The notes under the pieces were generated by a model. It was given only the letters and a program-made list of their open reading frames with translations, made no database searches and was not told where the DNA came from. DNA of 64,000 nucleotides from Bolinopsis microptera (lineage: Eukaryota > Ctenophora > Tentaculata > Lobata > Bolinopsidae). The stretch covers positions 16,377,962-16,441,961 of the forward strand of contig NC_087074.1 of assembly GCF_026151205.1 (NCBI RefSeq). The letters run 5' to 3'. Shown here piece after piece: positions 1 to 64,000 of this stretch. The translations under genes were made by a program, and so were the position numbers. The stretch's first letter is position 1; each line of letters starts with the position of its first letter.

Positions 1-585
1 GTAATACAGTAATGTATGTGATTTTCGCGTTTTTCCTCATTTATTCTGATCATGGATATTGATTGATACTAAGATTTTCACATTTATGAGAGTTTTTGAA
101 TTTTGGTCGCGTAATTTTGATTTTATTTGATTTTTGAACAAAATCTTTGTTTAATTAGATTTCCCTTTTTTTTACCAGTGGCTTACAAGCTTCTGGGTCC
201 TGTTTTGAATTTTTTTGAGTGGATTGTTAGGGCCCTGGCATTTGCCGACAAAGCGGTTTTTATTTTTATGTTTTATAATCCTGTTGATTTTGTGGGATAC
301 TGAAGGGAAAGGAAGCAGTTCTAACGAGCTCTTCTCAAACACAAGGATATAACTTGTGAACTCGGCTAGTATATATGAAACATTTGTCATGGAGTTGTAG
401 AGGGAGTTATGTGCCTCGCCGGGCTAAAGTAGTGGATGACCTTGCTGTACGGCAAGTTAAACAAGGATCTGAAACTACTAGGTTCCGTACAGACTCAACT
501 CTGCACCCGTGTCAATATGTTCATTATATGCAAGCCTCTTGATTTATATACCGTTTTGAAAATTTTTCAAATCTAAAAATCTATC
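1..585. other. AT-rich non-coding lead-in
   Basis: No gene, RNA or mobile-element signature is visible. The stretch is T-rich at first and becomes less biased before the satellite array that follows. The only open frame is 72 codons and resembles nothing I know. Confidence 0.5.
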
Positions 586-1838
586 TAACTCACCAGTGTG
601 AAGGTTACAAACTCACCAGTGTGAAGGTTACAAACTCACCAGTGTGAAGGCTACAAACTCACCAGTGTGAAGGCTACAAACTCACCAGTGTGAAGGTTAC
701 AAACTCACCAGTGTGAAGGTTACAAACTCACCAGTGTGAAGGTTACAAACTCACCAGTGTGAAGGTTACAAACTCACCAGTGTGAAGGCTACAAACTCAC
801 CAGTGTGAAGGTTACAAACTCACCAGTGTGAAGGCTACAACCTCACCAGTGTGAAGGTTACAAACTCACCAGTGTGAAGGTTACAAACTCACCAGTGTGA
901 AGGTTACAAACTCACCAGTGTGAAGGTTACAAACTCACCAGTGTGAAAGCTACAAACTCACCAGTGTGAAGGTTACAAACTCACCAGTGTGAAGGTTACA
1001 AACTCACCAGTGTGAAAGCTACAAACTCACCAGTGTGAAGGTTACAAACTCACCAGTGTGAAAGCTACAAACTCACCAGTGTGAAGGTTACAAACTCACC
1101 AGTGTGAAGGCTACAAACTCACCATGGTGTGAAGGTTACAAACTCACCAGTGTGAAGGTTACAAACTCACCAGTATGAAGGTTACAAATTCACCAGTGTG
1201 AGGGTTACAAACTCACCAGTGTGAAGGTTACAAACTCACCATGGTGTGAAAGCTACAAACTCACCATGGTGTGAAGGTTACAAACTCACCAGTGTGAAGG
1301 TTACAAACTCACCATGGTGTGAAAGCTACAAACTCACCATGGTGTGAAGGTTACAAACTCACCAGTGTGAAGGTTACAAACTCACCAGTGCGAAGGTCAC
1401 AAACTTACCAGTGTGAGGGCTACAAACTCAATAGTGTGAAGGTTACAAACTCACCAGTGTGAAGGTTACAAACTCACCAGTGTGAAGGTTACAAACTCAC
1501 CAGTGTGAAGGTTACAAACTCACCAGTGTGAAGGTCACAAACTCACCAGTGTGAAGGTTACAAACTCACCAGTGTGAAGGTTACAAACTCACCAGTGTGA
1601 AGGTTACAAACTCACCAGTGTGAAGGTTACAAACTCACTAGTGCGAAGGTTACAAACTCACCAGTGTGAAGGTAACAAACTCACCAGTGTGAAGGTTACA
1701 AACTCACCAGTGTGAAGGTTACAAACTCACCAGTGTGAAGGTTACAAACTCACCAGTGTGAAGGTCACAAACTCACCTGCAGTGTGAAGGTTACAAACTC
1801 ACCAGTGTGAAGGTTACAAACTCACCAGTGTGAAGGTC
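586..1838. repeat. 23-bp tandem satellite, about 54 copies
   Basis: A 23-bp unit built around CTCACCAGTGTGAAGG plus TTACAAA is repeated head to tail. Variants include a GCTACAAA ending and a 2-bp insertion form (CACCATGGTGTG) concentrated at about 1120-1350. CACCAGTGTG is itself near-palindromic (CAC..GTG). The array stops abruptly at about 1838 in unique sequence. There is no coding potential. Confidence 0.95.
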
Positions 1839-2045
1839 TCCTACGTCATACCTTGCCGTTGTTTCTGCTATCACAAACATTAACTATTTCTAATAACGAG
1901 GTGATGTTAGTAACGAGCTGCCTATATTGTTAGTTATATAGTATAATAACACGGGTTACACTAGTATAATATCTATAGCTTAGGATACGTATTAGTATGA
2001 GTATATTAGTGTAATATATAAGTGTATAAGTATAAGAGAAATCAT

Positions 2046-3463
2046 TTCCTTGTGAGCTAATTGTAACGTTAACAGTTGTTCCTTGTGAGCTTATTGTAAC
2101 GTTAACAGTTGTTCCTTGTGAGCTTATTGTAACGTTAACAGTTGTTCCTTGTGAGCTTATTGTAACGTTAACAGTTGTTTCTTGTGAGCTTATTGTAACG
2201 TTAACAGTTGTTCCTTGTGAGCTTATTGTAACGTTAACAGTTGTTCCTTGTGAGCTTATTGTAACGTTAACAGTTGTTCCTTGTGAGCTTATTGTAACGT
2301 TAACAGTTGTTCCTTGTGAGCTTATTGTAACGTTAACAGTTGTTCCTTGTGAGCTTATTGTAACGTTAACAGTTGTTCCTTGTGAGCTTATTGTAACGTT
2401 AACAGTTGTTCCTTGTGAGCTTATTGTAACGTTAACAGTTGTTCCTTGTGAGCTTATTGTAACGTTAACAGTTGTTCCTTGTGAGCTTATTGTAACGTTA
2501 ACAGTTGTTCCTTGTGAGCTTATTGTAACGTTAACAGTTGTTCCTTGTGAGCTTATTGTAACGTTAACAGTTGTTCCTTGTGAGCTTATTGTAACGTTAA
2601 CAGTTGTTCCTTGTGAGCTTATTGTAACGTTAACAGTTGTTCCTTGTGAGCTTATTGTAACGTTAACAGTTGTTCCTTGTGAGCTTATTGTAACGTTAAC
2701 AGTTGTTCCTTGTGAGCTTATTGTAACGTTAACAGTTGTTCCTTGTGAGCTTATTGTAACGTTAACAGTTGTTCCTTGTGAGCTTATTGTAACGTTAACA
2801 GTTGTTCCTTGTGAGCTTATTGTAACGTTAACAGTTGTTCCTTGTGAGCTTATTGTAACGTTAACAGTTGTTCCTTGTGAGCTTATTGTAACGTTAACAG
2901 TTGTTCCTTGTGAGCTTATTGTAACGTTAACAGTTGTTCCTTGTGAGCTTATTGTAACGTTAACAGTTGTTCCTTGTGAGCTTATTGTAACGTTAACAGT
3001 TGTTCCTTGTGAGCTTATTGTAACGTTAACAGTTGTTCCTTGTGAGCTTATTGTAACGTTAACAGTTGTTCCTTGTGAGCTTATTGTAACGTTAACAGTT
3101 GTTCCTTGTGAGCTTATTGTAACGTTAACAGTTGTTCCTTGTGAGCTTATTGTAACGTTAACAGTTGTTCCTTGTGAGCTTATTGTAACGTTAACAGTTG
3201 TTCCTTGTGAGCTTATTGTAACGTTAACAGTTGTTCCTTGTGAGCTTTTTGTAACGTTAACAGTTGTTCCTTGTGAGCTTATTGTAACGTTAACAGTTGT
3301 TCCTTGTGAGCTTATTGTAACGTTAACAGTTGTTCCTTGTGAGCTTATTGTAACGTTAACAGTTGTTCCTTGTGAGCTTATTGTAACGTTAACAGTTGTT
3401 CTTTGTGAGCTTATTGTAACGTTAACAGTTGTTCCTTGTGAGCTTATTGTAACGTTAACAGTT
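2046..3463. repeat. 33-bp tandem satellite, about 43 near-identical copies
   Basis: A 33-bp unit (TTCCTTGTGAGCTTATT followed by GTAACGTTAACAGTTG) repeats with almost no divergence; I saw only a few single-base variants, for example near 2176, 3247 and 3401. Each unit carries the palindrome GTTAAC inside AACGTTAAC. Such homogeneity over 1.4 kb points to recent amplification or ongoing homogenisation. Confidence 0.95.
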
Positions 3464-5885
3464 GCGAACTACCTTATATCGGGTACAATAATTGACGTGC
3501 ATTATATTTTCAACCGAATTTTAGCCGTTCAAAAATCTGACTGCGAAACCGAAAAGTTCGGTCTCAATGCAGTGGCGTAACGTTGCATGTTGGCGCACAA
3601 CTCATTATTTAAACTAACTATTTAAACTCATTATTTAAACTAACTATTTAAACTCATTATTTAAACTAACTATTTAAGCATTTTACTGGAGACAAACTGA
3701 GCTCCGTAATTGAAGAGTCAGTTTACCAACAAATCAATTACATAACTAAATAACAAGTCTCTACAATTGTTGTCGGCTTCCCTGGCCCTGTTGTCGGCCC
3801 CCAACAACAGGGCCAGGGAAGGGTTCTTTGTGTTTATAATTACAAAGAGTTTACGCGAATATGAACAATAAAACAATATATTTCAAGGTTTTAAACACAA
3901 AAGGTAACGGACAAAGCTCCGAAAAGGAACTACAGAGAAATAAAAGGTAGTGAAACTTGGAACCTCCCTTTTCAAACAGTTTTCTACGTCACATGAGTTG
4001 ATAAGGTGGTCACAATGGTATAAACCAGTATGAACACTTCTCTACGTCACATGAGTTGATAAGGTGGTCACAAATTCCAATCAATGATACGCCCTTCACA
4101 ACGTTTAAAATGTACAGATTTTTGTCTGAATAGGAATACAATGTCTACAATATATAGGAATAAATTAGGTGGTAACTATAGTGGTATGAGTGGTATGTCA
4201 AACAAACAAAGGGAGACCTGCGAGACCAGTAACAAACAAGCGATTTGTATGAATAGCCGGCGGAAATTGTCTAACATTCTAACATAATTAAATAAATGTT
4301 TAAGTAACACAACTACATGATTGCTGATAACCGTGGCTAGTAAGTAGTAGCAGCCACTGACTACTATGAATTAGCTGTGGGTAATACAATGTGATTATTA
4401 ACAGAAGTGACTCAGAAGTGTGACTAACGTCTAACAGTGGCCCTGTAGTGGAAAAGTTCAACAATCAACAGCGTGTTATTTCATTCAACTGCAGTTAAAT
4501 CTAGCGTCGATTCTATCATTATCAATTATCGATCGATAAATGACCAATTGCTGATCAATAAATGATTGTCGATCAATTACTGATCACTTACTGAATTACG
4601 AAATTGAAACAATTTGGAGCAAAACATTTGACTGAAAATTGAAAAAAGGCCCAAAAACAGATCGTTTTATCAAAACCCAACTAGTGGGTACAATACAAAT
4701 GTATGTGCATTTACGGTATGTGATAAAACCATTTGTGGTTAAGAAATTGGGCCCATTTAAAATAGTTCAGGGAAACTTTATAATTGCTCTAATTAATTAC
4801 TAAAATAGTGGAACGTTGTAATTGTTTGATATATAATATTAATTATGATAATGCCAAACGTTATACTTGTGTAATGTGTAATTAACGTAAGAAAAAGTAA
4901 ATTTACTGACGTACAACAGTCAGTATTTAATTCAGATTCTATATTTGTAACAACTAATTAATTAATGAACAGTAAACAAGGCCAGAATCTGGGGTAAAAC
5001 TATTGAACAGTAGTGGACTTGTTACGGAACAAGTTCCGTGACAATTGCTGTAACAAGTATCGTAACAGGTGCTGTAAGTGTAACAAGTATCATAACAGGT
5101 GCTGTGATTGTGAGAAATGCTGTTACTACTGTGATCACGAAAACATTGCAATCTTAAGGATTACGAGTGTGGCCAAGGAAATGATGCCGGGCCGGGAAAT
5201 CCGCGGCGAAATCTATGCGGAAATGAGTGGGGTCGGGGAGAGTGGGAGGTTGTCTGACCCTCTAGACCCGACCATTACTCCAAGTACTCTTAATTATAAT
5301 TGTAATCTTAATTAGAAAGCTGCACTAGATCACCGCGTGATAACCCTACTTTTCAGCAAGTCAAGGAACAGATCCTAATTAAACTTAAAGGTGAGTAGGG
5401 TATGGCTGTAGTTGCTGGTTGTTGGGCAGCAATGATCGCTGGTTGTGGGGCAGCGGGACTCCCTTGATAGTTGATAATTGTCTAGGTCGTTAGTTGAAAA
5501 CGATTTATTTCTAAGTTGGTTTGTCGATGAAAACGCAGCTGTCTAGAGTAAGGTACCCTACTTATAGGTCATTATTGTAGTAATAACAACTATTATAAAG
5601 TGAGTTACTCATAATTCATTATTGTAGTATTAACAACTATTATAAAGTAAGTTACTCATAATTCATTAATGTAGTATTAACAACTATTATAGAGTCAATA
5701 AAAAGAAGCAGGCACCTTCATAAGGTTGAAGGTTGAGTTGATTAATGCGAGTGTATTAAATAAGTGTTAATGATTAATACGAATTAACTAGAAAGGAGGT
5801 ACCAGTTTGCTTAAGTCTCGTGAACTTAAAGTTGGATCTATCCGTCACATGAGACGCGTGAGATATACAGGTTAGTAATCGATGC
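3464..5885. other. Gene-free spacer with small direct repeats
   Basis: No gene is supported. Local structures: a 26-bp repeat (TTATTTAAACTAACTATTTA type) x3 at about 3600-3675; a 35-bp segment containing CTACGTCACATGAGTTGATA present twice at 3982-4075; related GTAACAAGTATCGTAACAGG blocks at about 5050-5105; and a ~49-bp unit x3 (GTAGTATTAACAACTATTAT type) at 5570-5693. The longest open frame, 100 codons at 5013-5315, is rich in Cys, Asn, Lys and Arg because of these repeats. Confidence 0.6.
3778..3820. repeat. Perfect 17-bp inverted repeat with 9-nt loop
   Basis: TTCCCTGGCCCTGTTGT at 3778-3794 is matched exactly by its reverse complement at 3804-3820. The hairpin is GC-rich in an AT-rich spacer. 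It is not followed by a T run and is not part of a recognised RNA gene. Confidence 0.85.
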
Positions 5886-6351
5886 TGCCTGGGTAACAAG
5901 ATTGTTGCCTGGGTAACAAGATTGTTGCCTGGGTAACAAGATTGTTGCCTGGGTACTTACAAGATTGTTGCCTGGGTAACAAGATTGTTGCCTGGGTGAC
6001 AAGATTGTTGCCTGGCTGACAAGATTGTTGCCTGGGTAACAAGATTGTTGCCTGTGTTATTACAAGATTGTTGCCTGGGTAACAAGATTGTTGCCTGAGT
6101 AACAAGATTGTTGCCTGGGTAACATGATTGTTGCCTGGGTAACAAGATTGTTGCCTGGGTAATTACAAGATTGTTGCCTGGGTAACAAGATCGTTGTCTG
6201 GATAACAAGATCGTTGACTTGGTAACATGATTGTTGCCTGGGTTACAAGATTGTTGCCTGGGTTACAAGATTGTTGCCTGTGTAACAAGATTGTTGCCTG
6301 GGTAACAAGATTGTTGCCCGGGTAACAAGATTGTTGCCCGGGTTATTACAA
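5886..6351. repeat. 20-bp tandem satellite with 24-bp variants
   Basis: The unit GTTGCCTGGGTAACAAGATT is repeated about 22 times. Some units carry an extra TTAC or ATTAC. The minus-strand open frames here (NNLVTQATILLPRQQSC-like) are by-products of the repeat and are not genes. Confidence 0.95.
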
Positions 6352-6399
6352 GATTCCTCCACTATATTCAGACAAGTGCAACTACAAGATGATAACGAG

Positions 6400-6917
6400 T
6401 TCTGACTGTTAACTAGCAACTGTTCTGACTGTTACCTAGCAACTGTTCTGACTGTTACCTAGCAACTGTTCTGACTGTTACCTAGCAACTGTTCTGACTG
6501 TTACCTAGCAACTGTTCTGACTGTTACCTAGCAACTGTTCTGACTGTTACCTAGCAACTGTTCTGACTGTTACCTAGCAACTGTTCTGACTGTTACCTAG
6601 CAACTGTTCTGACTGTTACCTAGCAACTGTTCTGACTGTTACCTAGCAACTGTTCTGACTGTTACCTAGCAACTGTTCTGACTGTTACCTAGGAACTGTT
6701 CTGACTGTTACCTAGGAACTGTTCTGACTGTTACCTAGCAACTGTTCTGACTGTTACCTAGCAACTGTTCTGACTGTTACCTAGCAACTGTTCTGACTGT
6801 TACCTAGTAACTGTTCTGACTGTTACCTAGCAACTGTTGTGACTGTTACCTAGCAACTGTTCTGACTGTTACCTAGCAACTGTTCTGACTGTTACCTAGC
6901 AACTGTTCTGACTGTTG
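6400..6917. repeat. 23-bp tandem satellite, about 22 copies
   Basis: The unit CTGACTGTTACCTAGCAACTGTT repeats with very few changes (GCAACT to GGAACT in two units, GTAACT in one). It starts about 50 bp after the end of the 20-bp array, so two unrelated minisatellites lie nearly back to back. Confidence 0.95.
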
Positions 6918-8696
6918 CCAGCAGGATGTTTATTTGAAAGCTTCTGAAACAATTCACTCGCTATTTATACCTCCTATTCATGGTTTAGTTCCTGCTCTGC
7001 TGGTGGTATACACTATACAGTAGATATATATATATATACATAATCTCTCTCATCCCAATCCTAAATAGCGCTACTACCCCCTACCTAGCAACTATTTCGC
7101 CGCCCTACTTTGCTTATCAAGTAGACAGGTATCTGACCTGTAAGCAGACCCTTTTGCATAACCCATCCCCCAGAGCTCTCTTAACAGGACCCAGTCATTG
7201 TTAAGACGAGTCTAGCAAACATTAAGGATAGCGTTTAAACCATTGTTAAGCAGGGAGACAGGTAGCAGCCCCTCTCAATCTGAATTTAGAGCAGCTCTCT
7301 GAATTACCCTGCTGCATATTTATACCAGCTCCAAGTTTAGGGACGCCTGGATCATTGGGACCGAGTCCAGGGAGGCGCAGGTGAGATGCCGCTAATCGTC
7401 CATTAGAGAGTCCTTTCTCTCCCTCCCCCTCTCTCTCTCTCTCTCTCTCTACCTTAGTATACTGTCACGTGACTAGCTACCGGGTCACGTGACTAGTTAC
7501 CGGGTCACCTGGTCTGAGGTGATGTTTTCTAAAGGCTGAGTTTTTACACTCACTCCGTTATAGCAGGGTGTAAGACAGCTCAGTACTGGCAGGAAGAGAG
7601 AGAGAGGGAGGGAGGGAGGATATATAGAGAGAGTGTGTGGAGAGTGGAGCTTGTGGTTAACGCTGAGATTGTATGAGTGAGGTGACAAATAAAGTGCAGC
7701 CCGTATAAAATCTAAAGATATTGCAATCTGATGATAACGGTTTCGATGGTGCCCTTTCCGCAGATTGGTCAACTAAAATGCCCGCGTCAATGGTGCAATG
7801 AACCTTACAGATAACCCAATTGATCCGATTTATATTCACATCAAAACAGTACGAAAATTAGTACGCATTATCCATCCTAATACTGCTGTTCTTTATTGAA
7901 ATATGACTCGACTTACTTCTTAACCTTTGTAGCGTCTGTCAGACTAAGATAATAAAAGCTAATAAAGGCTAATAAAGTAATAAGCCTAAGGTAATTCATT
8001 AAAGTTTATTCAAAATTTAATCATTAATTAGAATATGTCAGAAAATTAAACAAAGACAAAAATTTACAAGAACGATATTATTATTACAGCGTCAGTATAC
8101 TCGGTCTATTGATCTATAATAATAAGCTAGGTCTCCTCCCCTCGAGAGAGAGATGAAAAGCTCAAATGATAGAAACTTACGAACAATACGTTTCCCAGAC
8201 GATAACACAGTGCACAGTAACGTTGCGTTCACAGCAGCTGAGTATTGTGTAGTACACACGAAGAGACATTTTTCCATGTGGTTCTGTTACAGCCTGTCTA
8301 AAGCTTACAGTAGCGAGATGGAGTGAATTGTGAAGCTACAGCTGGGACATGTTAAAATATATACCAACTATTTAGAATAGTAAGCAGTACTCGACTGGGG
8401 TTCCGGCAAACATTGCACCCCCGGCCAAAATTCATTGATTAACCTCCGGCACCGGCCCCGGCTGAAATCTTAAATTGTCCTGAGAGTAAGCTGGTCCTTT
8501 TTTGAGAACTTTAGCACTGATTTTTCAGCTGGTATGTGCAAAAAACACGAATTTGTGGAATAAAAGTTACAATCTAGTATATGAATTGAGGCTCTGATGA
8601 CCATCCTCAGCGCACCCTCAGCAGCCTCAGCCCCGACAGAAGAAGGCACCCCGACCAAAATCTAACTCCCGGTTTCCACTGGTAGTGGTCAGCCCC
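6918..8696. other. Gene-free spacer with CT microsatellite
   Basis: No gene is recognised. There is a (CT)n run at about 7420-7450, a purine-rich GAGG run at 7595-7620, and a 21-bp duplication with two TCACGTGACTA motifs at about 7463-7505. Open frames of 60-90 codons resemble no known protein. Confidence 0.55.
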
Positions 8697-10079
8697 TTAA
8701 GGGGGGGGGGGGGGGGGTTCATCCTGATTTTTTTTGTGAAACTTGGTTTCGAGATAGCAGTTGGCTAACAGACTAGGACCAGTGACCGAACTTTTGAGGG
8801 GATCCCGGACCCCGACCGCCAAACGGTGCCCGCGGGGCAGCCACGCCCATATTTGGTCCAAATTAGGCCCAATTTAGCCAAATACCCTGAACATGCCCAA
8901 AATCCAGATTTTAGGTGCTCTACTTGTAGCTAGTGGTCCCCTGAACTCGTATATGAATTTTCATCAAGATTGGACAAGAAATGACTGAGTTATGAGCCAA
9001 AAACCATATGGGGGCATACGCACCAAATTTGATCGATTTTGGCCCATAAATTGGTCAAATATCAATATTTTTGAATGAAACTAACTTTATATGGAAGGTA
9101 AGCCTATACTACACATTATCTATGATTATCAGCTCAGTAACTACCTAACTGTGGATTCTGTGTTCAAATAATAGCAAAAAAATGAACAAAATTGCCCATA
9201 TCTCAGTTCGCGATAATTGCAAAACTGACTTCGCTTAAAACAATAGAACTCAATAGAGTTTCAATATTTTTACATGAAATTTTCAGAATCAACGTAGAAT
9301 CGCATTTCGACCTTAAGTTTTGTATTGGAATTTTGAGTTAGGCCTTTAAAAAAATTTGGCGGCCAAATTTTGAATTTTGCAGTGCAAATTTTGGAATTTG
9401 GCCGCCAAATTTTTTTAAAGGCCTAACTCAAAATTCCAATACAAAACTTAAGGTCGAAATGCAATTCTACGTTGATTCTAAAAAATTTCATGTAAAAATA
9501 TTGAAACCCTATTGAGTTCTATTGTTTTGAGCGAAATCAGTTTTGCAAATATCGCGAACTGAGATATATGCGATTTTGTTCATTTTTTGCTATTATTTGA
9601 ACGCAGAATCCACAGTTAGGTAGATATTGAGCTGATAATCATAGAGAATGTGTAGTATAAGCTTACCTTCCATATAAATTTGGTTTCATTCAAAAATATT
9701 GATATTTGACCAATTTATGGGCCAAAATCTATCAATTTTGGAGCGTGTGCCCAAATATGGTCATATGCTTTTTGGCTCATAACTCAGTCATTTTTTGTCC
9801 AATCTCGATGAAATTTCATATACGAGTTCAAGGGACCACTAGCTACAAGTAGAGCACCTAAAATCTGGATTTTGGGCATGTTCAGGGTATTTGGCTAAAT
9901 TGGGCCTAATTTGGACCAAATATGGGCGTGGCTGCCCCGCGGGCACCGTTTGGCGTTTGGGGTCCGGGACCCCCTCAAAAGTTTAGTCACTGGTCCTAGT
10001 TTGTTGGTCAGCTGCTATCTCGAAACCAAGTTTCACAAAAAAATCAGGGTGAACCCCCCCCCCCCCCCCCCCCCCTTAA
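8697..10079. mobile_element. 1.38-kb fold-back element flanked by TTAA
   Basis: The two halves (8701-9381 and 9383-10075) are near-complete reverse complements with almost no loop; the centre is at about 9382. The outer ends are a 17-nt G run on the left and a 22-nt C run on the right. TTAA flanks both sides (8697-8700 and 10076-10079), the target duplication typical of piggyBac-type transposition. It encodes no transposase, so it is a non-autonomous fold-back or giant MITE. Attribution to the piggyBac superfamily rests only on the TTAA. Confidence 0.85.
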
Positions 10080-10838
10080 TAAGATGTCACAAACTTAACG
10101 GGTGATACTCGTAAAATATCTGTTCCATATATTGGACCGTCGACGAGTCCAACTCGGCGCGCGTCCTGGTAGGTTGTAAAACTACAATCACAAACGGACC
10201 ACTGGAAATTCACGAAGTTTACTGTGACGTAATTATTAATGATGGACAGCTAACTCATGTACAAATGGTTATATTAATGTTATATTAATGTGATCGTACT
10301 TTCATATTTTTGAAAACATCTGTTCCACGGATAGGTGACTAGGATTACTGGAAATATGTGATTCTAACGCTGGTGGCCACATCTGATGGTTGTTAGTTAA
10401 ATATTGAACACTCCAGCTGCTGCTAATCCAGCTGCTGCTCTAACAGCTCCACTGATATTCCTTCAACAATCAACATATCACTGATAATAAGACACCACGT
10501 TTCATTCCTTCTAGATAATATTATCGCGCTATATTTACAGTGAATGAGACAGCTGTATTACACCTGCCAACTGCACAGAAGATTGTCTCGTATCTTACTT
10601 TATACTTTCAACACTACTATATAACAAATAATTTTAATATTATCTAGCTATCAGTATATCTTGCTTAACAGTAAGGACAACTATTGTGCGTAACGGTAAA
10701 TACTAAATATTGACAGATTAGAGACAGATTGTCATTTCTAAAATACTGATGAGTGGTATTTGCTCCCTTAACAAACAAAAACAAAACAAAAAGCTCATAC
10801 TAATATGAGGGTTATAGAATTAAACTCTTGGGGAGTGG
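10080..10838. other. Gene-free spacer
   Basis: AT-rich sequence with no recognisable gene, tRNA or repeat array. A short GCTGCT-type motif repeats near 10420-10440. Confidence 0.5.
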
Positions 10839-11040
10839 GGGTTTAACTCTAAAGTCTAGGGAGTAGGGGTTACACTCTAAAGTCTAGGGGTGGGGGTTAC
10901 ACTCTAAAGTCTAGGGGTGGGGGTTACACTCTAAAGTCTAGGGGTGGGGGTTACACTCTAAAGTCTAGGGGCGGGGGTTACACTCTAAAGTCTAGGGAGT
11001 GGGGGTTACACTCTAAAGTCAAGGAGTGGGCATGGGGGTT
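10839..11040. repeat. 27-bp G-rich minisatellite, about 7 copies
   Basis: The unit is TTACACTCTAAAGTC followed by TAGGGGTGGGGG. The period is 27 bp (successive TACACTC starts at 10871 and 10898), with slightly longer units at each edge. The G-rich half contains runs that could form G-quadruplexes on the + strand. Confidence 0.9.
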
Positions 11041-12488
11041 AGACAATGGCGGAGGAACAATCTTTATAGCAATGGCAGTAATGAATTTTCCATATTTACG
11101 ACACATTGCTGTGTGTGAAACATCAAAACGTCGAAAACGAACATGTGATTACAACTGTGAGTGTGCTATCTACAGTAAATAAGACAGCGACATTACAAAT
11201 ACTCTAGTGCGTGCTCCAACTAACCCTCTACCCTCTACTTCCTCTCCCTACCCACTAACTGGTCTCTACTAATGTAGTTATCCAATTTGTTCTTCGGTTT
11301 TTGTACAATAATGGATAAATTGGTTTGTCTTGCAATTTATAAATATACCCGTGTAGGCTGCATCACATCTAAATCGAACGGTTATTTCTAGGCTATTCTC
11401 TACAATCACATTATCATTAAACTATCTTTACACTCGACTTCTGCCTGATCCAGAGGATGTCACCATTTTACCTTCACACAGACATCGAACGATGACAGAA
11501 GATGACGATCAGACCTCATTAAAACTATCTTTACTGTCTAACATCCAAAATGGCAAATATGAATAAATCTATGAGCCAGCAGCTGGGTTTTTAACCTTAA
11601 TTACTAATCTCAGAACTGTTATCTAGCATCTTAGAATTTATTCATTATTGTGGTAGTCGGTCACTATACTTATACTCTTATAGTAACTATAGTAACTATA
11701 GTGACTCTGCAGTCAAAGTTAGTCGTTGTGCAGATCGTAACACGTGGAATTATCGTCCTTAGTGGGTTAATTAAAAAGAGAACGTCCCTACTGATAGAGT
11801 AATATAGGGTCAGTGAATAGTGAGTTGGATTATCTTAATAATCACGTGGGATTGGGCGTTAGTGAGGGGCACATGGTTAAATTGGGCGACTCCTGTCCAA
11901 CTCCAAAGTTAGGTTTTTTGAACAATAGTTTATGTCAGATCCAACTATACGATTTTCTTGAAACTTTCCAGATAGTAAAATAGCTTTACTACGAATAATC
12001 TGTGCAAGTTTGGGTGAATTTCTAAGTGCCAAATTTGAGATATCATTTCAAACACAAGAAAAAAGTGCTGTCACTGTCGGACAGGAGTCGTGTTACCCAT
12101 GGTTGTTAATGCAAACTATCCGCCGTTAAATTGATGGGATGGATGTTTGATGATAAGCTCCTGGGTTAGGATGATAAAATGATATTTTATCTGCTCACAG
12201 CTCAGTACCAAGGAAATTTTGTTTTCATACGTTAGGAGACTAGCTTTCAATTGCAAAGTTTGACGGAACGAAGGCAATATGAAGATTTGGGATAAATTTC
12301 AAAGGAAAAAGCAATCCCAAATATTGTGTTACTACGAAACTTCCAATCCCTACCACTGTGTTGTAAGGATGAATCACCGTGAGTTACACAAAACAATGAT
12401 TACTAAATAGGGTCGTTATAAACCTGTATACTCACGACAGTAAGTGTAACAAAGACTGTTCTAAATGGCATGGGGCACATGTTCATAC
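11041..12488. other. Gene-free spacer before the photoprotein cluster
   Basis: No coding sequence is supported. A TAGTAACTA-type short repeat is at about 11685-11705. I see no RNA gene or element end. Confidence 0.5.
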
Positions 12489-12782
12489 CACGTGACACAT
12501 AATCTTTTTTTTTGTTGAAACAATTGGTTGTTTTCTTGATAATTTATATTGTTCTGTGTATCACGTGACCAACACGTGCAAACCACGTGGTTCTAGCCAG
12601 TGGTTCATGGTAGAGGACCGCAAAGTGCCGTTGCTTGGAGAGGACAGCTTAGAAGAGTGGTGATCTTAGCTTCAGATCAGGAACAGGTGCCCAGTAGAAT
12701 ATCGTGCTCCTTACTAACAACACACTCAATGTCACGTGGGCACATTTCCCAAGTCACGTGGGCACTATTCTAATGTCACGTG
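12489..12782. promoter_or_regulatory. Cluster of seven CACGTG E-box palindromes
   Basis: CACGTG occurs at 12489, 12562, 12573, 12584, 12733, 12755 and 12777, seven times in 294 bp. Several sit in TCACGTGA or GTCACGTGGG contexts, the core of bHLH sites of the USF/MITF/Myc/CLOCK type. The last site lies where the first photoprotein unit begins, about 3.8 kb upstream of the PP1 start codon. Function is inferred only; the sequence shows just the clustering. Confidence 0.5.
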
Positions 12783-13820
12783 AGTTACTATTTTCTACGG
12801 GCTGATGAGCAGCTTTACTGCGCTCTATTTTAGCAGATGGGAAAATGTTGGTGCTAATTTATCTTCAGTTTATTTCAGGCCTCCGTGGAAGCTGATGAGC
12901 GCAACTAATAACTGTGCTCAGGAAACTAAGTAATGTATTATAAACTAAGTAATACAGAGAGAATACGCGCTACTTTCAGTATGCTGAATTGTAATTATAC
13001 TAGGTAAACTGCAAAATATACTCAGGTTTCAGCAAAGAATATTTCAGATCATGACAACAAATTATAACAGCTTCCAGGTGACGATTATTACATTTATTGA
13101 AGTTCCGGTTTTTGATTCAATAGAATGTGAGTCACATAACACATAAATTCCTGTCAAGGTGAAAACACAAATTTATGAATTTTATGAATTTATTTGTACT
13201 TAAAATATTTTGATAAAAAACTAATACCTCCTACTTAGTAAGCAGTCAAATCTCCCTTCAATTATTATTTATTCGTTACGTTAAACTCTTTTATTGTATT
13301 AACGAATTAATTGTATACCGAAACATGAAATGTATTGCCAGTTATTGACATTAAGGCATTCATCTTCCAAGAATCATTTCAATTGGACCGAGGCCAGGAA
13401 GACCATCAGAAATAACATGCTGAGTGCCTGAGTATGTTACTGCTATCAAATCTACCTTCTATTATTTTCTCTTCATTTCGTTAAACTCCTTAATTACATT
13501 GAGGCAATTTCACAATTTGTCTTCCAAGAATCATTTCAATTGGACAAGAACACCTAGGAGTAGGAAGACCATCAGAAATAATCACACCTTTATTATTAAA
13601 TTTGAATATTCTAATCATTTAATAATTCACGATTAGAATCGTCAAATATAATGCTATCAACGATTATATTAATATATCAATTGGACATGATCATTATATT
13701 AATATATATAAGATAAGAAACGTGCAAGCTATTCAAATTTAATTTCCTTTAAATGCCCATGAAGTAAAGAAATGAATCCTTGGCAAGTAGTTAAGTAGTT
13801 TAATTATGAACCGTGGCGAC

Positions 13821-13868
13821 TATAAAAGAAGCATCAGTAACCGTTAAGAGTTAGAATTGATGCTTTAC
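13821..13868 (+). promoter_or_regulatory. TATA-like core promoter candidate upstream of PP1
   Basis: TATAAAAGAAGCATCAG is followed about 15 nt later by TTAGAATTGATGCTTTAC. The same layout recurs at 27091, 28988, 32006 and 38035. The distance from TATA to the conserved TTAGAATT is about 28-32 nt, as expected for a TATA-directed start site. It lies 2.76 kb upstream of PP1, so it could drive PP1 only through a long 5' UTR intron. It may equally belong to an unrecognised repeat. Confidence 0.4.
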
Positions 13869-14270
13869 TCGTCTGCTGTAAAGCTGTAAAGTGCCTCAGA
13901 AGCACTCCCCTAACAGGGATATGATGCTTTTTCTTTTTTTTGAGAGAGAGGCTTGAGTTGGGTGGCCCACGAGAGGATAGCATGAGGATGCTTTGCCTGC
14001 CTCTGGGGTATGGCAGTCTTAGGGGAGGATGCCGGAGAAATTATAGTGTAATTGTATAGTGGAGGATGATGGTAAGTGTTCTGAGGGAACGCTTAGGTGT
14101 CAGCTGGGTGTGGGACAGAAAGAACGTGTGAGTAGTCGCTATGACAACATGTGAGTAGTGGCTATGTCACACCGGTCTGTGCAGCTATCCATCGGATCTC
14201 TAGAGTGTTAGTGGAACCGAGTGCATTGAGGGAGTCATAACAGTCTCTATTATACAAGCTAACTCCTCGT

Positions 14271-16131
14271 TCAAAGCGATGAGATAGCTTGTATAGGGGA
14301 GAGACTGTCAAACCATATGATGATATGTGTGTTGGTATAAGTTGAGAGATATTTGCAAGCTTCGATGATGGCTGTTAGTTCTGTTTGATAAACAGTGCAA
14401 TAATCAGGAAGCTTGAATGATCTTTTCAATTGAGTGGAGTCATTATTGTCAGTGGTGATGATATAGCTAGCCCTTGTATCACGTGGTGACCCCCACGCTT
14501 CACTGTAGAGTTTCGACGATACAGGGGGAGCCGCGCACACAACGTATGACAAGCTAGCCCCGCTTCCTGAGTCTGTGCGTGACCCGTCTGTGTAACAGGT
14601 GATCGTCTCACTGGAGATGTTGTCGATGGTGTTTAGAAGTGAATCTCTATATTCAATGTTGTCAGCTCCAGGAGTGGTGACTGTGAAATGCCGTTCAAGC
14701 ATCATGGTTGGTATTGATAGGTCTCTCTCTGCTTTGGATGGTATGTTGAGATCTACCATGAATTGTTTGTTGATAGTGGTGTGAGTTTTGATGGTACCTT
14801 TTCTGAAGGTGATAGTTTCTAGGGTTAGGCTACCGTATGCTTGAAGCCTGGCTGCACCCTTTGCTGCTTCGCCTATCAGGAAAAGTATGATATCTGAAGT
14901 GTTAGTGAGGTGGTTCAATGCGATGAAGGGAGTACTTGTCATTGCACCAGACATCATTCTCAGTGCCAGTGCCTGCACTCGTTTGAACTTCCTCGCATTG
15001 GTGTCTGTTTGGGTTGCCCTGATCCATATGCTACCGCAGTTGGACAGAATAGGTCTGATAACAGCGGTGTACATCCATTTGCATGTTTTGGGGTTCATAC
15101 CCCATGTGGGGCCGACAGTTCTTCTACATTGCATAAGGGATGCCGTAGCTTTTTTGGTGATATTGGTGATATGTTCGTTGAAGTTGAGCTTGCTGTCAAG
15201 GGTCACTCCTAGGAATTTAGTGGTGTTACCTACCACCACAGGTCTTAATGTCCATTTCGTATTCCAGGTGAACATGACTAATTGAGTTTTGAGTGCGCTT
15301 ATGGATAGATCTTTGGTTTGGCCCCATTTCTCTATCGTATTGCGTGTTCTGTTCCAGATAATATCTAAATCATTCAACTCTGCTAGAGAAACCAGATCAT
15401 CTGCAACAGCTTGCAGATAACCCGGTATGTCTTTAGCAGTGTAGGCCAGGAGATCATCGACTACCAGGTTCCAGAGGAAAGGGGAAAGAATGCCTCATTG
15501 GGGGCACCCTCTCCGGATCCGAACCCTTCTCGATTTATCCTTATGATTTATGGTGATGAATCTGTTAGTTACCATGTTGATAATCCATTGAGCAGTAGCC
15601 AGATCCACTTTCGTGCTCTTGATAGCTTCAGAGATAGCCTTGAAAGAGACATTATCGAAGGCTCCCTCTACATCTAGAAAGACTCCTCAGACGTATTTTT
15701 CTTAGCTATCCTGCGCTCGATGGTGTGAGTTACTTTATGAAGGGCTACTTCTGTCGAACATCCCTTCTTAAAGCCGAATTGTCGTTTGTTGATGTCGTAA
15801 GCAATATTAAGGTCATGTTGTATGTGCCACAACCTGTCCTGTAGTTTTAACATCACAGGAGAAAGGGTGATAGTGCGAAATGACTTCGGTTGGTTGTAGT
15901 CTTTTTTACCGGGCTTTGGGAGAAAGATTCCGAGGGATTCCTTCCACAAAGTCGGAATGTATCTTTGATGTGTGTCCACTGTCCAGGCTTTCTGGATGAT
16001 GAGGTTTTGAGAGTGCCAGGTCCAGCAGATTTCAAGGGATCGAAGGATTTAAGAGCCTCCTCGATTCTGTCTGTGCTGTAGATAGTATTGAGTAAGGTAG
16101 TGGTGATAGGTAGTGGACAGGGTGGAGGCAC
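14271..16131 (-). pseudogene. Dead non-LTR retrotransposon with RT and RNase H (unit A)
   Basis: Reading on the minus strand, RT blocks come in order: LPKPGKKDYNQPKSFRTITL, then FLDVEGAFDNV, then the catalytic VADDLVSLAEL, followed by thumb sequence. An RNase H domain follows (CYTDGSRTDSGSG, YQTELTAIIEA, IIIWFDSLSPIQA). It belongs with RNase-H-bearing LINEs of the I/Jockey type; exact clade is uncertain. It is broken by a frameshift just before the LDVEGAF block (near 15690) and by an in-frame TGA after RRGCPQ (near 15493). The 5' end is missing beyond about 16170. It lies antisense to PP1, between the TATA-like block and the gene, and is shared with unit B, so it inserted before the unit duplicated. 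Confidence 0.85.
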
Positions 16132-16568
16132 TGGCGGATCAGTCAGGGATATGCTACTGATGGATGAAAATCGCTAAAGCCCTTTCTTGAGGGGTTCACA
16201 CTATATTTCTGTGGGAGCGGCAAAATTGCACGTAAAATTTCAGGCTGAACCTTTTAACCTTAACCTAAGGGTTTCATTAGGTAAAACTCGCTCCTTTTCA
16301 GCAATATGACCATTTCGTGCATAGTTCTCAACAGTGGACCAATTTGGAGCCTGAAATACTGTTTGTCCAAATCAGTGATTATGAAATATTTGAACCTATC
16401 CAAAACCAAGCCTGGGTTTGCTTTAAATATAGTTATCCTGGTCCCAATTAATCCTCCTTGCGTCCTAACACGTAAGATGGCGTTTCTTTTGTCTCATATA
16501 TGATATTTATCTCGAAATACTGCTTTGTAACCTTTAAAAGTTTGTTATATTAATTATATACATAATTC

Positions 16569-16582
16569 AGCCAAGGAACGCA
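16569..16582 (+). promoter_or_regulatory. Splice-acceptor-like YAG before the PP1 start
   Basis: ATAATTCAG ends at 16570, followed by CCAAGGAACGCA and then ATG at 16583. The same YAG-CCAAG arrangement with the identical 12-nt spacer precedes PP2 (AG at 30699-30700) and PP3 (AG at 39940-39941), although PP2's upstream sequence is otherwise different. This suggests a 3' splice site, used either by a 5' UTR intron or by spliced-leader trans-splicing, which is known in ctenophores. Confidence 0.55.
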
Positions 16583-17203
16583 ATGCCTCTAGACGAGAAT
16601 AACAACGAGAGCTATAGATGGTTGAGAAGTGTGGGTAACGACTGGCAGTTTCATGTCGAGGATCTACACCCAAAACAGCTCAGCCGGCTGTACAAGAGGT
16701 TCGACACCTTCGATCTAGACAGTGACGGTCGTATGGACATGGACGAGGTCCTGTACTGGCCCGACAGAATGAGGCAGTTGGTGAACGCTACTGACGAACA
16801 GGTCGAGAAGATGAGGGCTGCTTGCTACACCTTCTTCCTCAACAAAGGAGTGGATCCAGAAAAGGGACTTCTCAGAGACGACTGGGTTGAAGCTAACAGG
16901 GTCTTTGCTGAGGCTGAGAGAGAGAGGGAACGACGTGGTGAACCCTCCTTGATTGGTCTTTTGTCAGACGCTTACTACGATGTCCTGGATGATGACGGTG
17001 ATGGTACTGTTGATGTTGATGAACTAAAGACCATGATGAAGGCTTTTGATGTGCCTCAGGAGGCTGCCTACACCTTCTTTGAGAAAGCTGACATTGACAA
17101 GAGTGGAAGACTGGAGCGAAACGAACTGATCCATCTCTTCAGAAAGTTCTGGATGGAGTCCTACGATCCTCAGTGGGACGGTGTCTACGCTTACAAATAC
17201 TAA
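16583..17203 (+). CDS. Ctenophore calcium-activated photoprotein, copy 1 (PP1)
   Basis: An intact single-exon gene of 206 residues. Family members bind coelenterazine and oxygen and emit blue light when calcium occupies their EF-hands, in photocytes. Three canonical 12-residue calcium loops are visible: DLDSDGRMDMDE (44-55), DDDGDGTVDVDE (136-147) and DIDKSGRLERNE (170-181). The second EF-hand position (about 88-105) lacks a canonical loop, as is usual for photoproteins. The Trp/Tyr/His-rich C-terminus (SYDPQWDGVYAYKY) is characteristic of mnemiopsin and berovin rather than the cnidarian aequorin tail. The start is the first ATG after the conserved YAG site and gives the family's usual length. 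PP1 is nearly identical to PP3 through the gene but its flanks match PP2, so it appears mosaic. No signal peptide. Confidence 0.95.
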   Translation: MPLDENNNESYRWLRSVGNDWQFHVEDLHPKQLSRLYKRFDTFDLDSDGRMDMDEVLYWPDRMRQLVNATDEQVEKMRAACYTFFLNKGVDPEKGLLRDDWVEANRVFAEAERERERRGEPSLIGLLSDAYYDVLDDDGDGTVDVDELKTMMKAFDVPQEAAYTFFEKADIDKSGRLERNELIHLFRKFWMESYDPQWDGVYAYKY

Positions 17204-17793
17204 GCTTATTCATGAACTCGGATATCTATTAATTTGCCTGTAAAATGTTTCATAGTTTTGAATTTTGGAAGTTTATTTAAGCAGTGTATTTGGTTGTTGT
17301 TATATTTATGAATTATGGTTGCGCATTTCATGGTCTTGGTTTTAATTAGTTCAGAAAACTGAGTTACCTGCAAATTTATCAAACAAAAATGAAACAAATC
17401 GAAAAGGGTTTAAATTACTGAAAAGTCAATAGTCAACATCTCTCAACATTTACTAACCTAACCCGCACTCTAATCTACTTCAGTAGATTAGAGTAGTAGA
17501 TATCACACTCACAGCTCAACTTGTACTATCCTTGAGCACATTTTCTGTTCTGTTGAACACCATCATTGCTGTTTTGATATATTAACCGATAGCCCAGGCT
17601 CTTGACAGATTGTAATCCGCACTCCAGAGCAGATTAAATTATGAAGCAAATTCGGTGTCCGGAAATCGAATGGTATGCTGAAATCAAATGGTATCCTGAA
17701 ATCAAATGGTACACTGAAATCAAATGGTACACTAAAAGTTCTAATTTGACCATTTAAATTGCCAAATATTACTCTATCAATCGATTGTTATAA
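17204..17793. other. PP1 3' flank with a 17-bp minisatellite
   Basis: The non-coding 3' flank is nearly identical to 31334-31911 downstream of PP2. It contains an inverted pair around CTAATCTACTTCAGTAGATTAG (split as CTAATCTACT / AGTAGATTAG) at about 17470-17493 and four copies of a 17-bp unit (GAAATCAAATGGTACAC) at about 17667-17745. It ends at the Helitron insertion point. Confidence 0.7.
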
Positions 17794-18802
17794 CTAGCAG
17801 GGTACCCGTCCTCCGGACGACAATAATTATTTACTATCGCTGACACCACGTTTTCGCTTTCTAAATTTATTGGGTCAAATTTAAAGACAGCATTTTCAAA
17901 TATTAGAATTGCAATTAGAATTATTATCAAATTTACACAACATTACGATAGAAATAGTAAATAGTTAAAAAATGCTTCGAATATGTGCAGGACATCTGTC
18001 AAAACTGTAAACAAAGTGCCGTAATACTAATAAGGACTAACTCTAAGAATCAAAACACATAGCATATAAATTATAAGTTGATGTGTTTAAAGTATGGCAT
18101 ATTGGTATGGTGGGTTATAAAATATAGATACCTACTTAGAATAATGTACAATTATTTACAGGATACAATTTTTTGAGAAATATAGAACCATTTAAGAGTA
18201 AAAGGAGAACAGGTTGGTCATGGTAGTGTTAAAAGTAATAGATGCAAACAGTTCTATACTTCTTTTCGTAAAGTTAAATTTAAAAAATGTCAGTAAATCC
18301 AATTCCAAACCAAATTCATAAAACAAAATCGCTGTTAACATATTATCTGTCCAGTACTTCTGGGTAAACAACATTATCCGTCAACCCAATGTCCAATGAC
18401 AATACTCTAAGCGCGTCTTTCTCCCCAACCCTGCTTTGCGCCACATAATATTGGCCGTGGGAGAAAAATGGCCGGTCCAAAAAGATCCCAACTTTTTTTA
18501 GCGTTTGTCCTTGGGCCTTATTGGACGTGATCGCAAAGCAGGGTCTTAGAGGGAATTGCCGTCTAGTCATGTCGAAGGGGAATGTTCCATCCGTTGGTTT
18601 TATAGGGATGCGAGGAATAAATAGTTTGTTTCCCTTGTAAGATCCTCCAGCAACCACGGCTTCTATGATATTATCATGCAATACAGTAACGATGTATTTG
18701 GTGCCGTTACAATGACCTTGCTGAGGCTGCAGGTTCCGAAGAAGCATAACAGGGCAACCGACTTTCATTTTCAACTGATGGGGTGGCATTCCACTTGGTG
18801 AC

Positions 18803-20409
18803 AAAGGGCCGTATTTACCAACCTTTAGGTCATACTTAAACAGCAGTTTAAGGATGAGGTCGCACTTAAAAAGGAGTTTAAGTGGCAACTCTACAAATGG
18901 TATTCACGAAATTCTCTTTTAAGTGTCACCCTTAATTTTTAAGTGTCACACTTAAAATCCCTCAAAATTGGTATTTACCAAATCGAGTCATACTTAAGTT
19001 CGTACTTAAACTCACACTTAAAACGACTATTTTTAAGGTACACCTATGTCACCCTTAATCTACAGACCTCATACTTAAAGTTTAAAATCTGTTACATATG
19101 TAACAGTTATATTCTAAAATATATTATAGTTGGTTATGATTAGCGGTTATATTATAGCTGTCATATTAGAGCTAAACGTATTGATTTTGACTCATTTACA
19201 ATTAAGATCTCTACTCATTTAACGGTTAATTATGTACTTGCACCGTGTGAAAAACAATAAAAACACTAGCGTTTCAAGAGTAAAAATAGAGTAAATATTG
19301 AAGTGAAAGTAAAATATTCATAATAAAATCAGCTATGTTTTCACCCTCAAGCTCGGCGGGAAGGCCACCTGAAAATGGTAATCGGGATGAGGTTGGCACC
19401 AAATTGACTGTAAGGCCCTTCAAAATCTCCATCCACAGTTCATGCCTTTCTGACATCTGTATTTGCTGCGTGGTCAGCATCCCCATTCTCGCTTGATGTA
19501 TCTCTTCTGCCCGCTCCTGGTACGCCTCTTCTGTTGTTGTCCTCTTACAGTTAAACTTAAGGTGAGATGACGAGGCAGGAAAATTCTTTACCTGGTTCTT
19601 CACTCCCAACGAGGGTTTTTTCTTTGAGCTTGCTGAATGTCGCCACAAGAGATCTGCAAAGCCGTTGCGCCACAGAGAGCTGCTGTACCGGGCTCAATGG
19701 GGAATTGGTTTGTTTCCTGTACTGAGAAAGTAGGGGCTCTACGGCTTGGAGGATGAGAAGAAAACCTTCTATCTTGACTCGAAATCGGTAGTAAAAATCT
19801 ACGTCATCGTATGCCTCCAGTAGGTTAAATCGGTCTCTTAGGACAGGCCTGCGCTGAATAACTCTAGATTCTACCCGCTGCCGTTGTAGGTTTAACAAGT
19901 CGTCGTACTCAATACTCATTCATTATTCAAATTTACTAAAGTTTAATCAGGAGCAAACAAATCAGACAAACGGATTTCGATCAGAAACATATTACAGCAA
20001 CTCGCAAACATTGGTTTACCTCCTGATAGCTTTGTGCTAACAGCTCTCCTGATAATTAGTAAAATTTGTTAATCTTGCTCTCTATTTAATCTCTCAGCAG
20101 TCTATTTTCCCCTAATTACCTCCTGATACTCATCATGTTCTTATACAATACATTACAATACATCTAATTCTGCACTTAAAGTGTCAGTTCAGTGATAAAA
20201 TTTTGGTGAATAACAATTTTAGTTAAAGGTTGACCTCCCACTTAGAGCATAAGTGGGAGGTCAACCTATAAATTAAAGTACGAGCTATTTCCAGTTGGTA
20301 AATACGAATTTCGATTAAGGTCCAACTTTTTAAGTGTCACTTTAACGTGATACTTAAAATTCTTCCTTTAAGGTCGTACTTTAAGCAAATTTGGTAAATA
20401 CGGCCCAAA
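18803..20409 (-). mobile_element. PIF/Harbinger-type deletion derivative, 1601 bp
   Basis: Terminal inverted repeats GGGCCGTATTTACCAA lie at 18806 and (inverted) at 20406, flanked by a 3-bp AAA duplication (18803-18805 and 20407-20409). GGGCC-type ends and 3-bp duplications are typical of PIF/Harbinger. It splits the Helitron helicase between the codons for NTL and SPSG. Many subterminal ACTTAAA/AAGTGTCAC motifs lie within about 250 bp of each end. Internal coding remnants support the superfamily call. Confidence 0.9.
19274..19919 (-). pseudogene. Harbinger transposase and accessory-protein remnants
   Basis: The frame at 19919-19557 encodes RFRVKIEGFLLILQAVEPLL and SPVQQLSVAQRLCRSL, the N-terminal pattern of HARBI1-like transposases ahead of the catalytic domain. 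The DDE core is absent. The overlapping frame at 19648-19274 encodes EEAYQERAEEIHQARM and a following helix, resembling the C-terminal part of the Myb/SANT-like accessory protein of these elements; this second assignment is weaker. An internal deletion seems to have joined the two genes near 19556. Confidence 0.6.
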
Positions 20410-23400
20410 GTGTTCAGATACTCTTGTGGAATGTCAAAGCTGTCTTCGGAGCTCACTTTGTCGTGGGACTTGTAGAGTCTCTCTTCGCCCGGAAACGTCG
20501 CCATGACTTTGTTGTTAATCAAGTCAACAGTTTTGTTTGTAGGGCAGATCAGGCTTCTACTTGCAGTCCAGCTGTGATCTGTATACTGAGTTTCAAGGTC
20601 TTCGAACACCCAGTTAATAAGAGCATCTAAGTCACCCTTGAAGATCAACTCATCCGGGATTGTTACCCTGAACTGGCCACCTTGAGGATGAATTGGAAGC
20701 AGGCCATCACCGCAAGATAAAAGATAATCAGTAAATTCTTTGTCTTCGCTGTTCTGGAAAACACGCATGTTAATGTCAAGTTTGAAAACGGTTGCATGTT
20801 TCCACAGATAAGAACTCTTGAGACATGAATTCACTATCTGTCCTCGGCTTCCTTTCACTACAACAGGGAGGCTCTGTCTCCAATCAGTAGCCCACACCAT
20901 TGTTATCCCACCAAACAGTTTGTTGTTTCCTCTGACAAACTGAAGTGATCTGTCAAGTGTCTCGAAGATCATTTTGTTACCCATGCTTACTTCATCAATA
21001 ATAAGTACAGCTGTTTCTTGTAACAACTTGCCAGTAGCGTCCCGTTTTGAAAAGTTGGCCATAGAATCTTCAGTCAGCTTAAGCGGAATTTTACAACGAC
21101 TGTGCAGAGTTCGGCCGTTGTTTAGCAGAGTGGCTGCTATCCCTGAAAGTGCAGTTGCCAGGGCTATCTTTCCTTGAGCTCGAACACTGTCGAGGATAAG
21201 GTTGATGGTGTATGTTTTACCCGTACCACCGGATGCCTGAAGTGCAAAAACCTTGCCAGAGTTGTTAGCAACAGAATCCATAACAGCAGAGTAAAATAGA
21301 TGCTGCTTATTATTGAGTGACTCTACACGCCCTTGTAAGGATTGAGCAAGAGCCTCTCGATCATAAGATGTTTCATCCCTGACAACCCTTGGTACGTTAG
21401 ACCTTGGCAAAAGGTCTTCCCTCACAGCGGGAAGAAGGAAATCTTTCACTAAGTCTAATTCATCCTGTTCGAATCTTTCTTTCAGATAGAGGAGCGCTTG
21501 GTTGAACATAAGCTCAGTTGGAGCTTCAGCATTTTCAGCTCTCATAAAGTCCTCAACCAACTTCTCGCGATGGCGTTGCCAAAATAGGGGAGGGTCTGCT
21601 GGCCGACAGTAGATAAGGAGATTCGCAAAAACGTCCCTAAGTTGATTGCCAAACTGTACTGTGCTTGCCTCCTCCATCACACAGTCCAACTCTTCATCTG
21701 TTTCCAGCAGCCCAAGTTTACGGCAAGCTTCTTGAAAGGTTGGACAAACGTGGCCATTTATCGTTCTCAAGTTTTCAAAAGAAGTTGCCCCAGATTTGTT
21801 GTAGAGCAACATTCTTAAGAAGAAGAGTTCAGATTGCTTAGCATTGCAGGAAAAGACTGGAATACGTCCAACAGTAACTCCAGTTTTTCTCTTCCGCCAG
21901 CGTTTGTCCTTCTCAATCCAAGTGTATTTGTCTGGGAAGTCTGGATAGAGTACTTCCCTGGCCTCTGGATCCTCTGCGTTCTGATTGAAATATGCCAAAA
22001 GTTTTGTAACACGTGGACCACGGTTTATGGCTTCCTCTTCCTCACCTTCAGCAAACAACTGCATCTGCTCCCCCTTCAGATGACAGTCAAGTTTCATTAC
22101 TGCTGGACTTCTATGAAAGAGGTCAAACCCATAGAGTCTCCAGTAAGCCTCGGAAGCTGAGAGGTAACGGGCGTTGGAATAGGTCTCAACTTCATCCTCT
22201 TGCTCAAATGCCGCAACTACTCGGTCTGGACCCTTGTTTATGTATTTGAACAGGTATTTCACACACCTCGTTGAATATACTACTTCCACGTTTATATGCG
22301 CCTCGTAAATTAACGATAAAAGTGGACTATAAGGTACAACCCAAGAATTGTCCAGCAGGAAGAAGTTCGGATTGCTTTCGCTTCCCATATTCACCCTATG
22401 AACTTGTCCTCCATCTTCTGGTGATCGACGACGATAAACAGGAGGGCTGTGTTGGGTTAGCATTGTATCTGCTGACAGATTCTTCGGGAATTTCTTGGAG
22501 CATTTCTTATCAGCACCTTCACCAACCATACACGGTGAGTTCCTGTTAATGTTTCCGCAAGGTCCATGTATATTGTTGGTGGTTATAATCTTGTGCAGCC
22601 GAGGGTTAGTCAGGGGATCTGGAATCTCTGCGCAAACTATCTTATCAACATCCTCTGGTGTGCGAGGTTTGTACTCATCTGTGAGAATTACAACAATGTG
22701 AATATGAGGCAATCCCCTTTTCTGAAATTCTACTGTGGCAGTATAGCCCCGTATATCTCCAAAAACTTTGTTTAAGCAAATGTCTTTGAGTAAAGCATTC
22801 AATTTCAATTTGAAAACTCTAGCACAAAGATCTGGCCGATCAGTGTATGATTCTCCTGGATCCAATGCTTCCTGTATTTCTTTCCACTTTGGGTTACAGG
22901 TAAACGTTACAAACAGATCTGGCTTCCCTAACTTTCTAACAATACCCATTGAGTCTTGGAATCGTTCTCGATAGTACCTTGGCGAACCGTAGAAAGAAGG
23001 AGGTAATATAATGCGCTTTCCTGCATTGTTCAGATCATTGTCCGCCTGAGCGTCTATGAGCCCATTATATTTTTCTGCCTTGATTGTTTTCTGGTTATGC
23101 CGTACCCAATCTAAGCGGCTACCTTCAATCTTAGCCCACATATCGCACACAAACTGCTGCGTCAAACGTCTGTATTTCATTACTGAGTTCCAGTCGTCCC
23201 TAACCTGCATCCGATAGCAGTAAAAATCAGAAGCCGTTAAAGTCCTATTGTCAGATCTTTTCATGCCCAACTGAAAGCCGTCATCACCTTTTGGAAACAT
23301 AATAACATAATGTAATGGATCGTATGACCGATGAACTGGACTGATCCTTCTTACCGCACCTCCCCTCTCGTGCAAAATAACATCCATGTTCGCAGTGATT

Positions 23401-25019
23401 TCCCCCGGCAAAAGTACACCAACTTCTGAAGCTGTTGGCAGGTTGTATGTTCGTGCGTGGGCATCAGATGGCCGTCGTCGTTCATCGGCATGCAAAACTA
23501 ATTTAACATCAGGTGAAATGCGCATTAGTTCCAGTCCAGACTTCAATGAGCAGATGTACGGATTGCAATCATGTAATGTATTTTGAATAATCTCAACTGT
23601 CTGCTGATCCAGAGAGCTCATGATTTCCATCCTGTTTCCAGTTTCGTGGTCAGTATCGTGGAAATACAGTTGAGCAAATTTCGGGCTTTCACCATCTTGT
23701 GGCAATAAGCTGCCAATTCTGTGGTACATTTTGCCGCGAACGGTAAATGTCGGGCTGAACCCCTGATGTTTGATTTCTTGCCCACAACCGAGTGATGCTA
23801 AAGCAAAAAGATTATTGTATGCTCGAGCATTTTTGAGGAAATGGGATCCGTTAACATCGAATAATAACTGAATCTGTTCTGGAATTGGTGGTAAGCGTGG
23901 CAATTTCACTTTGCCTCCGCTGCAACATGTGTTCTTGTTTTCATTGTTCCAGAAGTATGCATTACAGTGGTTGCATGTAAAATCCCTGATCGACCCTTCA
24001 AAGGTGTTACAAAACTCCTCCGGTAGTTCTGTTTCGTCGAACTCGTCGACAGGTATTTTTGAAGCTAGATTGAACCAAGCTCTCCCAGTTCGCCCTCTAA
24101 ACTGCATTCTGTTCAGTCCTCTTGTGGCGTGTGACGGATACCCCGGCCCCCGACGTTGGCGTCTTCGTCCTCTTGTTCCCCTGGACCGCAGGTTTCTCGA
24201 TAAGTTTCTCGGGGTTCTAGATGGGCTTGGACTCCGTTTGGATTTTCGACCAAACCCACCTCTCGTTCTCTGGCGACCTAAAATTTGAATAGTTTTAAAA
24301 TTTTCGTATTTGAAATGACTATTTACATATTTGCAGCATGCATCAAAAATAAACTATGTTTTAATGACAATCAAGTATTAGTAAATAAATTCGTAAAATG
24401 ACCTCTTAAAGCATTCGGGGATCTATCAACTGCAACTGGGACATCTCGTCGACAACGTTTTGAAGGGTGCTTACTGTTATCACTACTATCATCAGAGAGA
24501 AGTAGATTAGTAGTTTCACTGTCATCTGAAATAATTATCTCTAATAATTTACGTATTATCAAATGATAATTTCAATCCTAATTTATAGTAACCTGCAAGT
24601 ATATCGTTTACATTACACAGTATTACAGACCTGCTATAGAATTCGGGCGTTCTTGCTGAGCAGGATGATCAACATTTAAAGTAAGATCCACTGATTGTTC
24701 AATAACGTTGCTTCTCCGAATTCGTTTGCAGGAAGGCTCACAATTTTCCGCTGAAGGAAAACCCGTTACAGGCTACGTTAAATAAATTATGGCTAATGCC
24801 TTCCTTAGTTTCTTAAATTTTGAAAATATTGAATATGTTATGTACTATATATTATATAATTGAGACTAACGTGAAACTGTAAGCTGCTCCGGGAATGCTG
24901 GACCAGGTTGTTGACTGTCGTGGAAACTGTTAGCGGTACCCATTCTCCTGACATGATCGCGGTTGTCTGAATACAGACACAACCTATCGAGTCGGTCTTC
25001 GAAAGACTCGTTAGCAAGT

Positions 25020-25505
25020 CGGATAACCTGTTTTTTCGTTAACTGCTCCAACCGACAATCCCTTTCCTCCTGAGACTCATTCATAATTCGGATGGCTTGA
25101 CCGATTGATAACTGCTCCAACCGACAATCCCTTTCCTCCTGAGACTCATTCATAATTCGGATGGCTTGACCTATTGATAACTGCTCCAACCGACGGTCTC
25201 GCTCCTCCTGAGACTCATTCATAATTCGGATGGCTTGACCGATTGATAACTGCTCCAACCGACAATCCCTTTCCTCCTGAGACTCATTCATAATTCGGAT
25301 GGCTTGACCGATTGATAACTGCTCCAACCGACGGTCTCGCTCCTCCTGAGACTCGTTCAGAATTCGGATGGCTCGACCGTTTGATACCTGTTCCAACCGA
25401 CGGTCTCGCTCCTCCTGAGACTCGTTCAGAATTCGGATGGCTCGACCGTTTGATACCTGCTCCAACCGACGGTCTCGCTCCTCCTGAGACTCGTTCAGTA
25501 TCTTT
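25020..25505 (-). repeat. Coding 69-bp tandem repeat (STPR-like domain)
   Basis: Seven consecutive 69-bp units plus a degenerate eighth lie inside Helitron exon 4. Each encodes 23 residues with the core NESQEERDRRLEQ followed by a GxAIR ending. The 23-residue periodicity and spaced Arg/Glu pattern match the STPR DNA-binding repeat known from silkworm FMBP-1 and from some transposon proteins. Units alternate between DRRLEQ and DCRLEQ forms, so parts of the array were duplicated in blocks. Confidence 0.8.
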
Positions 25506-25744
25506 TCTTGCTTCCTCCTTCTGTCTCTACTTAAACGTGTTTCACGTTGCATCTCGGACTGTGCAAGAATATCCCGCTTTCTTTTAACAGGCCTTTTGTC
25601 TGAAAAATACTTTTATATATGCATATGTAAAGTGTATACTTAAAGACTAAGAAATTTAGAAAAAATTTAAACAGTTATTTTTTTTGCGAAAATTCAAAAT
25701 ATTTCTTATTTCGATGTTTATTAACCTGATAATAAAGCTCCGAT

Positions 25745-25850
25745 AGAATTTGCCGCTGTGGAACCCCTGGGACGACCTCTAGAACGACCCCTAGGACGAC
25801 CCCTAGGACGACCCCTAGGACGACCCCTAGGACGGCCTCTTGTGCGCTCT
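25745..25850 (-). repeat. Coding RGRP repeat in Helitron exon 3
   Basis: A 12-bp unit (CGACCCCTAGGA on the + strand) repeats about six times and encodes Arg-Gly-Arg-Pro tetrapeptides. It forms a basic, probably nucleic-acid-binding linker in the Helitron protein. Similar RGR clusters lie in exons 2 and 7. Confidence 0.85.
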
Positions 25851-27090
25851 CTAGTTTCATTGATTTGTTGGGGAGCTTCATCAGATTCAGTATAAACCGG
25901 ACCTATGGTGGATTTATTTAGTCGCACTGTACAAATATTATTAAAATGAGAATGACGACCCAGTCTATGTCTAACATAATGACTAAAATTCTCAACAATA
26001 AATATATTTTCTTACTTGGTGCCGAACGAATAGTTCCTCGGGAGTGGCCTCTTCTACGAAATGTTCCTCTAACAGTGACAGGACTTAAGGTGTTGGGAAA
26101 GTCAAACTCTCGTCCTGAACAGTTTGTATATTCTCATCTTATTAGTCAACGTCTTAGCTTCAGCTTAAAGACAAAATTAAAGTATAGTTGAAGATATCAA
26201 AAATATTGCTCACCTTCCTCGCTCCGGGGCAGAGGTGTGCTAGATGAGCACGGTATAGGTAGGTCTTCCTCTAAGATAAGAGTAGTAGGTCTTTCAGTAT
26301 TATTTCTCTTCCGCTTCATAATTGCATTTACTACGCGATACATTATTTTTGAATTATTTATATCATACAAAGTGCGAAATTAAAATTTTGGCAGCGCTTC
26401 CGCCAGTGGCAGCAGCATCTGCCAGTTCTAAATCGTATTTTTGTTTCAATTGGCCCCCATGTGCAAAAAACAGCACACTACTTTGGAGTCGAAACAATAG
26501 TGTGCTGCAGTGAGTGCATAATTTTACATGCATTGATAATCTTATCAGCAATGTATAAAAAGATAAGTTTCGACAATTAGTGACGGCATTTTTAGTAGTA
26601 GTAGCTGTAGTTTGTAAATAGGGATTGGTTTTTATACTTGTATTTGCTAATTAGTGCAGATAATATTGTCTTAATATCGAATGGTGTCAAGACTTCAAGA
26701 GTTAGAGACTAAACAAATTGTTACCTACCTATTTAATTCGCGTTTTTGACACCACTTGGGGGTCCAAATTTTGGGTACTAAAATTCTTATTCCTTGGCCA
26801 ATTTTCAATTTTTTCATGCTGATTTGAAGGCCATTAAAGCATTTGAATCAGTTAAAAAAGTCTCAGTTTTATATCTTGTACGGTTTTTGCGGAAACCCGT
26901 GTTAAAGTTGATGCCGTGGTGTCAGTAAAATGGTACAGATAAATAAATATATATATATATATATATATATATCGTCTCGCTTTATATATAGTAAGATTGC
27001 AGGAATATCTAAGGAACATGTTACATGAAGTTAAACAAATTTACTTTTCTTCAATGCGTATGAAGTTCGTAAATCAATTACTATGGTACC

Positions 27091-27141
27091 TATAATAAAG
27101 GTAGCATCAGTCACCGGTCAGATCTAGAATTAATGCTTTAC
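27091..27141 (+). promoter_or_regulatory. TATA-like block, right side of unit A
   Basis: TATAATAAAGGTAGCATCAG then TCTAGAATTAATGCTTTAC: same layout as the block at 13821 and nearly identical to 32006. It lies upstream of a dead RT fragment. It could be a relic promoter of a lost gene copy or part of a repeat family. Confidence 0.35.
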
Positions 27142-27195
27142 TTTTTAATAAAGCTATAATTATAAATGGTGTATTAGGGTATTATCTTGTGCTGA

Positions 27196-27910
27196 TATTG
27201 TATGGTGTTAGCGAGTTCTACTGTCAGCTGTCCAAAGGAAGAAATGGGAGTATCATCGCATGGGCATTGCTATGTCTAGTGCGTTTGACACGATCAAACG
27301 CACTACGATTCTTGAACTCCTGAAACTGTGTGGCTGTGCTGAAGAGGATTGTCCGGTTGTTGTTGTCCAACACAAGGCTACGGGTGAAGACTGAAGGTCA
27401 ATGGAATTCTTTCAGCTGAGTTTTTAAGTCTCCTTGGAGATTTCCAAGGTGACTGTTTATCCGGCTGTCTATTCACCCTTGTCTTAGCTGGTGCTTTGAA
27501 TGAACTTAGATGGACTATAACAATCAGTTTAGATAGGCCGATTCCCCTAATTAATATTGCTCGCCTTCCACTTGACACTGAATATGCTGATGATGTCGAC
27601 TTCAATGATGAAGACATCTCGAGAGTTATTTTGCCCCGATCAAGAAATGGAACCTCTTTGTCAATGAAGACAAAACGGACTTCACTCATGTTTATTTAGC
27701 TAGTACGGGTGAAGTTGACAGTGATGGAAAATTATTGTCGGGGAATGAAGCATGGAGGAAAAGTATCACTGTAGGGTCCGTCTTGTGTAGCAAAGCTGAT
27801 ATTCAGGGTCGCATAAACCTGGGATATGCTCCTTTCAACAATTACAGTCAGTTATTTAGAGATTACCACTTATTAATGAATAATGTAGTTCTCAGTTTTA
27901 CATTTCGACT
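27196..27910 (+). pseudogene. Degenerate reverse-transcriptase fragment (unit A)
   Basis: Across shifting frames one reads MSSAFDTIKRTTILELLKLC, then GDFQGDCLSGCLFTLVLAGA, then EYADDVDFNDEDI, which are RT palm motifs A, B and C (YADD). Frameshifts and a deletion before GAFDTIKR-like sequence make it non-functional. The same fragment recurs at 32130-32830 with some frameshifts absent. The family was not identified. Confidence 0.75.
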
Positions 27911-28987
27911 TTGTCAAGGACCCTGATATTAACCAAAAAGAAATGATATTTTACCAAAACCCATAATTGGGTAGAGTGCAGACCGTTGCCAGTATCTCCC
28001 TTTCTAGAGTTACTATTTTCTACGGGATGATGAGCAGCTTTGCTGCGCTCTATTTTAGCAGATTGGGAAATTTTGGTGCTTATTTATCTTCAGTTTATTA
28101 CAGGCCTCCGAGTAAGCTGATGAGCGCAACTAATAACTGTGCTCAGGAAACTAAGTAATGTATTATAAACTAAGTAATACAGAGAGAATACGCGCTACTT
28201 TCAGTATGCTGAATTGTAATTATACTAGATAAACTGCAAAATATACTCAGGTTTCAGCAAAGAATATTTCAGATCATGACAACAAATTATAACAGCTTCC
28301 AGGTGACAATTATTACATTTATTGAAGTTCCGGTTTTTGATTCAATAGAATGTGAGTCACATAAATTCCTGTCAAGGTGAAAACACAAATTTATGAATTT
28401 TATGAATTTATTTGTACTTAAAATATTTTGATAAAAAACTAGTAAGCAGTCAAATCTCCCTTCAATTATTATTTATTCATTACGTTAAACTCCTTTATTG
28501 TATTAAAGAATTAATTTTATACCGAAACATGAAATATATTGCCAGTTATTGAAGCATTCATCTTCCAAGAATCATTTCAATTGGACCGAGACCAGGAAGA
28601 CCATCAGAAATAATATTCTGAGTGCCTGAGTATGTTACTATTGCTACCAAATCTACCTTCTATTATTTTCTCTTCATTTCGTTAAACTCCTTAATTACAT
28701 TGAGGCAATTTCACAATTTGTCTTCCAAGAATCATTTCAATTGGACAAGAGCACCTAGGAGTAGGAAGACCATCAGAAATAATCACACCTTTATTATTAA
28801 ATTTGAATATTTTAATCATTTAATAATTCACGATTAGAATCGTCAAATATAATGCTATCAACGATTATATTAATATATCAATTGGACATGATCATTATAT
28901 CAAAATATATAAGATAAGAAACGTGCAAGCTATTCAAATTTAATTTCCTTTAAATGCCCATGACGTAAAATTATGAACCGTGGCGAC

Positions 28988-29036
28988 TATAAAAGAAGCA
29001 TCAATAACCGTTAAGAGTTAGAATTGATGCTTTACT
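28988..29036 (+). promoter_or_regulatory. TATA-like core promoter candidate upstream of PP2
   Basis: TATAAAAGAAGCATCAATAA then TTAGAATTGATGCTTTAC: the unit B counterpart of the block at 13821, 1.73 kb upstream of PP2. Confidence 0.4.
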
Positions 29037-29189
29037 CGTCTGCTGTAAAGCTGTAAAGTGCCTTAGAAGCAGTCACCTAACAGGGATAGGACGTTTTTCT
29101 GTTTTTGAGACAGGTTGGACCTATAGTGGATGATGATGTTAAGTATTCTGAGGGAACGCTTAGGTGTCAGCTGGGTGTGGGACAGAAAG

Positions 29190-29405
29190 ATGAGCTAAGA
29201 CAACGTGTGAGTAGTCGCTATGACAACATGTGAGTAGTCGCTATGACAACGTGTGAGTAGTCGCTATGACAACATGTGAGTAGTCGCTATGACAACATGT
29301 GAGTAGTCGCTATGACAACGTGTGAGTAGTCGCTATGACAACGTGTGAGTAGTCGCTATGACAACATGTGAGTAGTCGCTATGACAACGTGTGAGTAGTC
29401 GCTCT
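29190..29405. repeat. 23-bp minisatellite expanded in unit B
   Basis: GTGAGTAGTCGCTATGACAA plus CAT or CGT is repeated about nine times. Unit A has only about two copies (14125-14165), so the expansion followed the unit duplication. The repeat lies at the 3' edge of the dead retrotransposon. Confidence 0.9.
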
Positions 29406-30470
29406 GTCACACCGGTCTGTGCAGCTATCCATCGGATCTCTAGAGTTTTAGTGGAACCGAGTGCAATGAGGCAGTTATAACAGTCTCTAGTAGTTCTACT
29501 CCTCGTTGAAAGCGAGGAGATAGCTTGTATAGGGGAGAGACTGTCAAACCATATGATGATATGTGTGTTGGTATAAGTTGAGAGATATTTGCAAGCTTCG
29601 ATGATGGCTGTTAGTTCTGTTTGATAAACAGTGCAATAATCAGGAAGCTTGAATGATCTTTCCTCTTGAGTGGAGTCATTATTGTCGGTGGTGACGATAT
29701 AGGCAGCCCCGCTTCCTGAGTCTGTGCGTGACTCGTCTGTGTAGCAGGTGATCGTCTCACTGGAGATGTTGTCGATGGTGATTTGTAGTGAATCTCTATA
29801 ATCAATGTTGTCAGCACCAGGTGTTGTGACTGTGAAATGCCGTCCAAGCATCATTGAATAAATTGATAGGTCTCTCTCTCTGCTCTGGGTGGTATATTAA
29901 GATCTACCATGAATTGTTTGTTGATAGGGGTGTGAGTTTTGATGGTACCTTTTCTGAAGGCGATAGTTTCTAGGATTAGGCTACCGTAGGCTTAAAGCCT
30001 GGCTGCACCCTTTGCTGCTTCGCCTCTCAGGAAAAGTATGATCTCTGGAGTGTTAGTGAGGTGGTTCAATGCGATGAAGGGAGTACTTGGCATGGCACCA
30101 GACATCATTCTCAGTGCCACCTCTCAGGAAAAGTATGATCTCTGGAGTGTTAGTGAGGTGGTTCAATGCGATGAAGGGAGTACTTGGCATGGCACCAGAC
30201 ATCATTCTCAGTGCCAGTGCCTGCACTCGTTTGAACTTCCTCGCATTGGCGTTGCCCTGATGATGTGGGGCCGACAGTTCCTCTACATTGCATAAGGGAT
30301 GCCGTAGCTTTTTTGGTGATATTGGTGATATGTTCGTTGAAGTTGAGCTTGCTGTCAAGGGTCACTCCTAGGAATTTAGTGGTGTTACTCACCACCACAG
30401 GTCTTAATGTCCATTTCGTATTCCAGGTGAACATGACTAATTGAGTTTTGAGTGCGGGGTTCACACTATA
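29406..30470 (-). pseudogene. Dead RNase-H LINE, unit B copy, internally deleted
   Basis: Same element as 14271-16131. The RNase H region is recognisable (ITCYTDESRTDSGSGA, YQTELTAIIEAC), now with TDE instead of TDG at the active-site block. The RT palm is entirely gone: sequence after SALKTQLVMFT joins directly to the PP2 upstream region. A 96-bp segment (30025-30120 and 30121-30215) is tandemly duplicated. Confidence 0.85.
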
Positions 30471-30712
30471 TTTCTGTGGGAGCGGCAAAATTGCACGTAA
30501 AATTTCAGGCTGAACCTTTTAACTGAACCTTTTAAACTTAACTTAAGGGTTTCATTAGGGAAAACTCGCCCCATTTTAGCAATATGACCATTTCATGCAT
30601 AGTTTTCAACAGTGGACCAATTTGGAGCCTGAAATACTGTTTTTCCAAATACTGTTTAAGTTTTTATACCCTTAAAATTTATAATTTGATTATCATTTAG
30701 CCAAGAACTGCT

Positions 30713-31333
30713 ATGCCTCTAGACGAGAACAACAACGAGAGCTATAGATGGCTGAGAAGTGTGGGTAACGATTGGCAGTTTGATATCGAGGATCTACACC
30801 CAAAGCAGATAACCCGTCTCTACAAGAGGTTCGACACCTTCGATCTAGACAGTGACGGTCGTATGGACATGGACGAGATCCTGTACTGGCCCGACAGAAT
30901 GAGACAGCTGGTGAACGCTACTGACGAACAGGTCGACAACATGAGGGCTGCGTGCTACACTTTCTTCCTCAACAAAGGAGTGGATCCAGTTAACGGGTTA
31001 CTTAGGGAGAACTGGGTTGAGTCTAACAGAGTCTTTGCTGAGGCTGAAAGAGAGAGGGAACGACGTGGTGAACCCTCCTTGATTGGTCTTTTGTCAGACG
31101 CTTACTACGATGTCCTGGATGATGACGGTGATGGTACTGTTGATGTTGATGAACTAAAGACCATGATGAAGGCTTTTGATGTGCCTCAGGAGGCTGCCTA
31201 CACCTTCTTTGAGAAAGCTGACACGGACAAGAGTGGAAAACTGGAGCGAAACGAACTGATCCATCTCTTCAGAAAGTTCTGGATGGAGTCCTACGATCCT
31301 CAGTGGGACGGTGTCTACGCTTACAAATACTAA
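30713..31333 (+). CDS. Ctenophore calcium-activated photoprotein, copy 2 (PP2)
   Basis: Intact, intronless, 206 residues. Same role as PP1: a coelenterazine-binding, calcium-triggered light emitter. EF-hand loops are at 44-55 (DLDSDGRMDMDE), 136-147 (DDDGDGTVDVDE) and 170-181 (DTDKSGKLERNE). It differs from PP1 at about a dozen sites, mostly in the N-terminal half: QFDIEDLHPKQITRL for QFHVEDLHPKQLSRL, DEILYW for DEVLYW, VDNMR for VEKMR, VNGLLRENWVESNR for EKGLLRDDWVEANR. All are conservative and none touches calcium-coordinating loop positions, so a functional paralogue is likely. The ATG follows TTTAG-CCAAGAACTGCT. An AATAAA lies about 190 nt after the stop codon (near 31520). Confidence 0.95.
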   Translation: MPLDENNNESYRWLRSVGNDWQFDIEDLHPKQITRLYKRFDTFDLDSDGRMDMDEILYWPDRMRQLVNATDEQVDNMRAACYTFFLNKGVDPVNGLLRENWVESNRVFAEAERERERRGEPSLIGLLSDAYYDVLDDDGDGTVDVDELKTMMKAFDVPQEAAYTFFEKADTDKSGKLERNELIHLFRKFWMESYDPQWDGVYAYKY

Positions 31334-31911
31334 GCTTACTCATAAACTCGGATATCTATTAATTTGCCTGTAAAATGTTTCATAGTTTTGAATTTTGGAA
31401 GTTTATTGAAGCAGTATATTTGGTTGTTGTTATATTTATAAATTATGGTTGCGCATTTCATGGTCTTGGTTTTAATTAGTTCAGAAAACTGAGTTACCTG
31501 CAAATTTATCAAAAATGAAAAATAAAACAAATCTAAAAGGGTTTAAATTACTGAAAAGTCAATAATCAACATTTACTAACCTAACCCGCACTCTACTTCA
31601 GTAGATTAGAGTAGTAGATATTACAATCACAGCTCAACTTGTACTATCCTTGAGCACATTTTCTGTTCTGTTGAACACCATCATTGCTGTTTTGATATAT
31701 TAACCGATAACCCAGGCTCTTGACAGATTGTAATCCGCACTCCAGAGCAGATTAAATTATGAAGCAAATTCGGTGTCCGGAAATCGAATGGTATGCTGAA
31801 ATCAAATGGTATCCTGAAATCAAATGGTACACTGAAATCAAATGGTACCCTAAAAGTTCTAATTTGACCATTTAAATTGCCAAATGTTACTCTATCAATC
31901 GATTGTTATAA
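31334..31911. other. PP2 3' flank and Helitron empty site
   Basis: Nearly identical to the PP1 3' flank, with the same 17-bp minisatellite (about 31790-31857). The sequence GTTATAATCGCAGG at 31905-31918 is uninterrupted here, whereas unit A carries the Helitron between the corresponding A and T. Confidence 0.85.
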
Positions 31912-32005
31912 TCGCAGGAATATCTAAGGAACATGTTACATGAAGTTAAACAAATTTACTTTTCTTCAATGCGTATGAAGTTCGTAAATCAATTACTATG
32001 GTACC

Positions 32006-32056
32006 TATAATAAAGGTAGCATCAGTCACCGGTCAGATCTAGAATTAATGCTTTAC
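32006..32056 (+). promoter_or_regulatory. TATA-like block, right side of unit B
   Basis: Counterpart of 27091-27141, nearly identical over the flanking ~200 bp. Confidence 0.35.
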
Positions 32057-32129
32057 TTTTTAATAAAGCTATAATTATAAATGGTGTATTAGGGTATTAT
32101 CTTGTGCTGATATTGTATGGTGTTAGCGA

Positions 32130-32830
32130 GTTCTACTGTCAGCTGTCCAAAGGAAGAAATGGGAGTATCATCGCATGGGCATTGCTATGTCTAGTGCGTT
32201 TGACACGATCAAACGCACTACGATTCTTGGACTCCTGAAACTGTGTGGCTGTACTGAGGATGAGCTGAGGATTTTCCGGTTGTTGTTGTCCAACACAAGG
32301 CTACGGGTGAAGACTGAAGGTCAATGGAGTTCTTTCAGCTGAGTTTTTAAGTCTCCTTGGAGATTTCCAAGGTGACTGTTTATCCGGCTGTCTGTTCACC
32401 CTTGTCTTAGCTGGTGGTTCACCCTTGTCTTAGCTGGTGCTTTGAATGAACTTAGATGGACTTTAACAATCAGTTTAGATATGCCGATTCCCCCGATTAA
32501 TATTGCTGGCCTTCCACTTGACACTGAATATGCTGATGATGTCGACTTCAATGATGAAGACATCTCGAAAGCTATTTTGTCCCGGTCAAGAAATGGAACC
32601 TCTTTGTCAATGAAGACAAAACGGACTTCACTAATGTTTATTTAGCTAGTACGGGTGAAGTTGACAGTGATGGGAAATTATTGTCGGGGAATGAAGCATG
32701 GAGGAAAAGTGTCACTGTAGGGTCCGTCTTGTGTAGCAAAGCTGATATTCAGGGTCGCATAAACCTGGGATATGCTCCTTTCAACAATTACAGTCAGTAA
32801 TTTAGAGATATACTCACTCAAACACAAGGA
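32130..32830 (+). pseudogene. Degenerate reverse-transcriptase fragment (unit B)
   Basis: Copy of 27196-27910. A stretch lost in unit A is kept here (ELRIFRLLLSNTRLRVKTEG after LKLCGCTED), and a short local duplication (about 32396-32440, containing TTCACCCTTGTCTTAGCTGG twice) is added. Still frameshifted. Confidence 0.75.
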
Positions 32831-33110
32831 AATTTACAAAGGTAAAAAAATCGTTCATAAAATTACCACTTATTAATGAATAATGAAGTTCTCAGTTTTA
32901 CATTTCGACTTTGTCAAGGACCCTGTGCATGATATTAACCAAAAATAAATGATATTTTACCAAAACCCATAATTGGGTAGAGTGCAGATCGTTGCCAGTA
33001 TCTCCCTTTCCCAAACAAAAGGAAATGATATCAATTGGAATAACCGTTCTCAAATGCAAAATGATACCGAGAATGAAATCGGTCGCTGATCGCTTTTCCC
33101 ATTCATAATG

Positions 33111-33159
33111 AATTTATCACAATTGTAAATGAATGATTCATTTACAATTGTGATAAATT
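33111..33159. repeat. Perfect 49-bp palindrome (24-bp arms, 1-nt centre)
   Basis: AATTTATCACAATTGTAAAT continues for four bases to the centre at 33135, and the right arm (33136-33159) is the exact reverse complement. It sits just past the end of unit B. Confidence 0.9.
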
Positions 33160-33364
33160 AAGCAGCACAACCCAGAGGCAGTAATCGGCAATAAAGATTC
33201 GATAAACCTCATCTAATTGGTCACTAACTAGTTACTACCGTCTTTATCCAAAAGTACTAGGTATCGGCCTGAAACTGAAAGCAACCCCAAGGAGTTTCTT
33301 GAAAGTGCCATCGATTTTATAAACCTAAACTGATTAAAATTCATAAGCCGTGAATAAATTTCAC

Positions 33365-33990
33365 GGTGACTTCTTTTTTGGGAGTCATTATTAATTTTAA
33401 TTTAACGTGAAATGATCATATTACCAATGTAATAACGCAAGTTTCAAAATCTTGCGGATCACTTTACTCCATAAGTTCTATAGTACCAGCCAAAGTGTTA
33501 AGACAAGTATATATTTCACTTGTTCAACCATATTTAATGCATTGTATACCACTGTGGGGTGCTGTTTTTCACAATCCTTTGCCGCAAAAACTGTTTGTAT
33601 TGCAGAAAAAATATATTCGTATTGTGAGTAGAAAAACGATAAAGATTGATCACAAGTTTCAAGATACGAAACCAATGTTCTTTCGTTTGAAATTATTAAC
33701 CTTGTTTAACTTATTTACATACTTTACTGGATGTATTGCAATGAGGCTACTTAAAGAACAAATTCCTGTTGATGTATATCACCGGTTTAGCAAGTCAAGT
33801 AGATCATGCAGACTTCTATATCCTAAAATCTCAATGTCTAAGACCAAGAATAGTAATTTTGTTTTTAATGCATCAAAAATTTTAAATTATTTTTTTGATC
33901 ATGATGTACCGTATCATCTTTTGTCAATTTAACTAATTAAAAAGAGATATAAGAACCATTTGCTTCATATACAAAACCTAGGACTAATTG
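33365..33990 (+). pseudogene. 3' part of a non-LTR retrotransposon RT
   Basis: The translation contains FLGVIINFNL, HITNVITQVSKSCGSLY, then VYISLVQPYLMHCIPLWGAV and LFVLQKKYIRIV: the thumb and C-terminal connection of LINE reverse transcriptases. A TGA replaces the expected Trp after NFNLT, and the palm motifs are absent. 5'-truncated and dead. Confidence 0.7.
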
Positions 33991-34289
33991 GGGATCATGG
34001 ATGGTTAGTGGTTACCAATTACCATGTAATCACGATATCTTCTCAAATGTATCAATTTCCTAAAATAAGTTAGTTTCAACTAGGGAAATTGAAATCGAAA
34101 TTAATGTTTTGGGGACGTTTTTACTGGGCGGCGCTCAGCCTGTCATTCCGCCGAATCTTTATGAACATAATAGCCTGGGGTCCCCAGGTAAGGGACGTTT
34201 GTGTGTTTTTTGTGTGTCTTTAAATTTTATTGTGAGTATTTAAAACTTAAGTCTAAGATGGAGACTATAATTTTAACGGTTTAAGTGTA

Positions 34290-34690
34290 CTAGCAGGAAC
34301 CCGTATAACCCTAAAATGGTGTCAAGACTCGAGAGACTTAATAAAATAAAATAATTATTGCCTATTTAAATATAATTTAATTCGCGTTTTTGACACCACT
34401 TGGGAGTCCAAATTTTGGGCACTAAAATTCTTATTCCTTGGCCAATTTTTTATGTTTTCATGCTGATTTGAAGGCCATTGAAGCATTTGACCCAGTCAAA
34501 AAAGTTTCAATTGTATATATAAAAAGATATATCTTTTACGGTTTTTGCGGAACGTCGCGTTAAAGTTGATGCCGTGGTGTCAGTAAAATGGCACGGATCC
34601 ATAAACAGGATTAAACAGGATTAAACAGGATTAAACATAAATTTGTCAATGAGAGCCCTAACACTCACGTCTTGACTATACATCAATATA
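34290..34690 (-). mobile_element. Short non-autonomous Helitron-like element (tentative)
   Basis: On the minus strand this ends ACGGGTTCCTGCTAG, close to the 3' end of the large Helitron (GGGTACCCTGCTAG). Positions 34317-34600 match the large Helitron's 5' non-coding region (about 26690-26940), including the GACACCACTTGGG block. A clear 5'-TC end was not located, so the right boundary is approximate. No coding sequence. Confidence 0.5.
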
Positions 34691-34721
34691 ATAGAAATAA
34701 ATAAATAAATAATGTGCAAGA

Positions 34722-36240
34722 GTGGATATGGAAAACAAGTTCACCATCATCAATGTCTACGACTCACCAGAGCAGTCGTCGTACAAGTCAAAACGCAAGG
34801 CTGGAGATGGCTCCCCTTACATGACAACATTAGAGCACCTCCTTGACTTTAAAGCTCAGAATCCCGATCTTGGCAAGATCTTGCTGGTGGGTGACCTAAA
34901 TGCCCGTACTGGAAACACCAACTTCGACTTTGAAGAAGATGACTCTAACACTGAACCAGATGAAATCCCCTCCAACCATCCAAAAACTAGCGGGAGAGTA
35001 AGCAAGGATCAAGTACTTAACCCAGGGGTAACCTATTGTTAGATTTCCTCTCTTGTAATCGACTATCGCTGCTAAACGGTAATACACTGGGAGACATCTT
35101 TGGGAAATATACCTCTGTCAACTACAATGGTGCTAGCGTAGTTGACTATATGGCAGTCAAATGCTTCATGCACCAACTTTCAGAAGACCTATTTCTATTG
35201 AAAATGTCGAAGTACCGTTACTGAAAAGTACTATAGTAACCCACCTCCTCTGGGCCGATGACCTGATTCTGTTGGCTCTCGACCAAGAGAGTCTTCAGAG
35301 AATGTTAGAAGTTGTACACACCTACTGTCAAGAGTGGGGGTTATCGGTTAACATATCAAAAACAGCAATTATGGTGTTCAACCGGGCAGGACGGGTGCTC
35401 AAGGACAGTACAAATTTTGTCTACGGAGAAATGACGGAGAAATGACCTTGCCATCAGTGCGTGAGTACACATATCTTGGAATTACGTTCACACTCACGGG
35501 ATCATTAAAACTTACTCAGATAAAGCTTAGAAAAAAAGGACTCCGGAGCTACTTCTCTCTCAAGAGTATGCTTGACCTTCGATACCTTCGGTAGACAACT
35601 ATATTTAAGCTTTTCGACAACCTGATTGTTCCTGTTCTTTCCTACGGGTGCCAGATATGGATTCCCATGACAAATTCCATGTCTGTCTTTGCATCAGGGA
35701 GTCATCCGGCTACACAGGATACAGCAAAAGACCCTCTGGAGAAAGTCCACCAATCATTCATGAAATGGACCATGAATGTCAACAAATCGACTTGGAACAC
35801 CGCTGTTTGGGATGACACTGGAAGATACCCGCTAGCTATCGATCTTTCGTCCCAAGTCTATAGCTACCTGGGGAGGTTGGAGGGACTGGACAAAGAGGGA
35901 TGCTCTTCCTTAGTGAGGCATGCTGACCCCGAGCAGAGGGATCTGAAATTGTTGTGGTTCTCCCGGCTGGAATCCACCAGGAACACAGTGAAACAGCTAT
36001 CAGGAGGAAGCGATCTTTCAAACCCTCTCAAAATCAGCGAGGCTATGAAAACCTTTTTTTGTTCAACAATGGAACAAAGAGCGAAAACTCAACAGAAAAT
36101 TGGGATTCTACAACCTCATCAAGGCAAGCTTCGGTTGCGAAACATACCTGTCGATCAACCTACGGCCATAGCAGACTAGGAGACTTGCGCAGATCTTTGC
36201 ACATCCTACGGCTACAACCATCGGAGACCTAGGAAGGTTC
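34722..36240 (+). pseudogene. Degenerate LINE with endonuclease and RT pieces
   Basis: 34722-35042 encodes part of an APE-type endonuclease (FTIINVYDSPEQS, ILLVGDLNARTG). 35161-35445 encodes the RT catalytic block (LLWADDLILLALDQESLQRM, then CQEWGLSVNISKTAIMVFNR). 35450-36180 encodes the RT C-terminal region (YTYLGITFTLTGSLKL; PVLSYGCQIWIP). The fingers/palm between endonuclease and YADD-like block are deleted, and several frameshifts and stops occur. Dead. Confidence 0.8.
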
Positions 36241-36597
36241 CTTACCAAAGCTCATGAACGGAGATTCCCTTATAAAGCATCCTCTGAAAAAATTCCTAAC
36301 AATAACAATATTGCCTAATTAAATGTAAGATTCGGGACACTTTTATAAGAGTTAATTTAAATTATTAAAAAAATAAATCTCATTCTGAAGATTTGCGGGG
36401 ATTATTTTTTGTTTATTATAGTGGTTGCAATTTTATTCTCATTCTCTTGTATATATACTTTTTGACTTTTGGGTAAATTTACTTTTTATATTGGGTCAGA
36501 CATTACCATGTAATTTGACTTTTGAATCGTTTAATCCGTTTAATCTGTTAATTGAAATTCCGTTTCCAGGGCAGTATCCCGAAGCAGCTCCCCATTT

Positions 36598-37409
36598 TTA
36601 TTGGTTCTGTTGGAAATACCAATCACAGTCGTTCTCGTCCCTTATTGATAGGTGAGCGTTAAAATCCCCAATCACCTCCAAGAAGTTGTGAGCAGGGACC
36701 TGTGAGACTGCAAACCTAAGATCGTTATGAAACTTCTCTGCTGCTTCTACACTATCAGGCTCCGTAGGTCCATAGACACCGACGAGGGTTGGTTTAGGAT
36801 TCCCTTTGAGAGATATCTTAATGATTCTTTCTGTCACTGGTGTTATCTCCGTAGCTGCGTCAAATGCTTTGCTAGTTAGGATGAATCCCACTCCGCCTAC
36901 TGCTGCCTGGGCCCGATTCCTAGTAGCTGATGAAGTAATCAGATAGAGCTGCCCTTGCCAACTCTCTCTACTTTGACATGCTCTTCATGGACTATCCTGT
37001 GCTCTTGGATACCTACAATCTCTTCGCCACTCTTCTCGAAAAGATGTACCATCTTCAGTTTCCTCTTGGCAGTTCTTATCGTTTTAGTGTTAAGAGCGCC
37101 TACCCAGGTAATGCCGGTACATGAAAATAAACTTTTTTTGTTGTTTTCGTTTATACTGTTAGTGTTGGTTGAATTGTTTCAGGTTGATTAAGGGGGCCGG
37201 GGGGTCTCATCATTCACCACCCTTCCATTCGGATTTAAGTTGGTGAAATCATTGCCACCTTCACGTCCAGAAACAAAAGTAGGGGCTGATACCCTAGTGC
37301 TGTAAGAACTATTCATCATGTTTCTTTTCTGATGGCTATGTGACACGTGAGCCACCTGCGCCACTGGAATGGCTCTCTTGATAGCTACTTCATCAGTAGA
37401 TGTTCCCAC
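36598..37409 (-). pseudogene. LINE endonuclease fragment on the opposite strand
   Basis: On the minus strand: NTKTIRTAKRKLKMVHLFEK, then IVGIQEHRIVHEE, then VGGVGFILTSKAFDAA, then TLVGVYGPTE and LEVIGDFNAHLS. These are successive motifs of APE-like LINE endonucleases (VGIQEHR, GVGF, VYGPT, GDFNA). The upstream frame 37409-37188 may be the preceding part of the same protein. No RT is attached. Frameshifts separate the blocks. Confidence 0.75.
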
Positions 37410-38034
37410 ATACAGTTATTAAAACGGTAAGATGACATTTGGTGCTCCCATAGTTCCGGAATCTGCTACATCTCAATGAACCCACATCACCATCACGAGC
37501 TTGTTCTGAGGATGCCCGGCTTGTTTTTCGAGGATGCACCCCTAGATCCGCTGTCTTCAGTTACAACTACATCACTGGAGTAGTATGCAGCCCCACCTCG
37601 GGCAGGATGTGGCTCTTCGCAACGCACAGACGGTCTGAATGTACGAAGTTGAATTTTCAGCACCCTAGTAGAGAAAAACCTTTGGGGCCAAAAAGAAACA
37701 TTTTATATTTTCAATAATAACTTTATACTCACACCACACATTTAAGGTATTCCTCTATAAATATTTGCAATAATACACTTAATTCAAATTGCCAATTATT
37801 ACGTTCTCATGAATATAATAACTGAATTATCATCATATTTACATGATTCGTGCCTTCGACGTTATTCGCGGGGATAATTGTGGTGAAATCATAAAAATAT
37901 GACATGAATATAATTATAAATAAATTTTAAGATAAGAAAGTTATTTAATTTAAAGTTTAAACAATTTGCATGAAGTTGAGAAAGATCAATTATTAACCCA
38001 AAGATTTATGAAGGAGCAACCAATTAAATTTACC

Positions 38035-38083
38035 TATAAAAGGTAGGTAAATCACCCTTCAGAGTTAGAATCCATGTTTTACC
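38035..38083 (+). promoter_or_regulatory. TATA-like block upstream of PP3
   Basis: TATAAAAGGTAGG then GAGTTAGAATCCATGTTTTAC: most similar to the blocks at 27091 and 32006. It lies 1.9 kb upstream of the broken PP3 gene. A downstream marker shared with those blocks (ATAATTATAAATGGTGTATT) appears here only at about 39508, after the 12-bp satellite, so the satellite has expanded inside this interval. Confidence 0.35.
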
Positions 38084-38185
38084 TAATAGTAGTAGTAAAT
38101 CTTTCAAAGTACGAAATATCTCTTTAAAAGAGCATCCTAGGCACCTTATAGATATCAAAACGCATAAAAAAGAAAAAGAAAAACA

Positions 38186-38380
38186 TCAACCATCTTCTAA
38201 GTTCTTCCACTCCTCCCTATCTAAAGCTAAAAATCTAAGGTCTTCGAAATCAGTCAAATTCTTAAGTCTAATATCAAGATTTCTACTAGTCAAGTCTTTT
38301 CTAATAACATCTAATAAGTTTAAACATGGTCTACCCCGTCTCCCTTCCATAAAAATATCAGAATTTATAGCAAATAACAT
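38186..38380 (-). pseudogene. C-terminal scrap of a LINE protein
   Basis: The minus-strand frame contains GRRGRPCLNLLDVIRKDL and FLALDREEWKNLE, the pattern of LINE ORF2 C-termini (GRPRxxWxD...AxDRxxWR). Only the last ~64 residues remain. Confidence 0.65.
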
Positions 38381-38429
38381 AGAGGTGTATGCTGGTGAGT
38401 CTTCCTGTCCTCTTATTTACCTAATACTT

Positions 38430-39370
38430 TACCTAATACTTTTGTACTAAAGTCAGGCTAGTACTTTACCTAGAACTTTACCTAGAACTTTACCTAGTAC
38501 TTTACCTAGTACCTAATACTTTACCTAGTACTTTACCTAGTTCTTTACCTAGTACCTAATACTTTACCTAGTACTTTACCTAGTTCTTTACCTAGTAACT
38601 CATACTTTACCTAGTACTTTTCCTAGTACTTTACATAGTACTTTACCTAGTACTTTTCCTAATAGTTTACTTAGTACTTTACCTAGTACTTTACCTAGTA
38701 CTTTACCTAGTACTTTACCTAGTACCTAATACTTAACCTAGTACTTTACCTAGTACTTTACCTAGTACTTTACCTAGTACCTAATACTTTACCTAGTACT
38801 TTACCTAGTACTTTACCTAGTACTTTACCTAGTACCTAATACTTTACTTAGTACTTTACCTATTATTTTACCTAATACTTTTGTACTAAAGCTGTTTTAA
38901 AGGTCAGGCTAGTACTTTACCTAGTACTTTACCTAGTACTTTACCTAGTACCTAATACTTTACCTAGTACTTTACCTAGTACTTTACCTAGTACTTTATT
39001 TAGTACTTTACCTAGTACTTTACCTAGTACTTTACCTAGTACTTTACCTAGTACTTTACCTAGTACTTTACCTAGTACTCTACCTAGTACTTTACCTAGT
39101 ACTTTACCTAGTACCTAATACTTTACCTAGTACTTTACCTAGTACTTTACCTAGTACTTTACCTAGTACCTAATACTTTACCTAGTACTTTACCTAATAC
39201 TCTACCTAGTACCTTACCTAGTACTTTACCTAGTACTTTACCTAGTAATTTACCTAATACTTTACCTAGTACTTTACCTAGTAATTTACCTAATACTTTA
39301 CCTAGTACTTTACCTAGTACTTTACCTAGTAATTTACCTAGCACTTTACCTAGTTATTTACCTAGTACTT
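38430..39370. repeat. 12-bp tandem satellite, about 75 copies
   Basis: The unit TACCTAGTACTT is repeated with variants (CTAATACTT, a 6-bp insertion TACCTAATACTT junction). The period of 12 keeps a minus-strand frame open for 61 codons as a KVLG tetrapeptide repeat (39344-39159). This is a consequence of the period, not a gene. Confidence 0.95.
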
Positions 39371-39953
39371 TTGTAAAGCTGTTAAATAAAGGTCAGGCTT
39401 CCGTAGCACTCTTCTATAAAATGGCATTCCTTACGATTTGTGCATTGAATAAAATCCATTATGTATGATTTCAATGGGAATTTTTATGTAAACTAAGCCA
39501 GTGTTTATAATTATAAATGGTGTATTGGGGAATTACAACAGGTTCTCCCGGCACATACCACGTGGCAGACGATGGAACAGTAATCTTCTTTTCTCGTATC
39601 ATTCTTTGGCGTGCGTGTGGTTGTTCACATATTACGTAATCACTTTGGGGCAATTTTAAAGCCCCCTCCGTTATCTGTTTTACACATAGCTATTGCATTA
39701 AAATTACACTAACGTAATCATTTAGAAACCCCCCCCCCCCTCTCACTTCTCAGTGATTATGAAATATTTGAACCTATCCAAAACCAAGCCTGGGTTTGCT
39801 TTAAATATAGTTATCCTGGTCCCAATTAAACCTTCTTGCGTCCTAAGATGGCGTTTCTTTCGTCTCACATATGATATTTATCCCGTAATACTGCTTTGTA
39901 ACCTTTAAAAGTTTGTTATATTAATTATATACATAATTCAGCCAAGGCACGCA

Positions 39954-40576
39954 ATGCCTCTAGACGAGACCAACAACGAGAGCTATAGATGGTTGAGAAG
40001 TGTGGGTAACGACTGGCAGTTTCATGTCGAGGATCTACACCCAAAACAGCTCAGCCGGCTCTACAAGAGGTTCGACACCTTCGATCTAGACAGTGACGGT
40101 CGTATGGACATGGAAGAGGTCCTGTACTGGCCCGACAGAATGAGGCAGTTGGTGAACGCTACTGACGAACAGGTCGAGAAGATGAGGGCTGCTTGCTACA
40201 CCTTCTTCCTCAACAAAGGAGTGGATCCAGAAAAGGGACTTCTCAGAGACGACTGGGTTGAAGCTAACAGGGTCTTTGCTGAGGCTGAGAGAGAGAGAGG
40301 GAACGACGTGGTGAACCCTCCTTGATTGGTCTTTTGTCAGACGCTTACTACGATGTCCTGGATGATGACGGTGATGGTACTGTTGATGTTGATGAACTAA
40401 AGACCATGATGAAGGCTTTTGATGTGCCTCAGGAGGCTGCCTACACCTTCTTTGATAAAGCTGACATTGACAAGAGTGGAAGACTGGAGCGAAACGAACT
40501 GGTGCATCTCTTCAGAAAGTTCTGGATGGAGTCCTACGATCCTCAGTGGGACGGTGTCTACGCTTACAAATACTAA
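39954..40576 (+). pseudogene. Photoprotein copy 3 (PP3), frameshifted
   Basis: Homologous to PP1 over the full 206 codons and nearly identical to it. A GA run at about 40288-40300 has one extra GA compared with PP1 and PP2, so translation leaves frame after AEAERER and stops at 40323-40325, giving 123 residues with only EF-hand 1. The second part (40322-40576) is still intact and encodes EF-hands 3 and 4. Minor changes: DETNNES for DENNNES, MEEVLYW for MDEVLYW, DKAD for EKAD, ELVHLF for ELIHLF. Because the lesion is a 2-bp change in a microsatellite, it may be a recent allele or an assembly error rather than an old pseudogene. Confidence 0.9.
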
Positions 40577-41520
40577 GCTTATTCATGAACTCGGATATCT
40601 TGTATCTATTGATTCGCCTGTTGAATTTGTCATAGTTTTGAATTTTGGAAGTTTATTGAATCCGTGTATTTGGTTGTTGTTAATGTTATATTTATGCATT
40701 ATGGTTGCGCATTGTTATGGTCTTGGTTTTAATTAGTCCAGAAAACTGAATTACTTACTAATTTATCAAAAATGAACATACAATTAAATATAAAATGATT
40801 TAAATTACCGGCAAATTGCCAGTCAACATCTTTCAACATTTTATAACCTAACTGATCCATCTCAATTTTAATTTATTACAGTACTTTGCCAGCTCTAAAC
40901 CTATTTAGTAAACATCTGTATCTTCTTTTCTCCCAATATTTTTAGTAAATTAGACTATGATTGACCAGCTATTCATCAGACTCAGAGCTCACATCATGGT
41001 GGTGAAACTGAATGAAGTATCTACAATCTACATATCGAGCAGTACGTGCTTATAAATTGTATTATAAGGCATAAGCCTCTAGTGAACCATATCACATATG
41101 AAACGCTTAACAACTAACAGTAACTCAGTAACAAGAGGCCCTACTGACACTGGTCAAAATGTCAGTCAAAACCGCGAAATTTCGGTCAAGGGGACGGGAG
41201 AAAAGCACCTCTTCAAAAATCTTCCAAAATCTCATTTCATATTCTGATGATTTTCCGTTTATTAAAGCTTTCTTTGGTAATACTAATAAAGCTTTTTTGT
41301 GCCATCCACAGTGACAAATACGAAAAATATGAACACTTTTCGTATCTCGGTGAATTATAATAATTTACCAGGGGACCCCAGGCTATTATGTTCAATTTCA
41401 TAAACATATATTCCGCCGAATAAAGATTTGGCGGAATGACAGGCTGAGCGCGCGAAAAGTGGCATGCAACGTATGTCAAGTAAATAATAATATGACCAGG
41501 GTTCAGCTGTCGTTTTGGGA
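40577..41520. other. PP3 3' flank and spacer
   Basis: The first ~280 bp are related to the PP1/PP2 3' flanks but clearly diverged. Positions about 41370-41450 contain an inverted relative of 34130-34195 (shared CAGCCTGTCATTCCGCCGAAT and GGGGTCCCCAGG-like sequence), an unclassified dispersed repeat. No gene is supported. Confidence 0.6.
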
Positions 41521-41731
41521 TTAAGGGGCTGCCCACACTACGCCTCTATTCCCCGAATGTCTGCCCACACTACGCCATGTTTTGACAGGCCACATGGCGT
41601 GGGTCAAAAAAACCGGATTTACACAACGAGGCGCGTAGTGTGGGCAGAGCTCCAGCCAGTTGGGAGCCAAAACATGGCGTAGTGTGGGCAGACATTCGGG
41701 GAATAGAGGCGTAGTGTGGGCAGACCCTTGA
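41521..41731. mobile_element. ~200-bp fold-back MITE, TTAA-type target
   Basis: Near-perfect terminal inverted repeats of about 57 bp (41526-41584 versus 41669-41727) beginning GGGCTGCCCACACTACGCC. Each arm contains the CTGCCCACACTACGCC motif twice. It is flanked by TTAA (41521-41524) and TTGA (41728-41731), consistent with a decayed TTAA duplication. Confidence 0.75.
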
Positions 41732-42498
41732 TTCACGATGTCAATCCTTCGCAGCTCGGTGAGGCACAGTGGTGCATCTCGCCGATTTACCGAATGTGGT
41801 TGCGAGAAGAATTATTTGCGAGACGAATTATTTGATGCGCGGCGCGACCCAGTACAAGTAGTGCATAGCGCTACAAAGCAGACCCTTACGCTTCGGCTTA
41901 TTGGGCACCCAATTGAGCTGGTTGGCGGTGCCCTGTTAACCTTGTGGGAACTAGGTTCAATTGGAGTCGGTTGTCGGCGGTCACCCAATTTATTCGAGGG
42001 CAAATTGAAGCTATTACTAAATCGCTGACCTTTGACCGACAATAATTTCGGCTTGGAACAATATTTTTCCATATTGCAGGGACCGAAAGCATTTGATAAA
42101 TAACAGAAACATCAAATCACGAGACCCCCACGAGACTCAATAACACTACACCATACACGAATCTACCAGACATGAGACAAGCTACCTTATCGAACCTTAT
42201 TTGAAGTTGAACGGACATTAAATGAACGGACATAATTATGAATGGACATTAAAATGAACGCTCGAAGGCATTCAAAACCATCAAAAATCCAAATTTGTTC
42301 ATATTTTTTGGCGTTTTAAAAATTGTAGCACTAGAAGATTATTTGTAAATCAATTTGTCATGCAATAAGTAAGAAAAGCAGTAAAAATGTCAAAATATCT
42401 GTCATATATCAGTGTCTGTGATAATCAAAGTTGTTTAAAAACAACGAAATATGACCGGATTTGATGAACATATCAAAGGTCCTTTTCGTCAAATGGGT
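41732..42498. other. Spacer; unrecognised 96-codon frame
   Basis: A + frame at 41738-42028 encodes a product with no recognisable domain, and a competing 86-codon frame lies on the other strand. Several GAACGGACATTAA-type short repeats occur at about 42205-42255, related to 48535-48610. No gene is claimed. Confidence 0.4.
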
Positions 42499-42717
42499 TA
42501 CTGTCACCAAGATGTAATCAGATCGAACGCAGAAATTAGATCGAACCGGTTTGATCTAGGACATAGGAATTAGATCGAACGCTGGCGCGAGATACATATT
42601 CAAATACATCATACATTGAAAGCCGCGCCGCACGTTCGATCTAATTCTAATTCCTAGATCGAACCGGTTCGATCTAATTTCTGCGTTCGATCTAATTACA
42701 TCTTGATGACAGTTATC
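42499..42717. mobile_element. ~218-bp fold-back MITE
   Basis: Terminal inverted repeats of about 50 bp starting ACTGTCACCAAGATGTAAT on the left and the reverse complement of ACTGTCATCAAGATGTAAT on the right. The arms contain multiple GATCGAAC motifs. No certain target duplication and no coding sequence. Confidence 0.75.
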
Positions 42718-43355
42718 GTGCATTAAATATTTCATGCTGAAAGAATAAAGCATCAGTAATACCCGCTTTTTGAAAACCATTTTTTGTTAGACCACCTCGG
42801 TCCTGCATTTCAGTGTAAATTTAGTAACTCCGAAGAAGTGAACGAGGAAGCCGAAGATCAAGAAAGTGATTATGCCATAATGCGATTGATTGGGGGACTG
42901 GTCCGTAGTACCAGCCAATGTTTACTCAAAAGTAATATATAATTGAAATAAGTTAAATATTCATCCCCGAGGGGCACGCAGATTATAATTGTGATGTTAT
43001 CTATTAAAACTAATCGATTAAAATTTTATTGGTCGAGTCGACTGGCCCTGATCTGCAAACATATTTGATATTAGTAACTTTATGATGCTGCCTCACCGCA
43101 ATAAGGTGTGTTATCAGTGTAGATATGCGCTATGTGGCAGTGAAATAAGGAATGTGCTGTTAGAATGGCAGGTGGTTTGAAATGTTGTCCTGATTCAGAT
43201 TGTTTAATTTAATTGAGCTGTATGAGTTTGGTTTTGAGTGATTATTGACTATGTTCTTTGTGATTTACGTAATCCAGGTAGGTTGTGGAGTAAAAATGGT
43301 GGCCATTCGTCGTTGCAGCCAGCACTTTGCAAGTCTAGTAGTACTTTTTTTGACG
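42718..43355. other. Spacer, no recognised content
   Basis: AT-rich sequence. A 72-codon frame at 43245-43463 runs into the Penelope element end and has no recognised domain. Confidence 0.4.
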
Positions 43356-43469
43356 AATTCTTATATATTGGTAATCTTGTTTTCCTCTTATGAGTGGGTC
43401 AATCATTTATTTTTAATTGTAGTTGACGAAATGAGAGTCTCCACTCAGTGTGTTAAAACATAATTCTTT

Positions 43470-43512
43470 GTCGACGTTTCGGCTACATGCCTTTGTCATA
43501 AACAGGACGTAC
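43470..43512 (-). other. Hammerhead-like motif in PLE copy 1 (tentative)
   Basis: On the minus strand: TTTATGACAAAGGC-ATGTA-GCCGAAACGTC. A GGC/GCC stem capped by ATGTA is followed by GAAACGTC, the conserved 3' half of hammerhead ribozymes that occur in PLE terminal repeats. The expected CTGATGA half is represented only by a diverged CTGTTTATGA, so activity is doubtful. Confidence 0.35.
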
Positions 43513-43890
43513 TGAAAACTTACATAGCTGCAAAGATACAATGTTAAAATAATCTATTAATACTACGAAATATAACAACAAAAATAACATCTTGAAACCC
43601 AACAAAGATCACAAATTTTTCCAAAAGAAACATAAAATATAACGGCTAAAAGAATCCACACCGCAACAAGCCGTGAACAATTCCTCATAGTACTACAAAC
43701 ATTTTACCAAGATAGCTCCTTCATAAAACTGAGTAATCAAAAATTATCTAGGTTAATAAGTTCAATATTACATTAACTTCCAAGTATATTTTATCCAATC
43801 ACCTTCATTTACGGACTCAGACAATTGAGTATTTATTTCTGTGTTCTGGGTTTTCACGTTTTATTAGAACCGACTGCCACAATTGACGGT

Positions 43891-46337
43891 CTACATTACA
43901 TAGTCTTTACATCTTTTTCGAACTATAAACCGAAACGGTATGTTTGGCATTGAAATGTAGGCATGCTCCTCTAGGTAGTGCTTCCCCATGGCCGTAGATT
44001 TGTTGCCATCCCTTACTGATTTGTAGTGTTCCCAGGCTCTACTTCTTTTAAACCTACCAGTTTCCCCAATGTAGGACTTATTACATATTTGGCATATTAA
44101 TTGGTAGCAAATGTTTTTGATCATGCAGGATTTATCGCACTGGTAGCATTTGCTGTCACTTTGTTTATTGCATTTTGTTTGCTGTAGGCTAGATCTTGTT
44201 AAAGCTTCCATGAGACGTTGTCCTGATGTGAATGTTACCCTGGTGGAATCCAAGAGGTTTTGATTTCTTAGGGTATAGTAGACTTTTCGACACGTCTGTT
44301 CATTTATATAAGGTAATGATAAGTAAGCTATTTTTGAGTTCTTTTTAGGCGCATTTTGTTTATCCAGTGTATTCTGTGTTTCTCGAATAAGTTTCTTGAC
44401 AATATTAGGAGGGAAACTATTCTTCTTTAGCATATCTGCTATTCTATTGATACTGAGATCTTGTAGTTCAGGTGTGGAGCTGTTATTGATACTGATAGCC
44501 CTTCTGATCTCATTTTTGGCTGAGTTCAGAATCGTTGTACGAGGGTGAGCAGAGGCATAATTTAGGAATATGTCCTGGCTGGTTGGTTTAACAAATAAGG
44601 AAAAGTCTAACCTCTTGTCCACCGTATTCATAAAGATGTTCAGGTCCAAAAATGCAATACAATCTTTGGAGCACTCATATGTGAACTGTATATCCCTGTT
44701 CAACGAGTTAATGTAGTTAAACAGCAATAGTACTGTGTCTTCATCTCCCTCGATTATGCTGAAGCAGTCATCTACATATCTATCCCACATATCTATGATT
44801 AGGAGTCCTACTGGTTTGGGGGGAGCTTCTGGTATGTAGGAATAGTCGTTCTCCATCAGAGGCAATTCGATTGTACAGTAAACATAGATTATTGCAAATG
44901 GTGGAGCTGGTTTCACACCCATGCCGAGTCCATTTAGTTGTTGGTAGAAATTTGAATCAAATCTGAAGTATCCTGCCTGTATTGCTGATTTGAGGACCAA
45001 GTCAAAGTTCCCGAGGTCCATTCCATTTGTATCGATTTTATCCCTGTTGTTTTTTATGAACTTTATGATAACTTTGTGTCCTTCTACAAGTGGGACATTT
45101 GTGCAGAGGCTTTTCACATCAGCCGTGAACATTATGTGGTTTGTGTTTATTCTTCCCATCCAATGATCTTCTAATTTTTGCCGAAATTGAGGAGTGTTCT
45201 TAGTGTTAACGGGAACCAAGTCTAGTGCTTGGTTAAGTATATTGGTAACAAAATGACCTAGTCTTTCCGCTGGTGAATCTACTTGGGATGTGACAGGTCG
45301 CAAGGGTGGCGGTGAAATATCTTTGTGTGTTTTCCATGTACAATAAAACTCTGGTATACGAGGAAGATATGGATTACAATGTTCTCCGATCCAAGGATAT
45401 TTTTGTGTAAGTGAAATTATCAAGCCATCTATATCTGTGTTCATGCGAGGAAGAGGATTTTTGGGCAGTTGTTTGTATGTACGAGTATCAGATAGCATTT
45501 CCTCTACCTGGCCTTCTTAATGTAGAAAGTTTTATCTGAGATCACGAACTGTTTATCTTTATCAGCTACTTTGATTACAATGTCGTCCCTAGCTCTCAGC
45601 TCTTTAACTATCTTCTGTTGTTGGTCAATAGTTTTCAGAGTGGTGTGGTGTTGTTTCTTTCCTAGGGCCTTGTCATAATCCAATATAACTGCGGCTTTCA
45701 CTGCATGGAGAACGTGTTCTTTGGCTGGGTTATTAATTTGTTGAGGCTGAAATTTGAAATCTTCTGGTTTTCTTAGAAAAAGCGGCTTGTTAGTCTGATC
45801 CACTTCTGTAATATTATTTAAGTACCTAGATCCATACGCATAGCGTTCTAATCCAACTTCAACTTCCTTCAGCATCTCAGCTTTCTCCTGTTTTCTAGTG
45901 GGCATGTTTGGTAGGGCGAATTTTGGACCTTTATCTAAGAGCTCTAATGTGCCATCCGGTAGGTCGGGTGTTCCAATTACTGTGACTCTTGGTGTGGACT
46001 TAGGTTGATTAATAGGTGGTCGTTCCCAGGTGGTGAGTTTCTTTAATTTCTTCTTTAGTGTTTCTAATTTGTCTCTTTCTATAACTGCTTTTATTTGACC
46101 TGAGTATAGTTCAAGATAGTCTAGGGAATCTTTTTTGAATTTCGTCTGAGCTCTCGTTTTACTATTTAAATTTAAAATGTATGACAACATATCTTCAAGT
46201 TTTCTTTCTAGGTCTTTTGTTATTCTAAATGAATCTTTGATCTTTAGGTTTAGGATGCCCTTCTTCCAGGCTAGGGTGGTCTTAAGATGTGCTTGTAGAA
46301 ATTTTGATGGAGTGTTAGGAATTTTAGGGTTTACCAA
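43891..46337 (-). pseudogene. Penelope-like RT with GIY-YIG endonuclease, one frameshift
   Basis: The N-terminal part (46337-45504, 277 residues) carries a basic, Lys-rich region, LLDKGPKFALPN and IKVADKDKQFVISD, all typical of the PLE N-terminus. The second part (45498-43891, 535 residues) has RT blocks FTADVKSLCTNVPL, MGVKPAPPFAIIYVY, catalytic RYVDDCFSII and FLDLNIFMN, then a GIY-YIG endonuclease (LICQICNKSYIGETGR, then AWEHYKS). The two parts are out of frame by one base near 45500, between IKKA and VEEMLSDT, which would be contiguous in a normal PLE. Otherwise nearly complete, so the insertion is fairly young. Confidence 0.9.
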
Positions 46338-46786
46338 ATGGTGAATAAATGACGGAATTTTCTTTTCTTTTCTGCAGTTTATGAGGAACCATTGGTTGTG
46401 TAGTTGCTTTTGCAGTTTTTCAGTTATAAGTAACGTCCCAAAGAGCGAGTCAAAGTATTGTCAAGAAACTTATTCGAGAAACACAGAATACACTGGATAA
46501 ACAAAATGCGCCTAAAAAGAACTCAAAAATAGCTTACTTATCATTACCTTATATAAATGAACAGACGTGTCGAAAAGTCTACTATACCCTAAGAAATCAA
46601 AACCTCTTGGATTCCACCAGGGTAACATTCACATCAGGACAACGTCTCATGGAAGCTTTAACAAGATCTAGCCTACAGCAAACAAAATGCAATAAACAAA
46701 GTGACAGCAAATGCTACCAGTGCGATAAATCCTGCATGATCAAAAACATTTGCTACCAATTAATATGCCAAATATGTAATAAGTCC

Positions 46787-47464
46787 TACCTTAATTCCCA
46801 AAAATTTGGGCGACAAAAAATTTGAGCGGGCCTCTCGCCCAAATTTTTTGCAGACCAAATTAATTGCATAAATCTTTTCCGTCTGCTAAATTTGTTGCTA
46901 ACCAAACTTTTGGCATTTGGCCTGTTATGTGGCCCTGAAATCTATAGAAAGATGGCTTTTTCTTCATATCCAAGTGAAATAATATTTGAAATTTTAGTTT
47001 TCTAATCTGTCATTCATGGCTTGACCAAGTAAAAAGGCTTATATTTTAAATGAATAGAAATAACTGGAATAGCTAACAGCTACTAATAAAACAAATGGCT
47101 AGAGGTACGGATAGCTAGAGATTTAAACAAGATCTGCAAATGTATATCTATCATTTTGTACTGTGCCATCTTCACTGTATTTTTTAGTAGTTATTGGGCA
47201 GATCGTAAATTTCATAATGTGAAACAACTCAGACTACCACCTACATGCTTAAAATTGAAAGCAAAATGACTGGAATAATAAGGAATAATAATGAACTAAG
47301 GCAAATATTTAACTGAAATTTTACTGGAAAATCGTTCATTTTTCGAAGAATTTGTGCTCAAATTTTCGGTCGCCCAAATGAGTTCAAATTTTCTGCCCAA
47401 ATTTTTCGGGCTCAAATAAATTGTGCTCAATATAATGGCACACAAATTTTTGGGAACTAAGGTA
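46787..47464. mobile_element. 674-bp MITE with TA duplication (Tc1/mariner-like)
   Basis: Terminal inverted repeats CCTTARTTCCCAAAAATTTG at 46789 and 47462, flanked by TA (46787-46788 and 47463-47464). PLE copy 1 gives the empty site (CCTACATTGG), which confirms the boundaries. The interior is rich in CCCAAATTTTT-type blocks in both orientations; no transposase. TA duplication suggests Tc1/mariner mobilisation. Confidence 0.85.
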
Positions 47465-48030
47465 CATTGGGGAAACTGGTAGGTTTAAAAGAAGTAGAGC
47501 CTGGGAACACTACAAATCAGTAAGGGATGGCAACAAATCTACGGCCATGGGTGATGGGGAAGCACTACCTAGAGGAGCATGCCTACATTTCAATGCCAAA
47601 CATACCGTTTCGGTTTATAGTTCGAAAAAGATGTAAAGACTATGTAATGTAGACCGTCAATTGTGGCAGTCGGTTCTAATAAAACGTGAAAACCCAGAAC
47701 ACAGAAATAAATACTCAATTGTCTGAGTCCGTAAATGAAGGTGATTGGATAAAATATACTTGGAAGTTAATGTAATATTGAACTTATTAACCTAGATAAT
47801 TTTTGATTACTCAGTTTTATGAAGGAGCTATCTTGGTAAAATGTTTGTAGTACTATGAGGAATTGTTCACGGCTTGTTGCGGTGTGGATTCTTTTAGCCG
47901 TTATATTTTATGTTTCTTTTGGAAAAATTTGTGATCTTTGTTGGGTTTCAAGATGTTATTTTTGTTGTTATATTTCGTAGTATTAATAGATTATTTTAAC
48001 ATTGTATCTTTGCAGCTATGTAAGTTTTCA

Positions 48031-48073
48031 GTACGTCCTGTTTATGACAAAGGCATGTAGCCGAAACGTCGAC
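48031..48073 (+). other. Hammerhead-like motif in PLE copy 2 (tentative)
   Basis: Same motif as at 43470-43512, here on the plus strand, without changes in the GGC-ATGTA-GCCGAAACGTC portion. Confidence 0.35.
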
Positions 48074-48674
48074 AAAGAATTATGTTTTAACACACTGAGT
48101 GGAGACTCTCATTTCGTCAACTACAATTAAAAATAAATTCTTATATATGTTGATAGAAAATATACTGGATGGGCATGTAATGCGAGTGTTATGCTCTGAA
48201 ATAGCGAGCATTGGGCCTTTATAAAAGATGCTAGATCTCAGGTCAGTCTGTGAGTAAATTGATAACCAGTCTAAGTTTTGTTCGTGTGTCGTTCCTTGTT
48301 TGGGTGTGTTAGGAGGGGAAAGTTCTGAAATCGATTTAGGTAACAAACTAGACATATTGCGATACTAAGAATATTTAAATTTGATTAAATAACTTGTTTT
48401 TCATTGATCCAATGATATAGTCTATTCTAATGACAGACATTAAAATTGACTGATATTAAAAAGTTATAATATCCTAGATAAGACACGAGTTCGCAGTGGA
48501 ATATTTTGGAAAAAATTCAGCGGAATTTAACTTGGACGGACTTTAAAATTTGAACGGACATTAACTTTAAGATGAACGCTAGGACCTCCAGCGTTCAACT
48601 AATGTCCGTTCAAATAAGGTATATTTAATAGAGCAACCTAGGGTCTACAGTTCTTAGATTGTGAGATATGTATA

Positions 48675-48783
48675 CAGCTGGTGAACGCTACTGACGAACA
48701 GGTCGAGAAGATGGGGGCTGCTGGCTACACCTTCTTCCTCAACAAAGGAGTGGATCCAGAAAAGAATGAGTTGAAGCTAAGGG
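48675..48783 (+). pseudogene. Photoprotein fragment (PP4)
   Basis: CAGCTGGTGAACGCTACTGA onward matches codons of about residues 64-94 of PP1 (QLVNATDEQVEKM, then FFLNKGVDPEK). After a ~20-bp deletion it continues with VEA-region sequence and then the match ends. Changes such as MRAAC to MGAAG mark it as decayed. It lies just outside the PLE pair, 8 kb beyond PP3. Confidence 0.85.
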
Positions 48784-48843
48784 ACAGATCACAGATGGTA
48801 ATAATGCATTCAGAGATTCCCTATACTATACACTATATATGTT

Positions 48844-49068
48844 ACTTTCCGTAAACTGTACACTGTGCACTGTAAACTGTACACTGGGGGGTACACTGTG
48901 CACTGTACACTGCACACTGTACACTGCACTGTACACTGCACACTGTAAACTGTACACTGTGCAGTGTACAGTGTAAACTGTACACTGTACACTGTACAGT
49001 GTAAACTGTAAACTGTACACTGTAAACTGTAAACTGTACACTGTACAGTTTACACTGTACACTGTACA
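48844..49068. repeat. GTACACT/GTAAACT minisatellite
   Basis: Irregular alternation of 7-bp GTACACT and GTAAACT units, with GTGCACT and inverted AGTGTAC forms. Because GTACAC/GTGTAC are mutual complements, the array can self-pair. The Tyr/Val/Cys-rich open frames here are by-products of the repeat. Confidence 0.9.
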
Positions 49069-49743
49069 AGTATATTAGAGGGAGCTGTTATACACTTGTT
49101 ATTTCTACGCAGTAGCTGTGTAAAGTGGTTTACAGAGGGTAGTATAAAACACTGTATGAATTATGATAGCAAAAGTCAGAATACATTTTGGCAAAAAGGG
49201 AAGATCAAAAAATCTGAACAATTTCAACAGTTATAATACGTACAAAATATACCAACTTTGCAAATTTCGAAGTCTCAGAACCAATATAATACAAATTAAT
49301 AGTTAATCTTATCAATAAAATTCAATTCATGCTGAGTATGCAGAAAAGTTTGAATTGGCAGACTATACCCTTGCCCCTCACAAGATCTAAGATATCCAAA
49401 CCCTTGAAGCTGTGCAAGCTTTCTTGCACGGGCAAGACTGAGTCTCTGTAAAGAGTATCATCAGCAGAGCAATCCTTTAGATTTACCATATCAGACTGGA
49501 ATTAAAGTGGGCTAATTCAAAACAGGTAACATAATTCAAAACACAGATCATCATAATTCATAAATTATCTAAAAAATTCTTCATAAACGTATCTTATATT
49601 CAAATGTTTGTGCCACACGAATCTCAAACATGAATGAAGTTAAACTTTATTTTGAAGGAAATGTCTTCGTTTGATTCGTTCTAATAATCTAATCAGTCAG
49701 GTGTCCATATAATTTAACCTAGCAAATTTTAAATGTATACACC
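49069..49743. other. Spacer downstream of the FAM210-like gene
   Basis: AT-rich, probably including the 3' UTR of the minus-strand gene that ends at 49744. No other feature recognised. Confidence 0.45.
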
Positions 49744-50740
49744 TCATTTATCCTTCTTATTTTCCGCAGCAGTATTAGTTACAGTAGTAGAGTATTTCCT
49801 CTTCTTCTTAAAAACCTTATCGATCTTCCTCTGGGTTTCAGTTTTTTTCTTATCAAATTTTCTCTGAGTTTCAGTATATTTGACCATCTGCCGGCTCCTA
49901 CGCTCGTTCCTCTTAGCCACGCCTCTTCTTATAGCCTTCACTGCGGGCTCCAGGTCGATCTCATCGTACTTCTTATCAAATCGTTCTATCCTCTGCTCAA
50001 TCCTAGCTAGAGTCACCTCATCCACCGCGGTTTCAGGTTGCATAACACCCATGTACCGGAGATTCCTAACCACCACAGGGACCATGATGGAGTCCAGTAC
50101 TAGTCGGAGGGGTGAGGTGAGCTTGTAGAGCAGCACTGCTATTATACCACTGGTGGCATTAGAGGACGTGGGAGAGAGGATGTCAGACTTGTCGTACCCT
50201 GCTTTAGCTAGGATGTTGTCCACGTTTATGTAGTTCTCCGCGAATGACAGCATCGCTGACACGTCGAAATCTCTGAAGTAGAAAAATTATGTTATCTCCT
50301 AGAATTTGATAACAAACGGAAGTTTGAGAAAACAGTAGTAGAAAATTGATTTAATAAAAACAAAATGGATATTATTGGGAAGCTTCTAGAGAGACAAACC
50401 TGGAGACAAGTAGATAAAACATGGCGAACGTCACAATGGAGGTGCACGTGTGGAACACGAAAAATACCGGCCCATACTCTTTCAGAAGCTTAACGATCAA
50501 TCGACCTCTTTTCTTAGGAGGTGCGGGCGGTGAGGGATTAGAATAGTGTCTACTCAAAACAAGATGCCTTTGAAACACATCAGATTTATTAAAGTTCGTT
50601 ATGTGTGGACGGGTTGATGCTGCAGAAAGACATGCTGATTGGAGAGTGACGATTGGCGATCTGAAAGTGGTTCTAGTGACAGAGTGGAGGCATGTTGGGC
50701 GTATAGCTGAGCTCTGAAAGAGAATTCTGAGGGATAACAT
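49744..50740 (-). CDS. FAM210-like (DUF1279) mitochondrial membrane protein
   Basis: Two coding exons, 50740-50400 and 50272-49744, joined at AG|GT and CAG|A with the frame intact (870 nt, 289 residues). The first ~50 residues lack acidic residues and are rich in Ser, Thr and Arg, as in a mitochondrial presequence. The DUF1279 core follows: LIVKLLKEYGPVFFVFHTCT with the first membrane segment (about 81-113), then a second hydrophobic stretch (SGIIAVLLYKLTSPLRLVL and VPVVVRN). The C-terminal ~90 residues are a Lys/Arg/Glu-rich helix with repeated TETQRKxDKK. FAM210A/B proteins sit in the inner mitochondrial membrane and are linked to mitochondrial translation or metabolism; which paralogue this is cannot be decided here. 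Confidence 0.85.
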
Positions 50741-50946
50741 CTCTAGTTTTCATGTCATAGCCATTTCGTCACTGCTGGATCGGAGGGTGAAAATAGTGTT
50801 GGATACAAAATTAACTGTAAATCGGATAAATGTATAATAGCCCAAATATATCCTAGTAAAACTCGATGACGTGGAAATTTATAGTCAAAAATCTTCAAGC
50901 AATGTTACAGTTTTATTGCTAGTTTTATGCTCTGCCTGAAAAACCA

Positions 50947-53798
50947 GTTAAGGACACGTTCATTGAAGTTTGAGGAAATTGGTAAATTTCTAAAACAGCG
51001 TTTTTGACGATAGTGGTTTAATTTTAACATATATTAATCTAGCGTGTTCATAAGTTCTGAACATTAGCCACGTGACCCATACTCCCATATGCACTGCTCA
51101 AAAATAAAATGTATTGCTTTTAGGCACTATTATGTAAAAAATGTCACATTTTTGTGACATTGTTTACCATAGCTGCCCAATTAGCATTTTTTGGTCTAAA
51201 ATATAGTAGATTAGGTCAATCTAACAATTATGATACAATGTAGGCCTAAAGGGCAGTGATCGAACGGCTTTAAGGCAACATTTTGTAAACTTTGTCACAC
51301 TCAGAATACGAGACCTCTTTTCTACTGTGAGGTGTCCATAAAACCCTTTCAACTCATTATTTGATAGTTCTTCTGCCAATCATAGCCCTAAAATATGTTG
51401 TTTTGAAAAGTTAACTTGAAATACATGCACTTGGCTATTGGGAAATGATGTAAATTCTGTCACATTATATGGAATTTGAAATTCTGGGTGAATTTCCGAA
51501 ATCATTTATATCTGATTTTGGTTTGGAAGGCGGGAAAACTCTATATATGAGGACGTAACACGGATACAGTTAATTGAAGTATAGCCCGGCAGTTGATGTA
51601 AACATCGTCACAAAATGATACGAAATCGTAAATGGACACGTTCATGTTGAAGTTTAAGGATATTGGTAAACCAAAAAAAATTGCGTGTTCAGAAGTTCTG
51701 TACATTAGCCACGTGACCCATACTTCCATATACACGGCTCAGAAATACAATTTATGGTTTTTAGGCACTATAATGTAAAAAATGTCACATTTTTGTGACT
51801 GTGTTAACCATAGCAGCCCAATTAGCATTTTTTGGTTTAAAATATAGTAGATTAGGTCATTCTAACAATTATGATACAACATTTGGCTAAAGGGCAGGGA
51901 TCGAACGGTTTTAAGGCAATATTTCGTAAACTTTGTCACACTCAGAATACGATACCTCTTTTCTACTGTGAGGTGTCCTCAAAACCCTTTCAACTCATTA
52001 TTTGATAGTTTTTCTACTAATCATAGCCCTAAAATATGTTGTTTTGAAAAGTTAGCAAATACATGCACTTATTGGGAAATGATGTAAATTCTGTCACATT
52101 ATATTGAATTTAAAATTTTGGGTGAATTGCCGAAATCATTTATATCTGATTTTGGTTTGGAAGGCGGGAAAATTGTATATAAGGACGATGCACGGATAGA
52201 GCTGATTCAAGTTAAGGGCAGTTGATGTAAAAATTGTCACAATAATAAAAAGGGCAGTTGATATGAAAGAAAATCTATCTAACTAATGCAATGGCTGATG
52301 TGACGAAATTTACATTTCTTGACCCTATTTTGAAGAAACATGCCTCGATTAGAATTCAATATTCTTCCAGGAATTATTAGTAGGTTATTATTCAGCAGAT
52401 CATCAGAACTCAAGTTTGACAATTCTGAGTTTAATTATACGAAGTTACCGAAATGTGACGAAATTCACTTTTCCTGCCCCAAAAGTATAATTTCAATGTG
52501 ATGAAAAATGGGCATGGGTTTCTGTATTTCCTTTGTCTCTGAATTAATCATTTCAAACTATAATTAGGACTGTTGATGTGAAAGAAAATGTATCTAAATT
52601 TTACAATGACGTATGTGACGAAATTTACATTTCTTGACCCTATTTTGAAGAACCATACCCCGATTAGAATTCAATATTCTTCCAGGAATTATTGGTAGGT
52701 TATTTTTCAGCAAATCAGAACCCAAGTTTAACAATGCTGAGTTTGATATCACTAATTTACCGAAATGTGACGAAATTTACTTTTCCTGCCCCAACAGTAT
52801 AATTTCAATGTGATGAAAAATGGGCATGGGTTTCTATATTTCCTGTATAAATCCATTCCAACTATAATAAGGGCAGTTGATATGAAAGAAAATCTATCTA
52901 ACTAATGCAATGGCTGATGTGACGAAATTTACATTTCTTGCCCCTATTTTGAAGAATCATACCTCAATTAGTATATAATGTTACTTTATCACCATCACTA
53001 TGTCGATAAATTAGTTATTTTGCAAACACGGAGCAAATAAAGTTATAATATTTTTTTTGTGACGAAATTTACAAATTTTTACCCTGTTCAGGTGTTGAAA
53101 TTTATCCAATGTTAACATATCACTGCCATATAATAATTTATATGACCGGCGTATGGTTGAAATATTGTTAATTGATCCATAGTACGTAATATAGGGTGTT
53201 TAAGTTGGTATACTAATATTTACTCAATTTCGCACATGTTGAGATATCATACAAATTTATGTGACTAAATTTACCTATTTCTGCCTTCTGTATTTGTATT
53301 TGCGTATAACAATGAAATATGTGAACAATTCCAAACACATTCAGCTCACAAAATAATGCTAGACTATTCGGTATTTCTTGTCAGGATGTCATAAACATCC
53401 CTCATATAAATTTCTTAAATGTGTGACGGAGTTTACATGGTGCTACCATTTAAGGAAAAAAGTCGCTACATATGTAGATAATAGCCATATACAGCTATTC
53501 TATGAATTGGAAATTCGAAAATTTGGTCAAACACGGCAACAAGGGGTCCATATAAACTCCGTCACGTTTTTATAGTGTGACAAAGTTTACAACTCACTGC
53601 CGGCCGCATTTAAGCGATATCTTATCGTCTGATAAAGATATCGTTATGCGACAAAGTTTATCTAGAGGATGAAACGATTATCTTAGGGTTAGAGGGTTTA
53701 TATAGTTTCATAGTGTGACACATTTTAAATCATCGTGCCATTCAGTAGGGTCACTAATATTTACCAATATCCTCAAACTTCAATGAACGTGTCCTTAA
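50947..53798. mobile_element. 2.84-kb TTAA-flanked non-autonomous element with periodic motif
   Basis: Inverted termini GGACACGTTCATTGAAGTTT (start 50951) and its reverse complement (end 53794) extend about 37 bp. TTAA flanks both ends (50947-50950, 53795-53798). The left end is duplicated internally at 51634, giving a 683-bp tandem repeat. A ~310-bp unit repeats at about 52260, 52570 and 52870. About 20 copies of GTGACGAAATTTAC or its relatives recur every ~150 bp, inverted in the left half and direct in the right half. No protein is encoded. It lies between the FAM210-like gene and CCT5. Confidence 0.85.
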
Positions 53799-54894
53799 GG
53801 AAAAATTCCGGTTAATCAGTTCTTATAATAAATCGCTGGTCACGAGGGCACGACAGCGTTCTCATTTTAGAATTTAACCCCAAGTTTATCAACTCGCGTT
53901 TTAGCCGATTCTGTTCTTCCTAATTTAAGTATATATATTACACAGTATAAAATCAGTTTATCGTTTCAAACTCGAGGTGATTAACGAAGTTTGTGTTGAT
54001 CCGTGTTGGTGGTTTCTTTACTTTTCCACAGTCGTGTTTCTAGCCTAGGACTGACTGAAAAGTTACTTAGTATCACATATTTGGAATGTAAACAAATTAT
54101 ATTAACTTCTGCAAAGATTAAACAAAACGACGGCATTTAGAATGTGGGTACTTACTAGGCTGTTGAAAAGAAGGTTGAATGTAGATACTGCCGACAATTC
54201 CTGTTTCAGATGTTAGACTGTTTTTCTTGAGCTAGTTTAACCGCATGTTAAGTGGCGGGGATGAGCAACTCCGTTAAATCAGGTCGTCAAAATAATGGTG
54301 AAGGTATTCGTAGGTACGAAATAAGACGGTGTTTTGTCTGCTGTTTTTCCTAGATCAACCTCCCAGTCTGTCAGTTTTCTGTTCATCGCCATGGTGATCA
54401 TGATTCATGAAAATCGGTTGCCATTTCTGGAATAAAATTTAGGGTTAAACCACGCTTAGAATCATTTTCTGTCAGATTTATAGAACAATTCAACTATCTA
54501 CAACTTTACTTTTCCAGCCGTTGTCGTCAGGACAGACCTCGACAACAGATGAATAATGGATTCTCGTGCTTTGGAAATAAGAAACTTCTAGCAAAAGACG
54601 CGCGCATAAAGCGCGTAATAACGGTAAAAAGCACCGCTCAAAGGTGTTGCGACAAGCAAAAGTCGCTCGGCGTTCGCGCGCGCCGACCAATCATGCATTC
54701 GTTTCTTATGCTTCAGAAGTTTCTAGTTACAAGGCAGCTTGAGATCGAATTCATGATGTCATGCAATGTATACGAATTCAAAGACACAAATGAAGATAGG
54801 CAAATGATATAAAAATATTATCAAATATAACGAGATAAATATATACACAAACTGCAAGTAAATCTCAACGAGTCCTTGTTAAAAAAGCAGGCTC
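53799..54894. other. Spacer downstream of CCT5
   Basis: AT-rich with a short GC-rich patch (about 54595-54690, several CGCGC motifs). Includes the likely CCT5 3' UTR. Frames of 66-87 codons overlap on opposite strands and resemble nothing known. Confidence 0.45.
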
Positions 54895-56514
54895 TTATTC
54901 TCCCTCTCCAGGACTCCGTACATCGTCGATCTTGAGAATCATTCTTACAAGCTGTGTGGCTAACATTATCTGTTGCTTCTTACCGATCAGAGTCTCAATG
55001 ACATGCTGCACCTTCATGTCATTCTCTCCGGCGTCCATGCAGTCGATACCAAGACGAGGATTATCTTCTTTGATCTGTCGAGATTTTACTTCAGCGAGTG
55101 TAGCGAAAGGAGCTAATCCTGAGTTCTCTGCAAGGGCCATGGGAACTGATTCCAGAGCATCTGCAAACGCTCTCATAGCGTACTGCTCAATACTGGGAAC
55201 CTTGTCGGCGGCAGCACTGACAGCAATAGCACAGGAGATTTCATTGGAACCACCTCCATATACGATACGGTTATCACGCACCAGATTTCTGATTACACAC
55301 ATAGCATCCCAAATACTGCGCTTAGCTTCCTGGACTATCATGGTGTTGGAGCCTCTCAGGAAGAGGGTAACTGCTCGGGTGTTCTTGCAATCTTCTATCA
55401 CCATCATTCTGTCTTTGGTAGTTCCGAACTCGATCTCTCTTACTTTTCCAGCATAGCCCAGTTTATCAGGTGTCAGCTCACTGAATCTTGGTACAATACG
55501 TCCGCCGGTTGCAATAGCAATGAGTTCTATCTCAGGACCTCCCACCCAACGTACTGCGGGTAGCTCGTTCTGTAGACACAGATGGTTTGCTTCGTCATCA
55601 AATCCCCACTGGCAGATAGCAAGGTTAGCTCCGCTATCTTTAATCTTCTTAATCATGTCAATAAACTGCTCCTTTTCGTACGCGTGAAGTTTGTTGTAAT
55701 CTTCTACTGAGCCTACGTTCAGGTTGTGCTTGGTTTTGGGCTTTGGGGGCTCGAAGGCACAGGTTAGGATAGCCATCTTGACATCGTTCAACTCCTTTGG
55801 CATCTGGCTGTGACTCATGGTCTTGTCAATAATGACTCCTTTAACCAACTGAGAATCCTCCAACTTACCGCCAGTCTTACATTCGATCTTAATCAAGTCA
55901 AATGACACGTCTTTTCTCTCCAGATCTGCAACAGAGAGGATAGCATCAACAGCCATCTCAGCGAACTTCCTTCCACATCTGTTCACAATCTTGGATCCGA
56001 GTGTGGTCATGGCGGTCTTGACAAGTGGCTCCTTGTTATCTTTATCTACTATGAATGTGTCTGTAATGGTATTCATGTGCTCAATAGCAATCTGTGCAGC
56101 ATTCTCGTAACCGTCAGCAACTCTGATAGGATGTATTCCTCGCTCCAGTAGGATCTCTGCCTGCTCCAGGAGTGCACCAGCCAACACTACTACTCCCGTA
56201 GTACCATCTCCAATCTCATCATCTTGAGATTTAGACAACTGTACCATGAGTTTAGCGATCTGATGTTCCACATCCATCTTCTCCAGGATTGTAGCTCCGT
56301 CGTTGGTGACGGTGATGTCTCCATCTGATGACACTAGAATCTTGTCCAGACCTTTGGGTCCAAGAGAGGAGCGCAGACACTGAGCAACTGATCTGGCGGC
56401 CATGATGTGGGACTTTTGAGCGTCAAGTCCGGACATACGGGACTTTGTACTTTGGTCCTTGAGGATGATGAAGGGTTGACCATATTCGTCAAATGCGATT
56501 TGTCCGCCTTGCAT
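54895..56514 (-). CDS. CCT5: Chaperonin TRiC/CCT subunit epsilon
   Basis: A single-exon gene of 539 residues, the normal length for CCT subunits. CCT5 is one of eight different subunits of the cytosolic double-ring chaperonin that folds actin, tubulin and other proteins using ATP. Epsilon identity rests on the N-terminus ([15 protein letters not shown]), [13 protein letters not shown] and the C-terminus [15 protein letters not shown]-site motifs: LGPKG (51-55), NDGATI (71-76), GDGTTG (102-107), and VYGGGSNEI near 410. The ATG lies 12 nt after TTATTATAG, a strong 3' splice-site candidate, so a 5' UTR intron or trans-splicing is likely. It lies 400 bp downstream of the CCT8 stop codon on the same strand. 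Confidence 0.97.
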
Positions 56515-56914
56515 GTTGTTGAGTAGCTATAATAAGATAAAGTTAGCATTGGTAACAGCAAATCAGAATAAATATGTATATTCATGAATAATTTCAAGTA
56601 GGAATAACGATCAGTGCAGTAGACTGACGAATTGTTTGGAATTTCAAGATGCAGGTTAGCCCAGAATTAACAACATGTCACAACATTCAGACAGACATTA
56701 CTGATAATACTGAGGATAATATTAGAAATCTTTGTGGTCCTGTAAGCCTGACATATTGTTAAATCTGGTTCACCCTTTGTTAATTAAAATAGCAATAAGA
56801 GACAATACTCAGTGAAGTAGAATGGCATCATCTTAGATACAAAATAAAAATAAATATGAGCTCATTATATTATACAAATACAAAATCAGATAAACGTCCT
56901 TCAACTCCAGCGCT

Positions 56915-59410
56915 CTATTCGTCGTCAGGGTCTGCCTGTCCTTTGCGAGGTTTAGGTCCGCCGGCTTGTTTAGCCATGATTATCTGATCCACAACTAACA
57001 CTGTGCAAGCTGCGTTCACTGCAAACTTGATACCCCAGTGCTTTGTGAGGTAAATGTCGAATACTTTCCTCTCGACAACATCCATTACTTCGCAGTGATC
57101 GGACTGAAGTCATTGATAATTATTAACTTTACTGTTTATCAAACTCTTTGAATGAGCTTAATTACGGTATCTAAAGAACAGCAATGTACTATAGAGTCAA
57201 AAGCAGTGTAATTTTAGTAAATGAGAAATGACTAATATTTTAAAATAAAGGAAGATATTTACCTCGAGGTTGATGCCGGCGTTCATGCCAGACACCTTGT
57301 CCTGATGAGCGTTGTACATGTTAGCAAGTACCTCGTTACCTCTGAGTCCTGTGTTCTCTGCGAGGATTTTGGGGAATACTTCGAAAGCTTCAGCAAACTT
57401 CTTGATTGCGTACTGCTCCATACCGGGGGTCTGAAATAATGATTATAATAATTTATGAATTAAAATTGCTCGGTAATTATAAAGTTATAAATTTAAGTAT
57501 GCCAAAGTCAAAAATAGTATTTAAGAAATTGAAGTCGGGGTTATTTGTAAAAACGAGCTAAAACCATAGGATGAGAACGGACCTGTTCACCGAAAGTCAT
57601 AAGCTGTTTGGCGAGCTCGATCTCAGTTGCGCCAGCGCCAGGGAGACAGCGCTGATCACGTGTCAACACCTTCACGCTGTTCACACCGTCATCTATTGCT
57701 CGCTCGATATCGTCCATGATGTTATCTGTGCTTCCTCGGATGATGATGGTGGACATGGCTGATTCTTCTCGATCTGAAGAGACCTTGTTAGAAATAACTT
57801 TAATGAGATAAACATTTAGCAGAACTTATGTAAACATTAAAATATGGAGAATAGCATCATGTTCACGAGAAGCTGTATCGAAATGACTGCTAACCTTGTC
57901 TGAAAGATACTACAACAGTATCTCCGACCTCCTCGAGCGCGACCATGCTGCAGAACCCAATCTCTTCGTTAGTGGGAGGGGTCATGTTAGGGAGAGCGGT
58001 AGCGTTGATGCTCTTACACAATCTCCTCAGGTCCCACTTGGACATGAGTCTGACGACCATGATACCGAACTTGTTAGCGAAGTGGAGCATCATATCGCCC
58101 ACTTTACCACCGCTTACCACGCACGTGATCCCCAGATCTGCAAGGGCTTTAACTGAGTTCTCTATCAGTTTCTCCTCGTCCACACTAAAGTTCTTCAGTT
58201 CCTCAGCTGTCTTGATCAGGACTGTTCCTTTGGTTTCAGTGGTACCGATATCAAACGGACAGGAGTACACTGCGATTTTAGCGCCTTTTACGGAGGTGAT
58301 GTCACTTTCAACGTTGCGTTTGAAGATCATGCCTTGCAGACATGTTGAGGATAACACTCCAGATCCCAGAATCTTGCACGATCTCACGTGATCAACGTTG
58401 AATGTCCTCTGTGTTGGCATTATCTTACTACAAGCATCAGAGATAAGCTCAGCGAGGAAATCTTCATAACCGTCCTGCTTGCTGCCGACAGCGGTTTTGA
58501 CAATGGGGATAACAGCTTCCTTGTTCTTTACATCCTTCACTGTGTGGCATACCAGGGTTTCTAGGATAATCAGGCACTGCTCTGCTGCCATCTCGTAGCC
58601 TTTGATCACTTCGCTGGGCGACAATCCACATTCCAACAGATCAATCGCTTTCTCCAACAGAGAACCTGACAGGATATAGATTATATTAAAGTTGTTCTGT
58701 GTTCAAGATGGTAAATTCAGTTTATCTATTTATCAGCGGTGCTAAAATCAAACTCCGAAATCCAAGTAGAAATCCGTTACCAGTAAAAATGTTTAAACCA
58801 AAAAATATCAATACTGTTAATGGTGCAAAACTATCAAGCCAATAGCTTCCATAAAATAGAAAAACACGAATACCCTTATAAAACATGACACGATCAGCAC
58901 ATATTATAACTTATACCCAGTAAACATTGAACATCACAATTGTTTAAAATAAAACCAGAAAAAAAGAGCTCAGAACTAACCAGCAAGGATCATAACAAAG
59001 TTGGTTCCGTCACCACATTCTGCTTCCTGCTGTTGTGAAGCCTGCACAATCATTTTAGCAGCAGGGTGCTGCACTTCCAGTTCCTTTATGATAGTTGCTG
59101 CATCGTTTGTAACAAACAACTTGCTCAGATGGTTGATAACCATCTTGTTGAGCCCCTTTGGTCCGTAACAGGTCTTGATTGTCTTGTAGAGCTCTGTACA
59201 GGCCTCAAGATTTGAGAAAACAGCCTCGTGCATTCCAGAGAGATGCTGAAATGGGGGAACTTTTATTTCGAATAGAAAATATTTGTGATCGCTGATACTG
59301 ATAGACGAGAAGTAATTAAATTGCGAAAACTCCAGATTAATATTTTTACAAACCTTGGTCCCTTCTTTCATCATGTTCTGAAAGTACGATTTGGGTACGT
59401 GCATCGCCAT
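56915..59410 (-). CDS. CCT8: Chaperonin TRiC/CCT subunit theta
   Basis: Six exons with GT/AG borders and continuous frame: 59410-59354, 59245-58981, 58665-57895, 57773-57583, 57430-57263, 57103-56915 (1641 nt, 546 residues). Theta identity: start MAMHVPKSYF, NDAATII (66 onward), and GDGTNFV (97 onward), where theta has Asn in place of the usual Thr; also RGSTDNIMDDIERAIDDGVN, TPGMEQYAIKKFAEAFEV, and the tail VDQIIMAKQAGGPKPRKG. It forms the cytosolic folding chaperonin with CCT5, which lies directly downstream. The last bases before the ATG are CACTCAAG, again an AG immediately upstream of the start. Confidence 0.95.
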
Positions 59411-59750
59411 CTTGAGTGTGTGGACTAGAGCTAGAGCTATCGTAAAAGTGGGGTTAAATAAGGTGAATTGAGCTATACAATCTTATAATATTGTATTTTT
59501 ACCTGTAAATGGTCATCAGTGATAAAATTTAACACTCAGGTAGGTTATAAAATACTGCGTGGAGTAATCTCATCTCACAAAATAGTCAACTCTACATCAC
59601 AATTTTAGCGTTTGATATCATAAAATGGGTTGAAAATAAATTATGGAAACATAAAAGAAATTATTGTAAGAAACAACCCGGTTAAAACATCACGAAATAT
59701 TACCTAAACTACGACTAACCATTAAAAAGAAAAGGCTGGAAAAAAAACCT

Positions 59751-60863
59751 TTAATTTTCTTGCTTTCTAGCAACTAAAAACTTGCACTTGTACAGAACAC
59801 TGACCATTGACATATGGTTCTCAATATATGGCACGTCGGCCACATCTTCAATTTCTTCAATCACAAATCCAACTTGTTCAATAATTGATAAAACATCTTC
59901 CCAGGGAATTTCAAGGCTTGGTTGATCAGGCATTCCAGCGTAATGGTACAATAAAGGTCCTAGAGATATCATATGTCCACCAGGTTTCAGTACTTTGTGG
60001 ATAAGTTCGATATATTCGATAATATTATGAGCTGTATCCAGGAAGAATGATGCAGCGACAACATCAAACCTTGCTGAATCCTTGGCGTACACTTCGGTGA
60101 AGTCACCAGCACACATACCAAATTGAGCAGATTCAGGAATCTGTGTTGTGACAATGTCAGGTACAGTGACTGATCTGACTCTATCAGCATGAGTCACATT
60201 GTTAGTCGTGCAAGTTGACCAAGGAAATATCTCGAAAGAAACTGAGTCTATCTTGTTAAGTACAAAGTTAGAACCTATCAACATAAAAATGCTGAACTCA
60301 TTTCCCTCACAATTGTAACCTCTGGCAACAAACTCGAAAGCAAGTCGCCCCAATCCTGCCCCAGGAACTAAAACACTTACCCCTGCTGGGTCTTTGTATC
60401 TGTTACAGACAGCGTTTATAATGGGAGAGTAGCACTTGTCCCTCTCTCCCTGCCCCTCTTGCGACCAGTCTCTCACAAACTGACGGAGTGTAGTGTAAAC
60501 CCTGTCCATATCACCTTGAGATAGTCCTTCTCCTGCCTCACGTGATACCCTTATATTGTCAGAATCTGAAGCTTCAGGTGAGCTGTCGGAGCGCATTTCT
60601 TGATCAGGTCGGAACATATCTTGGACATCATCCAACATGTGAAGGATGAACATGAAGTTCATTTCAATGCAATGCTTAACATCTGTTTGTTGCTTCATGA
60701 AGCTTTTCAGCATTGATTGGTGACTAGGTGGGAGGGCTTGGTAGTCTTTGATGTTTTTGCGAAGGTTTTCCAAAGCATGTTTTCTGTAGAATCTAAATGA
60801 ATGAACACACTTGTCAAAATATTTCTTTTCTTCGTCTTCAAGTGATGACTTTGCAGTTGACAT
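59751..60863 (-). CDS. CARNMT1: Carnosine N-methyltransferase
   Basis: 370 residues in one exon. CARNMT1 transfers a methyl group from S-adenosylmethionine to the histidine ring of carnosine (or related His substrates) to form anserine. N2227-family features: helical N-terminus with KKYFDKCVHSFRFYRKHALE, SAM-binding VLVPGAGLGRLAFE (about 164-177), CEGNEFS (185-191), FDVVAASFFLDTAHN (266-280) and SLGPLLYHYAG (300-310), matching the family's xxxLGPLLYHF signature. The start shown is the second ATG after ATTTTAATGCAGCAG; an upstream non-coding exon or trans-splice site is likely. It lies 340 bp upstream of CCT8 on the same strand. Confidence 0.92.
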   Translation of the reverse strand: MSTAKSSLEDEEKKYFDKCVHSFRFYRKHALENLRKNIKDYQALPPSHQSMLKSFMKQQTDVKHCIEMNFMFILHMLDDVQDMFRPDQEMRSDSSPEASDSDNIRVSREAGEGLSQGDMDRVYTTLRQFVRDWSQEGQGERDKCYSPIINAVCNRYKDPAGVSVLVPGAGLGRLAFEFVARGYNCEGNEFSIFMLIGSNFVLNKIDSVSFEIFPWSTCTTNNVTHADRVRSVTVPDIVTTQIPESAQFGMCAGDFTEVYAKDSARFDVVAASFFLDTAHNIIEYIELIHKVLKPGGHMISLGPLLYHYAGMPDQPSLEIPWEDVLSIIEQVGFVIEEIEDVADVPYIENHMSMVSVLYKCKFLVARKQEN

Positions 60864-63168
60864 ACCATCTGCTGCATTAAAATAAAGCGTAGATTTAATT
60901 CATTAAATTATTGTCTTCCACATCATGTCATTGTGTTTAAGGAGGTGAAAACGGTAAATATTTTACTTGTATATTATTTGGAGGGTCTTGAGAGTAACCA
61001 TTAGTACTGTTACTTAGATTTCTAGATCAGTGGACTTGTGAAAAAAAACTTTTCACAAATATAGGGTTATAGATGTAAATGTGTTATGAGATTGATGACC
61101 GAGATAGATGACCGAGATAGATGACCGAGATGACAAGAACCTGCACATAGTGGAAGGCAGAAGAGTGGTTTTTGAGCCTCTAAGGGCAAAAATGGGATTA
61201 TATTTTAGTGAATTGTTAAACATTTTTCGATTCTGTAAAACGTGCTAAGAGTTGAATTTCTTGTGTCATTTTGGTCTTCCTTAAAAATGTTGTATTTTTT
61301 TAATGGAATCCGACTTTTTAGGACCATGAATAATTCAAGCTTCATTAATGACGAATCTGACGATGCCCTTCTATTACATTGTACAGAAGGGCATCAATCA
61401 AAATAATTCAATGGAAAATAAAACTTGTAGTATCCCAGCGCACTGCAATGACTTCATTAGGTCCATAAGAAAGTATAGTGAATATCATAGGTTCAATTCC
61501 ATGCACATTTGCAAAGAAACGTTTTATTCGCTTATATATAGTGGAGAGGATAATTAGTTTTTTCTTTGAACCTGGAATTTTATTTTAATCTATATAATTT
61601 TGTCGAAACATTTTAACAAAGACGTGTCGTTATTATTCATTGCCCACCTGGACGAATTTTTTCCCGTCTAGCAAAGGTTCTATTGGCCATGATATAGTAC
61701 ATTTCTTTACAAAATTGAAAGATTGTCTGTAAAAAGGCAAGGTCGGGAAAAAGCACACCTCAACAGTGCACTTCAAGGACTTTATCATGTCCATAAGTAG
61801 CAAAAAAGATTGTAAACCACGATTGAAATAAATTCTAGTGTACTCCAGCTGGCAAAGCATGTCAAAGAATTGAACATATACGGATAAAATATCAAAATCA
61901 ATAATCTGCGGAGGGAAAGAACAGCAATCCAAGATAGGCTGATTAGGTCTTAGAACACTGAAAAGCTTTAAAGGGCAGGTTACGTTTTAGAGAAAAGTTT
62001 TAGGGCAAAGTTTTAGTAGACAAAAGAAACTTATTGTTGCATTTTGAAGGCAGTTCTAGGATATTAACATTCTTGAAGAATAAGCACATGTGAGTATTTT
62101 CTACCCTTACCTGATTTAACTTATTGAATCTATCTAAAATATGATTGTAATTAATTATACAATAACATGGTCCAAATCAAATCAAATCATTTAAACATAA
62201 TGATACATGAGATCATCACAAATATTCATAAAAATATTTTTATAATTTAAATTATACCCAAACGACCTAGTTCAGGTTAATAAACTTCTTCTTTGCCACA
62301 TCGGGATGAAACCACAGATAATCATTTTGTGGGGGGGGGGGCTGACCACATAGAAGTAATTAAAATGAAGGTTTTTTCCAGGGCCGGGGATACACTTTAA
62401 TATACTTTAATATATCCCTATCTTTCTGGAGGCCTTAATTAAAAATTGCTGCCCACAATAAGCTTGAAATGCAATTATTAATCGATTCCGAAAATTTCAT
62501 GCAAAAATATTGGAAAAACTATATTCATACCCTTCGTTACGCCACTGTGAACCGGCGTTGGACAATTTCCAACTCAAGGATGATTCCCTAACTACCGTAA
62601 GCAGCAGATGAATTCCATAACTGAACACAGTCTCACCTTGTGTAATATACCATTTTCAAGATAATACCATCTCAAATTGAGCTGATATAAATTATAAATC
62701 TTTCCTATCGGAAGAAACTATAACCGGTTGCATTCCGAAGTAAAGATGTTAATCTAATCAGCCATTTCAGCGACTAATGCTTGCTTTACTTTACTTTATT
62801 GGAATCACAAGAGGACATCATAGCAGCGATATCGACCGAAGCTACCTGGATTCATACCTCTTGCAAAGAAACCAGGGATAACATGACCAGTGGGTGTCAG
62901 CAAAGTTCTACAACGGATTATCAGAAAAGCAGTGATCATGTGTGGCACTTCTCCTGAACGGTCGAGTCACTTCAACTGTTGAAATGTATGCAGGAGTTCA
63001 TGTTGGTGTAGAGGCAGTAGCCCAGTAGGTGATCATAGATAATCCAAGCACTAAGCGCAAGTGCCAGGTATAAAATGTAAATTATTCAAACAATATACAC
63101 ATAATTGTCACAATGACCCTATATAAAAACAACCCTTCAAAAAATCAATCTATATCCTATCTCAAATA
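60864..63168. other. Intergenic spacer with a possible fold-back remnant
   Basis: A 14-bp unit (GATGACCGAGATA) repeats three times at about 61093-61130. At 62328-62341 a G run precedes about 190 bp that, near 62470-62520, resembles the interior of the 8.7-kb fold-back (GAAATGCAATT, AAAATTTCATG, AAAATATTG), suggesting a decayed relative. A 99-codon minus-strand frame (61932-61633) is Phe/Leu-rich with no recognised domain and is not called. Confidence 0.45.
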
Positions 63169-64000
63169 TTGGGAGAAACATTTGAAAATCACCCTTGGCC
63201 TTGTGGCTCCAAATTCAAATCTAAACTATTTATATCAAACTGGCAAAATGTGTGGCTGTTAAAGTTTAATCCTAGCAAATGCAAAATAATGCATGTTCCA
63301 TTTAATAAAAATCCCCTTCAAGAATATGTATTTAGTGGTGTTACACTTAAATGTATTGAAGCAGAGAAAGATCTTGGAGTTTTAACTTCTTCAGATTTGA
63401 AATGGTCGAAACATATTAAAAGTTGTATTAGTAAAGCAAACAGTATGATTGCATGGGTTACAAGGAATCTCATTATAAGAGAAATTAATGTTATGAGAAA
63501 TGTTTATAAAACTATAATAAGATCCCACTTGGAGTATTGTGCTCAGTTGTGGTCTCCACCTGCCTGCCATGGGAATTGGGCTACTATCATTGAACTGGAA
63601 AATGTCCAGAGAAGGTTCACACGCCTTATTGATGATATTGGAACACTTCCTTACAGTGAAAGGTTGGATGCCTTACAGATTACAACACTCGCAGAGAGAC
63701 GGGTTAGAGGAGATTTGATTGAAGCCTACAAAATTGTAAATGGATTGGTTGAGTATGGAAAAGATATTTTCAATTTAAGTAGATCGGGAGATAAAATTGT
63801 TAGCACTAAATCTAACAATATTGATAGAAATATTAAAACCTTGTCTAATAATTTTTTCAGAGCGTGTTATCAGCTTTTGGAATAAATTGCCATCTTTTGT
63901 TAGAAATTCAGTGTCTGTTATTGATTTTAAAATTAATCTAGAAGAATTTAAAAAGTCTAATAATTTAGTAGACACAGGCAACTTTTGGGAAGTGTTTACT
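63169..64000 (+). pseudogene. 3' end of a CR1/L2-like LINE reverse transcriptase
   Basis: Frame 63169-63885 encodes LKFNPSKCKIMHV, EKDLGVLTSSDLKWSKHI, YKTIIRSHLEYCAQLWSPP, LENVQRRFTRLI and LAERRVRGDLIEAYKIVNG, the standard thumb and C-terminal blocks of CR1-clade LINEs. The palm is absent (5' truncation near 63200). A slip in the T run near 63855 shifts the frame; the continuation (VISFWNKLPSFVRNSV) is readable to the end of the window, where it is cut off. Confidence 0.85.

Follow-up and report, generated by a model that had tools for sequence, protein, structure and literature searches.

A ctenophore TIR transposon family whose non-coding interior carries a mirrored array of putative docking sites

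The window, a 64,000-nucleotide stretch of the Bolinopsis microptera genome (contig NC_087074.1), holds at 50948–53798 one copy of a non-coding DNA transposon family with terminal inverted repeats (TIRs), including the 4-bp repeats that flank it. On its 5' side lies a minus-strand FAM210-like gene (ORF 49744–50286, with a Pfam match below the cut-off), beside a further ORF of that strand (50372–50749). Its neighbor on the other side is a TCP-1 chaperonin gene (54895–56526, an uninterrupted frame of 543 aa), which is adjoined by another TCP-1 gene at 57890–59482 in at least two pieces. The two ends of the element (50948–50987 and 53759–53798) are 98% complementary over 40 nt with the TTAA counted in. 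This 40-bp end pair is the longest inverted match in the element, and the remaining inverted matches are centered on the repeated site described below. The element is AT-rich, with a GC content of 33% versus 38.8% for the whole window. The claim that it encodes nothing holds: the longest stop-to-stop ORF overlapping it is 70 aa, and no known RNA family in Rfam matched within it at the gathering threshold.

A short motif recurs throughout the interior. The sequence GTGACNNNNTTTAC occurs 17 times exactly in the 2,851-bp element versus 0 times in 60 dinucleotide shuffles, and 21 times when up to one mismatch is allowed (shuffle mean 0.12, maximum 1). The full 14-mer at up to three mismatches matches the window 26 times, 18 of them within the element (chance mean 7.2; maximum in 100 shuffles 13). 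The original prediction described about 20 copies of a 14-bp motif spaced 140–160 bp apart, with an orientation flip in mid-element. The counts and the spacing of about 150 bp agree with that description, and the positions it gave are correct to a few bases. Inverted partners aside, the flip consists of a single strand switch between 52240 and 52300. Newly recognized here are the minus-strand site at 51134, the partners at 51154 (+), 51795 (+) and 53552 (−), and the outermost site on the right at 53715 (+). Inverted site pairs thus lie close to both element ends, at 51134/51154 and 53552/53577 (Table 1).

Table 1. Features of the window copy, in order of position.
Feature	Position	Strand	Remark
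Left target-site duplication, TTAA in window copy	50948–50951		Family: WTAW, ATAT commonest
Left TIR, starts GGACACGTTCATTGAAG	50952–50987	+	98% complementary to right end; 548 ends genome-wide
Left-half block, first copy	51042–51341	+	Repeat family D1, 90% identical to 51683–51982
Site La	51134–51147	−	Inverted pair with 51154–51167 (+)
Inverted partner of La	51154–51167	+
Site Lb	51285–51298	−
Site Lc	51450–51463	−
Site Ld	51598–51611	−
Left-half block, second copy	51683–51982	+	D1; preceded by internal TIR-sequence copy at 51631–51670 (D9/I6)
Site La, second unit	51775–51788	−	Inverted partner 51795–51808 (+), 1 mismatch
Site Lb, second unit	51926–51939	−
Site Lc, second unit	52084–52097	−
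Site Ld, second unit	52227–52240	−	Final minus site ahead of flip
315-bp unit, 2.4 tandem copies	52245–52971	+	Two sites (Ra, Rb) per unit
Site Ra	52300–52313	+	First plus site past flip
Site Rb	52455–52468	+	1 mismatch
Site Ra, second copy	52615–52628	+
Site Rb, second copy	52767–52780	+
Site Ra, third copy	52919–52932	+
Site Rc	53059–53072	+
Site Rd	53261–53274	+
Site Re	53423–53436	+
Inverted partner of Rf	53552–53565	−	1 mismatch
Site Rf	53577–53590	+
Site Rg, outermost on right	53715–53728	+	1 mismatch; TTTAA in window copy, TTTAC in several others
Right TIR	53759–53794	−	Complementarity to left end
Right target-site duplication, TTAA	53795–53798

Grouping the sites by position within duplicated units yielded ten classes with unalike flanks that have TGTGAC-N4-TTTAC-N9-CC in common, a signal of about 26 bp whose blocks TGTGAC, TTTAC and CC are spaced roughly 10–11 bp apart. 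Minus-strand sites fill the left half and plus-strand sites the right half, so the CC end of the signal points toward the nearest terminus. Flank identity between classes over 70 bp was 0.29 and 0.30 versus 0.28 expected, with the single exception of the pair Rb–Rc, whose 5' flanks are similar above shuffles. Conservation of the core is in part a selection effect, because sites were chosen by that core; T(−1) and C(+23), neither of which was used in site choice, are each kept in 12 of 13 classes, and the position after C(+23) is C in 10 of 13. The signal shared by ten classes at background flank similarity, together with these two positions, supports the mirrored binding-site array originally proposed, and the sequence comparison indicates that the site is conserved and is more than a by-product of tandem duplication. 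The finding named in advance as fatal to that proposal, spacing explained by plain tandem duplication with the 14-mer no better conserved than the rest of the monomer, is not what these classes display.

Comparison among copies of the family points the same way with weaker P values, and we regard the between-class comparison as the stronger evidence. When 34 left and 32 right segments were aligned, shared variants fell in 1 of 130 motif-block columns versus 48 of 982 elsewhere (uncorrected P = 0.036), and singletons numbered 12 per 130 versus 180 per 982 (uncorrected P = 0.024). Spacer columns resembled the rest of the alignment, with 7 of 120 informative. Low variation in the TIRs is biased in these alignments, because many copies were found via an exact end. 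The site itself is absent from the TIR, where the best score was −7, whereas genuine sites score 19–33 (P = 0.04 for the terminal placement).

The signal appears to be nearly private to the family. Genome-wide, TGTGACN4TTTACN9CC has 2,605 exact matches (1,285 forward and 1,320 reverse) versus 17 for the reversed control (11 + 6). The first 100 signal matches listed all come from contig C1: 98 of them belong to clusters of at least three, one is solitary, and one is separated from a listed family end by about 550 bp. Three of the clusters (7, 10 and 3 sites) have no end among the exact ends listed, and their family membership is by site sequence alone. No stand-alone site array was found among these 100 matches.

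The pitch of the array is unusually even. Over eight gaps in the window copy, hand-picked as independent of recent duplications, the coefficient of variation is 0.11, and 0 of 200,000 random placements were as even. Between neighboring same-strand sites in 36 copies, including the window copy (n = 498), the median gap is 152 bp (5th percentile 118 bp, 95th percentile 203 bp); a few of these gaps span inserted elements. The gaps are not multiples of the helical turn, and we found no helical phasing among them (R = 0.16). Two levels of internal duplication are superimposed on this pitch: the left half contains a pair of similar blocks offset from each other by about 640 bp, and part of the right half consists of 315-bp tandem units. 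By sequence, these duplications multiply some sites, and the distinct site classes are not accounted for by them. The suggestion that a tandem monomer became the interior of a transposon is partly right: the two duplication levels and the likeness of the Rb and Rc flanks favor it, and duplication alone leaves the conserved signal without an account.

The original prediction called for a genome search with the terminus. Run as the 24-bp end at up to three mismatches, this search found 548 occurrences in the 264.7-Mb genome (276 forward, 272 reverse) and 0 for the reversed control, establishing a multi-copy family present at a few hundred loci. The element itself has at least 191 genome matches (40 of 1,044 candidates scored), and eleven other copies match the window copy near full length at 96–98% identity. 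Copies fall into size classes by number of interior repeats: the window type of about 2.8 kb, a form of about 3.1 kb with extra 315-bp units, and type C copies of 2.2–2.7 kb with sites about 111 bp apart. Inspected by eye for a coding remnant, the central part of type C revealed nothing recognizable. Array-length variants from 2.0 to 4.9 kb occur without other inserts. One copy of about 4.85 kb (L048, G000:C7:1916630-1921520) is array throughout, with 33 sites at up to one mismatch, and another (L055, G000:C5:16861220-16870620) has a 5.3-kb array core flanked by two inserts. An informal five-bin tally over 11 chromosomes gave no common pattern of crowding in one chromosome region.

Array-stripped forms are rare, because among 99 facing pairs of ends just 1 is shorter than 2 kb (66 are 2.2–3.2 kb). 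A 635-bp pair (L017) has three sites only and matching target-site duplications (TSDs), and may have shrunk after insertion. The scarcity of pairs below 2 kb is in line with a requirement for the array, but it could likewise stem from drift and recent ancestry.

The TSD is a 4-bp WTAW sequence, mostly ATAT, with TTAA a minority in the family. Flanking 4-mers are equal in 25 of 27 copies with both ends read by eye; eight of these copies came from a DNA search and most others from a list in which copies closest to the TTAA form came first, an order that disfavors ATAT. Among facing pairs of the ends listed, 95 of 99 have agreeing 4-mers versus 41% by chance. The agreeing pairs comprise at least 57 with ATAT, 33 with TTAT or ATAA and 5 with TTAA, in a sample drawn from WTAW patterns in which ATAT is undercounted relative to the others. 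Exact ends divide similarly by flanking 4-mer: ATAT 189, TTAT 62 and ATAA 41 (counted with 26-mers), and TTAA 22 (with the 24-mer). The label "TTAA element" was thus misplaced, although TTAA does flank the window copy. Inverted termini and a TSD at many dispersed loci place the family among TIR (class II) DNA transposons. Sleeping Beauty and Bari duplicate TA, a target other than WTAW. The TSD of Sola2 is reported as AWWT in the excerpted text of PMC3627910; ATAT fits this pattern, and the 38 of 95 pairs with TTAT, ATAA or TTAA do not.

We looked for an autonomous partner among exact-end TIR pairs of at least 3.6 kb, reading 19 of the 24, and recognized no transposase copy in them. Most of the 19 contain other elements inserted into the array. 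Pfam matched reverse transcriptase in seven (L014, L039, L040, L041, L046, L047 and L051) and an endonuclease domain in the insert of L043. The inserts of ten more (L013, L016, L042, L044, L045, L050, L052, L053, L054 and L055) have no above-cut-off Pfam match or ORFs that are too short; a decayed transposase is possible in these ten, and the L013 insert has inverted ends of its own. A diverged end with identical first 11 bp had a single genome match, a decayed copy of the family.

Combining these observations, we propose that the element is a non-autonomous TIR transposon of a young family, and that its interior consists of putative docking sites for a transposase that would be provided in trans, a reading we consider somewhat better than even. 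Given a spacing of about one helical turn between its three blocks, the site would be bound on one face of the helix by a sequence-specific protein, most likely the transposase of an autonomous partner or an accessory DNA-binding domain of it. Besides binding the ends, the transposase would dock at many places in the interior, which would make it easier to locate the two termini of a long non-coding element and bring them together. As the TIRs have no match to the site, the ends would need to be recognized differently by the same domain. With many docking sites, each copy would concentrate transposase locally and have its ends recognized more specifically, which would offset the cost of a 2–5-kb non-coding load. 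Unequal exchange would lengthen and shorten the array, with the sites themselves kept. A broader version of this proposal, which we advance tentatively and think rather unlikely as a whole, is a chromatin-scale transposon: a mirror-symmetric, outward ladder with about one putative transposase-docking site per nucleosome length, in which selection keeps sites and pitch, spacers drift, and ladder-less copies hardly spread.

The main alternative to transposase docking is a host factor. A transcription, chromatin or boundary protein might bind the sites, with a pitch of about 150 bp giving roughly one site per nucleosome core and aiding openness or the avoidance of silencing. The pitch is indeed near 147 bp, as the median over 36 copies attests, and the 10-bp AA/TT/TA periodicity shows a weak excess (1.98 versus 1.29 ± 0.30 in shuffles; a value this high came up in 4 of 200). 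However, another stretch of the window reaches 1.93, internal duplications inflate the measure, and type C copies keep a spacing of about 111 bp. A host factor would also be expected to have other targets, whereas the signal is hardly present outside the family, and nucleosome phasing has no need of an orientation that mirrors the termini. On balance we doubt the host-factor reading. We are more skeptical still that the array is a passive, old satellite-like tandem repeat caught between TIRs, its layout due to duplication and inversion and its motif simply the slowest-decaying part. The true duplications of about 640 and 315 bp, the array-length variants, the residual similarity of the Rb and Rc 5' flanks, and the oyster elements with satellite monomers inside described in the available portion of PMC8268682 all speak for such an origin. 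Against it, the site is intact while class flanks stand at background identity, when without constraint the site would decay too, and the first 100 signal matches listed include no array standing alone.

Two further readings concern the partner. A TTAA-specific piggyBac-type element would account for the TTAA at the window copy, and the genome has 26 piggyBac-type transposase matches. However, TTAA is outnumbered among agreeing pairs as given above, and the piggyBac-type locus that we checked ends in CCCTAATGGG-TTAA, unlike GGACACG. We rejected this origin, which is highly improbable, and with it the suggested link to a piggyBac-like transposase. That locus (L009) and three others (L010–L012) have open frames of 678–681 aa and are about 97% identical pairwise to L009; offset self-matches suggest a tandem repeat of about 39 bp outside the transposase match. 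A non-autonomous member of the Kolobok superfamily with a relaxed target and a THAP-transposase partner, which would name the partner within the docking proposal, is also rather improbable, though less so than the host factor. Kolobok elements, in the part of PMC9587614 available, have 5'-RR...YY-3' termini and a TTAA-specific 4-bp TSD. The GG...CC termini of the array family fit the former, and its TSD, other than TTAA in 90 of 95 agreeing pairs, departs from the latter.

The genome also has THAP-domain proteins. One intact element with a THAP and a Mutator-like transposase domain has a 796-aa ORF and two copies (L056, L057) 99.6% identical over 4.2 kb, and was recently active. Its end, AGGACCAGTTAACTGAAA, agrees with GGACACGTTCATTGAAG at 12 of the 17 positions that begin with GGAC (P = 0.0002 by shuffling), in a comparison that covered two THAP-element ends and used an alignment point of our choice. 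The boundary is shifted by one base, TTAA-A-GGAC in the THAP element versus WTAW-GGAC in the array element. The left end of a second THAP-transposase family (L058/L059, copies 97% identical), TTAA-AGGTGCACACC, is unlike that of the array element, and the THAP loci that we read contain no array site. We take the likeness of ends as a lead toward Kolobok, not a test. A copy sharing the L056/L057 end is nested in L055 at 6478–8520, flanked by TTAA duplications.

Repetitive transposon arms with more than one transposase site are already known, and the original view that no described element has such a plan was too strong. In Galileo, a P-superfamily element of Drosophila, the THAP domain of the transposase binds several sites in internally repetitive arms, located at distances of about 70, 561–577 and 701–718 bp from the terminus, with roughly 140 bp between the second and the third (PMC3688188, in excerpt). 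The array family likewise has several putative sites in repetitive transposon DNA. Unlike Galileo as described there, it has a 4-bp WTAW TSD and sites throughout the whole element. Galileo arms are long inverted repeats, whereas about 40 bp are inverted here, and what the two halves have in common is the site with its direction; the long, internally repetitive inverted arms of Foldback/Galileo-like elements are absent. According to the same excerpt, secondary transposase sites in Sleeping Beauty and Bari are set back from the ends within longer, bipartite TIRs, while about twenty putative sites fill the interior of the array element rather than its TIRs. Like the Foldback-like Tetris elements of the accessible text of PMC4079207, the array family is apparently non-autonomous and modular, contains internal tandem repeats and exists in many rearrangements. 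Tetris TIRs, however, carry repeats of about 220 bp and have seeded satellites, whereas the repeats of the array family lie outside inverted arms and its first 100 listed signal matches include no stand-alone array. Helitron-associated satellites of oysters, in the available portion of PMC8268682, also form short tandem arrays in mobile elements; the array family differs from them in its TIRs and TSDs and in that its monomers are dissimilar except for one conserved site. The open-access papers that we consulted, some of them in part, describe no element filled end to end by one conserved site with unalike spacers, mirrored and at near-nucleosome pitch.

It is usually difficult to tell whether the internal repeats of a transposon serve a function or are passive, since they resemble each other over their full length. 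In the array family the units no longer resemble one another apart from a shared site of about 26 bp, which makes function arguable from sequence. Should the array prove necessary, it would illustrate how an element without coding capacity can reach a large size and spread nonetheless.

Other features of the window include three similar EF-hand protein ORFs at 16538–17203 (with a Pfam match), 30701–31333 and 39909–40325, the last of which is shorter and has a frame change. A Helitron at 20337–24353 has an almost intact helicase frame of 1,338 aa. At 1930–3580 lies a coding-like minisatellite whose unit reads TTVNVTISSQG on one strand and which can be read in either direction for about 510 aa without a stop.
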